A stretch of DNA of 64,000 nt, taken from NCBI RefSeq assembly GCF_036669915.1, contig NC_089319.1, positions 14,302,471 through 14,366,470 of the forward strand, in the 5' to 3' direction. The notes under the pieces are model-generated. The model worked only from the letters and a program-made list of their open reading frames with translations, did no database searches and had not been told where the DNA came from. Source of the DNA: Pocillopora verrucosa (Eukaryota; Cnidaria; Anthozoa; Scleractinia; Pocilloporidae). The position numbers and the translations under genes were made by a program. Positions 1 through 64,000 of the stretch are shown here, piece by piece (positions within the stretch are counted from its first letter, which is position 1; every line of letters begins with the position of its first letter).

Positions 1-1209
1 GCAGACCTAAAGCTAGCCATACATCCCTTAATTTGTCATCAGGTGCTTGGTGATTGCATATACCGGTCGTTTGTCGGGGGTAAGCCGAGCTAAATTATGC
101 TAATTTGGACGACTTACTATTCTTATCGACTTCTTTCGTTACTCACAACTGATTTAATCGGGTTGCTGCTTGCTCGGTTCGGGACCGTATGTCATCCTGG
201 ATAACAGCATTCGAATTTAACATGTTCTAAAAACTTCTCTCATTCGATCCGCTTTAGTTTAGTTCACTTCGGGTACGTGAAACAATCTTCCTGGCTCAAC
301 ATAACGTTTGGTGCAAAGCCTGTCTCCTCTGGAAATGTCTGCGCTAAAACCCTGGTGCAAAGTTTAACCCCAGCTCAAAAAACAGTACTTTTCTAGTTAC
401 CATGGCCTATGAAGAGGTCAGAACCAAGACACTGACCTGGGATGGGACTAAATTACACTAACTCTGTTCTTGTGGAATATTCCTATATATGCGATAAATT
501 GTGGGAATAATTATTCAACCTTTGGAATAATATCACATAAGAAAATGAAAAAAATAAGTTTTTTCCATGATTACCTTCTCCATGAGACTAAGATTTCACT
601 CCATTACTGAATTTCTTTCATTGTATTTTCACAGTCTGCATATTACATGTGCATCTGTATTTTCAATCAAGGGAAATCTAAATATGTTTTTACAACACCT
701 GAAAGCCTAGATCACAGCCAACAATACAATAAAAAATCAATCAATCTGCAGAAGTTTCCTGACTGTCTGGCTGGGCATCAGGCAAAGCTTTCTCTTCATT
801 TCCTGTTGTTTCAGGATATGGTATTCCACTATTTATTCGAGAGATGCTACTTAGTAGATTAGTACTTGATTCCATGCTGATAAATTAGATATTTTTTTAT
901 CTTTTACTTTGAGAACTCATTTTCTGTAGGTATAAATACATGGAAAGGCCACTTTTGACCTTCAAAGTAATTAAATGCAAGGCGACAGTTCTTATTATCC
1001 TAGTGATTATCAATGTCATGCAACGTAACGCCATTGGAAACATGTCGGGGGTGCTGAAACATACCCGCGTAGAAACCGCAAATGAAATAATGATGTCGTT
1101 AAATTAAAGAAAGAAATCCCGCGTTTCAAAATGAGCGGAAAGAAATGTAGGTTGAATGATCTCACGTCTGTCAGTTTGCATGTGTCGCCTACCAGATGAG
1201 TAAACTTCA
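1..1209. other. no gene recognised
   Basis: AT-rich sequence with only short open frames lacking family features or convincing splice signals. I see no repeat here that recurs elsewhere in the window. Confidence 0.5.
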
Positions 1210-4200
1210 TTACCGATGTGAAGACCAGAAAAGGAAAGTGAGGGTCATGGGCTTTGGTGGTATATCGAGGCTAAGGTCTTCACACATGTGCTGCAACATG
1301 GGTAGCTTCAAGATCTTCAAAGAGTCATCGAGCGCCATTACACAAAGATCGTACTGATCGTAGATCAGGGGATGGTCAAGTTGTATTGACGCGACAGTCT
1401 CCTTTGCCTCGCTAAAATTACTCTCCTCTTGAGCTGCTCGGATATCAGCCTCATCAGGATCTCTCTGGTGTGCTAAGGCACTCTGTCTTGAGAAGAAGGA
1501 GGAGATCTGGATGGTTGTGAAAAATTCCGATGACTGGAATAGTTGTGCACCATCGGTGCCCCGGGCACGCCGCATTTCTCGAGCAACTACCTCTGCGTCA
1601 AGCTTGTGACCTGTCGTCTGCCCTATTCGAAATTTAGATAAAAGGTACGACTTTTGCTTTTCACTGAACCTGTAAGCCTTCCTTACTTCTCTAAGAGCCC
1701 ATCCTTCTTTCAGAGAAACACGAGAATCTTCCCGTCGTACAGGGGCTTGAAGCGATGGCAGCTTTCCCACACCTTCCTCCAAATATGATTTGTAGTCAAT
1801 TTTTGCCAAGTCCATTACAGAATCTTTTCTGGTACCCTGGTGCATTTCTCAAGTAACAAGAGCTTTTCTAAGGCTGAAAGCCTTTGAAAAACACGAGTGC
1901 AGCCGTCTTGAGGACATGAATACACCCCTGCTGCCTGGCTACGTTCTATGTAAGCTATCTCTTCAGCCACATTTTCTTCCCCTGACGATTTGTGGGGGGT
2001 ACTTTTATAGGAACGGAAATCTCCAGCGGAAAATGATGGCTGCAGAATCCCTTGTCCAGGACCTTCAAACGAAATAAGAGAAATATAAATATGACAGCCA
2101 CACAGCTAAGAAATAATTATCTTGCATCAACGCGTAACCCTCCAGGGCAGCTCACGACAGAATACAGTGTAAGAGGGGTTTAAAATACTAACCCTTTTTT
2201 CTTGTGTTTTGTTCGTTTGAACAGCGTTTTGTAAACATTTAACCTCTTATGGAAAGTCTTTTATGATGCATTGCGGATAAAATTTTTCCCTTATTAATAG
2301 AAACCTTACAGAACAGACTGTCATAAACTAGCAGGAAGGCCTAGGCTCATTCAAGAACCATTAACTCACCAGAAGAGGATTTTTCTATTTTGATCACTTT
2401 CCCTTGGCCGACGGAATATGCGCGCCAACAGGAAATAGAGCCCACTGAACTAAACTCAAAGTTGTTCAACTTGGTGATTTCTGCAATGGTTTGCGCATCT
2501 TCTGGCGTTTCTTCGATGGTATCCAGAGAAACCACTCGTATACCTTCCAAACTGCCATGGGATAGCAGAGCTTCCTTCAGGTCGCTGGCGGTGCAGACAT
2601 CATGACCTTCATTAATAAACGCCCTAATGTGGCTTTTACAGCTCGCACCTAGTCGATCTGCAGCCCCTTTCCCGCCTTGAGGGTCGCTGAAATCAACGCG
2701 GAATATCTTCACTCCGGTGTTCGCTGAAATTTCTTGGCACTTCGTTAACGTGCGGGAGGAGTGGTAGCAGCCGGCGTTATCTTGCCTGAAGTAGGCCTTG
2801 CTGATTTCAGGATACTCTTGCTTCAATGTGGCTAGAACATGTTGCATAATCGCGGTAACAGCAGAACTTCCTTGGGTACAGGTCTGAATCACATGGATAA
2901 AGGCTTGCCACAGTAGCACACCCTCTATCCGTCTGTATACCACAGATATGTGCCAAGAAATACCAAATCAGTCTGTCTGTGACTCGCGGTATCTCTGAGG
3001 CAAGAACTGCATGGCCCAGTCATTTACAATGAATACTGTTCCAGAATTAAGGGCATCGATGACGTCCAAAGGAGCCTGATCTTGATGGGTCGACCTCAGC
3101 AAATGGCACTTCCATGACTGGATGGCAAGTGTACCAGAGCTAACGAGAAACAAAGCTTCGTCTTTGTCTTCTTCTGTGGTAAAAGATGCTTCATCGACCG
3201 CAGTAGATATGTCGTTCAGGGTATAATGCAAGCTTTCACATTGGTCACAGAGCTTGTCATGGTTGTGTTTGCATTGCTGCCGCAGGTCAGAATCTTCGGT
3301 GTCACTCAGAGCAAATACACTGCAATGACTTGCAACGAGAGAAGAAGACCTCACGTGAACCTGAGTGAAAATAGGAAACACAGCTTTACACAAAGCATGG
3401 ATTACCATGTTACTGCAACATTAACGACAAAAACTATATGCAATATGTATGCTTCATGTTATCTAAATCGAATAACCTCAATAATTTGAGAAGATTAAAT
3501 CTATTACAAGCATAATTTATACTGATAAAAAACGAATACCAAGAGCAAAAACCGACGTATATTACCCGGTCAGGTGGACCTGTCATCGGAACGGTTTTTT
3601 TCATGCTATACTTCCATCCATTTGTGAAATAAGATCACCCTGCTTGAAAAATATAATCCAATTTTTTTGGAACTCTCGGTTGCTTACCTTGAAATCCCCC
3701 TTCAGGTAGAATTTGGCCACCTTTAGTGATTTCACGTATCGCACTTGCCACCCCTTTCCAAGACCAAGCTCCCCCAGTTGAAGAACCAAGCCTTCTAGTT
3801 AATCGAACGCACGCGCCCCGTTTGCTGCGAAATAGTCAAGGCCTTGGAGAGACTTTCTGGTCGAGGTCTTGCATTCATTTAGAACACGCAGCATCGTCCG
3901 CTCGCTGAACGCCTCAAATCCAGACTCTTTGCAGTATTGGGTATACTGACGCACTATCCTTTGCGGTATCATGGTGCGAATAACATTAGGTACTTCAACC
4001 AGATGTCCGGGGGAGAGCTTCAGTGTTTTTTGTCCAAATGGCAGATCTTGCACCAAATGGGGGCTTGTTATATAAGATAAGAAGTGATGAAGTTGTCTTG
4101 GGTCGACTCTTATCTTTGATGAAGGCTGGGGGTCACTGAAGCGCCGCTTCCGTGCCGAAGACGATGCAGATTAGCTATGGTAAAATGATATCTACTTAGG

Positions 4201-6005
4201 CCAGGTATGAATCTCGAGATAACATTATAATTAAAAACACCACATATCATCCAAAGAATTTGCCGTCTTGTGTCCCACCCATGGGCTTTGTCATATGCCT
4301 CGGTTAAGACCTGGAGGTAGCATTTGGAAGTTTTGGAGAGTTCGTCCAGCCCGAGTGCTTCGTTCATGGCAGGATAAGAGACAACTGCTTGCCAAAGAGA
4401 ACCTGCACAACTGGGTGCTAGGTCGTGGAGCACAGAAGAAAAAATCTCTGCGGTTCGTCTAGTATACCGAAGCTTAGTGCTATCACTGGCCTTTTCTAAC
4501 TCAACCCAAGGTTGAGAGACAGGTTAAATGTTTTTGGACACCAGGTACTGGTTCAACTTTTCACGGGAATTTGGCTTTGAGGTGATGCTCTCTTCACTCG
4601 TTGAGGAGACGAGGCTTGCAGTATCGGGACTGAGAAACGTCTCGTCATCCTTCAACCCCTGGGATGATATTTCCTGAAACATCAAGTCTGTCTCTAGACT
4701 ATCAGAAGATGACTCACTGCCAACACTTGATTCCTCTCCTGGACGGTCTGTTTCCATCTCATGAACCTACGAAAAGGTTTGCTCTATAAGAATCAAATCT
4801 CTAAAACCGATTTCTTTGTATATGTTTATAGGGAATCAGTTTCGGGTTGTAAAAAATCTCAGCACCAGGTACTCTTGCGGGACATCCAGAAAACAAACAA
4901 ATGTGGGACAGGAATTAGCCTACCAAAGTGCGGTATAGCACCCCACCCCTTCCCCACCCCTCAAATAAAAAAAAGACCAAAAAGCAGTGAGTTTTACTAA
5001 TCAACGAAGGAGCCTTGTTCCAGATTAACAACTGTGTTTGCCTGAAGGGCTTTTTCACGTTTTTTTTCTTCCTCGATTTTTTTTCCAATTTTTATGCTCT
5101 TCTAAAAATGAATCTTTTCCTTATAAAAAAACAAGATTGAGATCATCAATTCATATTTGAAGCTCACCATTGTCTGCTGTTCAGGTATATGCACCACTCG
5201 AGGCTCTTTGGGGGTAGACACAGTACTTGCTCCAGGGCCCTCCGCCGGCGTCTGTTCATCTGCAACTTGCCCACAGATAAACTCGTCGCATCGCCTACAA
5301 ATTGCTTTTAAAAAAAAAGCAGAGTAAATAGCTCATATCAATTACTATTTCTAGGTATAAAGTAATCAATATGTCATTGATTAATGGATTATCAGCTACT
5401 CAGACAAGAAAACAACGTTGGCAATATAAATTGCAAAGTTTCCTCACAAATATAAAATTTGCTAGCTTGAGAAAGTTGAAACTTATGGTGCTTTTTTTAT
5501 TGTGTAAGGTATTACAAATAAACCTGAGAAAAAGCTATTTCATGAGAACATTTATCAACAGAAGCAATTCAACTTACGCGACCCAACTGGAACTAAGGTG
5601 TTGGTGTTGCAAAAAATATACATCGATTTTCGGCTATCCACACGGTTGCTTCCTTTGGCACTTGAGGACTTATGTGTCGCTAGATCCTTGGGAATTGCAC
5701 AAAGGGTTTTCCTAGTCCCCCAACGTATGCCAAAGTCTGCTCTATGGCGTGGGCAAATAGTCAGGGTAAGATGTTTTTGCTCAAATGAGAAAACACCTGT
5801 AAAAAATACAACACCAATTAAATCTGTTGCAGCACTCATTCATAAGCACAATAAAGTTACCTGAAAACACACAAAATCAATATTTACCGGCTCTGGCTAA
5901 TAGCAGCTTCATTTCAGTTCTAGAACCTTCATCTGCACTCAGTCCAAGAGTCGATAGATGTCCAGTTACATCTTTCGTGCAATCCTCGAGAGTAATGCAT
6001 TCCAC
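1210..6005 (-). pseudogene. decayed six-exon copy of an unnamed multi-copy cnidarian/fish gene family (C2H2-like finger; RNase-H/DDE-like core)
   Basis: Six exons keep GT-AG sites and matching phases: 6005-5888, 5796-5578, 5304-5168, 4766-3688, 3360-2370 and 2062-1210. Exon 2 has CPRHRADFGIRWG, exon 3 the cysteine pairs CRRC and FIC, exon 4 GWDTRR and TRKSLQGLDYFA, exon 5 FRQDNAGCYH and DPQGGKGAADR, exon 6 a finger-like CPQDGC. I remember these blocks together in large, uncharacterised predicted-protein families of corals and fish. The acidic spacing in exon 5 hints at an RNase-H-like fold, but I cannot assign a function. Damage: in-frame stops at about 4524 (TAA), 3799 (TAA) and 2968 (TGA at an expected Trp), a frameshift near 4110-4130 and another near 1815-1830. 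Retained introns mean copying as DNA, not retroposition. The 5' end is unclear. Confidence 0.8.
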
Positions 6006-7216
6006 CTAACCAGGATAATCAGGAGATCGCCCGCAAGGGGTCACCTTACCAACTAGCGTTATATAGCAACAGAGAGCCATGAAATGACAAGAAATAATAA
6101 CTTCTGATGAGAGCACGTATGAAAGCTGAAGACTCGCCCGTGAAATAACTTTCCTTAGATCTGTTACGAAATTTCAACCATTTGTGCAAGAGCTTCGCGG
6201 GCAGTGATGACGTGACAGGCCTTACCACGAGAGAAAATTGTGTTTGAATTACAGCATCTTGGTCAAGATGGTGCGAAATGTTGGAAGCTCAATGAAAATA
6301 CATCTGAGATTGAAGTATAATAGTGTTATCGTGTAGTTATCAGACCTTGAGTAAAGTTTTTGTTTTCAGTCTTTGGTATATTTCATGATGACATCCCATT
6401 TAGGGTCTCGTGTGGTGCGGCCAGTGTTTGTTGGGACTGGATGTCGATTAATTATGATAAATAGGAACAATTTGCGTTAATACACTGAACTGCTTGTAAA
6501 GAATGCTGTTCTCCTACTGTATTCGCTGGAATTCTTGATTTATATATACATATATATCTAAAACAAACTAAAACAAAGCCCTTGCAGCTGAAATGTTTAA
6601 GAGTCATTCAACAGACTGATCGATTGTCACAATTTTCGTAATCGTAATACGTGTAATGGTGATCGATGAAATGACTGTGAGAACATTTTCGACGGTGATT
6701 TTACTTCCTCTCAGCTCTCACACAACTCTGAATGTACAATTTCCCTATAACTCAATATTTTGTGGAATACAAGCCAAACATTTCCAGGACAAAAGTTTTT
6801 GTTTGAGGGTGTTGCTAAGAGGACTTAAAAATTCTCAGTGTCAATGTTTACAGAAAAACTAACATAGTGAAAATGGATGGGAAAACTTTTTTATATCGTG
6901 TGAAGTTTGGTGTTAATTGAATTCATTTTAAGCCTTCAACGGAGCTTGGTTTTTGCAGTGAATTTTGGACAATTTGAGAAGCGGAAAACCGCACTTAAAC
7001 CGCGTTTTCAAATTTTCGCCAATTTCTAAAAATTTAATAATCGTCGGAACTTTTAAACTTGATTTTTGAAAATAGTTTACCAAAGGGTATCGTTGGGCAA
7101 AATATGAGCAATCCACTAAGATGGTCGTTGACGGACGATTCTCGATCCTAACAGGCAGCCATTCTTAAATAATTACCTAAATGAAAACCTATAATTTTTT
7201 TAACTACCTACTTCCT
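6006..7216. other. no gene recognised
   Basis: AT-rich. The minus-strand frame at 6046-6228 ends in a donor-like GTAAGG, but its phase does not fit the exon at 6005, so I do not count it as a first exon. Confidence 0.45.
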
Positions 7217-7426
7217 TTAACCCTTCATCTACCATGTGTGACCAAGGCAGAATTTCTCCTTACACCATCAATACAATATCAACCAGACAAGCGATTTGAA
7301 TACATAAAAATATTAATTAGGGAATTATTTCTTGAGCTAATACCAAATTTTCAAAACTAAAATCACAAGAACTTTATGGCAGAGAGTGGGGACAATTACT
7401 AATGAGATCTTGGGGTTAAAGGGTTA
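7217..7426. mobile_element. MITE, TTAA-bounded, piggyBac-like ends (copy 1)
   Basis: Starts TTAACCCTTCATCTACCATG and ends with GGGGTTAAAGGGTTA, giving CCCTTtAacTCCC-like inverted ends next to TTAA. It contains no ORF. The arrangement resembles the TTAA target of piggyBac transposons, which is an inference from ends only. The neighbouring copy at 7516-7726 shares the ends and internal blocks such as 'caaccagacaag'. Confidence 0.65.
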
Positions 7427-7515
7427 CTTGCGCTCCAGAAGGAGTAAACAGTATATAAGGGAAAGGAAAAAAGTTCTTAAAACATTCTATGTTAAATGAA
7501 ACTTTGTTATGAATG

Positions 7516-7726
7516 TTAACTCTTTAACTCCCATGAATGACCAAGACAATTTTTCCTTACAATATCTATACAATTATCAACCAGACAAGTGATGACAATG
7601 AAGAGAAATACCAATCTGGGGGAAAGTTAGTTGATCAAATACTAAACTCTCTGAACTAACATTATAAGAATTGTAAGGTTAACAGTAGGGAGCATTTCAA
7701 ATTTGATCTAAGAGTTAAAGGGTTAA
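7516..7726. mobile_element. MITE, TTAA-bounded, piggyBac-like ends (copy 2)
   Basis: TTAACTCTTTAACTCCCATG at the left and GAGTTAAAGGGTTAA at the right form short inverted ends. It lies in the same orientation as copy 1 with about 90 bp between them. Non-coding. Confidence 0.65.
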
Positions 7727-7768
7727 TTGGGATGGCAACCAAAACATCTGTAAACTATAATAACAATT

Positions 7769-8075
7769 ACGTGAATGAAAGTGATCCTCGCAGTACTGTG
7801 CACTACTTAGGCAGTAGTGAAAGTAAGGCCTGAAAAAAATTCAGGCCTGTACGGGATTTGAACCCATACCTCTGCGATACCGGTGCAGCGCTCTACCAAC
7901 TGAGCTAACAAGCCAACTGGGAGCTGATCATGATGTTGGTTCTAAATAAACCCGTGAAGTGATGAAATAAACGGTTAGGAATATATGAAAGTCATATATT
8001 TGAACTGCGGATGAAGACGTGAATGAAAGTGATCCTGCAGTAATGTGCACTACTTAAGCAGTAGTGAAAATGAGA
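7769..8075 (-). repeat. tRNA-derived repeat unit flanked by duplicated body sequence
   Basis: A tRNA-like core (7843-7914, minus) is flanked on both sides by the same block, 'gtgaatgaaagtgatcct' followed by 'gtgcactactta' and 'cagtagtgaaa' (7774-7828 and 8022-8070). The pattern is one and a bit units of a SINE-like tandem. Related units occur at 9550-9790 and 54996-55310. Confidence 0.7.
7843..7914 (-). tRNA. tRNA-like sequence, Thr(GGT)-like anticodon, probably a SINE head
   Basis: Read on the minus strand it has a GGCTTGT acceptor arm pairing with ACAGGCC, a D arm (GCTCAGTTGGTAGAGC) and a T arm with GGTTCAAATCC, i.e. good A and B boxes. The anticodon loop reads CCGGTAT, with C where U33 should be and a mismatch closing the stem. 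One or two bases are missing from the variable region. It sits inside a dispersed repeat, so it is more likely tRNA-derived than a working tRNA gene. Confidence 0.5.
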
Positions 8076-9549
8076 CAACAATTAATAACAATTACCTTTC
8101 CATCTAAAATAAAACATACTGAAGTATATTAATTAATTTAACTCACCCAGTTTGAGTGTAGAATCCTAAATCTAATTAATTTACTTAGGAAAAAATTAAA
8201 AGTTCAAGGTGTTTTTCCTGCTTCTGTCATTCTAAATATCACAAACAATCACACCACCTCTTCAATTTTATATTTTTGATTGTGTGTACTTTTTCTTATC
8301 TATTCTTAGTATCTATCTTTTACCAGCTTACATCTGAGAAGAATCAAGTCTACTCTGGTAATTAGACACATTGCAGACAAACCTTACAACTGATTAAATT
8401 TTGTTTGAGTAAAAACGTGAAGGGCAATAGAGGAAGTTACCTGACACAATCCAAGTTTCCCTTCTTAAGTATTCTGTGATGTTTTTTGTATCTTATGGTA
8501 AACTGAGTTTATAGTTTACCTCATTTCACTGTCTTCTGTTCATTTGTTTATTTGCTTTCCTAACAACATTGACTATTATTGGCGACAATTGCGAGAAGCA
8601 TATTAACTGTGTACAGTTATTGACATATTAATCCCTGAGAGTGACTAGCATCTAATTTTTCTTTTCAATATCATTCCTAAATCGAGCATTTAGGTCATGA
8701 GAATGAAGGAAATTATATTCAACTGAAGAACCTCTTGCTTGTTAAACAAATTCTCCTTAGCATATTAGGAAACGTATAGAGGACATGGAGAATATGCATA
8801 CTGATGTTAGGATGTAAACGGTGAAAGATATTATGTAATCAGTATTTTTTATGTAAAGTATTGCTTGAATATATAATTGTGGTTAGTGCAAGTGCCTTGT
8901 AACATCCTTCTATGGTCTTTTACTCTTCCACCTTGGAGGTTGCCTTTTTGGACATAAAAATGGAAGTGCCTTTAGTTGAATTTGGGCACAAAGATCAACA
9001 AAGAACAACAGCCACACTTAAAAATCTTTTAAAGACACCTCTACAATGATAGGTACATATATATATTTAAGCGAAGCATGTCAAGTATTAGGGTATGATT
9101 GTCAATTAGATTTTCATTACCTTAATTGTGTATTTCGCAACATTTTATTAGATTCATACAACCTCATTGAATTATACTTTCAGTTACGACTGTTTGATTG
9201 ACTGTGAGATTGATCGGGATTTTGATCGTTGATGGTGGTTCGTGGTCGATTGCCTTCAAGAAAAAAAAATTCGTGTAACTATACAACTTTGGTTTGTTAT
9301 TCTCCAGTCTCGATCCGTAAAATGGCCCCCAAAAACCACGTTAACCGCGTCTCAGAGCGACATTCCTCGGAGTCCTGGGAATTAGCGTTTTTTTGGTCAA
9401 CGCAAGCGTTACACAACTTATCTTTCTAAATTTGTCAAGATAGCACAAATAGAGCAGGACTAGCTTAAATGGTTCAACCAGACCAAGTCCATAACTCACT
9501 TGAATGCTTCAACATTACAATCTGTACTGTCTACCATAGTTGATTTAAA
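8076..9549. other. no gene recognised
   Basis: AT-rich, short random frames only. Confidence 0.5.
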
Positions 9550-9790
9550 CGCCTTAGAATATAAAGTGTTATATTTGAACTGCGGATAAAGACGTGAATG
9601 AAAATGATCCTCGAAGTAGTGTGCACTACTTGAGCAGTAGTGAAAATAAGGCCTAAAAAAAAAAATTTAAAAAAAAAGGCCTATACGGGATTTGAACCTA
9701 TGACCTCTCCAATGCCGATGAAGCGGTCTACCAACTGAGCTAACAACCCAACTGGGAACTGGTCAAGATGTTGGTTCCAAATAAACCCGC
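9550..9790 (-). repeat. tRNA-derived repeat unit (second copy)
   Basis: Same order as the 7.8-kb unit: 'ttgaactgcggat', the 'gtgcactactt' block, an A-rich linker, a tRNA-like core at 9677-9750 on the minus strand, then the 'aactgggaactgg' tail with 'ttggttccaaataaaccc'. The tRNA-like core has diverged further in the anticodon arm and acceptor stem. Confidence 0.65.
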
Positions 9791-10029
9791 CGTACGGACG
9801 ACTTTTTGGTGCAATGAAACCCTGGTGATACCCTTTCCCTTGGTCTATTACGCTGAACCACGAGCTACCACCTTAACTTACAACAGTTTCCTGAACGCGT
9901 GAGATTAGGAACAGTGCAGCGCAGCGCAGCGTCCCGCCTTTCTTTTGAACACACACACCCAGAGAGGAGTAGAATGATCGTGACCTGGTAAAGAACTGTT
10001 TGTTTTAATAAATGCTCAATACAGTTCTT

Positions 10030-10760
10030 TACTTCTTGATCCAGAGGTCATGGGATTGAGACATAATTTCGCTGAACAGGTGTACTGGTTCACAGGTCAA
10101 TGTCCCATTTGTAGACTTTCCATGCACCCCATATCATCCTCATTCTTTGGAAAAGATACTGCCTCCTCTTTGAGCAAGTTACTAACTACTTCTCGCTGTT
10201 CACTTGTAAGACCATACAAATCAACTTTAAGGAAAACATCTGACTCCTGCAGCAGTTCTCCTACTTTCTCTGTTCCGGCAACCGTATGCCCGTCAGCTCA
10301 GGTTTCAACATGCTGCACTCTCTAGTTCTGCGAATTAGACCTCCATGGGCGCAACATACTCAGCCAGTTGCAATCTTCCTCATTGGGTACGGTTCTAGGG
10401 AAGTCTTCGTTCCACCTATCCGTTCTAAGTATCAAGTGTAATCAGGAACGGAGTGTACTTTTTGCTTCTCCTCTGTGGAATAAAGGAGCTGCATTCTCAC
10501 ATCTGCCCGTCCAATAAAAGGAATCTTAGTCCTATTAGCCGCCATCAAGTCAAATCCTACGTTGATCCACTCTGATATATCTTTTACTGCAGTCCCTGAG
10601 AGGTTTTCCCACAACATGCCATTCGTAATTATTAATACTTCGGAAACCAGTGTCCCAAAGAGCACTCATTTTACCATCATTCAAAAGACACTTGAGGAGA
10701 AATTTTATCCAAGAAGATTCACAAGTTTTGCCTACAGTGTAGGTATCAAGGGCCAATAAA
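10030..10760 (-). pseudogene. Ty3/gypsy-type pol remnant: retropepsin and linker to reverse transcriptase
   Basis: Two overlapping minus-strand frames (10756-10550 and 10665-10432) together hold an aspartic protease signature. ALWDTG carries the catalytic Asp, and further on comes DLMAANRTKIPFIG, the usual second half of coral gypsy proteases. Downstream, 10320-10110 reads as LYGLTSEQREVV and NEDDMGCMESLQM, the conserved linker before the reverse transcriptase. Frameshifts and stops separate the pieces, and no RT palm motif follows. Integrase remnants of the same general class and strand lie at 16760-17500 and 21760-22117. Confidence 0.7.
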
Positions 10761-11429
10761 TACTGTTTTTTAGGTGGGTACCCTTTGTGATAGCTCTTTT
10801 CTTAATTGACACATCTTCATGCGATCAGGTCGCTGTTCCTTTTGTCATTGTTAAAAGCAGTATCATACCACCTGGCACTGGGAGCAAAGTCGAAGCGAAA
10901 CTTAGCTTTTCGCCTCGGCGCAACAGTTACATCAATGGGACATTCGTGGGATGTCGACTACTTCCGGCCCTGTCCTAGCAGCCAGCTCTCGCGAAAAATA
11001 AATATCAACAGACATAAAGTCAATTTTCAAGCACACATTTGCGAAACTAGAAACTCTCCCAACCCCAACCCCCCCCCAAGAAGTGATGTAGTCCACAAAA
11101 AGAGATATCCCAAAGCATGCGTCTGACTCTGAATTAATCGACAAAAAGTCCGAAACAAATCCAGGCTGATAAGGGCTTAGTTCACAAGGAAAGATCGACA
11201 CCCAATTCCAAAGTCAAGGCACCAGCAACAATGCAGATCATTAGACCTTGCTTTTTCGAAGTACTCGGCTTGTAGAAGTCGGAAAGCCACCATTCTTTCG
11301 GATCAAGATCCTAATTATGTACCTTTTTGTAATGTTGCAAGGTCTAATTGGTATTAGGAAAAATTGTGTTTGCCGTATCCTTAACTCGGTTATTAAAGCT
11401 GCATTTCAGTCGAGTGGCTGTGTTCTATT
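10761..11429. other. no gene recognised
   Basis: Several short overlapping frames with no recognisable domain. This may be the 5' part of the decayed gypsy element on the minus strand, but I cannot support that. Confidence 0.35.
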
Positions 11430-11605
11430 CGCTTGATGAATCTCTTTACCTGCTTGATATTTCCCCACAGCGTAGTCATGCCTCTTCTCCAGCATTTTAA
11501 GATTATTCTGATCTCCCCTCAGATACTTTGCGAGTTAGCTTCGACTAACAAGGCAGTGGCTTTAATGAGTGCTCCTCCAATCACTATTGCTATGCTTGCC
11601 ATTTT
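11430..11605 (-). pseudogene. short remnant of a small hydrophobic-start protein
   Basis: Minus-strand ATG at 11602 opens MASIAIVIGGALIKATALLV, a hydrophobic stretch, and runs into a stop after about 30 residues. I remember similar starts in small proteins of large cnidarian mobile elements, but this is a memory-based guess. It could be chance. Confidence 0.25.
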
Positions 11606-11654
11606 GTTTACCTTTAACATAATTTTCGAGAATGGTCGACAAACACAAGCTGCA

Positions 11655-12320
11655 TGAGCTAGTTTGAATGGCTCAACTGGTTTACTAGTCAAACTGGGGA
11701 AGATAAATAAAGTGCAGTATCTATTTTAATTGGTTGAAGGAGTTCAAGATGGGAAAACTAAGTTAAATGAACTTGCTTAACTTGCTTTAGTTAACCAACT
11801 CTAAAAACTGCACAATCTAGCTGAATTGGCTGAAGTAGTTAAAATAGTAAAAAATAGTGAAAAAATAGTGAACCCATTTAAGACAGTTAAACTAAACAAC
11901 TTGTACAATCTATTTTTATTTATTAAAGTAGTTAAAATGGTTAAACAAGCTTAACAGGTTCGATTGCACATTTGCACAATCTAGCCATAATGTTCATTTT
12001 GTTAAAGTGCGTACGACCCGAAGTCCTTTTTTGCATTTTTTTTTCGGTTAGGTGCACCTAGAAATAATCAGCAATCAGCCTAGTTCTTTTTGACCTTTTT
12101 TTTTGCGCATTGAAAGTACGATTTGGCAGCCAAAGAGTGTTCCTATTAAGCGCGCGGCTAAAATGATCCGTTACATAGCTGTGACGTAGAAGAGTGTAAG
12201 GACACATTGGCATTTATGGTGGGAAAAGGATGAGTCTGTAAGAAAGAACAAACCTATTGCGTAGCCGGAGCGCCAGATGATGTTAGCTACGAGAAGAATA
12301 TACGTATATCGGGTATTTCA
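11655..12320 (+). repeat. degenerate satellite block plus conserved tail (copy 1)
   Basis: From 11655 to about 12000 short units such as 'gttcaactggtt', 'agttaaaatagt' and 'gcacaatctagct' recur imperfectly. The block leads into a unique-looking tail (about 12070-12320) with 'ttacatagctgtgacgtag' and 'tatatcgggtatttc'. Block and tail recur in the same order at 20640-21460. Confidence 0.7.
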
Positions 12321-13579
12321 GTGGTGAATTCTCCTGGTCTTGGTGTCCGAAATCCCATCCCAAGAGCCATCAACTCCCCCATGACGTCAGGAAACTAAAA
12401 GTAACAACAATAGCAATGTCATTGTAATATTAGCGCTGCAAGGAGATAAATAAAGAAACACAAATTTTATCGAATTAGATGGTAGCGAATCGAAATGTTG
12501 TGTGAGTCGATGTCTACGAAATATTTGTCTATATTACTTTTGTCAGTTGTTTCCCTTTGGGCGGAATTATTTATGTGGCTATGTTGCACTTAAACTGAAG
12601 AAGTCTTTCTCTATTAAAAAATCTCTGCCTGAGACTGACCTGAATTAGATGTCTATAGACTCGCTAGTTTTCTATTTGGTCTGACTGGCTCAACTTTTGC
12701 GACGTTAGCCTCTGGTTTTGCAATCTCCGAGGAAAGTAGCAACATAGTGAAACTGTACCATGACATCTCGGTGGAAGATCATCTTGACTCGTAATGCAAC
12801 CCATTCTTATGTCAAAATGTAGGTTTTGGTAAACTAAGAGAATTTCTCTACAGCAATGAAGCTCTAGAGAACTAACCAAAGGGAACCTTTGCCGGGGTGC
12901 CAAGGATTAAAATGTTCTAGCAACAGAAACGAACACTCGTATTCATTCTTTACATAGATTTTGCCATAGAAAACAAAACACAATCGCAGCAAACTAATAG
13001 AAATTCAGTAACAGGAATTTTTTTGTTGAAATCTCGACATAACCACTGCCTGCAAGAAACCGTCTTTTTCCATCTTGATCGAAAATCCTCGTTTGATACA
13101 CTCGGTTCTTCGTCGTAGGGCTCCTTCCATTTCTTCTCTACTACTTGAGCACGATGTATCACAACTCTCTTGTAGAGCTTGATGAGGGCAGGTATACGTC
13201 TCTATAGGATATTATTTCTGGAATATTTTAATGCTGACAGACACAAAATTACAAGAGATGTAAGAGATTTGTTTGTGTCATCTGAGAGTTTTCACGGCTT
13301 TTTACGTCATCATTAAGTAATTCGTTATCAGTCCACGGGACACTTTAAAGACAAAGTGAGAACACTTTAATTAGGGCCCGAAAAAACCGCATTTAAGTTT
13401 TGTTAAAAATTCTTTTTTCTTCAAAAAACGTTTTCTGTGAGATAAAGCCGAAAGAGACGTAGTTTATCTGCATAGAGGTTTAAAACTCAGAATTAAGTGG
13501 AAACTAAAAATAGTGTAATTTTCCACAAACAAACAAACGTACCATGCTTTTGGTGAAATGAGAAAGAAAAGAACGTAAT
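12321..13579. other. no gene recognised
   Basis: Two short minus-strand frames (12664-12903, 12950-13162) have no family features. The region separates the satellite copy from the long-inverted-repeat element. Confidence 0.45.
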
Positions 13580-15800
13580 GTAGTTATAGTCCTGTTGTCA
13601 ACCGAAAAAACACTGAATTGTTAAAATTAACGATAAAACTATAAAAATTTCCCACAACACTTATGACCCTAAGGCTAAAATTTTCTGATATAGGGCCAAT
13701 CCAAATTCACTTCTGGTAACGAGAACCAGGCTTGTTAGAGACTCGCTAACATGGAAACAAGACTAAGAATAAGAAAAAATCCTTTGTAACAACATTGCTT
13801 GGGGGAACTTGCGACAAAAGCCTTCCAACATTACAACCCAGCCATTTTCTGTTTATTCGTATTCATCTTATGCTATTACATGACTATCGTCTATGATATC
13901 TGTTACAATACTCTGGTTACCTGTGGTTAAACGTTGAATATAGCTGTTTACGTCATTTTCTGAATCACGATTGTTTCTTAGAAACATATACAGCATATAC
14001 CTTTGGTTGATTTGCCATTTTCCTACTTTACTTTAATAAAATTTACCAAGTGTTTAAGGAATAAGCTCTGGTAAACAGAGTTGGGATATCTGTTGTAAAT
14101 TCTTCAGCTGCACTTCCCTGATCTGCGCTTAAGGTGAAATCCTAAAATGTTCTCCTATCTAACCAAAATTCAACAAGCAACAGTTGTAATGCCTGATCGT
14201 TAGTCGATCTAGTCATTAGTGACACCGGTCCTGAGTTCTACAGGATGATTCAAGAGTTCGAAGGTAGCAACAATCAAACAGAGGAAAATGAGCATCATAA
14301 GTAAAAGTCAGGTATCCAAAAAGCATTCTGCACCGACATACTGAATACACTATCTTCAAGAAGAAGATGCTCGCCTCACGCTTAATGTACTTGATGCAGC
14401 CTCAAGCGGACATCGATGAAATAAAATTAGAAACAATGACACAGATGTTGTTGTACTTGCTATTTCACTGGCTAGCACTCTTCCAAAGGTGAACTCTGGA
14501 TCACCTATGGATCTGGAAAGAATGTACATAATATCCTTGCACTTGCCATAGCAATGTCCCAGGATCCTCATAAAGCCTCGACCCTGCCAATGTTTCATAC
14601 ACCAACTGGGTGTGATACCGTTTCGTCTTTTAGAGGGTGTGGAAAGAAAAAGGCTTTGAATGAGTAAAACTTGACTTCTCAACTGAAACCAGTGCTACAA
14701 GTCCTCAAGGCATCACCACAAGAGATCGCAGAGGAATGCATGGCGGTGCTTGAGAGGTTTGTTGTCCTTATATAGGACCATAAAGGAGCCTTACGAAAGT
14801 AAACGAGGAGTAACAATAGCTCCTTTCAAAGAAGTCTTAAAGCTGAGACAGTGTCCCTCCCACTGGAGCATGACTTAAATACCACCTCAAAAGAGCAGTG
14901 TTTCAAGACGACTAAATATGTGACCAAACCCTCCTTAATCAGAAAGTGCTTCCACAACTCGTGATCACCATCCTGAAAAGCTCCACAGGAAACATAGGAA
15001 TCTTCTCACGAACTCATTCGATGGGGATGCAGACCCTCATGTAACGGACGATGCTATTGCTGAAAAGCTAATTTGGCATGCACTGGTTTGTGCAACTGTG
15101 GCGGCAACTGGCAACAGCCATAAAATATTAACAACGGTGTCAACTAACGACTAGAGCAGATCGACTAACAATTAGGCATTACATCAGTCGTTTGTTGAAT
15201 TTTTGGTTAGATAGGGGAGCAGTTTAGGATTTCACCTAAAGCGCCGTTCAGAGAAGTGTAGCTAAACAATTCACCACAGATATCCCAAATCTGTTAACCA
15301 AAGCTTATTTTAAAAAAACTTGGTCAGTTTTACTAAAGTAACGGAAGAGAATGTCAGATCTCGATCGAAGACATAAGCTTTGTGTTTCTAAGCTAAATAA
15401 GTTTTACCAATTGTGATTCACAAAATAACGTCAACAGGTATATTTGACGTTTAACCACAAGGAACCCGAACATTATGATAAGTAGCATAGAGGAGAGTCA
15501 CGTAATAGCATAAAATGAATCCGAATGGACAGGAAATGACTCGGTTGTTACGTTTAAAGGTTTTTGTCGCCAATTCCCCCAAGACATGTTCTTAAAGAGA
15601 ATTTTTTATTCTTAGCCTTGCTTCCATGTTACCCAATTTTTGACATGTGTGGTTCTTGTCAACAGAAGTTAGTTTGGATTGGTCCTATATCAGAAAATGT
15701 TAGCCTTGGGATCATAAGTGTTGTGGCAAGGTCTCATGTTTTTACCATTAATTTGAACAATTTTGGTCGATAACTGCTGGACTATTAGTAGACCTTGTTC
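13580..15800. mobile_element. 2.2-kb element with ~650-bp terminal inverted repeats
   Basis: The left arm (about 13580-14229) matches the reverse complement of the right arm (about 15135-15800) along its whole length. Examples: 'cacaacacttatga' with 'tcataagtgttgtg', 'ttctgatatagg' with 'cctatatcagaa', 'gttagtcgatct' with 'agatcgactaac'. By eye identity is about three quarters, with small indels. The 0.9-kb centre holds a decayed gene fragment (14315-14990). This is the structure of a foldback-type or long-TIR DNA transposon. Exact ends and target duplication could not be fixed by eye. Confidence 0.8.
14315..14990 (+). pseudogene. fragment of an unnamed metazoan repeat-associated protein (GCDTVSSF family)
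   Basis: In changing plus-strand frames the segment reads NNDTDVVVLAISLAS (about 14425), ELWITYGSGKN (about 14491) and STLPMFHTPTGCDTVSSF (about 14580). Later come EIAEECMAVLERF-like and HLKRAVFQ-like pieces. I remember this order from large families of uncharacterised predicted proteins in corals, fish and molluscs. Frameshifts and stops occur throughout. The minus-strand frame at 14356-14682 is its shadow. It occupies the centre of the long-inverted-repeat element, so it is either that element's own gene or a captured one. Confidence 0.65.
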
Positions 15801-15814
15801 ACAAAAAAAAATAA

Positions 15815-16620
15815 TTCAGTAGTTTGTAACTAGTTTAAAGAGTTTAAGTGGTAAACTAGCGAACATAGCTAACCTACAAAAATTACAAAATCTACCTAAA
15901 TTGGTTAAGTAACTCAAATGGTGAATCTAGCTTAATCGTTCAATTGCACGAAATTTTTGACTTAGCTTAAATTGTTGAAGTGATTAAATAGCCTAAAACT
16001 AGGGAGGACCGTTGAGCTGGACAAATCGCAAAATCTTTCTTAACTCGTCAAAGTACTTCAAATGGTCAAATAAGCTTGACTGGCTCAACGGAACAGAATG
16101 CATAATTTAGCTAAAACAGTTTATCTGGCTAAACTGCCCAATCTTGCTTAATAGGCTTATATAATAAAGCTTGTCACACAAATGTAATTGGTTCAACTGG
16201 TTATGTAGTCAAACTGGGGAAATTTGTTAAGCTGCGGAAATTGAACTTTGTATCTCAAATGGTTGAAGTAGTTCAGATGTCAAGTAAACCTAATGTGACT
16301 AGGCTTGTTATGCATTTCGGACACTTGAATCATTTAAGGCAGTTTGACTATTTGCATAACATGAGCAAATGAATGTTGGTAGTGCAGAGGTGATGATGCA
16401 GATGGTGCAGTTGAACCATTTAATCAAGTTTTACATTTTGCCCAGTTATTCCTATTGCCTAGTTTGACCATTTGAATTACTGCAACGAATTAAGGAGATT
16501 GCACAATATGTGTAGTTAATTGTCTTCGCTGATGACTACTGTTACCTGGTTGAACCGACGGAACTTCTTTCATCATGTAAACTACTTGAACCAGGTCAGC
16601 TAACCTCATCTTCAACAAGC
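15815..16620 (+). repeat. degenerate satellite block (second array)
   Basis: Recurring words 'ggttaagtaactcaaatgg', 'ctagcttaat', 'gttcaactgg' and 'tagtcaaactgggga' resemble the arrays at 11655 and 20640. It begins directly at the right end of the long-inverted-repeat element and lacks the 'gctgtgacgtag' tail of the other two. Confidence 0.6.
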
Positions 16621-16759
16621 GTAAAGGGCATAAAACGGAAAATAACCACTAAACGGACGCGAATAAAGCACATAATGTAATCCATGTGCACAGTTATGTA
16701 AATCGTCCGGTACCTTTCTTCGCGATATTTTGGTTCACCAGTGGATTCAGGGTTAGTCA

Positions 16760-17500
16760 CTTGCTGCTTCCGGGAGGGTACTTGTTTCCTTATGTAGTGG
16801 ACTATCTCCCTTATCCGATGCGGCTCTTTAAGATTAGATTCATCAACAGGTCAGTAGGTAGAAGGAAACAACAAGTTTCTGTGTAAAACTCGAGATTTCT
16901 TTGAACCTGACACTGGTCTGACCTCGCACACTGGAATATGTTTATCCGTCTGCTTGAAGACAACGTGGACTTCATCTTCCCAGTACGATCTTAATTTAAT
17001 TTTCGTGGACCACCCCGTTCACTCATGTTTTGGAGAAGCACCCGATTGAAAGGCATTAGAACAATGTTCCATACTTTCTTGTTATATAGCTTTTTCCCTG
17101 GTTGAGTATTTACCTGAGAAGATTCTGAGGCTACTTTGTATCCTCCTAACATTGCACTTCACCATTTCTTTACATACTTGCGTTAAGGACTGAATGCAAG
17201 GAGCTTGAGGTCAAACATTAGGTCCATCGGAAGACGTGGGTTTCTGTTAAATGAGCGAAAGGGCGTATAACCTGTGGAGTCGTTTTTCGTGCAGTAGGGG
17301 TAGGTCATTTTGTTGAGGAGATCACACCACCTGGACTTGTGTTTTTCGGGCAGAGTTCCATGCATTGACAACAGTTTTTTATTAAAACTTTCAACTTCTC
17401 CGTTTCTTTGGGGTTGGTATGGAGTTGTTCTAGAATGGTAGGTTCCAGTAAGTTTATCTAGATAATAAAACAATTCATTCTCCAATTTACCTCCCTGGTC
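16760..17500 (-). pseudogene. Ty3/gypsy integrase C-terminal remnant (copy 1)
   Basis: The minus-strand frame 17485-17183 reads SRTTPYQPQRNGEVESFN and TGYTPFRSF, with PRLPMDL near its end. This is the stretch around the third catalytic acidic residue (E of NGEVE) and after it in gypsy integrases. Downstream (17100-16790), shifted frames give MSERGGP, a SYWEDEVHVVFK-like stretch and VCEVRP, the usual tail of the integrase. Several frameshifts are present. A near copy in the same orientation lies at 21760-22117. Confidence 0.8.
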
Positions 17501-18320
17501 CTAGTGGATTGTCTCAGGAAGCCTGAACCGCAGGATAGAGCAGTTCAAATAATCAAACTACCATGAGTGCTTCAACCTGAAACATGCCCAACAAGTAAAG
17601 TACCCTGAGAACAGAATTAAACAGTAGAAGAGTAGCCAGCCAAGAAATGCTGTCTGCAAAGAGATAAAGGTAAAGGAAACCTAATTTAGCTGCATGAGAG
17701 CTCAGCCTACTCCAGTAAAATGACACGTAAAGCAGTGTAACTGATCCACAAACAAACTAAAACCTGCTCTTGGTACGAGTAAGGTAAAAATAGCCCAATT
17801 GTGAAACAAGAGAGCAAAAATCCTGCTATCCACGAGATAAAACTGATAACAACCCAATTTTGCTGCAAAGACGTCAAAATATGTATTCAAAGTGAAAAAG
17901 CGTAAAACAGCGTAATTCAGCCACAAACACACCAGAACGTTTTAGGTACCATAAAGGTAATGGTTGCTAAAGCACGCTTGGTTCAGTTTTATCTCACCCA
18001 AAACAACATTGTGGCTGAGTTACGCTGTCTTTAACTTTATCGTACTAAAGACTAAGTTGTGAGCTTTTATTCAGCTATGTCACGTCTCTTTCAGCTCTAT
18101 CTCGCATTTACCATAGAGGCCTAATTCAATACCAGAAACGCAAAAAATGTCGTTTTCTGTCAGGTAAAGAAAAATAGACCTTTCTTTTGATTGGAAGGGA
18201 AACAAAAACAGGTTTTCGCTAAGAACAGCGTAGTTTGGCCTGGAAACGCGAAAAAACATTGATTTGAGTGAGACGAAGCTAAGCTTAGCGTGACTACCTG
18301 CAAAGGGGGAAAAAATCCTT
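17501..18320. repeat. degenerate repeat region with 'agcgtaattcagccaca' words
   Basis: From 17640 short blocks recur imperfectly: 'gtaaagcagtgtaactgatccacaaa', 'cagcgtaattcagccacaaa', and the inverse 'gtggctgagttacgctgt' at about 18012. The last two form an inverted pair about 70 bp apart. The minus-strand frames here (17702-17932, 18080-18385) come from the repeat, not a gene. Confidence 0.5.
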
Positions 18321-18379
18321 TTCAGTGCGATAACGTCGAAAACAGGTGAATGCGGCGGCGAGAAAAAAAGCCCAAATAA

Positions 18380-20480
18380 ATACATGCATTGGTTTTTAAT
18401 GCTGCTGGTAGGCTTGAAAGTTCCCTGTCTTCGCTGACTACTTGGTGAAGTCTCGACGCTTCCTTTAGGGTATGAGCAACGTTTGAGGCTTCGGATACTA
18501 ACCGAGAACTATCCGTTGACTTGACGGATTGAAAATCATTTGGACCCCCGCAGAACAAATCTTTTGACAATATATCTACCTTCATCAACACCGTACGCTG
18601 CAGAAAGTACCTTAGCATCAGCTCAAGATTTTCAACAATACCTACTTTAACATTGGGTGATTATGAAAGAATTAACACTAGTGGGGAGAAGCGTCTTTTT
18701 CTTGCAAATCCTTCACTGTGCTGTGCACTGACACCACCGACAACATTCTGAGCTTCATAACCATCACCTCCATGATAACGAACATCTTGAACTTGACTTA
18801 ATGCAGATGGATTAAAACCAGTCGTCATACTTGTATCAACATAGTAAAAAGAGGGGTGTTACTCTGTGTCGATAATCTTTGCAAAACTCCAGCTGCATGA
18901 ACTGCCGCGTACTTGGTGTCATTTCATTTGTTGCCGACTTCAATTGTGCCATTTCTTTGTTTTCTGTTTGTGCTTGCAAGGATTTGATCATCTCTTTATT
19001 CTCCTGTAGAGTGACATAAAATCCTATGTCTTGTTTTTGCTGGTTGTCATATTTAGCCTTACCTCTTTGCAAAAATCCTTCACCATGTAGAACATTTTCA
19101 ACCACTTGTGATGTCCTCATTCTAATACACATTTTGAATATTTTTAACTCTAATGTTCTACGGTAATAATACACAGTGAGAACACTTTTGTCTCTGATCC
19201 GTCGTACTCTTGACATATATTTTATTGTTAGATATTTCATTCTTCTTTCAAAATCAAATCAGTCAAACAGGATATTGTCTAAGGGAAGAGGCTTGCCAAG
19301 AACATCTACGAGATATGTACGCATCTCTTTTATGAAGAATATGATTTTATTGTACGATGCTCTTTTAGGTTCCACGTAAAAAAGGAAATGACAGGTCAAC
19401 TAGCCACGCTAAATTCGAAATAACACGTGCAAACTCCCACCAGAAACAACACTGTCCTTTACGATGTGAGAGTGAATTAAAAATGCTCTCGACTGATCTT
19501 TTGATGGCTGGTACTTTTGTTCCATATATGGTGCTATAACAATAGCTTTCTTGAATTTAACAAGGTCTGTAAATTCTCCATTTTGCAATCCTCTTGATAA
19601 ATTGCTTCAGGTATTATCAATACGCTGAACAACGATGGAAACCATTTTCACCACAATACCAGCTTTTTAATGCTAGAATGATTCAAGCGACTGTTTTATG
19701 ACCCGCTGATATTACCATACGAAAGGTCTCCATTGGGTAATATCCAGCTGATTCGCTGTGATGACTTCATTTCAGTGTATTGGTGTTTTAATTTTCTGAA
19801 ACCTGTAAGGTCAGCGGTTTATTCATGTTGACAGAGTTGATGGCAAAATAACAACTTTTGTCTTTGTCGATTGTCAGTTGTGTAGTTAAACTAATAATGA
19901 CATCGGGTGATTAACTATTTCGCACCCCATCGACTGAATTTAGAAATAATGGTATGTTCATAATTATTAGTTTGTATTAACTGTCGCTTGACATATGCGT
20001 CATATTCTATTTTTGAGACAGTTTCAGACAGTTTCAACAACTCATCAAGTATCTGCCATACCTCAATTCTCAGTGGTAAGTTATTCTTATCTGCACAACG
20101 TGCGCTTGTCAAAGCAGTCAACCGGTTCATGAAATCTTCTGGAGTGGTGTAATAAACGTTCCCCTTGTCAGATTTGGTTTCCCTGAAGATCGCTTAATGT
20201 CATCCATCAACCGTGAAATATTGATCAAGAGACAACCATATTGTCCATCGTTGATCTTGTATGCATGTCGTATTGGTTGTCTGTATCTTCTAACACCTTT
20301 TTCTTCTCTAAATGCATCTTGTTTGTATCTGTAAAATACATCTCAGCGAGCACAGCCTTTCTCTATTTCTTCAAAACTTCTATTCCTCCTGTGAATTTTT
20401 CTCTCTCAGTATCAACACTTGAATTTTCCTTTTTTGAACCTAATCCCGTTTCTGTTTTCTTTTTTTTTTAATTCCATTGA
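18380..20480 (-). pseudogene. unassigned decayed coding remnants
   Basis: Several minus-strand pieces look coding but are broken. They are 20130-19915 (YYTTPEDFMNRLTAL just upstream, then EVWQILDELLKL), 19240-18836 (LQAQTENKEMAQLKSATNEM, lysine/glutamate-rich), 18830-18650 (TTGFNPSALSQVQDV) and 18618-18400 (SEASNVAHTLKEASRL). Their order suggests one long decayed gene or element on the minus strand. I do not recognise the family; a large DNA transposon is possible but unsupported. Confidence 0.4.
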
Positions 20481-20639
20481 GAGTAAAGCCCTATAATCTT
20501 GAATACATCTGCCATCGATGTTTGGTAGAATTATCTCGTTAGTTTTGTTTAATTTTTTGTCAAGACTAAAAAAAGTTGGTTTCCGTTTTGTGTTCTTTGG
20601 CCCTTCATCACCTGAATATGCCTGAAGTGGTTCACCACG

Positions 20640-21460
20640 AAGTTAAAAAGAGGCAAAACTAGCATAATTGGCTCAAACTGGTTAAATACTCAAATTAGAG
20701 AAGACCAGCACAACTGCACAAACATTGCACGATGTACCTCCTTTGTTGGCTCAAAGAAATTCAAATGGTCAAAACGAAGTTTTAACTGCCTATCTTGCAA
20801 AAATGGTTCAACCGGGGGAACAAGGAATATAGTGGAATCTGCACAAACTGCCCACTCTAGGTGCCCTGGTTCAAACTGGTTCACGTAGTCAAACGGGGAA
20901 GATAAATAAATTTGCACTATCTATCTATTTGGTTGAAGAAGTTAAAACTGGGGAAAACCAGGTTAAACGTGTTGAACTGGACAAAATGGCATAGCGCTGG
21001 ACAGTCTAGCTCAATTGGTTCAAGTAGTAAAAAAAGTCAAACTAGTGGGGTTAATTATGTTCCAGCTGGCCATATAGTAAAAATCGGCAAAACAGTTAAA
21101 CAACGAATATTGCATCAAATCGATCTCTTTTGTTACGAGATTTTGTCGTTTAAAAGAAATTTATAAATATATCCTAGTATAAATCATCGGTCTTAATGCC
21201 AAAAGAGTTCTCTTTGACCATTTTTTTTCGTGCATTGAAGGTACGATCTGGCCACCAAAAAAGTGTCACCCAATAGGCGCGCAGAGAATTTTTTTATGGT
21301 CTGTTACATAGCTGTGACGTAGAAGACTGTGAAGACACGTCGGCACACTATGGTGGAGACGGGAGAACTTTATCTACAGGAACAAACCTTTGGCGTGGCC
21401 TAGCGCCATACGATGTTAGCTTAAAGAACTCTAAACATATATCGGGTATTTCGGGCAGAC
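20640..21460 (+). repeat. degenerate satellite block plus conserved tail (copy 2)
   Basis: The array at 20650-21110 has the same words as 11655-12000 ('tcaaactggttcacgtagtcaaa', 'gggaagataaataaa'). The tail at about 21205-21450 matches 12075-12315 nearly word for word ('ttacatagctgtgacgtaga', 'atatatcgggtatttc'). Same orientation as copy 1, 9 kb away. Confidence 0.75.
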
Positions 21461-21759
21461 TTTCGGCCGTATGTTCCGTTTCGGCTATGAAGACGGCTGT
21501 TACGAACACATATCACTAATCAAAGCAGGGGAAGATAACCGCGATATATTCTGCGAAAACAATAATGCTTCTTAGGGGCCTGTTCCCACAACCCTCACCC
21601 TGATTTTTTCTACATTCCTATTTGGCTGATGTTTCGTACGTGAAGGATGCCTGAGCTCGTTATTGTTGTTTCTTTGACGCGCTTGAGATAGACTCATACC
21701 CTTGTCTCTCCACACGACTACCTTTGGCCTCAATATCATATCGTATGAAAATCCTAATT

Positions 21760-22117
21760 GAGTATTTACCTGAGAAGATTCTGAGGCTACTTTGTTACTC
21801 CTCCTAACAATTGCACTTCACCATTTCGTTACATACTTGCGTTAAGGACTGAATGCAAGGGGCTTGAGGTCAAACATCAGGTCCCATCGGAAGACGTGGG
21901 TTTTCTGTTAAATGCGCGAAATGGCGTATAACCTGTGGAGTCGTTTTTCGTGCAGTCGTAGGGGTAGGTCATTTTGTTTTGATGTGTCAATCCGCACCAC
22001 CTGGACTTTGTGTTTTTGCGGGTCATAGTTCCATGCATGACAACAGTTTTTTTATTAAACTTTCAACTCCTCCGTTTTCCTTTGGGGTTGGTATGGAGTT
22101 GTTCTAGAGTGGTAGGT
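21760..22117 (-). pseudogene. Ty3/gypsy integrase remnant (copy 2), cut by assembly gap
   Basis: 'gagtatttacctgagaagat' at 21763 starts a stretch nearly identical to 17104-17449. It differs mostly by one- to few-base insertions (for example 'gcagtcgtaggggtag' for 'gcagtaggggtag'), which break the frame that copy 1 keeps. It ends exactly at the run of N. Confidence 0.8.
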
Positions 22118-22217
22118 NNNNNNNNNNNNNNNNNNNNNNNNNNNNNNNNNNNNNNNNNNNNNNNNNNNNNNNNNNNNNNNNNNNNNNNNNNNNNNNNNNN
22201 NNNNNNNNNNNNNNNNN
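22118..22217. other. assembly gap of 100 N
   Basis: One hundred N in a row, the conventional length for a gap of unknown size. Any frame running through it is an artefact. Confidence 0.98.
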
Positions 22218-22899
22218 GTTCTTCAGACTGGCCCCAAACTTCAACTCACGGAACGAATGTCGGATGCATGCGTGAGCGTGACTTTCGTTGTTTCTCTGCA
22301 GGTCTGCCAGAACTCCGAAATTGAAAATTAACAGAGGAAATACACAATTCTTAAAGGAAAAGGGTTAAAATCGAATGCTTAACGGTTTTTATTGCGAAAA
22401 TAACAAGGAAAAATCTGTTCGATCCGGACGTGACTCTGGTGAGCTCTAGGATCGAGAGTAACTCGGCGGACTTCATTATTTTTAGATTCAGTTACTACTA
22501 TTCCAAAGCTTTGATTCATTCATTAGATGGGAAAAGAAGCACCCGAAAAGGTTTAGACCGATCTAAGATATTGATAAAAATGTTCTCTTCCAAAAATACA
22601 AGACAGTATGAAAATAATAAAAAGCTAATGAAATACAAAGGAAGAGAAGGATGAGAGAGAGCATGAAACTTCAAGTGCATGCAAAGATCTGTAAACCTGT
22701 ACGTTGAGAAGTAAGGAATTATCAGATTTCCCTCCTTATTATTTAATCTATGTACACCTATTTCCATATTTCAATTGCTGCTTTCCATCCCAAAACTGTA
22801 AGTCTTGTTTTGCATAAACCGCTCTCCAATCCAGTCTTCCTCTTATTAGTGCATCTAACGAGCTTGATACTATTAAAGAAACGTTACGTATTTTCAATA

Positions 22900-23034
22900 T
22901 AGGGACCTTAAGATACCAAGACGGGAAGCTGGACGGCGACGGCACTGGAAGAGTAAAGACTGGAACGAGTCCCGTCGTGCCCGCCAAAAACAAAATACTT
23001 AAGCGGGTGCCGTCCTAACTGCTTAAGGTCCCTA
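22900..23034. mobile_element. small MITE with TAGGGACCTTAAG ends
   Basis: TAGGGACCTTAAG (22900-22912) and CTTAAGGTCCCTA (23022-23034) are perfect inverted ends of a 135-bp GC-richer element containing 'gacggcgacggc'. Non-coding. Confidence 0.75.
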
Positions 23035-23162
23035 ATACCACAGATAGGTGGGTTACCTCACTTACCTGGAGTCCCCCACTTCCATGTAAACAGGCCCTTA
23101 AATCTTTTGTTTTTCCATGTCCTCGTTGCCGTCGCCATCGTGGTTTCCTTAAGGTCCCTATT
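23035..23162. mobile_element. second MITE fragment of the same family
   Basis: Ends with CTTAAGGTCCCTAT at 23149-23162, preceded by 'cctcgttgccgtcgcc' and 'catgtaaacaggcccttaa'. It sits head to tail against the first copy. Its left end is either shared with or lost in the first copy. Confidence 0.55.
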
Positions 23163-23574
23163 GATACTAGCCGGGTGTTGAAGCTCTCTTTTAACTCCAG
23201 CTCACTTGTCTTAAATTTTTTTTCCATCGATGATTTTTAAAACTGGCACCTTTTAAATCACAATTTCTAAAAACAAAATTTCATTTGGATAAGGTCATAG
23301 CTACACTGGTTCCTTGTGTACAGACTTACTGGTCCTGAAAGGACGTTCTAAATTTAATTTGCGACGTATGCGAGAAAGAGAAAAAAGTACTCCATAATAT
23401 GAACTTGTGCATAAGATTCTGTAATTCCGAACACCGAAAGTCGTAACATCACTCGTGTTCTAAGGATAATGTATCGAATGAAAAACCGTGTGAGAAAAGA
23501 GAACGTAAGGTATCCCAAACAAAAATTTCTTCCAGACATCGCTAAAGAATGAAATTATAGTCGAATCTCTCCCG

Positions 23575-24030
23575 ACATAGTAAATCGAACGCAATCGATC
23601 GAAATCGACTGAATTTCAATCGAACTCAATCGAACTCAATCCGTAGCTTTGTTCTATTCTGTTCCTTTTACTGCCGTGGACTTTTTTGTTATGAATAATC
23701 ATTGAAAAAGAGGACTAGGAAAGCCTCTTTCCAATGCGCTTGCGTTACATGTATAAAGGTTTACTAGAGCTTGGGTACCGTATCAGCTTGCATGACGTAC
23801 GAGATTTGTTAGAGCGAGTTTACTCACCGAACATAATCGAACGCAATCCATTTGGTTCGGTTGTCGAAATAATGGATCTCAATCTAATGGATTGAGTTCG
23901 ATTGGGTTCGATTTATTCGATTGAGTTCGATCGGTTCGGAAATCGAACTCACACAAAGTTCGGTGTTCGATTTCATTCGATTGCCGAACTCGTTCGATTG
24001 AGTTCGATTTCCGATTGCGGGGCTAACTCG
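23575..24030. repeat. TCGAACTCAATCGAA palindromic repeat region
   Basis: At 23580-23640 the words 'atcgaactcaatcgaactca' run one way; at 23830-24015 'gattgagttcgattgggttc' runs the other. Many partial copies of TTCGATT/AATCGAA occur between. This looks like a non-coding element with sub-terminal inverted arrays. Confidence 0.6.
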
Positions 24031-25140
24031 ACCCCCACGCCTACGCTAACTCGAACCAAAATCGATTTCCCCTGGATTTCTGTCATACATTTTACTGCAA
24101 ATTTACCCTCGGTAACTAAAACCCTCCATAACTCGAAGTAATTTTCGCTCCCCTTCAGATCATTCTCCTTATGTTTACACCCACGATAACACGAACCACA
24201 TCGAAACACTTCTGAATATGTCAATACGAGACAAATCAAAACAAGCATTGTACTGCGGTCCAAACATTTACGTTGGTTTGTGATTTCTTCAGTTCATTAG
24301 TGTTCCATCTTCACTCGACTTCTCCATAATTAAAGTTGATCAAGCGTATGAATTAAAGAAAAAAAGCTTTTTTGAAAAGAAATCCTGATAATGGTTCTGA
24401 CTTTATTGGGAAGTGGTTGAAGCTTACCCGTAACACCGTACATTTGACAACTATTAGCCGTGGTGGATATTTACCGAGCCGCGAAGCGGTAACGTAAGTA
24501 TTCACCCCTAGCCACGGACGCTAGATAACATACCACAAAAGACGATTTAAACTCTTTTATTCCCTCAACGATTAGAATATTTTCGGGTGCAAATCCCGCG
24601 CAAGTTACTCGAAGATGAATAGCAAAGGATATTCGGATTTAAAACAGCCAATAACAGTGCACCTTCAGGGCTATCCACTGTTTTAGTGTTTACTAAAAAA
24701 ACAATATTTGTAGACAAACCGTTCTAGTACGGCAGGCGACTGATGATAAAATAGGTTCTTGTTTTCATTCATCTTTCTTTAATTGTGGGTACAAAAATTG
24801 ATTACAGTTACAATCTCAAACCTAAGACAATTCATGAATCACAATATTATGACTTATATATAATAGACTTGAAATAAACCGAAAGTGATTCTACGGTGAT
24901 TGATCCACAGTTTTACACCCATATTTAAGCGATAAAACAACGGTTCTTCATAATATAAAAATATTATATAAAAATTAAGTGGAGTTGAGGGAGAGGTACC
25001 TAAATTAATGTGACAACAAAGAGTGATAAGGGTATGGGTTAAGTCTGCTAACTACCTGTGACTATCATCAGTTTCTGAAGTATAAAGCGAGTAGGAAAGG
25101 ATGCTAGTCTGCATGGGATTTTATACCATTTCAAGATGTA
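24031..25140. other. no gene recognised
   Basis: AT-rich spacer. 'accgagccgcgaagcggtaac' (about 24475) is a short perfect hairpin core (CCGCGAAGCGG) of a kind seen in dispersed repeats, but I see no second copy in the window. Confidence 0.4.
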
Positions 25141-26079
25141 TTAGCGTACCTCCAAGGGTAATTCCTCCTCTCTTGCAGGCCTTTTTTTACCTTCTTCTTC
25201 AACTCCCTTATTTGATTCCTTAAGAATATTCATATATCCAAACCATACAGTAACAACAAACGTCAAAGTATTCTGAATCAATGTCGAAATCAAACTCTCG
25301 CTAAGAAAAACCTGTGCAACCATAAACAGAACTACCACAAACAACACAAATGCAGAAAGGACGGCTAGGATCAAAAAGAGAGACATGAAAAATATAAATT
25401 TTTCCTTCCAGTTTTCACAGGAAAGAAAATTTTCGGGAAAAACACGATGCAGCTCCGAAAGTGAGAAGAAAAGCACGGCACAAAGAGCAATAACAGCCAC
25501 TAAAACAGTAAAACCCCAAAATGGTTCTGTTATCATACCCAGCAAAATCCACAGCAGATGATGACTTACAATGAATACTGCTGGATAAAGTACAACGCCA
25601 GAAAAAAGGTTTTTGGTAGTCATTTCCCCGTGGCCCCCGGTTAAGTTTCGCTCACTAAAACACTTCCCCTCATGTACAAACATACACCAAAACACGCGTC
25701 GGAAAAGCACAAACAATATAGATCCAAAGAACACCCAGACGTAGCTGATCTCTTGTTTATTTCCGACTTTTGTCGCTGATATGCATATGTATAGATTATA
25801 GGCAAGTCCCCCTAGAAAAATGAGTAAAGAAAGAAGCATAGCTGCTGCAGTCTTACTCCGATAAGCCTTTTCGTCACCCCATGACCTTAGCTTCACTGTT
25901 ATCAGCTGTGATGACAAAGTACTCATAGCAAGGCTGATAACCAGTAAACTCCAACACACACCATGCAACAATTGTTTTACCCCAGAAAACTGTGGAGCTT
26001 TCCCATGCCCTGGGATCACGCACTCAACCGTGTTCAATCTTGGATCGGAAACTAATGGGATGACTGCCACATCCTGCAA
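25141..26079 (-). CDS. seven-helix membrane protein, 3' exon (joins 31898-32362)
   Basis: A 312-codon open frame directly follows an acceptor (TTTTGTAG at 26080-26087). No ATG opens it, so it is an internal or last exon. It has about seven hydrophobic segments (roughly residues 34-56, 80-100, 112-132, 156-180, 183-206, 228-252, 262-285). It ends with a charged Lys/Glu-rich tail, probably cytoplasmic. The phase is 0, matching the donor at 31898. Joined across the 5.8-kb intron, the protein would have a signal peptide, an ectodomain and this membrane domain. I remember similar uncharacterised proteins from corals only. A donor-like GGTACGC overlaps the stop, so a further 3' exon is possible. 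Confidence 0.7.
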   Translation of the reverse strand: MQDVAVIPLVSDPRLNTVECVIPGHGKAPQFSGVKQLLHGVCWSLLVISLAMSTLSSQLITVKLRSWGDEKAYRSKTAAAMLLSLLIFLGGLAYNLYICISATKVGNKQEISYVWVFFGSILFVLFRRVFWCMFVHEGKCFSERNLTGGHGEMTTKNLFSGVVLYPAVFIVSHHLLWILLGMITEPFWGFTVLVAVIALCAVLFFSLSELHRVFPENFLSCENWKEKFIFFMSLFLILAVLSAFVLFVVVLFMVAQVFLSESLISTLIQNTLTFVVTVWFGYMNILKESNKGVEEEGKKRPAREEELPLEVR

Positions 26080-27649
26080 CTACAAAACAATAAAGAAAAT
26101 CGTTATAGTGTAAACACAAGTATTTAACTGCATGGATAGCACACCTTAGTTATTAACAGAACACACGAGTTAGCACGTCACAGTGTTATAAAAACGAATA
26201 GCATTCAAGATCGGGTCGAAAAAAAGGAAGATTCCACGTTTACCTGTGATTAAACACTCTTGCATGTTTGCATGTAAGAGTTACTTTTTTCACAGGGTGG
26301 GTCGAGATGGGACGCTTTGTGTACCTAGTGTTTTCATTTTTGTAACAGAAAAAGAGCACAACTTCAAAAAAATGACAATATCGCACTACCTCATCTTAAG
26401 AAAAAGAAAAAAACCTAGTTTATCTGAACTCACACAGGTCTATTCTTTGTGGTCTATTCTCTATATTGTCTTAATACTTCTGAGCAAATATAAAATGCAT
26501 CGGTGCCACGCTTACTGCAGTTGTTTTTTCTCGTCACACAACGCGAGACACATACCCTAATGCAACGATCTGATTGGTGCGAGCAACATACCACTCTACA
26601 CGCCAACATAGGGTAATTTTTTTACATAAAAAAAATTAACTCAATTAGGTTTACAGAAGTCTCAAGTTTTCCCTTTCTCCACTTTTGTTTCCAAGTCCAG
26701 ATTTCTCTGAACGCTACATTTCCTTTTTTCGAACAGTTCGAGTGACAAAGGTAAATTCTTAAAACTTTGGGCGGAAAATTGGCGTGAGGCCAGCTAAAAA
26801 TTGATCCACTTGAGCATGCGTGACGTTCGACCGCCGTGTTTCCAGGGCTTTATTTTGTACGATGTCAAAGTAATTTAAGTTATTGCCGAAAACAATCTTT
26901 GCTACTCACTATGGCAGGCAAAGCCCATCTAAGTAAAGTTGTAAAAACATATACCTGTATTACACGATCGAGATATGTCTCTAAGCGTTGATTTAGTCTT
27001 TTTGGTCGGAGCCACGACACAGATGGAGATATTTTAATTTTTGTTTCTTAGTCTGAAATTATACTTGAACAAAGATTGAAACGTCTTTGATTCACGCACA
27101 TATACTTTAGGATTTGTTTGCTCCAGAGCTCGACATTTGTATTGAATTCTATTAAATTCATGAGCCGGGAAAGGCTCGAAACGGATTAGGCACAAGTTGT
27201 CAAATCTTATATCAAGGCATAGTAATTAAAACGTCATATTTTGCCTTTGTTGGTTTCACTGCATTTGAGTAAAGTCATCTCGTTCAGCGCGGAGGTAAAT
27301 GTCACTTGCCAGAGACTTAGAGCTTGCCAATCAGCATACGTGGAAGAAATACTGTTTACCATGAAAGTAACAAGGCAACTTCGATGTTCTCAAAAATAAG
27401 TTTGTGACGAGTTATCACGCTCTCAATATGATGCTAAAATATAATGAGGGTAACTTTTAAAAACAAGGGAAATTTCGTAAACGTTCCAAAGACTTTTGGA
27501 GACTGCGGAGGTCCCGATGTCTATCAATATTGCTACTTTCAAAAAATTGTGTCATAGAAGTTACGAGTTTGAGCGTCTCACTACGTCGTTGACGTCAAAT
27601 TTCACAACACACTACAACTCAACTACGAAGTTAAACCAAGCATAACAAT
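26080..27649. other. intron sequence, no gene recognised
   Basis: Left part of the inferred intron between 26079 and 31898. The plus-strand frame at 26246-26560 lacks family features and splice context. A G+C-poor, non-repetitive stretch as far as I can see. Confidence 0.45.
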
Positions 27650-27689
27650 GGGGCGCCAAACCAGTCAATATTCCCTCTGTATTTCTGTG

Positions 27690-27860
27690 ACCCAATTTAC
27701 TTTTAATGTGGTCAATTCGACTTTTTATACGGTCAACTTTTTACTTTTTATATGATCAACTCGAGTTTTTATGTGGTCAACTTTTCACTTTTAATAAGAT
27801 CAAATTTTACTTTTTATATGGCCAACTCGACTTTTTATATGATTAAATCGACTTTTTATA
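27690..27860 (+). repeat. left sub-terminal array of the 4.2-kb transposon
   Basis: Seven or eight imperfect units of about 20-25 bp, consensus near 'acttttTATATGgTCAActcG'. This is likely a transposase-binding array, by analogy with other DNA transposons (inference). Confidence 0.7.
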
Positions 27861-27910
27861 TAGTCAATTTCGAACCGTTCCAGAATGCATTGCGCCCGAT
27901 CACTAACAAA

Positions 27911-29351
27911 ATGGCTGCTTATACTCCCTCCAGAGAACGAAACGAGTACAGACTGTTTTTATTTTTTGACAATTTAAAGATACTGCTTTCGACAGTATCC
28001 TCATTCGAAGAGGCAGAAACAATAACTTGTCCTTTGAGGATGTTGATCAGGCAGCTGATAGATTGTGGACTGCTACAGAGACCATTCAGTTACTTACCGC
28101 AGACATTGGGAATAACGAAGATTTCACTGATGCGGCATCAATCCTAAACCTGTCTCTGATTAAGGTTAGGAACTTAATTGATTAGCTGCAGCAATACAGA
28201 AATGAGATGTTAGATATTTTTGGTGAAAGGACATATGGCAGCCCACCCAATTCAAGTAGGAATGGTCCTGGGCACCCACCTTATGTCATTGAGGAAGAAC
28301 AGATACGTTTTTTAAGAGAAATACATTTTTCCTGGAAAAAAATGGATTCACCTACTCCTTCTGAGGGTACTCTGAGGGTACTCTCAGAAGGAGTAGGTTA
28401 ATGTATGGCGTGACTGACCAAGAAGAGTTAAGTTGGACTCAAATAACTGGCTCAACTAGTGGGCGCTCTGAGAAGTAGAGGGCTAAATATTCCATGAAGG
28501 CACGTAAGAAACTGTCTTCAAACCTTTGATCCTGTTGGAACAGATTTACGGTGGCAGTCTACAATTTACAGAAGAAAATATAATGTTCCTACACCAAATG
28601 CTCTCTGGCACATATACAGCAATCACAAACTCATACGATGGTGGTCAATAACTCATATGTGTGTTCATGGATATTCCTTAATTATAATTTATGCCCACTG
28701 CTGCTATAATAGCAAAGCTGATACAGTACTGGAGCAATTTATAAGAGGTGTCAACAGTTATGGATTGCCTTCTAGGGTGAGAAGTGATTATGTTATGGAA
28801 AATTTCAAAGTAGTAGAGTTTATGCTTGAGCAGAGAGGTGTTGACAGAGGTAGCATTGTTATTGGTACTCTGTGCACAACTGTCATATAGAAAGGTCATG
28901 CGGAGAACTTTGCTTTCTTGCAAGAACATTTTCTTGCTTGGAGGATAATGAGCTACTGGATCCACCAAATGAGTTGCATTTATTTGCATTACATTACACC
29001 TTCATATCCCGAATCAATGAGCACTTACAGGAACTTAAGAGCCAGTGGGAAAATCATCCACTTTCTTCTGAAGGAAATCTTTCTCCTATTCAATTATATA
29101 CAGATGGAATGCTTGAAAATGAACACTCTGGATATGCTGCAGTTGCAAGTGTGTTTGATGCTTGTAATGGGCATGATTATGGATTTGACCCCTCTGCCTT
29201 TATCCCTCTGGAAGAAGAAGACTATCAGGAAGTAGTTCCAGATACAAGTGTTCCACTTTCTGATCAACAGATGGCATTCCTGGAAAATCATTGCAACCCC
29301 TTGCAAGAAAATGACAAAGGTGGTGAAAATACATACTTATACGTTGTTTAA
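27911..29351 (+). pseudogene. rve/DDE integrase-like transposase, decayed
   Basis: It opens with ATGGCTGCT at 27911. A helical N-terminal part follows (DQAADRLWTATETIQLL, in a shifted frame), then a helix-turn-helix-like stretch around 28290 (EEQIRFLREIHFSW). The integrase core runs from PTPNALWHIYSNHKLIRWW (28587) through SRVRSDYVMEN (28777) to HIERS (28884). The C-terminal part (28872-29351) includes ELHLFALHYTFISRINEHL. In relatives I remember, the first acidic residue sits in WHID; here it is Tyr. The second Asp (SD) and the Glu (HIE) remain. There is a stop at about 28182 and several frameshifts. It matches the repetitive 'integrase core domain' proteins of fish and cnidarians. Confidence 0.75.
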
Positions 29352-29769
29352 GAATTTTGTGTTCTTTCTTTTCACAGGGATACATATGTATCAACCGAAC
29401 TGACTTTCAAACTTGTATTTAGTATTAACAAAGCACCATAGAGGTTATAAACTTTACAAAACACAATGCTTTTTATTGCACTTCATGTTTTCAAAAGGGA
29501 ACTTTGAATAATTATGGACCTCATTGTATTTTAATAAATCTAACAATAAAATAACTGTTTGAAACCCAACAAAACCTAACATAATTAATTTAAAAATGTA
29601 AAAATGAGTGCGTCATCAGCAAGCACACCATTCTTGTAATGATGTAATTCTAAATGAAATTACATCGAAACTGGATAGCCTGAGAGCAAATGAAGCTTAG
29701 CAAGATGCACATATACCCTAATGAGACCACTTTATGGTGTATATTTATGCTATTTGTTCACACTATATT
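29352..29769. other. spacer between the two convergent transposon genes
   Basis: AT-rich, no coding features; probably the two 3' untranslated regions. Confidence 0.4.
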
Positions 29770-31650
29770 CATCTCCTAACTATCTGAATTCTTCTCTGGG
29801 CTCACAAAAGCTAGCACATGTGCTCAGCACCTCTGAAGTGTAGTTACAGTTGTGGGCAATAGGCCTTCTCTGTAGACTTTCACTGTTGGTGAATGATATT
29901 TTCAACCTGTCTGTGACAAGAACATCAGATGTAGATGTAAATCTCAAAAATTGGTAAGCTTAGCTTTGTCAAGCCCCCTGATGAGTCTCTTCAGGTGGGC
30001 CAGTGTTTCTGTCACAGCTACTGTAGCCAGACTGGCTTCAAGTAGGCCAATAACTTTAACATTACTAGGTGTGATGGAAGAACACAATTGATGTGATGAT
30101 TTTACATCTGGGAAATAAATCTTAAGGTGAGCAAGAATTGGTTGCCAGCAGTCACTCACATATTGGGACTCTTGCACTATCTCCTCATGAGCAATCTCTC
30201 TGATGATTTTTACTTAATTGCTGTGTGTGACTTTTCTCTTACAGTCATAGGCTGACAAAAAGTCAAGCATCTCATCATTGTCACATGTGATACTGTCGGC
30301 CAAGCAGCCTTCTGTAAGACTAGTTTCAGATGGAGAAACATAATGCTTGAAGGAATCTTGCAACATTCACAAATAATGCTTCCCTTCCCAAAAAGACAAC
30401 CAGCAAGAAAGGCTTTGCTTATTTTATGAGGAAAATACTGACTCTCTGCGTATCCCTTTACCAGTATCCTCACCACTGCTTCCCACTTATTGCAGTCAAA
30501 ATCATGTCTAATATAAGGGACTCTTTCACTCTTCCCCAATATGTGTGATTTAGAGAATTCTTTCCAAAACAAGGAGAAAACTTCCCTCAAGACCCCATTT
30601 CCCTGTCCAGCTTCTTTAATGGATGTATAATGATGGCATTTAAACTGGACTTCAAAATGGAAGGATCTGAAAAAACCTCAAGCATATCAGCCCTCACAAG
30701 TGACCTGTGAATTCTCATGAAGGTGAAGGTGAAGTTGGTGGAGATGTTCCATTAACATTAACTACAGCTTCATAATTGTTAACGGACTGATTGTTCTCCA
30801 TTTCTGACAAGAAGGGCATTGGATCTCCAAAGATAAGTAGTTCCCCTTGGTCTGTGGATTCAGCTTCACTGTTTTGATGCTGCAATGATGAGGAACTTGC
30901 ATTAACAGGGGTCTCTGAGAGGTCACCAGCACATTGACTAAAGGATGGTATCATAAGCTGTTCATCATCTTCATCCCTATCTTCCTCCTCAAAGGGTTCC
31001 AGACATCTGATGTACACACTCCCTTGACCTGAGAGCTTTACTATTCTTTCACCATCCATTCTTACTCCCTTTGCTAGTTTAGGAGTTACTAGAGTTCCAT
31101 AACAAGCCTACAAAGAATAGAGTTACAATCACAGAAATGAAGCAGGTCTCATCAACACCACACAGAGAATGCACAACTTAGTTAGCCACTAAAAACTAGA
31201 CCTTATCTACGAGTTCTTCTTAAATTTTTGCCTTACAATAAATGTACATGAACTTTCAATTATATTAATACAAGTTTTACTTCTAATTACTTATCTTATC
31301 AAGCAGGAGCCAAAAATTAGTTACCTTGAGGTATTCAAGCATAATGTCCTCTCTTAGAAGTTGACTTTCAATGTTTCTCGGGACATGGAACTTGTAAAAG
31401 TACCCGTCGAAGTTCGTTTTCTAGTTGCGGTCGCCCCACATGTGTTGAAAGTTGGAAATCGGCTTGAGAGCTCTGCTGCAACCGAAGGGCTTAATGATGG
31501 GACAGAGGAAGTCGAAGCTCTGTTGGTAGCTGTCAACGTTGCCACATTTCTAATATCATCATTGTGAAGATTTTCGATGGCTTCGAGAGCCTGCTTAGCT
31601 ATGACACACACCGAGAGGATGTGCAGCACGTCTTCATTGTTAGCAGCCAT
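29770..31650 (-). pseudogene. HECT-like ubiquitin-ligase-like gene of the transposon, decayed
   Basis: Start ATG at 31650 (MAANNEDVLHIL), exon to the donor at 31325, acceptor with exon from 31107, then coding-like sequence to about 29770. Exon 2 opens ACYGTLVTPKLAKGVRMDGE and continues through GSVYIRCLEPFEEE to an acidic linker. The HECT-like part follows: MLEVFSDPSILKSSLNAIII (about 30680), VLREVFSLFWKEF, YFPHKISKAFLAGCLFG, QYVSDCWQPILAHLK (30170), RLIRGLDKAKLTNF, and finally RRPIAHNC near 29850. HNC fits the catalytic-cysteine position of HECT domains. This matches 'G2/M-phase E3 ligase-like' repeat proteins in fish and coral annotations. It has a stop at about 30210 and frameshifts. Confidence 0.7.
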
Positions 31651-31689
31651 TTTGTTCAAGTCTAATCGCAATGCAATGTAGAAGTCACA

Positions 31690-31830
31690 AAGCTGACCAT
31701 GTAAAAAGTAACAAGTTGACCTAATAAAAAGTCGAGTTGACCATACAAAAAGTAAAAAGTTCATCATGTTAAAAGTCGAGTCGACCATATAAAAAGTTCA
31801 ACTGACCATATAAAGAGTAAAAAGTTAAAT
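31690..31830 (-). repeat. right sub-terminal array of the 4.2-kb transposon
   Basis: Inverted counterpart of 27690-27860; units such as 'gaccatataaaaagttcaac' repeat about six times. Confidence 0.7.
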
Positions 31831-31897
31831 ACAGTGAGAATAATGTCTGCTTTGGCGCCCCGTACAAAACGCTACACAGTATAGAATGATCACTTAC

Positions 31898-32362
31898 CGT
31901 GGAAAGGAAGTATATCATTTTTTCTTGAATGTCGACGGTAGAGCTATTGCAAAATTGTGGCAGTGTTATGTGCAATTTACTTCCTCTTCTGTTTGGATAA
32001 ATCGCTCCCAGGGAAAACAAGTTCATGGAGGTCAGGCTAATTCCTCCGCTGACGTACAAGCACGACATACTCCACGTAAACTCGGTTTTCAATGTCGTTG
32101 ATAGATTGTTACTTCCGTCTGACTTTTCGCCAGCTGTCTTCAGGAATTTCACCGTGATGTCGATCAGCAAAGATGGGAGATCCACAGAAGGATACACAGC
32201 CTTCGATATGTTAAAATAATTGTCAAAAGAAGAATTGGAAGACGTAAGATACTTTTGCAATTGTTCGTCGCGTTCTATGCAGGTTCCAAGAACGTACTAA
32301 AAACGCAACAGAACGATCGCAAAGATGGCATTAAGCGTGATACACAATGAACGTGGAATCAT
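31898..32362 (-). CDS. seven-helix membrane protein, 5' exon: signal peptide and ectodomain (joins 25141-26079)
   Basis: ATG at 32362 opens a signal-peptide-like MIPRSLCITLNAIFAIVLL. After codon 21 there is an in-frame TAG (32299-32297). The same frame then runs 133 codons to a donor (CACG|GTAAGTG, end 31898, phase 0). The ectodomain part has VSGGISLTSMNLFSLGAIYP and several N-x-S/T sites. The TAG also forms an AG that could be an acceptor for an exon starting at 32296, so there are two readings. Either the gene has a nonsense mutation, or splicing replaces this signal peptide with another. The 4.2-kb transposon begins 36 bp downstream of the donor. Confidence 0.65.
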
Positions 32363-34985
32363 GATGACTTCCTCACTAGCGCAAAAACAGCAAAGGCTTG
32401 GTCTCCCAGAAATGATCGATTTGGAACCGAAAGAAACAGGTGAATTATGCTGAAGTACAGCCTTTGAGGAGAGAAAGCTAAGATGGGAAAAGCGCAGCAG
32501 AGACAATTAATCTCCTTGTGTTCTGTAAATGCGAGGAACCGCTGGTATGCGCCTGCGTCGGTTTCTAGTTAAATAATCGTTGTGGAAAAGTAGCAGGAAA
32601 TAACAGTGGATCGAGTATTTGAGACCACCTTTCCTATCATTTTTCCCTCTATAACTTAGATGGAAGCTTCATTCTTAAAATTGTAGTATCTTTTGTGATC
32701 GTTCGGGCGATCGATGTTGATGACGTTAATTCTGAAGGATGTAAGAGGCCTGTCGAAGAGCACAAACGTATTGGATAGCATACTTTTATCGTGTCATTGC
32801 TATCTCAAGTTATCATTGATCATTTGAAGTATTCACTTTCTTGTGAGCGTTTTTTAGAGCTTCTATTGTACTGCTAGTGCAATGTACATACAATTTTAGC
32901 GAAAAATTAAAGTTTACAGAAGGTTCATGTTTTGTTTCAAAAGTTTTTTTGACATGAATCACAACCGGCGGGGCCGATTACCAAAATATATAAGTTCGAT
33001 GTCGAGTAAAGAAAAGTGAGACAACGCTAGTACTAGAGATACGGTTGTTACATCAAGGAGCTTGTCAGAAATGGAGGAATAATTATGGATTTTATGGGAG
33101 TAATGACAACTCTTTTCAATCGTTAGTCACAGAAATATCATCAGATATGATCAATGATGTGGGGAAATTGTAAATTAAAAAAGTACTAGTTTGGGCTTCC
33201 AGTTGTAATATAAAAGTTAGGTAAATCAATTATTTCCCAATGAAAATCGTATTAATTTATTATTTCAACTACACAACAAATCATCTACGCTCTTTGCAAT
33301 CTTATTTTCTTACCTATTAAATTACATAAGTTGTGTGACGGTCTGAAAAGACTCTCATCACGAGACAAACAACAAAGAACCAGTAGGGCTGATATTAACA
33401 GTGAGGATGAAAAACAAAATATTTCCAAAAGCCTTTTTTTCCCGAGAAAAAGACAAAATGAGGTCAGATTAAACTAATGTGGAGAGGTTTAATGATCTCT
33501 GTAGGAAAATGGATGATTTACACCTATCAGATTTTAGAGCAATGAGACTTAAGTCAAAAGGGGACTTTGACATTGCATATTGTGCAGTAATAAGCACTGG
33601 CATGGATACCTATAACATAAGCTAGTTTAGGCAAGTTGCATGGAGAGAACTAAAGATTGATAATTTAAATCAGTAGTAAGCTTCTGGTACTAATGACAAT
33701 CTCTTGAATACCAGCTTGCCACAGTGAATGTCACACCTATCCATTCTGTCAATGGTACCAACCATTTGTATTGGGGTCACTTCACATCTCCCTAAACAGC
33801 AGAGAACATTAAAATTAATTCCTACCATCAGTGTCAATTATGAAATAAAAATTGAAGGATCAAGACATTTCTAGCAAAGTGAAATGCAAGTCAAACTGGT
33901 TTGAAGACATTTTAACCTGAAATTTGTTTTTAAATACAACAGAAATATAGTATTCAACATTCCAAAGAAACAAGGAGTTCCAGCCCCATCGAGTAATTAT
34001 CAGTCCATTTGTTGTATCACTCCTCTCATATTTTAAGAACCAGCGAAAGTTTCATAATTTTAATCTGTGAGTTTCATGATACCCTTCAACTCAAAATTCA
34101 TTTCCCATGGCAGAAACATTTTGAAGTAAATGAATTGGTTAGAAAGCAAATAAATAAACAATGAACTGACAGTGGTGAGGGGATTTAGGGACCATGTGAT
34201 AAATCAGTTCTACCTAGTTAGCACTTCAAGCCCTAAAAGCCAGTTTGAAAAATTCCCACCCAAACACAGCAGAAAATTAAGAAAAAATTGGAGATGATTG
34301 AGGCAAGATTATAACCGATGTTAACACACATGCCTGCATACCATGTGGAACAGGCTTGGAGAGCAAAAAGGCTAAAGAAGGCTGTAAGCCATGACTTAAT
34401 TGCATTGGAAAATCCCCATCAACCTCCCAAAAACAAATTTGCCAAAAGTTGCAGCAAGAGCAACTCAATCCTAAAGCTGGAACATTTTTTAAAGTCTTGT
34501 GTCGAGTGTGACTACGAAGAGAAAGAAAAGACGATGATATTTGAAGTGATTTAAAGCTTGGGGGTCACCTTGAACTTAACTTACCTCAAAGTTGAAGTAA
34601 AATAAGATCAAATTCTAAACTACCTTCTTTCATTGTAACGAACATCTCACCATCGTCTCCACATACTGCTTTGTGATTCATAGAAGTAAGGCATCAACAT
34701 CTTAAGACTAACCTTCAAGGTTTGCAGTTTGCAGGTGCCGATCCTGCGGAAGCGCGCTGAAAACACAGAACGATCCCTATCTCCCGATCTGCCTCTGCCG
34801 AAAAGCGGAAGTCTTTACTAGTACTGCTACTTCAGCTAACTTCCGCTATGCGCACGCAAGCTGCCGTGTAAGTCCATCGAAAAGTGGGTGGAAGCTTTAT
34901 CTGGAAGCAATTGCATCGTATACACGCTGAGATTCAGCCAAACCTTGGTCTCACCAAACCTCTGCGAGTTTGTAATAAGTTCCAC
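32363..34985. other. intergenic region between divergent genes
   Basis: Lies between the start of the minus-strand membrane-protein gene and the plus-strand OTU-Death gene, so it should hold both promoters. I see no defined element. The 78-codon frame at 34318-34554 has no family features. Confidence 0.45.
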
Positions 34986-37900
34986 ATGGCCGTTACTCAA
35001 CGGAAGCAAAAGCCAGGATTTGTCGAACAAGCGATGGCTTTTGGGAATCTCAACCCAAACCCCAAGAAAGCCATCTTTGCAGTAAGGGAAGTTGTTCACA
35101 CATCTGGAGACATCCCTATAATCTACAAAACAAGAGGAATGGCTTGTGCCGTTGAAGTCGGAGGGAAGAAACGTTTGGTAACTTGGCACAATGTAATCAA
35201 CGAAGACGATAAAGCTAAGCCAATAAGATTGCATCGGTGTTCAAAAGAATTTTTTAATGACCAGAAAAACTATCGGTTCGAAATGTCACAGGTCGAGCAA
35301 ATTGAAAGTTGCTCGTTCATTTCATTACTACGAGGCGACGCACCGACGCCAAAGAAAGATTTTGGAATTCTTAAGTTGAAAGTTCCAGGAAGTGATGAAA
35401 AGAGTAAGGATGTCTTTGCACACTCATTCATCGGATGCAAAGATACCGTAAAATTCACTTTCAAGTACGACTACGACAGGGGAAAGCACGAACTTAATTA
35501 TTCTGACAAGGAGGATTGTATATGCGAAAAATCTACTATCCTTGGATCCCCAATCATTACAGACATGTACCAAGTCATTGGTGTCGTGGGAGAGGATCTT
35601 GATGGACGACTTTTTCCCTACTTCTTAACAGACACAGAAGTTGGTAAGTAAAGATGGCTGAAACAGAAGTCTCAAAAAGTTAGTTCTGTTGTGTCGGTTG
35701 TGGCCCTGATCTCTCATATGCAATTGAAAAATCTGAAAAACTCTTGATTGGTTAAATAAAGACTTTCTTCTACGAATGCGCTCCAAGGTGAGATCAGCAA
35801 GGTTGCCATGTGACAAGAGGAGATAAAATATGGGGGCTAAAGTTGCAACATTAGTTGCCGAATTTTTGAGCTGCAGTGTTCATATTATATCTTGGCTATT
35901 ATTTTTATTTAAAGGAGTGCTTCGTCATTTGTGTTTAGAAAATTTCAGATGCCTTTTCCCCCTTGGTTAATGTAGTGATATACTTTGAGATATCACGTGA
36001 ATCTTCAAAGTGGAACGAGCTAGTTTATTTTTCTGGCCTCTGAACTAAGTAGCGAGCATTTCAAGATTTGAGGTTGTCAAATGGTTACTGTGCGTATACT
36101 TACAGTTGAACAGTTTTAAATGTCAAGATTGTTGTTTGATGTCTTTAAAACCACTAACCACCTTCTCAGTATTTATTTGATTAAAACATGCAACCAAAAA
36201 GCAGGACACTCCAGACCAAGAAAGGAAGAGGGCTGTGTTATGTTTGTTTTTGTTCTTGAAAAAAAAAAATGGAATGTATGAAAGAATTACAACAATGTTA
36301 CTTCTGTCAAACGCCAACAGTACAATATTAACAGTAGAGATGATAGTTGGCAATTACAAACAAAACAGAAAAAGAGTTTTAAGCCCTTTGAGCTTTTTCC
36401 CAAATTAATGAAACAAGTCAAATACACTATAAATCCAATAAGTTTATTTGTAAAACACAATTTTTCAGTGTATATTCAATTATGATTCTTCTTTTTTCAT
36501 AAAAGGTATGTGTGGAACAGAAAATCAAGAAAAGAAACCTAGTGAGGGTGAGACCCAAGATATCCCAGATGCCGCTGGTATGTAATTTCAATGTGTGTAG
36601 TTTAAATGTACATTAAAATGACTCGATCTATTCTTGATTTTTACATAAATTTTTATAGCTACATTTATCATACAATTTGTGTCGTATGCATTAATCAATT
36701 GAAGTCCCAGCCCCTGAAATCTTCCTTGCTATTTTGAATGGTTATGTAGTCATGTGTTTTCCACTTATTAAAGCCCCCCCCCCCTCCACCAATTTAAGGC
36801 CCCCTCCTGGTTACTATAAGGTCCATCTACTTGTATTAACAAAGAAATACATGCAGTTATAATTTAAGGCCCCCTCCTGGTTACTATAAGGTCCATCTAC
36901 TTGTATTAACAAAGAAATACATGCAGTTATAATTTAAGGCCCCCTCCTGGTTACTATAAGGTCCATCTACTTGTATTAACAAAGAAATACATGCAGTTAT
37001 AATCCCCAACAGACATAAGCTCCCTCCTAAAACCTTCTCTTTCTTTCACTGTTGAGAAATAGGAACTCTTTACTGCTTCAAATAGAGAATTTGAAAATAT
37101 TATTGCACTTTTTCTATTCTGGTGATAACCCCCTTAGATATGTGCCTCTGATCCATTTTAATGATAAAGTTTGGATATAATGCACACTCCCATGGTTGTA
37201 AGAGCGTACTCTATAATGGTACAAAACATGGAGCTGAGCTAAAGTTGTCACATTAAAGTTGTCACGCTAAAGTTGTAATATGTCCAACCATTTCCTGGAC
37301 TTCTCTCTAGCTCCTCTTTGTTAATTGAAAGTGAAATTTCAGAGCAAGCAAGCCGTAATTGATGTTGTTGTAACATGAGCAGAGACAAAAATCCTCAGAG
37401 AGAAAATGAAATGGACTGTCCAAGTTTTGAAGGTTTTCACACTCAGTTAAGTAAGATTATTTACTGGTAGTTATAAAATTCAAACACAGCTAACAGAGTC
37501 TTAATATATAGAGTTTCATGTTCAAAAACAAAAGAGAAGAAAACAGGAATGATGAAAAATACAACCAAAGTGGCATAACTGTTAAAATTCATACAAATCA
37601 TGATGGTGCCAGATGCTTTGGTCTATCAAGGCTATTTTATCACGACGATCTTCTGTCATCACAGTGAAGTAGGCTGCAGAAATTACATTGTCCACCCTTC
37701 AACTAAGGGCTTGCTCTGATATCCTTTCTGATGTGTTGGGTGGAAGCCCACATCAGTCACAGCAGCCAAGTTCTACGGCACTCTCATAAGTTGAGAAATG
37801 TACATGTTCCTGTGAATTTGGCTGTCATTCATTAATAAAACATACACCGTGTTTGTTATCGAATTGTCATACAGTGAAAAAACTTGCATGGTTTGATAAG

Positions 37901-40900
37901 TCACAATTCAACCAGATTTCACAGAACATTCGCTTTCAGATTCTTTATTAAGATTAAAAACTTCAGGCAAAGGTATTAAATTCAACATGTTGAACTATTT
38001 CGGTTTGTGAACTATTGCAGATTGTGGACTGTGATGGTTTGACATTTTTAAAAGCTTCAGTCTTGTTCAACCAATCAGATTATTTGAACCATTCTAACAA
38101 GGATTCTGATTGGTTTATTGTGGTGTGCTTTGTGAGAGTATAGAGCTGATGACACTTGTTCACTTTGGAGATAAAACTTGTTTGGAATATTGGAAGTAAA
38201 ACATTGGGAATTTAACGGATTCTGCATGTATTATAAGAGAAGTGGGGAGAAACATTTGACTTCATCTTGTGTTTCTCCTTGCACTTCTTTCATGCTCTAG
38301 CTACTTCCTGCATACTTTACAACAGAATAGAGCACAGTCAAGGCTTCTCTATTTGTTAAATAAGCCCTCCAACCCCCCATTCCCGTGCATTCAAAGTTTC
38401 TAAGCTGAGTCAGGGCTTGTAAGCAGCAGGTTGTGGTAACACTTTTCATGCTAGAGGTGCATGTTTGAAAAGTGAAGATGAATGAACAAGAGCATGAATC
38501 TGAATAATGAAATGCAGCCACTGGATATGTTTGAAAAAAGTCAAATTTTATTGCATATATGGTTTAAGTTTAGAACAAAGAGTGCTTTAGCTGCTTCCTG
38601 CTTACTTTACAACAAAACAGAGCACAGTCAATGCTTCTCTATTTTTTAAATAAGCCCTCCTAATCCCCCTCCCACTCCTTCAAAGTTTCTAAGCCCAAGG
38701 CCTGTGAGCTGCAGTTTGTGGTCATACTTTGCATGCTAGAGGTGCATTTCCTGGTCTGTTTGAGACTGATAAATGGGTCACAATGCAGGTACTTTCTTCA
38801 AGGAAAAAGCTAACAAGATGTATTTTTGTTTTACAGTTAATGGTGCAAATTGAATTCTGTTCAACAGCTTTCTCATTTTGATTTAAATTTGTTTCCTTCT
38901 AATCATGGCTATGCGTGCATGCATGACATGTTTGTTATCACTAAATTCTCAAAAGGAAAACATGTTAAACTATGGAGGGAGAAAATGCTGAAAGGAGTCC
39001 CTTGCGAAATGGCTTTTGGAATTCCTAGGAATTCTTAGGAATAAAGGTGTGAATTTTCACGGTAAATTCGGACTGGGAATTCCTAGGAATTCCCAACCAT
39101 AACAACTCTGGTTCTAAAAACCTAGAAATTCCCAGAAATTCCAAGTTTATAGCCAACAGGACTTGGAATTCCTAGGAATTCCAACTCATAGAACCAATGA
39201 CTTTCCCTGAAAAGCTGTAAATCTAAAAAATTCCTAGGAATTTCTGGGAATTTTAAGTAAAAACTTGAGGCTAATGATATAAAATAAATACTTTAAATTA
39301 AAAAAACCCAGCTAAAATTCAAGTATTCAATGAAATTTATTTAGAAGCTTAATTAAGGCTTACATGTAAAATATTTTTGATTAATTATTAACATCAATGT
39401 GTGGTAATATTAGGATGGAATTTGATTTATTTTTCTTTTCTTGAAAACTTCATATGGATTAATCCTCAATTACAGCCATTCATATAAAATAGTCCTAATC
39501 AATCATTAAATTTGGTTTGACACAAATTGTGAATAAAATCTGTTGATTCTTTTCCATGAAATACAATATCTTAAATTATATTTGAAAACCAAGCACTCTT
39601 GGGAGTGAAGGGGTTAATTACAGACAAATAAAATTGATTTTTTGATTAAAATCTTGTTGTAACTGTAACAATAAATTAGAATGAAGTTATTCTAAACTGT
39701 CAACTTAGCTGCTGTTTGTATTTTTTTTCCTGGGCTCACAATAAGTTGGCCTTGAATGAGGTTGTCTACAAGAAGCTTGACTATCTTGTATCTGGATTCC
39801 ATGACATCTGAATTTGAAAAAAAAAAAATTTAAATATATATATTTAAAGCTCAGACCAGGCCTATAAGATGGCTATGAGGAAAAGGGCATTCATTGGATT
39901 CTCACATTGAGAAATCTCTGTTATATTGAGTGACTTTTATATTGGAGTAAGTACATCTCTCTCATAGATTTTACTAAAAAAGGGCTGAATACATTATTTT
40001 GTTTTTACCAAGGAGGGCTTCTTTATGTAATAAGGTTTGTTTAACAACAGTTCCTATTATGAATCTTGAATGTTCCCAAACGTGACTAGAGGAATCTAGT
40101 CAATATGTCAACTGTTGTCCCTTCTTTTAACTCCACGGCGCCAACGACTTTCTTTTCTTTTACAACACTCACGCTGTTCTCGTTTTCCCATTGAACCACA
40201 ATAAAAGCTATCTTTAGAAATGTTATATTTAGCAAAACGGTTGAGAAAAACGATCAACCGATGAAAAGTACATTCAAAGATGAGCGCCAAATGGAGTCTT
40301 CTTTGTTTCCGATCACGGGCATGATCACGTGGATCTTTTAGGACTTGTCATTGGCTAGCAAAGTGAATCCGCTGGCTTGCCGATTGCAGTGTTAAGAGAA
40401 GCGCATAACTTTATTCTGACTTCTCTAACCGGTTCTCTGCTTCAAGACGATGGATACCTTGGTGATATAAATAATGATGTGAGCTCACTCTATGTAGAAA
40501 TAATCGACAAGAATCGATCGTATTACAAATGCACGATTTGTGGCCGAAAGTTGTCGAGGAAACAAAGACTCGAAACTCACTTGAGTTGTGTTCATGGCAA
40601 AGGTGAGAAATAACACAAGCCATTCACAGTTTTGAATGCGACTACAAATCGTCTTTTACCCTCATATTTATAAAAGAAGGATACCACATTAGGAAGTATA
40701 AGAGAGACATAGATGATCCCAGTGTACCAGTACCTAAATCTACAAAGTTTGACCGTAGCAAGAGTTCAGCAACATGTTCCAACACCGCCATCTCGATTCC
40801 TCAGTCAGTCGTTTCCACTGAACTTAAAGCAGTAGTGACAACAGAGTAGAGTGCGTCTTTCGAAGGAGAAACATTTGTACAAGAGACAGAAGTAACTATA

Positions 40901-43900
40901 TGCGATTACAGAGGTGCGTTGGAACTCTGGTCCACAAATAGTTATGCACTGTCCGAAGTATAAAACAATTTTGTTGATAGCTGACAGACAGAGAAGAACA
41001 ACAAGTAAACTTTAGAGCTGTTATTATTGAAGTGTGACTTGCACTTTTCATTTTTATATAAAGAAGGACTTATATTTTGCACCAAATATAAAAAGATGTA
41101 ATATTTTTTGGGAGATACAGTGATTGGGACATTTAAGAAATTAAGTTATGAAAGGAAACTTGGTAGGTACTTCTCACTACTAACAAGTCTTGTTGACAAA
41201 TATTTTCAGATCAGAGTTTCAAATAAAGTAAATTGAAGACGTCATTTAAAAGGTGTTTTTTCTCAAAGGGAACATTGACTACCTCTGTCTTGTCTGCATG
41301 CCAAATGTTTGCAAAGTGTGTGGATGATCCACAAGTATTGGAACTCTTACAAAAATGTTTTGTAAGAATAAAAACAGCAAAACAAATTACAGCAATTAGT
41401 CACGAAAACAGAGCAAAAAACTGAAAAAAAAAACAGCAACAACAATCATGAAAAAATAAAGATTAATTAGGTGTTGAATTTGTTTGTCTAAGGCATGAAA
41501 TTTCTACTAAGAATATTGTCAACAAAAAGTCTCTGACAGTGTTTGAGGCAACTGAGCTTGACTGTTGCAAGGTTTTCTAACAAAGGCAACCAGTAATGTA
41601 GGTTAGGGAAGTAACTTATGTTTATAACTAACAAAGTTCTTTAAGTGTAGATAACAATGTAATTATTGTTAATTATTGTGGAAGTTGTGTACCAAGGAAC
41701 AGCTAATGAATGTTTGATGATTTTGACACATCAGTGAACATGATACATTAATTTGCATCACAATAAAAATATTTTTTGATCATGGAATCCAAGAGTCCTT
41801 TCACATTAGAAAGCAAATCTGTGATATGAGTACATTGGATTAATTGGCAATTTCCATTTAACATAACTGACAGCTGGTTCATGAGAAAATCCATATTAAT
41901 GTAAAGATTTACTAAAACTTAGTTTGAATAATAAATTTCATGATCTTTAAGTTATAAACATACACATGTATGAATATCTCTTGGTAAGTTTTGTATAGCA
42001 TACCTTTTATTGAGCCAAAGTTTTAAGCCTCTGAAATTACTCCTTTTCTTAAAACCTTCACATTCAAGGTATTGAGAATTTCTTAGAACTTATGTGGACC
42101 TCAGGGTATTAAAATTGCCTCAAATTCAATTCCCAGAAATTCCCAAGAGTTCCACACTTCTTAAATTATAGGTAGTTTGTAAAGCTTAGAATTCCTAGGA
42201 ATTCCTAGGGATTCCAAGTCTTCACAAAACTGGAGTCTTCCTTTCCCAGAAATTCCCAGTAATTCCAAGCTTTTTAAATCAGAGTTAATTTGCATAGTTG
42301 GGAATTTTTGAGAATTCCCAGAAAACTGGGAATTCAGTTTGCAAGGGTTATTTGCATAATTGGGAATTTTTGAGAATTCCTAGGAATTCCCAGAAAACTG
42401 GGAATTCAGTTCGCAAGGGGTTCTTGTTCATATGTATGGCTAAATTAATTCATGGAGGCTTGGGAATGTAAGGTCACATATGCATTAATACTGTGATAGT
42501 TATTTATTTTTATTTTTTACAACATAAATGTTTGTTTTATTTAGGCACTCCTGAAGGAACCACCAAGAATCTTGAAAAGTTGAAAGATGCAATCAAAAGA
42601 TGTGAAAGTAAAGTCAGGAGCAAAGGAGTTCCTAAACTTGAACTAAAAGTTAAATTAAAGAAAGCTGCATTTGAAAAGGGCTTCATTGTTTCTGATAATG
42701 ATGGAGGGGGCAATTGTTTGTTCCATGCTTTATCAGAACAACTGTCAATTGCTAAAGAAGATCCAATTCCACATGATGTATTAAGGAAAACATTAGTTCA
42801 ATACCTCAAAGAGAACCAAATAATGGTAGGTTTTGTTTGGTATTTATAAGGGCTTACTTAGCACTATGTCAATTGCTCATTTAGTTACATAATCAAATAT
42901 TGCATTTTTAAACTTCCTTCTGGATTCACAGTGTTTCATGTATGTATATGTAATGTGAAGGATTAAACATGAGACCAACTGTGAAAAACTGTTAAAACTC
43001 TTCTTTCCAGAGATACTCATTTTTCAGAAAAATGTGTGGAAACTAGGTGACTTTGCGGTTACATGAATTGGTTTACAGTCAATTTAAGTTAAGTGCAAAC
43101 AACATTTTAGGCTGAAGCATTGGTCCACTCAGCTTTACTATCTAGAGAGCCCTGTTGGCCAGCACATTTTGTAGTTGAACCAAACAGACTCCCATTGAAA
43201 CCATATATGCGATATCTTAAAATAGATAAATCTACTCTACTTGGGAATTTTGTTCTGATCTGCCTGGTTCTGATCTAACAGGAACACATCAGGGGTTCAC
43301 ATCAGTTTCAACTTCCCATTAAACCATGACTTAATAGAGTGAACTGTGAAGAAATCTTCTTTAATTTAAGACATTTAATACTTAATTTTAAGTATTATTC
43401 ATTCAGTTGTTCTGTCAATGTTACACATGTCTCAGGTACCTATAGCAGCCACTGTGCAAAAGGTTTAAAATAAATAATAATGTTAAATATGAAAGAATTA
43501 AACTTTTCTATCATGGCCTTTAAAGTCCATAAAGTTAAGGTTGCTTATTATATGACAGTTTTGCTGTAAGGAAGTTTATGAGTTGATCGAGCATAACCAG
43601 ACAATTTACTGGAACAATCAGATAAGTAATAAAATTACCATAGGATTTGTTGACCAAGTTAAATCATTTTATCTGCAAGGAGACTTGGTCTAAGCTTTTT
43701 TGAAGCATAACTTAGGTATTTTGTGGAGACAGTACCTGCATATTTACTTGTGTATAACACAGGCCCATGTATAATGTGCAACCCTATTTTTTTGCCAGAT
43801 TGTTGAGGAAAAAAAGTTTGCTAAGCAAAAAAGACATAATGTCTTCTCACAATTATTTATCAACTTAAAGATAACAACAACAAGAAAGTTACTTTATTAT

Positions 43901-46900
43901 TATCATTGATATTTTTCGGTGCATAGTAATTCGTTATTGATAAAGAAGCTCAAGAAAAACTTATATACAACCTTTGAAATTTTCCTAGCACTGAACAACT
44001 ACAACCATGACATGATTCCTCTTGTTTCCTGTTGGGCAGATTATTATAACTTTGTTGTCCATGTCGTTGATTGTGTGCTTTGGTGACTTGTCGGTACCAA
44101 CAATTTCTGGCCTTAAAACTCCTTCAGGAGTTTGGTATTTTTCATCTTTGTCAAGCTGAAGTGCTTTCAGTCATACCAGGGAAGGAAGAAATAGCTATAA
44201 AGCCAAGGTTTCTCTTCTCTGTAATCCATGCCAACAGATCAATCACTGACCATGACCAATTGCAGCCTTCTTTCCACAGTTAACACATTTGAGCTGAGGC
44301 ACCTTCTCCAAGTTTCTTTACTTTTTCTAAATAGCCTGACTTTGCATTTGGAAACACCAATTTCACATTCAGTTTCATGGTTTCCATTTTTCTGGGCTCT
44401 GCAAATTTCTGATCACTCGTAATACAGTGTGATTGTAATGTTTATGTCATCAGCTGTTTCTTAAATACTCTACTAAACTTATTCATGGATCAAAATAGGA
44501 AATATTTCATTGGTTGATCAATATTTAACTTGAGCTAATAGAGACCAATTACAACAAAGCTTTTATTTTTTAATGTTTTAAGCAAATTACGTGCACAACA
44601 AACAATAGGACCCATGTATAATATGCAATTTTGATTTTATGTTTTTTCAATGCTTACTCTAATCCTCTAAATACCTAATTTATTGATTCTTCTTTTAGGA
44701 AGATGGAACTGATCAGTTCAAGCTGTTAGACAGTAATCAACAAAGCCGTTTTAATACATGGATTGAGTACCTAAAACACATGGCAGAGGATGGTATTTGG
44801 GGTGATGAAATTGTAATCAGTGCAGCAGCAAATTGCTATAAAACCATTATTAATGTGATCAGTGTACTACCTGAAGACAAAGAATCGATAATCTCTATCA
44901 CACCAGAATGTGAAGTAAAAAGTGGAAATCCAATTTGGCTGGGACACATCTATGATTTCCATTTTGTCAGCCTTCTCAAAGGTACAACATTTATAAAGTT
45001 CATTACAATGCATAAAGCTCTTTTGTAAGTGACTGGTGTCCAACCAATTTGTTTTAGCTATCATACTGGTTACAGCACCAATGAATAATTCATGGTATGA
45101 GAAGAAATATCTTTTACAGTTCAAGATGTAAAAACAAAAACCTTTCAAAAACATTGAAAAGTACTGTCCTGGGCTTACCCATTTAGCAGCTCTTTATTTT
45201 TTAGGTCAGTGTGCAAACGTGTGTCTCAAAACATCAAAGGCATGGTCAATGGATGCAACCGTTTCTTGAATGAAATAGAGGCAACAGATAATTAACTATC
45301 AATTATTGATTATTATGATAATAAGTAAGACTTAATTAATTTGATTACTATAAATTAAAATTGTGATTTTAAACACCTTAAGATCATTATTAATTATTTT
45401 TCTAATTTACTATGCTCAGACGTATATACAGTTTAAGTGTGAACATTTACTCTCTCAATAATGAATTAATTATCAATATTCTCAGCAGGACTTAGTAAAG
45501 ATACCAAAATAGATGTGAACTTCTCTCACCTAAATTTGTTATTAACAGCACCAGTACCTTCATCAGATCAACGTATCGATGGGACTAGGCTGCAAGAGTG
45601 TAATGAAGAGAGGGACAAGCAGCATGAACTTGTGTCTGGTAATTATTTTTTAAATGATTGTCATTAGTATTTGTTTGCTCATGTTCACCGACTGAAGGGT
45701 TTCTTGTTATTGGCTCTCCAGTTATCTAAAAAGTGTGAGGCATTAGAACTCGACCAAAATAAGATGGTAAAATATCCATACTTGGACAAAATCTGTATGC
45801 TTGTTCCCTGGCTGCTATTGTTATTATTCCTTTTTAATGCCATTTTAGAATGTTCTTCATTTTAATTTGTTTGTGTTTTTTCTCAACCTAATTTGTAAGT
45901 CAAATTAAAAGTAGATTCTTAAGGATTATTTCCATGTGCGTATTTTAAATAGGTCATGAGAAGCCACCCTTCGGAATTAAAAGAAGCTCTTCTCTGGAGT
46001 CTGTTGAGAAAAGTAAGAGGTCACCTTTTATCTAACCATTTAAAACAAAGATGGTGTAGGATTTAGCCTTAAGTGCAAGCATGTGATTTTTTGGGTTTTG
46101 CTAAATCAAAAACAGAGGTCACGATAATTGTAAAGAGTTCAACTTAGTTTATCTACTTTATTATACACAGTTTTAGTTAGGTTTAATTGGTGTGGCAATA
46201 TCTATAAACAAATACGTCGATTTTAAAATTTCTAAGTGACTGAGTTTATGCAGTAGGTCATTGTTAATAGTCCGTAATATGATCTATCCAAGGTTACGCC
46301 ATCTTACATTATTTTACGCCATTCTACCATATTAGCCATGATAAGGGACCGTGGGGTACTATAGAACAGAGCTGAAATACAGACGGAAGACGGAAGGACA
46401 AAATGGCCACACTTAATGATCAAAACACTGATTTGTTTTTCCATATTTTGGGCATGACCTCTTAAGTTCATCATAGAGAACACTTTAATGGTTTCAATAG
46501 TTTTGTTTTCGTCTTTTGGGCACCCTTTCTGCAATTTATATAATTATGTGGAAAAGCCGAAGGATGTATTTGATAAACTAGAGGCCAAAATACCTGAAAA
46601 TGAGATAATAGCGAGATAATAAATCCCTTATTCGATGGTTTAACATGAAATTCGAGGAGAAATTTTGCTCATTCCTCGTAATCTTCCTCACCCCGTAAAA
46701 TACTATGCAACTCGCGAAATATCCGTCTGTATTACATGTTAAACTATTGAATGAGATGAAAATATGGCACTAGTATCAATATCACAATTAGCTATGACAA
46801 ATGCACTATTAAGATGTAACATGTATGACGTGTACAATAGAGGAGGAACTCAGGAATTGATTCACTTTTAACAACTAAAAAAATAATTATCAGAGACTGC

Positions 46901-48500
46901 TTTACCTGTTAATCTGTTGGTGATAGTAACAATCATATATAGAGCAATCACATCAAGACCCTGGCGTTAATTTGCATTGCACCATTACTTGACCTCGCTA
47001 ATTTAGGTTTGTGTTATTGAACTCTCTACGCACACGTGCTGTCAAGTGTTTTTTTCATTTTAGTTGATACGAGTTGAAATAATCGTGTGGTAGACTCAAC
47101 CAATAATTCCTTACAAGGGAATGGCAATAGAAGTCATAGAAGAAACTGGGAGAAGAAAAGCATGGAAACGTTCAAGATTCAAACAGGGTTTAAAACGGTG
47201 CCTACGAACTAACAAATGAGGAGCAAAACCACATGATTGTTTCACGTATTAAGGAATTTAATCAGTATATTATAAATTCATTTATTTTGATTTGAGAATT
47301 CAAAAAAATATATATTAGGGAAAAAAGAAACTAGAGGTGACATATGTAGAGTTTCAACATCCATAAATCGGGTACAATCAAGTCCCAAATAGAAGTATCA
47401 TAGAAATTCATTCTTTTTCCAAAAGTCAGAAGTGGTAACATTCCTCCTGAATGGTTTCCCTACCTTGCATTGGATATACAAGGCAACATGAAGTGGAGAA
47501 GGTTTGGGAACAGTTTAGATCTGAGTAATGCGGAACTCAATGGTATTGATCAAGACAACGATGAAGAATACGAGCGAAGTTATAAGATGCTGATAACTTG
47601 GTGGCAAAAAGGTGCTGCCTCCTATGAAAAGCTTGCGTTTGCCTTAAGAGAGCATAATCTTGGAGAGATTCGTCAAAACTACTGCCTAATGGGACACACT
47701 CCACTCTTGAAGAAAGATGTGAAGTTGCGTAAGTAGCAGAATAATTTCTTAAGCTCTTTGCATAAACTTAAACTATCAAGCTCTTCCATTAACCATACTT
47801 CCATCCTTTCAACCATGACCCCATTCAGGACAAGCAAATCGATAGAAGCTGTCTTTCATACGGCGGTAGCACCTGCTCTTTTAAACCCCGAGTTAATAAT
47901 TGAAGAAAACACAGAGAAGTGCACTTCATAATGACGAACCCTCATTTGACTACTTTGAAAAAGTGTTCTGTATTGTAGAATGCTAAATACAACATCCGTT
48001 ATTGTTGTCAATCACGCAACCTTTAGTGTCCTGTTGAGTACTGATTCACAGATTCTGAACCTCTGTAGTAAACTTCAAACTTGTCAGAGAGGACTTCAGT
48101 GTATTTTCCGATATTTGATATGTCATAAGATATAATTCACCTTATACGTTGCTCATGTATTTGTCTCCTTACACATGTTTTTGTTTGATTTGTTCAATAT
48201 TAAGCAGGGAACCTGAAGGAAGGACCAATAGACGATAAAGCTTTATCAGCCATAGCCAAGGCCGTGATGAAAAAATGTCAAAGACTGGGTAGGGCACTTG
48301 GGATAAATAATGATCGATTAGACGAGATAGCGGTGAACAACCCAAACGATGGTTTTGAGCAGTGCTATCAAATGTTAATAGCATGGAAGCAGGCCAATGT
48401 TGACAATGCTTCTTACTATTCCCTTGCGCAAGCCTTATATGACCGCACTGTTAATTTGGGTGTTGTTGTTAATAGCTTGTGCCTCAAGAAAATCCAATGA
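34986..48500 (+). CDS. OTU deubiquitinase-like protein with trypsin-fold N-terminus and two Death domains
   Basis: Eight exons with matching phases: 34986-35643, 36506-36577, 42545-42825, 44699-44981, 45549-45638, 45953-46012, 47426-47728, 48208-48500. Spliced they give 679 residues. Start ATG 34986 has a good context (cacATGG). Residues about 40-220 look like a trypsin-type fold (RLVTWHNVI, DFGILKLK, LGSPIITDMYQVIGVVG). The position expected for the catalytic Ser is Leu, so it is probably inactive. The OTU domain has DGGGNCLFHAL (Cys about 301) and HIYDFHFVSL (His about 425), the expected catalytic pair, so activity on ubiquitin chains is likely. Two Death domains follow (about 488-570, KWRRFGNSLDLSNAELNGID; about 595-670, LGRALGINNDRLDEIA). 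A role in cytosolic death or immune signalling is inferred. No stop or frameshift seen. Confidence 0.85.
36791..37000 (+). repeat. perfect 70-bp tandem triplication in intron
   Basis: Three identical 70-bp units start at 36791, 36861 and 36931 with 'aatttaaggccccctcctgg'. The identity implies a very recent expansion or an assembly stutter. Non-coding. Confidence 0.95.
38280..38755 (+). repeat. direct duplication of ~170 bp in intron
   Basis: 38283-38462 and 38583-38752 share 'actttacaacaaaacagagc'-like text, 'aataagccctcc' and 'catgctagaggtgcat' in the same order. Roughly 85 percent alike by eye. Confidence 0.7.
38999..42420. mobile_element. 3.4-kb inverted-repeat element with GGAATTCCTAGGAATTCC arrays
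   Basis: CCCTTGCGAA at 38999-39008 is matched by TTCGCAAGGG at 42410-42419. Just inside both ends are arrays of palindromic words (GAATTCCTAGGAATTC): 39010-39255 and 42120-42415. The right array includes a tandem duplicate of about 65 bp ('tgggaatttttgagaattcc'). The centre carries a C2H2-finger gene (40377-40963). The whole lies in intron 2 of the OTU-Death gene. I cannot name the transposon class, and no target duplication is clear. Confidence 0.7.
40377..40963 (+). pseudogene. two-exon C2H2 zinc-finger gene inside the 3.4-kb element
   Basis: Exon 1 runs to a donor at 40602 (GGCAAAG|GTGAGA). After a 74-bp intron, exon 2 starts at 40677 with a matching phase. Exon 1 encodes acidic text and one finger, YKCTICGRKLSRKQRLETH followed by LSCVH (C-x2-C-x12-H-x4-H). 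Exon 2 runs to TAG at 40847, but the same frame stays open and coding-like (SASFEGETFVQET) for 37 more codons to TAA at 40961. This suggests a nonsense mutation. No ATG begins exon 1: an acceptor (gattgcag, 40388) or a lost start must precede it. Possible role: DNA binding for the element, or an alternative exon of the host gene (phase-compatible). Confidence 0.5.
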
Positions 48501-51500
48501 TATCGTGGCCATAGGTGAAACCTTTTCTGAGAAACTTTTCAGTGTGGAAACCTAGCCAGAAAAATATCTCAAGTATAGTGAATTTGTTAAACGATAAAAA
48601 TAGAACTATATTTAATCTGAAATAGTGTAAGGGTTTCCTTATATTGGTGTTGGGAAAAAGAATGGAAATATTATATTACTTTAAGCCATTCGATACAAAA
48701 ATTATAACAAGACAGGTTGATTATTTCTTATTCCTTTTGGCGATCTCATCTAAGTACAATTTCTTTCACCTTTTTCTTATTGTGGTTGTGAATTTGGTAC
48801 GGAAACAGTTGCCCCGTTTCTACGGTGATTAGATCTTGTTGTACTATTTTTTGATAAGCTATGTTTTTAATTATGTCAATTTTCTAGTTTTAAATCTCTC
48901 TGGTAAAAGTTAACCTCGCACAGGAATTCCTGGAAACTCCTGCTTCTTATACTATTAATTACTTTCAGACTGGTTTTTTTGGTCAAATTCTAAGTCAAAT
49001 TCACGATTCCAGAATAGTTCTTAAATTTTAAATTAACACCTTCAACACTTCTTCTTAAAGGTGACTCTGATTGTAAATAGCTTATCCTTTTTCATCTTCG
49101 CACTGAAAATTAAATTAGATAAACCAAATAGTGTTGCTGGGGGCGGTGCTAGCGAACGCCCCTTCTTCTCCGAATTTTCTGTTTACTCTGTTGTTATATA
49201 ACAATCCTCTGAGGCTATTTTCTCGTAAACTATCTTTTCAAGCGTAATTTCAATTCTGCCAATAGTTTAATTATAATTTTTATATTATCAATCTTGTCTT
49301 TGTTCTGGCCGATCTAAACCGTAAAATTAAGAAATTTAAGGTAGAAGATGATTTTGTAATAGCGTAAACAACTCGAAGGCACATACTTATTATGCAGGGT
49401 CTGTCGTACGTAACTTAACGTGATTCGCGGATTGAGATAGAATGGTGACGATAGAAGAAAATTGACAGCTTAGTAGTGTCACCTTTAGTGCCACCTTTAT
49501 AAGCTGGTGCACGGTATCTTTAAATCAGAGAATATAGCAAAACAGAACAGTGTGGACTTATATCGAAAGAAATAAGTTGAGCTGTGGTGAATAAGATCAA
49601 GACTGGGCTAGGAGCTCAACCAGGAAATAAGGGAAATTTAACCGAGTGTTAGAGAGTAATTCTTCTAACAAATTTTACATACTTAATCTTTGGTAGTAGT
49701 ATGCAATATTTTGGTGGCAAGAATTTAGTTGTTAGACTGTATTCATCAGAGTACTAAAAAGTTTGATGGTCTTTCCACAATCCAAGTGGTGTTCCTAATG
49801 TTTTAAATTAGGGTCTGATATTTTTATTTTTGTTGTCATTGTTCACTGCTGGTGTAGTAGTAGTAGTCACGTGAATTTAAAGACAAGGAAAAGCTTTGTA
49901 CCATATTTTTACATACATTTGAAGTTGGTACATTCAAAATACTCTAAATGTGTATCCTATTCTAAACAATCAGTTTGTAGGAACGAGCAAGAAAGCTGGG
50001 TCAAGAGCGCGAAAATGTAATTTGTGATAATCGTAATTAGCAAAAATTGTTATTTGTTAGGGGGGTCTACAGTGCGAGGAAAGTTTTGGGATGGTAGTTT
50101 ATAATAATTATTTGAGATCGTTAGTAGGGCGAGGTATTATGCGGGTAGCCTTTGCTGTGTTAAGTTGGTAGGTTTCATTTTCGTATAAATTTATTTAGTG
50201 TTTTTTTTCTGGAATATCGTCATGTTCACATCAGCTGTACTCGCATGCTTCCTTAAGTAACTGTTATCTACTTGTTTATATCATGTTATTCATAGGGTCC
50301 CCTAAGACCCGTAGGGTGGCAGCACTGTTGGTACACGTTCCCTTTTTTTCCTACTGCCGGTTTTAGGGGTTTTCGTGTTCGACTGCATTTAGTTTCCTTC
50401 ACTGAACTGTAATTGTGATAAGCACTTGTACGCATAATGGCGTTAAATAAACGGTACAGTGACTTGGCTCGCCAATGCGCCCAGATATCAACAATTTGTG
50501 TGCCCGGTTGAGTAGTGCGGGCAAAATAACCAAGGGGAACTAAGGAAATGAATGGTAGGACTTGGTCCTTAGAAGCTTTTTATCTCCACTGACTGCGGAA
50601 GAACCTGGCATTGGCTACTCAAAAAATATATTTTTTCAATGAAAAAAAAAAAAAACTTCATTTGAATAGTATTCAATTCCATGCCCTTTATGATAGAAAA
50701 ATAATTTGTACTTGTGAGTAACTAGGTAAATCAAGCAAACAAAAGAATCCAGTTCATTACGATTATACACTCTTTGTTTGTGAGTAATAAATGTGCAACT
50801 TTTTTGCAGTGCAACATGAATAGTGTAATCTTCATGAAACTTTTTTACTAACTAAACGTTGCGCATGTTGCCGCACGACTCATTTCTGCGCTTTGGAATC
50901 GCCTCGTCAACCTTAACACCCTAACTCAGTGTGCATATTCTTCATACTTTCTCCTGTGGTATTTGGCAAGGCGAATTTATCATGCAATCAAGACCTTCAA
51001 TCAGTGACCATTTTCCTATTTCTCTGACCTTAAGGTTTGGTTCAGAGGTGATATTGTAAGGAGAAATTACATGGCACTCACTTTTACGGATTACTTTTAC
51101 GGACTAAAGAGTTAGATGGATGCGATCTCATCATGGAGGCCGAAGTCTTCGATTGATCGGCTGAGCTTTCTAGAATTATGTGCTAAAGACAAGTTACTGG
51201 TGAATCAGGCCGAATGCTTTTGCAAAGAACGAAATGTTTCGTCGATTCTCAGATGACTGCAATACGTTCTGTCCCACTAGCAGGTCTCAAGCGCGCCAAA
51301 AAAGGCTGTTCGTTTAACACCAAGTAACCAAACAACATGTTTGTTGTATGTTCATTTGGTCTTTGTGCCAGACTAATTAGACAGCGAGAACTTCCAGAAG
51401 AGGGATTCCTGAGGTCTTAAAATAATATCCTGTTGTTGATGCGGTAAATCAAATCGCTCTCGATCGTACGCTTTAGGCGGGAAATGCCTCAAGTCGAATA

Positions 51501-51659
51501 ATCATGTGGAATTGAAAGATGTCAGTCGAGAATAGCCGATATTCGAGAACTAGTAGAGGATAATGATTATATAAGTTAACGGTGGATGCCTCAACCTTCA
51601 TTCAAAAGAAAGAGTCCAGACAAAGAGCGTTTACCTGATATTAAGTACTGTGAATTCAA
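48501..51659. other. gene-poor region
   Basis: AT-rich, short frames only (for example 48644-48832). The first few hundred bases are probably the 3' untranslated region of the OTU-Death gene. No repeats recur elsewhere in the window. Confidence 0.45.
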
Positions 51660-51664
51660 TTTTC

Positions 51665-52062
51665 GTGTTCTCTCTTGGGTAGTGTATACCTGAGGGTTAA
51701 TTTTTAATCTCTTTCATACCCTCTTGGGTAGTGTATACCCGAGGGTTATTTTTAATCTCTTCTATACCCTTCTGGGTAGTTTATACCTAAGGGTTATCTT
51801 TGATCTCTCCTATATCCTCTTAGGTAGTGTATACTTGAGAGTTATTTTTAATCTTTTCCATACCCTCTTGAGTTGTGTATACCTGAGGGTTTTTTTTAAT
51901 CTCTTCTTTACCCTCTTGGGTAGTGTACACTTGAGGGTTATTTTTAAACTCTTCTACACCCTCTCGGGTAGTGTGTACCTGAGGGTTATTTTTAATCTCT
52001 CTCATGCCCTCTTGAGTATTGTATACCTGAGGGTTATTTTTAAGCTCTTCTTTACCCTATTT
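51665..52062. repeat. 51-bp minisatellite, about eight units
   Basis: Unit 'ccctcttgggtagtgtatac' + 'ctgagggttatttttaatctct' repeats with a period of 51 bp and scattered substitutions. Because 51 is a multiple of three, frames stay open on both strands (17-residue periods: YLRVIFNLF on plus, KNNPQVYTTQEG on minus). Neither has a start or splice context that supports a gene. Confidence 0.9.
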
Positions 52063-52154
52063 TACACGGCAGTCGCGTAAGATGATATTCATAAGAGTGA
52101 ATGAATGTGAATGACCTAAAATGAATGAATGTGAATGACCTAAAATGTAGTAAC

Positions 52155-52590
52155 ACTGTTTCAGAGAAACGTGAAGACCAGCTTATACCCTGTTATAGTC
52201 AATTTCGGCAAGAGTGTTGTCTTCGGAAAAGCTAAAAATGCCATTCCAAAACCTTGGCATATGAAAGGTCATTATAAGAATAGTTGCATTGCGCCGAAGC
52301 TTGTAGACGGAACAGGGAGACCGTCAGTTGAAAGCGATGTGTATTCTCTGGATTATCTAATCAACACAGTTTCGGGACTTAAAAAGTTCAAAACCATGAC
52401 CTGTATAAAGAAGGGTTTGTCGGAGTTAGCCTTAAATACGCCTAGACCTTCGATCATGGAGGTGAAATCAGCTTTTACCAGGGCCGCTCTTTGGGCTATG
52501 TTTGAGTTTCTTCTTTTTACGTGTTTTAAATTGTTCCTGTTATATGTTGCTGTAACATTGGGCCAGGACTATCTGTGGACCTTGTGTTAA
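52155..52590 (+). pseudogene. protein-kinase C-lobe fragment, degenerate
   Basis: After an acceptor-like 'ctgtttcag' the frame reads PVIVNFGKS, then [20 protein letters not shown], then RPSIMEVK. These correspond to kinase subdomains VII (DFG, here NFG), VIII (APE, here APK), IX (DVYS) and XI. The magnesium-binding Asp and the APE Glu are both replaced, and no N-lobe is visible nearby. It ends in an unrelated hydrophobic tail. Either a dead exon of a lost gene or an exon of a pseudokinase with distant exons. Confidence 0.6.
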
Positions 52591-53499
52591 CGATTTACAG
52601 TTGTCTTCTTTAAGACATGCATTGTTTCTACAAAGAAAATTAGCTTAGCGTACCGCCCCTTTGGTTATTTCGAATTAGACCCGTTAAGTTTCTTAGTGGC
52701 ATTTCTCTCGATTCTTGTTTCTGGACAATGTGCGAGCAAAGTAGAGTTGTATCTTGAAAATGGTTAGAAATTTAATTATCAGAACTTGCGGTTTTTTCCC
52801 AGTTCAGTCAGACGACCGCGGGAACGAAGTTGTTTACCATAATGAAGCCGAAACCAAAACGCGACACTTGAACTTGCATTTGGGTCAATGCATACCGAGG
52901 TCGCGCTTGTGTGCGACCACATCCATTTTAGGCATCCACACTTTTTACTGACTTGCTTCTCATTTCACAATGCGTTTTTCAAAACGTTGAACAAAGTTCT
53001 GGGCATGATTGATCCACCTCCCCTGTGCTGAGTAAATAATAATTTTTAGAGGTGGTCTGCAAGGCCCTGCAGTTACTTTGATGCTAACCTAGAGAGGAAG
53101 GAAGTTCATATAGACATTACACCAGCTATCAAGTTTTTCCATTGGCCTCCAATGGCCTCCAATGGAAAAGAGTTTAAAATGACATCACACTTAGCTCATG
53201 AAGGCGTTGTAATACACCCCTAGCATGCACTATGTTCTAAAGGGCTGTTCATCTTTTATTAGAACAAGGTTCGGGTGAGAGATCGAGAGGGGAGATGGAG
53301 TTTGGATGAATACAGCTTAACCTAAACGAAAAAACATTTCCTATCAAATTTCTGGGATAAATTAGTTTTTCTTAAAAATTATTAGGCTCTTTTGATTAAT
53401 ATATTAACTAATATTGATGTTTCTGCCATTAAGTCGGTTCAGGGTCGGTGCATCTCGTAAGAACTAGTTTGTTAAAGTGAATGGTTTGAACCTGGGAGT
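52591..53499. other. no gene recognised
   Basis: Short frames only. 'ggcctccaatggcctccaatgg' at 53141-53164 is a minor local duplication. Confidence 0.45.
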
Positions 53500-53850
53500 A
53501 ACATTTGATCACATTGTTCGGTAGAGGTTAAGTCCTGAGAAGGACTGTTGTTAGTGGCTACTGACGCTATACAAATGACTCATTCACCACATCTACATCA
53601 CAAACTAACCAGACAGTATGGCTTAACATCACCGACCAGACCAAACCTGGCCAATCATGACTGACTTACACCATTTGATTCTTATAGCCAGTGATATCAC
53701 GGCTAAACTGACCAATCAATTTATACAACTGGACTTATAACACTCAACGGACAACAACTCTTTACTTGACTCTGATGTTGACTTCCGCTAAGGTTGACAA
53801 ATCATTAGTCACCACTCCTGAAAACAATACTTCTCAACTTCTCAAAGTTT
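53500..53850. mobile_element. probable MITE with imperfect inverted ends
   Basis: 'cctgagaaggactgttgttagtggc' near 53533 is matched in reverse by 'agtcaccactcctgaaaacaatacttctc' near 53808. The centre is non-coding and rich in 'gaccaatc' words. Ends are not exactly defined. Confidence 0.5.
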
Positions 53851-54995
53851 GATTAAAAAAAAAAGAGCTTTTCTATACAACGAGAAAACTTAGAATCACT
53901 CCTGACAACTATTTTTTTCATTTATTTGGCATGTTAACAAAGTCTCTACTGTAGGTTCTCTTGATTTACATTTGCTCTTAGAGATGATTTTTGTTTTTGT
54001 TTCTCTTTGGTGGAAAATCTGCTAGTGTTTACAATTGCAGTAATCTCGGGGATGGTTTATCCTTATCATAGAGGCACAGTTTGGCATTCCACTTCTCTCC
54101 TATTTTGTCTTGTCAAATTCTGTAATTCTCCTGTCATCTATCTCTTTTTCTCTCTCATCTGTACCTCTTTGTACGGAGGCATTTTTCATTAGCAATTCTT
54201 GCCCTAAAAAATAACGATATTGATGATAAAATCACAAAAATAGAATCAAGAAATAACTCTTGAACTCTGTAAGTAACAATTTTCATCCACATATGCAAAA
54301 TACAGCAATAGGTTTTGAGGTACAGGTAAGTGTCTTTAGCCTAACCAAGGTACAATCTGCAAAAATTAATGGAATATGTTTGATGACAAAACCACAGAGA
54401 CCATACCTTGATTCATGGTTAATTAGGAAACATATAGCAGCAATCAGAATTAAGATGATAATACTGTAAAAAAGACATGCCCTCATTTAGGTAGCACAAT
54501 GTAAAATTGTTTATTACTTAGTCACCATGGAACGAGTGAAAACTTTTTTCTTAATTTAGCGCGCAGAAATAGAATCAGTCAAAGTTAAAGGTAGATCTCT
54601 TGAAATCATTGAAAACACACTGTTTAAGAGAGGATGTCGGCATCCATCGAACAAATTTGAAATATTGTGGCAAGTCGCCCAAAATTCGTTTCCTCTCCTA
54701 CTTTCATATTTTGTAGCCCAATATATTCTAATAATTGTGGTGTAGTTTTTTGTGAAAATTTATTTTAGTTTTCGAGAAATGACTTTTTTCGTTCGACCGC
54801 TCAAATATGCAAATTTTCACCGTGAATATTACCCGAGTTACGTGACCTCATATAACGAATGTATTAGACCTACGGTATTTCTGTTAACATAATCCTTTGT
54901 TTTATCATCTAAGCTTAATCCCCTGTCGTTATTGAAGCTGGCAAAGAAATATTTATTTTTTGGTGAATATTTTTGTCCGACATACTTTTCCTATA

Positions 54996-55310
54996 AACGG
55001 TAAAGAATATATGAAAGCCACATATTTGAACTGCGGATAAAGACGTGAATGAAAGTGATCCTCGCAGTAATGTGCACTACTTAGGCAGTAGTGAAAATAA
55101 GGCCTGAAAAAATAAACCCGTGCATAGTCATATATGACTTTCATATATTCTTAACCGTTTATTTCATCACTTCACGGGTTTATTTAGAACCAACATCATA
55201 ACCCGCTCCCAGTTGGCTTGTTAGCTCAGTTGGTAGAGCGCTGCACCGGTATCGCAAAGGTCATGGGTTCAAATCCCGTACAGGCCTGAATTTTTTTACG
55301 TCAAGCGTAA
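54996..55310 (+). repeat. tRNA-derived repeat with inverted leader
   Basis: 'gaatatatgaaagccacata' (55006) and 'atatgactttcatatattc' (55132) form an inverted pair around the 'gtgcactacttaggcagtag' block. The leader 'tttatttcatcacttcacgg' and a tRNA-like core (55215-55287) then follow on the plus strand. It sits directly against the inner end of the left arm of the surrounding element. Confidence 0.7.
55215..55287 (+). tRNA. tRNA-like sequence, Thr(GGT)-like, best-preserved copy
   Basis: 73 bases with a paired acceptor stem (GGCTTGT/ACAGGCC), D arm GCTCAGTTGGTAGAGC and T arm ATGGGTTCAAATCCCGT. The anticodon loop CCGGTAT lacks U33, and the anticodon stem has mismatches. Three copies in one window, all in the same repeat context, favour a SINE head over a tRNA gene. 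Confidence 0.5.
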
Positions 55311-55577
55311 TTTTGCTCACGGTGGTAAGTAGCCTACTTACCGAAGCCAGCTTATACGAATTTTCCAGACATCTTGAGTACTATCTGTACATGTGATACA
55401 CGCTTGCCAATTCCCCTATCAGCTTTTGGAATCGACTTAACCCTACCTTTACCATAGCTGGACATTTCTTTTGGCACCCTACATCTGCTATTGGAACCAC
55501 GATTCCACCCAACACCGAGATATGATCTGTGAGTGGGGCAATTTGTAAAATCATCGATATCTTTTGGCGTCTCGAAG

Positions 55578-55715
55578 ATGCCGGTGTCCCAGCGGATTTG
55601 GGCCCCCCAGTCCAAATCCGCTAGCGGATATGGACCCTCCCAGTCCAACAACCCCCCAACCCCCCAACCCCCCAACCCCCCAACCCCCCAACCCCCCAAC
55701 CCCCCAACCCCCAAC
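55578..55715 (+). repeat. palindromic GGATTTGG repeat followed by (CCCCCCAA)n
   Basis: 'gccggtgtcccagcggattt' and 'tccaaatccgctagcggata' form a small element with the palindrome ATCCGCTAGCGGAT. It runs into about eight units of CCCCCCAA (55650-55715). An inverted copy of the small element is at 56706-56805. Confidence 0.8.
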
Positions 55716-56705
55716 AAAACTGAGTGAAAACATCATCCTTAACGTTCTAGTAAAAATGGATGATACTTTACGTTCCAGTGCGTACTAAAGTATGTTTTTA
55801 ATTCAAAACTTGCGTATCGTTAATGCATACGAACTGGCATCTTGTTGGATGTTTCTTTTGACCAATGGAAAATGGGCAAGAATTTAGTTTAATGTCTGGA
55901 GAGAGGTCGTTTTTGAACCTTTTCCGCGATAGTCGAACACCGCTAGATTCAATGAGAGACAAACTTGTGACACTAATTTGTTTTGTCACTGTTCAATGCC
56001 CGAGTGTTGGGACGACATGTACAGTAGGAGTTGTGCGAGGAAAGGTTACACATGAGCTGCGAGGGATTTAAGACTGCCCCAGAGGGTGAGTGGCTCTGCA
56101 TTGTCTGCAGATTACCAGACTCTAGACGTCTTCGTAATTGTTAAGGTGTTATTTCGGATCCCTCAACAGTTAATAATCGTTAAAATTAGAAAATAAGATT
56201 GATCTCCACTTTTGTTAAGACGTTGACATTAATGTTGATTTGCATCTGAAAATAAGCTGAGAGTTCCAATAGTTCAGAATAGAAACATTTTTACTTATCA
56301 TAGGCTTTACGAACGACTTGTAATACGAGTAGTTTCTTCGTTTTTGTTCAAAAACTGTTTAATGTTATGTTTTTAGAAAATCAGACTGAGTTATTTTTGT
56401 GACTGGACGCAATAGTCTCCACTATTGTTATGACGTTTCGTACCAATGTTGATTCGCATCAGAAGAAGCAAAGATTTATTGTAACAATTGCAATAGTTCG
56501 AATGCAGTAGTTTGTTCACATTTAATTCTTGCGTATACTGTACGACTCGCTATAATGAATGTGGTAGAATTGGAACGAAATGGCCGGTTTTTTTTTACCT
56601 TCATTGAGGAAATGTGTTGTGATTGAAAAGAACATCGACAAAAAAGCTTGTAAATAGAATTAGTTACCAAATATGATACAAAGGATGCTTAAAAGGAAAA
56701 TTTGG

Positions 56706-56805
56706 TGGGGGGGGGGGGGGGTCCAAATCTGCGAAGGGGAGTCCATATCCGCTAGCGGATTTGGATCGGGGGGGTCCAAATCCGCTGTGACACCGGCACG
56801 CGACA
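56706..56805 (-). repeat. inverted copy of the palindromic GGATTTGG repeat, with poly-G edge
   Basis: Reverse complement of 55578-55650: 'atccgctagcggatttggat' then 'gtccaaatccgctgtgacac'. It starts with a run of about 14 G where the other copy has the C-rich tract, so the simple repeat belongs to one end of the element. Confidence 0.75.
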
Positions 56806-57985
56806 AAACAAGATCAACTTCATTTTCTGGATCTGAAAACTTGCAACTCCGCGAGTGACTTGAAATGTCTTTTTAACAATCACGCAAGGTAACGACCCGG
56901 TCTTCTCGGTAACTAAACCCACAAGTTCCACCAGCGAACGATTTAACTAAATAGCAAATCTCCATGTCAGCATGTAAGATGAGACGCTTATAAAACAGAT
57001 CAGTTAGCTAAATCAGTATATAGCTTGTCAATCAAATTGACTACTGTAACCATACTTTTACTTCAGCTGGCAAAGGAATCATTGATGGATCTGGACATTT
57101 TAGTTTTCTGAATGCAATAATTCCTGAAAGGTTTTTCTAGATGTCATGCAAAGAGGAAAAAAACCCATCTCTTGGTCTTTCGGAGGTTGATTCATCTTGA
57201 ATCTCTATGTCACGTTTGTCACGCAACTGATAAAATAAGTTAGAGAATATATATAAACTGGAACTCAAATCTGACTAGAATGTGGTAGAGCATAATTAAC
57301 GTAATCATCGAAACAGCTAATAAAATCATAAGTAAACAAGGTAAGAGTGTTATGTTATATTTTTTTGCAAATTGTAGTGATTTATGCCAGTTAACGGTGG
57401 CGACAAATAGGTGCACCATGTATATTTCAAAGTAGCTATCAAGTAAATTTTGCCGGATTTTGAGTTCGTCTCAAGATAGAACAACACAAACACACAAGTA
57501 AATTTTTACAGTAACTTTGTAACCATCCTTTGGTCTTTTAAAAGCTTGAAGCTCAGTAGATTGTGTCATATCGGTCATTGTTAAAACTGTCTTTGTTTTG
57601 ATGCTACTTTTCGACATAGGAAAAGTATGTCGGACAAAAATATTTACCAAAAAATAAATATTTCTTTGCTAGCTTCAATAACGACAGGGGATTAAGTTTA
57701 GATGATAAAACAAAGGATTATGCTAACAGAAATACCGTAGGTCAAGTACATTCGTTACATGAGGTCACACAACTCGGGTAATATTCACGGTGAAAATTTG
57801 CATATTTGAGCGGTCGAACAAAAAAAAATTATTTCTCGAAAACTGAAATAAATTTTCACAAAAAAACTACACCACAATTATAAGAACATATTGGGCTACA
57901 AAATATGAAAGTAGGAGGGAAAACAAATTTGGGTGACTTGCCGCTGTTTGTTTGATGCATGCTGACATTAGCTCTTAAGAAGTTA

Positions 57986-58754
57986 GTCTGCTTTTTGGGT
58001 TCCATCTGTTTTATGTATAAACAAATATATTTCTTATTATTTACTTAGCCACCTCTCATGTGATAGATATTCAGCATTGGCATGATCAATGTATATGTTG
58101 TGGTTCTTAAAAAAGTTATTTTTGATTGAAAGTTTTCCAATTTGACTTGATTTTAATATTTTATTGTTTCATATTCATTATCATGATCTATAACAAAAAT
58201 CAAAGTGCTCTGTGAGCAAACTCGTGAATTGACACATGATTTTTTGGATTATGTTTAATGTTATCTGGTTTAGGGAATTTTGTGGTTGATTGTCATATCT
58301 AGAGTAAGAGCAGTAGTTCAGTGTTCGCTAATGTAGCAAAGAAACAAAGTAACTTTGGGATAAGAAGGCATTATAATTGAAATGATCATGCTATTGCATT
58401 TGACAAGGGTGGATGATGTCGTGTTTTAAACGTATACTAGATATAGCTATCGCTAAGTGCCAACGAGCAACCAATGAAAAGAAATACTCATTGGTAATGT
58501 TAAAAAATGGAGTCATGTTTTGTGGGTGTAAATTTTAGTAGTGAAGTATTCCAACCAACGTGAAATGTTTTAAATTTTGAGGTGAATATGGTGAAAACGA
58601 AAATAAGTTTCTTGATTTTACATTATTGCAATACAAAAGTTTGTGCTGCAATGATAGCCAAGTGTGTTTTCTTCCCTTTCTAAAAATTATGTGTAAAACT
58701 GAATAATATAAGGTAATACAGAACAAAAATGAACCCACAATAACAACTCTTAAT
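57986..58754. other. no gene recognised
   Basis: AT-rich. The minus-strand frame 58535-58873 has no family features and overlaps the duplicated 3' end of the RPA-like gene. Confidence 0.45.
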
Positions 58755-59474
58755 TGTATATGAACTGTAACAAAATATTTCTGAATCACTAAATAAATTT
58801 TTTCTTCACAGTCATTCAACTGGGATAGCACAACTATTAAGTTTGGGATGCATGGGCCAGTCTGAGATAACACATGCTACATCAGTATTAAACAATAATT
58901 TTAATTTTCCAACATCGTTCGAGACAGTCACACAATGTTATTGGACTGTTCACACAGAATGAACTAATCAGAGTTTACTTCTGGACGTTTAAAGGAAAGA
59001 ACTTTGTATTGTTCATTGTTTGGACATTGTTGACCAAACAAATATTTTCTTCGAGACAATATAAGATAAACTTCAACGTCATTAATTTTATCCTTAATTA
59101 AGGGATGTATAGAGCGAAATCTCTAACACATGAATCTAAACTGTAACAAAATATTTTTCATTCACTGCTATAACGTTCCTCAAAGTCAAACACCTGGGAA
59201 AGCAGATGCACATCTTTTAGCTTTGGGATGCATGGGCCAGTCCGAGACTACACATGTTACATCAGTATTAAACAACAATTTTAACTTTCCAACGTCCTCC
59301 GAGACAATCACACAAGGGTATTGGACTGTTCACAGACAATGTGCTAATCAGAGTGTACTTCTGGACGTTTAAAGGAGAGAATCTTTGTAATGTTTGTTGT
59401 TTGGACATTGTATACCAAACAAATGTCTTCCAGAGACATAAGATAAACTTCAATGTCATCGATTTTATCCTTTA
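58755..59474. repeat. tandem duplication of the 3' end of the RPA-like gene
   Basis: 58755-59097 and 59142-59474 share 'tttgggatgcatgggccagt', 'ttattggactgttcacac'/'gtattggactgttcacag', 'ttctggacgtttaaagga' and 'aagataaacttcaa.gtcat' in the same order. The second copy contains the stop and last 40 or so codons of the RPA-like gene; the first is a decayed copy beyond the stop. Confidence 0.85.
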
Positions 59475-60791
59475 GGGATAAGGTTGATCCTGCCAGCAGG
59501 GTTTCTAGTTGCTCAGTGAAAGCCTGGATCCACATCTCTTTGCTGTTGTCACCTTCTGATTCAGTGATAGAAATTTTTGCTGAAGCCTGCAGTTTGATAT
59601 CTCTTGATCTTTGACGTGTACCACAGTTTTCACACTTCAGTGTGGTGCAAGTGAATGATTCAACATCATTTAAGCGTTTTTTGCACACTTTGCAGGAACA
59701 AAAGATGTTTAGCTTTGACACCAAATTGAATTCTGAAGCAGTTACTTCCTTTTCTGGACTTTTGAGCATATCTGGTCCAGTCAGGGTTTGCACTGTTTGT
59801 GTTGTAAGGTTTGCTGTTGTGTTTGGCGATGTACTTAGATACGTCGACCCTTGGAAATTCTTTACTGTCAGGTTGGTGAAGCAGTATGATTTACCCGTTG
59901 TCAAGGTATGGACAAGGGGTTCCCAAATGTGAATCATTGATGACCCAGTGTTGTCCTCCAACACGCAATCTTCCTTCACATGGGCTGTTGCTCCAGTGGA
60001 TCTGAGAACAACAGCCTTGAGGTCTTCTTTTCCCATAGTGAGGGAACCACTGACATTGACTTTTTGGTTTGGGTGCAAACCTTTTACATTCGACACAGTA
60101 ACTGACTTTGCAGCACTTGATTCACCTGCACTTTCAAGCTTTGGCTGCTCGGTGTAACAAAATGATACATCTGACAAGCCTGCTTTATGTACGGCAGATT
60201 GTTGATTGAAAATACATTCATTGTCGTCTTTTACAATAATGTTCTTGAGCTGTACTGGGCTCTTGGTTTCCTCAAAATGTTTTAAGGAATCATGGACATA
60301 GAGATTAAATCCTACCAAACGTTTCACTTTAGTGGGTGAAGTTTGAAGCTGAAATTCATACCACTGATGCTTTGACTTAAGGGACTTCTTAATTGGACTG
60401 AGGTTGTGAATAAACCCATGGTCGTTTGCTGCAAGTAAACAATTAAGATGGTTAGAATATGCATAAGAGAATTATGTTTGATTGGCATGGTAATGTCAAA
60501 TAATTTGGGGGGTTGGATATTTCAAGAAAATGACACATTGCAGGTAAAGCTTGAAATATAAAGGAGTCAGCATGTACTCATTATTATGAGTGAACAACAA
60601 TAACCAAGAACAAAATTGCCTCTACCTTTCACAGATACAGTAGTCAGGTGCTAGGGGCTGAGTTGCTGCAAAATAACAGGGACACCAGTTGTCCCTGTTT
60701 AGTCTTAGACTACTTAAAGGGGCATGAATTCTGTATTTATAAGATAAAATAATTATATTCAGTACTTACAATAAGTCCTTTTGCTTGCCAT
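59344..60791 (-). CDS. RPA1-like single-strand DNA-binding protein of the Helitron
   Basis: Exon 1 is 60791-60770 (ATGGCAAGC, MASKRTY) with donor GTAAGT. Exon 2 is 60428-59344 with acceptor TTGCAG; the phases match and give 368 residues. OB-fold-like text includes LVGFNLYVHDSLKHFEE, VNVSGSLTMG and EPLVHTLTTGKSYCFTNLTV. A zinc ribbon follows (CSCKVCKKRL and CTTLKCENCGTRQ, about residues 250-290). Animal Helitrons often carry such an RPA-like gene to bind the unwound strand. It lies 195 bp downstream of the helicase stop on the same strand. No stop or frameshift seen, so it may be functional. It could also be a captured host RPA1 relative. Confidence 0.8.
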
Positions 60792-60986
60792 CGTCTGCAA
60801 CAAAAAATGTTTTACAAATTAAAAATACATCACACATAGATACATATTTTATTGACTTTCCTCCAGAGGCTTTTCAAAGACAATAATTAAATCAAGTCAA
60901 ACAAAGAAAAACAGGGGAACACAATAATTGGTATTTGGATGTCTTGTTTAGCTTTTGGAGAACATGCTTACTGTATTAAGTCAAAG

Positions 60987-62729
60987 TTACTCATGATGAC
61001 CATTTTTAGAAGCATTTAGAGATAAAGAATCAAGTCTCTTTTCTTCAATTAACCTATATTTCAAAAAATTTGATTTTTTGTAAGCTTGCAACCTTTCAAA
61101 TGTCATTGGCTCAATTATGAGATCTTGGAGTCTTTTTACTCTACTAAGAGCCACATATGTCATACCAGGTGAATTCTCTGAAGGGCCGAGATCTATCCAT
61201 GCTTTTTTAAGAGTCAGACCTTGGCTTTTGTGAATAGTCATAGCCCATGCTAGCTTTAAAGGAAGTTGTTGTCTTTCACATGTGTGACCTATGTTTTGTG
61301 AAATTTGGGTTATTGGACAAATTGGAACGCATCTTGGAACACTTGCAGTTAAAGAAGGTCCATTATATTGTTCATCAAACTGTACAAGAACACAAATAGG
61401 CAGGGCTGGAGGAGTTTGCCCATCAGCATATACAAAATCTAATACAGTTCCTAGTGCACCATTACAAAGACCAACTTCTGTCCACATGTTCATAGTGAGC
61501 ATAACTCTAGCACCTTTAGCTAAATATATGACAGGTTCTAATCCTCCCATTTCATCAGAGCTAAGTGTTTGAGCACCACCAGAATGACGGGCTTTGATTG
61601 TTGCTATTGGCTGGTTTAGATTTTTTAATTTGATCAAGTTCATTTCTGCAACTTTTGCCTTCAGATAGGATAGCCTTACAGATGATGTTAGGAATTCTTC
61701 AATATTTGTTACATTTTCAGGAGTTCTAGATAACAATGTCTGCCAATCTGCCAAAGTGGATTCTCCATTTCGTGCTCTAATGAGGAGATCTCTAAAGCAG
61801 CTGTGGGCATTAGTTTTGCCATCAACTCTATGATTCACTGACAATGTGACGACTTGTTTGAACTCTTTATATATGAGGTGACCCTGAATCTGTTTTTCTG
61901 ATTTTGGCAAAGAATGGAAAAGTGGTTTATCACCAACTGGGGATAACTGTGCTATATCACCGACCAGAATAACAGAAAGACCACCAAAAGCTTGATCAGC
62001 TAAACCTGTAGCTTGCCTGCATCTACAATCTATCCACCCAAATAAGCTCTGGCCAACAAATGAATATTCGTCTATAATCAAATACTGAATGTTTTGTAAA
62101 TTAGTTTGAAGTTGTTGCAAAGCTATTCCTTTCAATTCGAAGAGTCTTTTTGAACCAATTGGTAGTTTGAGGAAAGAATGCAGTGTTACACCCTTGACAT
62201 TAAAAGAGGCCTTTCCAGTATATGCTAGTACTTGACATTTTTCCTTAAGAACATTTCTTACAGCATCAATAACATAGCTTTTTCCTGAACCTGCAATTCC
62301 TTTAACAAGTAGATGCAAAGGCAGTTCATTACTGCTGTTGAAGTGATTTAGAATGATATGGTATGCCAACAATTGATCGCTACTAAAACTTGAAATATCT
62401 ATTACTCTTGATGATATGTGCCAACTTGGTTCATTTTTATTTTTCTGAGTATTTAACCAAGAAGTAACAGAAAGTAGATCAACATCGTCAAAATGTTCAC
62501 TAACATTGTGCCAATATCCTTCAGGAGCTAACGTCGAGTTATATTCAGTATCTGTGCTCAACTCCTGTAAATTCAGTTCTGACATAAACATCCACTCTTC
62601 CTTTTCTTCCTCTATAATTTCCATGTTTTCATTTTCATTTTCCAGATTAATGGCTGCTTTTAAGCTGCTCAATTGCAATTCCCAGTCAGGAACACTGTTC
62701 TTCCCACAATCACTACACAAAAAGTTCAT
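60987..62729 (-). CDS. Helitron helicase (Pif1-type superfamily 1B)
   Basis: 580 codons from an internal Met. The sequence upstream ([20 protein letters not shown]) reads on in the same frame to near 62850, so this is the C-terminal part of the Rep-helicase polyprotein. Walker A GIAGSGKS (residues 144-151), Walker B LIIDEYS (217-223), motif III GDIAQLSPVGD, and motifs V-VI TIHKSQGLTL and YVALSRVK are all intact. The enzyme would unwind DNA 5' to 3' during rolling-circle transposition. The frame ends with a TGA at 60987. Confidence 0.88.
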   Translation of the reverse strand: MNFLCSDCGKNSVPDWELQLSSLKAAINLENENENMEIIEEEKEEWMFMSELNLQELSTDTEYNSTLAPEGYWHNVSEHFDDVDLLSVTSWLNTQKNKNEPSWHISSRVIDISSFSSDQLLAYHIILNHFNSSNELPLHLLVKGIAGSGKSYVIDAVRNVLKEKCQVLAYTGKASFNVKGVTLHSFLKLPIGSKRLFELKGIALQQLQTNLQNIQYLIIDEYSFVGQSLFGWIDCRCRQATGLADQAFGGLSVILVGDIAQLSPVGDKPLFHSLPKSEKQIQGHLIYKEFKQVVTLSVNHRVDGKTNAHSCFRDLLIRARNGESTLADWQTLLSRTPENVTNIEEFLTSSVRLSYLKAKVAEMNLIKLKNLNQPIATIKARHSGGAQTLSSDEMGGLEPVIYLAKGARVMLTMNMWTEVGLCNGALGTVLDFVYADGQTPPALPICVLVQFDEQYNGPSLTASVPRCVPICPITQISQNIGHTCERQQLPLKLAWAMTIHKSQGLTLKKAWIDLGPSENSPGMTYVALSRVKRLQDLIIEPMTFERLQAYKKSNFLKYRLIEEKRLDSLSLNASKNGHHE

Positions 62730-62809
62730 CCAACATGCTTTATAAGTTTCATCACACTGTTCAAGATTGTCCCATGCATTGTCTGCTACATGTTGCCAAG
62801 GTTTATATT

Positions 62810-64000
62810 TTAGCAGTTGATATTTACAGAACAGCCCATACTGCTGATTTGAGGATTTGAAGAAAATTTGGGATAAGTTTTAACTATTACAGCTTGCTTC
62901 CTTTTCTCCAGTTTTGAGTTTTTGCTTACAAATGTGGAGGTAAATTGCAAAAAATTATATGTCAGTATGTCTGGAAATGTCTTAATAAACTTCTCTCGTT
63001 CAGCATAAATATCCAACATGGATGGGATTGTACAAAAATCCTTATTTTTGGACACCTGTACTCTTCGTGAACCATCAAGAGATGTATTTATTACTTCATG
63101 TGTTGCACTTACACATTTGAGTGAGAGTAAATGATGCATAACTTCTTGGATTGAATAATCTCGTTGTCCGACACTTTTGATCATAATTTGCTTCAAAATG
63201 TTATGAATGTCACTTTCGTCCGATGCTTTACTAATTACATTGGTGAATGCATTATTTAGAACTGAAGAAGCTTTTTCTCCTTTTGATGTGTATTTCACAA
63301 GATATTCCAAACATGCCACATAATCTATAATAATTTGAATATCACAATTTGCCCTCCATCCTTGGAGCTGCAGTGGTTGGTGACGATTTAATCTTGAATC
63401 ATTTCGCTTAGTAACAATGGTTGCTCTATACTTGGTTTGGCCTGATTTAGTGTTTATTGGTTCAAAATCTATTCTTGTCTTTGGGCAATTTTCAAAAGGA
63501 AATTTGAATCTACAGGCTAATTCATTTTTGCTAGTTTCCCTTAGACAATACTTAGTACTGCACATTGTATGTCTCTCAACAGAGTTTAATAAATTCACAT
63601 AGTCTTCCTCTTTTTGTTTGCCATTCAAAGACAGATACTGGGTTTGACATGGATGAGAATCTGGTTTGGACCACCCTTCTTCTGGGGAACATGGATTCCA
63701 AGTTGTTAGTATAAAGTCAACATACTGACAAACAACAGACTCTGCTTGTATACCTTGATTTATCTTAGTCTCCAGTTCTAATATTTCTTCTTCTGACAAA
63801 TTTCCTTTGTTCTCATTGATATGCTTTGATGCTAAAAAACCTTGCAATGCAATTTCTGTCAGTTCGCAAAGTCCTGGATCATTTTTCAATTTTGCAACTC
63901 CATGACAATGAATTGAACCTCTCTGAACTGCATACTCGTATCTGTACCAATGCCAAGAAGCCCCTAATGACTCTTTTAACCAAAACTTGACAAAACGATC
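62810..64000 (-). pseudogene. Helitron Rep (HUH endonuclease), partial, frameshifted from helicase
   Basis: Open from the window edge. [14 protein letters not shown] places the HUH motif (H-C-H) at 63902-63910, and [14 protein letters not shown] has the two tyrosines of the Y2 Rep active site (YLVKY, about 63300). The frame ends at TAA 62810 because of a net one-base loss near 62845-62855, where the text switches to the frame [15 protein letters not shown] leading into the helicase. Without that shift, Rep and helicase would be one protein, as in other Helitrons. This copy is therefore probably not autonomous, unless the shift is an assembly error. Confidence 0.8.

Follow-up and report, generated by a model that had tools for sequence, protein, structure and literature searches.

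A predicted gene joining a trypsin-like, an OTU and two Death domains in the coral Pocillopora verrucosa

Within the window, i.e. the complete stretch of 64,000 nucleotides of Pocillopora verrucosa DNA analysed here, positions 34986-48501 hold eight exons (Table 1) which, when rebuilt from their GT-AG boundaries, give a single open frame with a sole, terminal stop codon. With the acceptors at 45549 (exon 5) and 48208 (exon 8) this frame has the 679 residues proposed in the preliminary description, while alternative acceptors at these two exons result in either 680 or 699-701 residues; the exon 5 acceptors at 45486 and 45489 add 21 and 20 residues, respectively. All seven donors are GT and all acceptors are AG, and the introns are in phase 1 except for intron 3, which is located inside the OTU domain and is in phase 0. 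The GC content at the three codon positions is 0.50, 0.35 and 0.38, vs 0.34 in the introns, and when segments of the window with lengths matched to the exons were joined at random 20,000 times, no join was free of stop codons, although this is a crude control because the exons had been picked for openness. The frame of exon 1 is open upstream as far as 34872. Each of the eight exons is matched by at least one protein returned by our searches, with exon 6 matched only in P0001, a gene prediction from P. meandrina. The P0001 sequence is continuous over the ends of the window exons, with its LLK-APVPSSD sequence fitting the internal acceptor of exon 5, and its LPGNLK sequence fitting the exon 8 acceptor located three bases earlier (48205). 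We consider the predicted gene model, with eight exons in one frame, to be confirmed at the level of the sequence.

Table 1. Exons of the predicted gene, with positions in the window
Exon	Predicted feature	Position	Strand	Comparison
1	Trypsin-like domain, probably a pseudoprotease (residues 1-219)	34986..35643	+	Relatives 38-94% identical
2	Linker, 24 codons, phase 1-1	36506..36577	+	83% over 23 residues vs P. meandrina
3	OTU domain, N-terminal half, Cys301 (GNCLF)	42545..42825	+	
4	OTU domain, C-terminal half, His425 (HFVSLL)	44699..44981	+	
5	Linker	45549..45638	+	Acceptor fits P. meandrina protein and the count of 679 residues
6	Linker, 20 codons	45953..46012	+	100% over 20 residues vs P. 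meandrina
7	Death domain 1, 101 codons, phase 1-1	47426..47728	+	Pfam 35.4 bits
8	Death domain 2 and stop codon	48208 (or 48205)..48501	+	Pfam 45.7 bits

Several other features were observed in the window. The head-to-head neighbour of the gene (25141-32362, reverse strand) is hydrophobic and, judged by eye, perhaps a multi-pass membrane protein, with no Pfam match; its relative P0007 is a hydrophobic-looking protein which continues into an OTU domain and a part of a Death domain that is not reported by Pfam. Intron 2, with a length of 6 kb, contains an open stretch of zinc-finger-like character (40359-40849, forward strand) with BED (E 0.0016) and C2H2 (E 0.005) matches below the cut-offs and a possible second exon, which is perhaps a nested gene or a transposon remnant; the length of this intron and its open stretch count against the reading as one protein. 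A 70-base unit is also present in intron 2 in three identical copies (36791-37003). A PIF1-like helicase (E 4.7e-23) adjoining a weak OB-fold match below the cut-off is found at 59344-62879 on the reverse strand and is mobile-element-like, and a transposon-like Integrase core domain (rva_4, E 1.2e-34) is found at 28498-28887 on the forward strand.

The Pfam OTU family (PF02338) matched residues 297-393 with 48.8 bits (cut-off 23.3, E 1.2e-12), and the Death family (PF00531) matched twice (cut-off 22.6 bits, E 1e-19), with each Death exon passing the cut-off by itself. Both copies are assigned to the Death fold, and the tandem Death domains of the preliminary description were found as claimed, as was its domain order, which is supported by these Pfam matches and by the order in P0001. 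An AlphaFold model of P0001 (6-row alignment) was of low confidence (mean pLDDT 47.9) with the OTU part poorly resolved, and no OTU chains were present among the 50 matches listed in either fold search with this model. Among the matches listed, the nearest for Death domain 1 in the model were ankyrin-B, DR3, TNFR1 and p75NTR, and those for Death domain 2 were p84, RIPK1, FADD, ankyrin-G and TRADD. The two Death domains share 39% identity over 71 aligned columns, and so their interaction faces may differ.

With regard to the N-terminal domain, no Pfam family matched window exon 1 either above or below the cut-off, while in its relatives PF13365 stayed below the curated 27.6 bits (14.5 bits in P0001, 16.6 bits in P0008), with the trypsin-like profile matches in two relatives being weak (E 0.061 and 0.013). 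Sequence searches of this domain against solved structures gave one and three weak matches, all unrelated, and the 12 pattern matches in viral contigs and 15 in prokaryote contigs contained no relatives. Comparison with E. coli DegP/DegQ/DegS using Hhalign was not significant (probability 2.0% and 0.3%); in both of these non-significant alignments TNxHV is paired with TWHNV, and in the second NSGGA falls on LGSP. An AlphaFold model of window exon 1 (7-row alignment) had a mean pLDDT of 48.0, i.e. low confidence, and in a fold search with this low-confidence model all 50 matches listed were chymotrypsin-fold chains. The triad positions, as assigned from the motifs, have Leu in place of the catalytic Ser and Asn or Gly in place of the His in all 12 sequences, with Asp at the catalytic Asp position in six of the 12, and hence the His-Asp-Ser triad of S1-type peptidases is absent. 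From the model we infer a trypsin fold, and together with the residue loss this makes the N-terminal domain probably a catalytically dead pseudoprotease. The inactive trypsin-like N-terminus suggested beforehand is supported by these two lines, and the family supplies a conserved pseudoprotease-like domain with no Pfam model above the cut-off in the sequences scanned.

The protein search returned seven relatives out of 7,995 scored candidates, the search with the trypsin-like part as query five out of 452, and the alignment search 14 out of 7,997; as only candidates sharing exact words were scored, absence of the architecture elsewhere is weak evidence. Species names are available for five of the 14 relatives (P. 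meandrina, P. verrucosa and three from Stylophora pistillata), all of which are Pocilloporidae. P0001 has the UniRef label 'Ubiquitinyl hydrolase 1' and is 86% identical to the window protein over 93%; its model begins only at Met52, and has the trypsin-like, OTU, Death and Death domains in this order. The complete four-domain order was found only in the window and in this one gene prediction. The preliminary description presented the order as one not known to have been described; it is also predicted in P. meandrina, and no description of a trypsin-like/OTU/Death architecture was found among the titles and starts of abstracts listed in literature searches, with OTU not occurring in the main texts searched.

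The other relatives contain differing subsets of the modules. P0005 (Stylophora pistillata LOC111343702 isoform X2) has the trypsin-like and OTU domains with one divergent Death domain, which scored 23.6 bits as an excised tail (cut-off 22.6) and 20.4 bits, below the cut-off, in the whole protein, and for which BLAST detected no relation to either Death domain of P0001. P0009 has OTU, Death and Death domains, P0013 (Stylophora) two Death domains and a partial OTU domain (21.9 bits, under the 23.3 cut-off), and P0002 trypsin-like, Death and Death domains, while P0003 and P0004 have trypsin-like and OTU domains, P0006 has a trypsin-like and a partial OTU domain (20 bits, below cut-off), and the trypsin-like part stands alone in five of the 14 (P0008, P0010, P0011, P0012 and P0014). 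A search of P0001, P0002, P0007 and P0013 with NCBIfam gave just two weak matches, far below the cut-offs. P0002, P0004, P0007 and P0009 are each encoded on contigs of 2,115-2,506 bases, whereas the modules in the window span 13.5 kb, which suggests that these four are spliced transcripts, although they may also be intronless copies. Both P0007 and P0009 are on a contig of 2,386 bases, but their exon-4 parts are 58% identical, and they are thus different genes. As most relatives are without one or more modules, function may reside in isoforms or in separate genes.

This variation raises the question of whether the locus encodes several shorter proteins (trypsin-like with OTU, trypsin-like with Death-Death, and OTU with Death-Death) via alternative splicing or intron-retained ends, the full-length protein being minor or a prediction artefact. 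Partial module sets are present in P0002, P0003, P0004, P0006 and P0013, and the OTU exons 3 and 4 (188 codons) form a phase 1-1 cassette. In the window, reading on past the exon 4 donor (44982-45028) leads to a stop at 45028, resembling the end of the P. verrucosa protein P0003, and reading on past the exon 3 donor (42826-42849) leads to a stop at 42849, resembling the end of P0006, which extends further. P0003 and P0006 themselves end by read-on past the equivalent donor sites, hinting at intron-retained short isoforms. However, where their modules overlap with those of the window protein, all five proteins with partial sets reach an identity of only 45-74%, which makes them paralogues and not isoforms of the window gene. 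P0001, with its 86% identity, is full-length from Met52 onwards, and we consider it rather unlikely that the locus mainly makes shorter products.

The solved relatives of the OTU domain were, nearest first, OTUD5 (3pfy, E 6.4e-8), wMelOTU, and OTU domain-containing proteins 2 and 3. The OTU domain had been described as a predicted active cysteine protease with Cys ~301 and His ~425, and both residues were found at these places in the 679-residue model, with the Cys kept in 7/7 and the His in 8/8 of the sequences covering each site. The usual third catalytic residue, either Asp at C-3 or Asn/Asp at H+2, is missing: in the alignment, the C-3 position of OTUD5 is Asp and its H+2 position Asn, whereas every covering sequence lacks both, with G/R/S/E at C-3 (Asp in 0/7) and V at H+2 in all eight (Asn/Asp in 0/8). 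Because Cys301 and His425 are kept but both usual third residues are missing, deubiquitinase activity of the predicted OTU domain is plausible only, and may be weak or absent, so that the earlier prediction of an active enzyme is supported in part. A substitute third residue may come from elsewhere in the OTU fold, and the Asp located two residues before the His, kept in 7/8, could speculatively act as such a stand-in; OTULIN has an inhibitory Asp at H-3 (PMC4765238).

The missing third residue also fits with an OTU domain that binds ubiquitin without cleaving it, in which case the protein would be a ubiquitin-reading Death-fold scaffold. The identity to P. meandrina is in line with this, as among the five large coding exons it is lowest for exon 4 (72%, vs 89-95% for exons 1, 3, 7 and 8, with exon 3 at 95%). 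Retention of Cys and His in every covering sequence would however be unexpected if catalysis had been lost, and the H-2 Asp is also largely kept. Furthermore, the OTU domain of TYMV PRO functions with a Cys-His dyad, without a third residue or oxyanion hole, and cleaves endo- and isopeptide targets albeit with lesser activity (PMC3744425). A purely ubiquitin-binding OTU domain is hence, in our view, unlikely.

The modules of the gene are bounded by phase 1 introns, and as all introns except the one inside the OTU domain are in this phase, both the OTU domain and exon 7 with its Death domain form cassettes that can be exchanged. The closest relative of exon 4 is still P. meandrina, with the next at 67%, and the low identity of this exon may reflect either exchange with another paralogue or fast divergence. 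The phase 1 boundaries, the differing module subsets and the divergence of exon 4 fit with a fast-evolving and shuffled family. In line with this, coral genomes, including that of a Pocillopora, are reported to show pervasive tandem duplication, with tandem amplification of gene families of which many are tied to innate immunity (PMC10236652). While this duplication and the existence of diverged paralogues would allow for a decayed or non-expressed copy of a fast-turnover family, the eight exons without internal stop or frameshift, the GT-AG boundaries throughout and the conserved motifs make this very improbable.

The sequence is best read as a Death-fold architecture specific to its lineage, which includes an OTU domain and a probable pseudoprotease. 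We propose, with a probability of about one half, that this pocilloporid coral gene encodes an exon-shuffled Death-fold adaptor with its own OTU domain, which edits ubiquitin at signalling complexes. Such a protein would be an intracellular multidomain signalling protein built by exon shuffling, in which the dead trypsin-fold domain most likely binds a ligand, partner or peptide instead of cutting it, and the OTU domain most likely removes or edits ubiquitin via its Cys-His dyad. The two C-terminal Death domains, which are unlike each other, would dock on other Death-fold proteins and thereby bring the OTU domain to the complex of a receptor or adaptor; its trimming of ubiquitin chains there would tune NF-kB-like signalling or cell death. 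The cytosolic location, docking partners, deubiquitinase activity and signalling outcome are all predictions.

A20 and OTULIN use zinc fingers or partner motifs to reach their complexes, and neither is known to do so by Death domains of its own; in the coral protein, a Pfam scan gave no A20-type zinc fingers after the OTU domain at E up to 1. Both A20 and OTULIN resemble the proposed adaptor in being OTU enzymes which regulate NF-kB signalling (PMC4765238). The predicted protein is also reminiscent of the Death/TRADD-N expansions of marine invertebrates, which are lineage-specific and have varied Death-fold architectures, and trypsin-like domains fused to Death-like domains are present in bacteria (PMC8195603). 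It differs from these expansions in having no TRADD-N domain (Pfam scan, E up to 1), and OTU does not occur in the main text of the paper on them (PMC8195603).

One quite unlikely extension of the proposed adaptor is a self-contained immune module of pocilloporid corals, in which the pseudoprotease senses a protease of foreign or host origin, or the target of such a protease, or serves as a decoy for it, with sensing leading to local ubiquitin removal by the attached dyad-type OTU domain on a Death-domain complex. The whole would be a swappable exon set, recombined by the coral with further modules such as a membrane-protein-like partner (P0007).

In well-studied animals, deubiquitinases are known to reach Death-domain complexes through partners. 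If the coral protein is made and active, ubiquitin editing would be brought directly to an immune or cell-death complex. By fusing OTU and Death domains directly, such a protein would couple ubiquitin editing with Death-fold assembly in a compact and testable way, and would illustrate how new immune adaptors are built in corals from the exchangeable exons of a single family.
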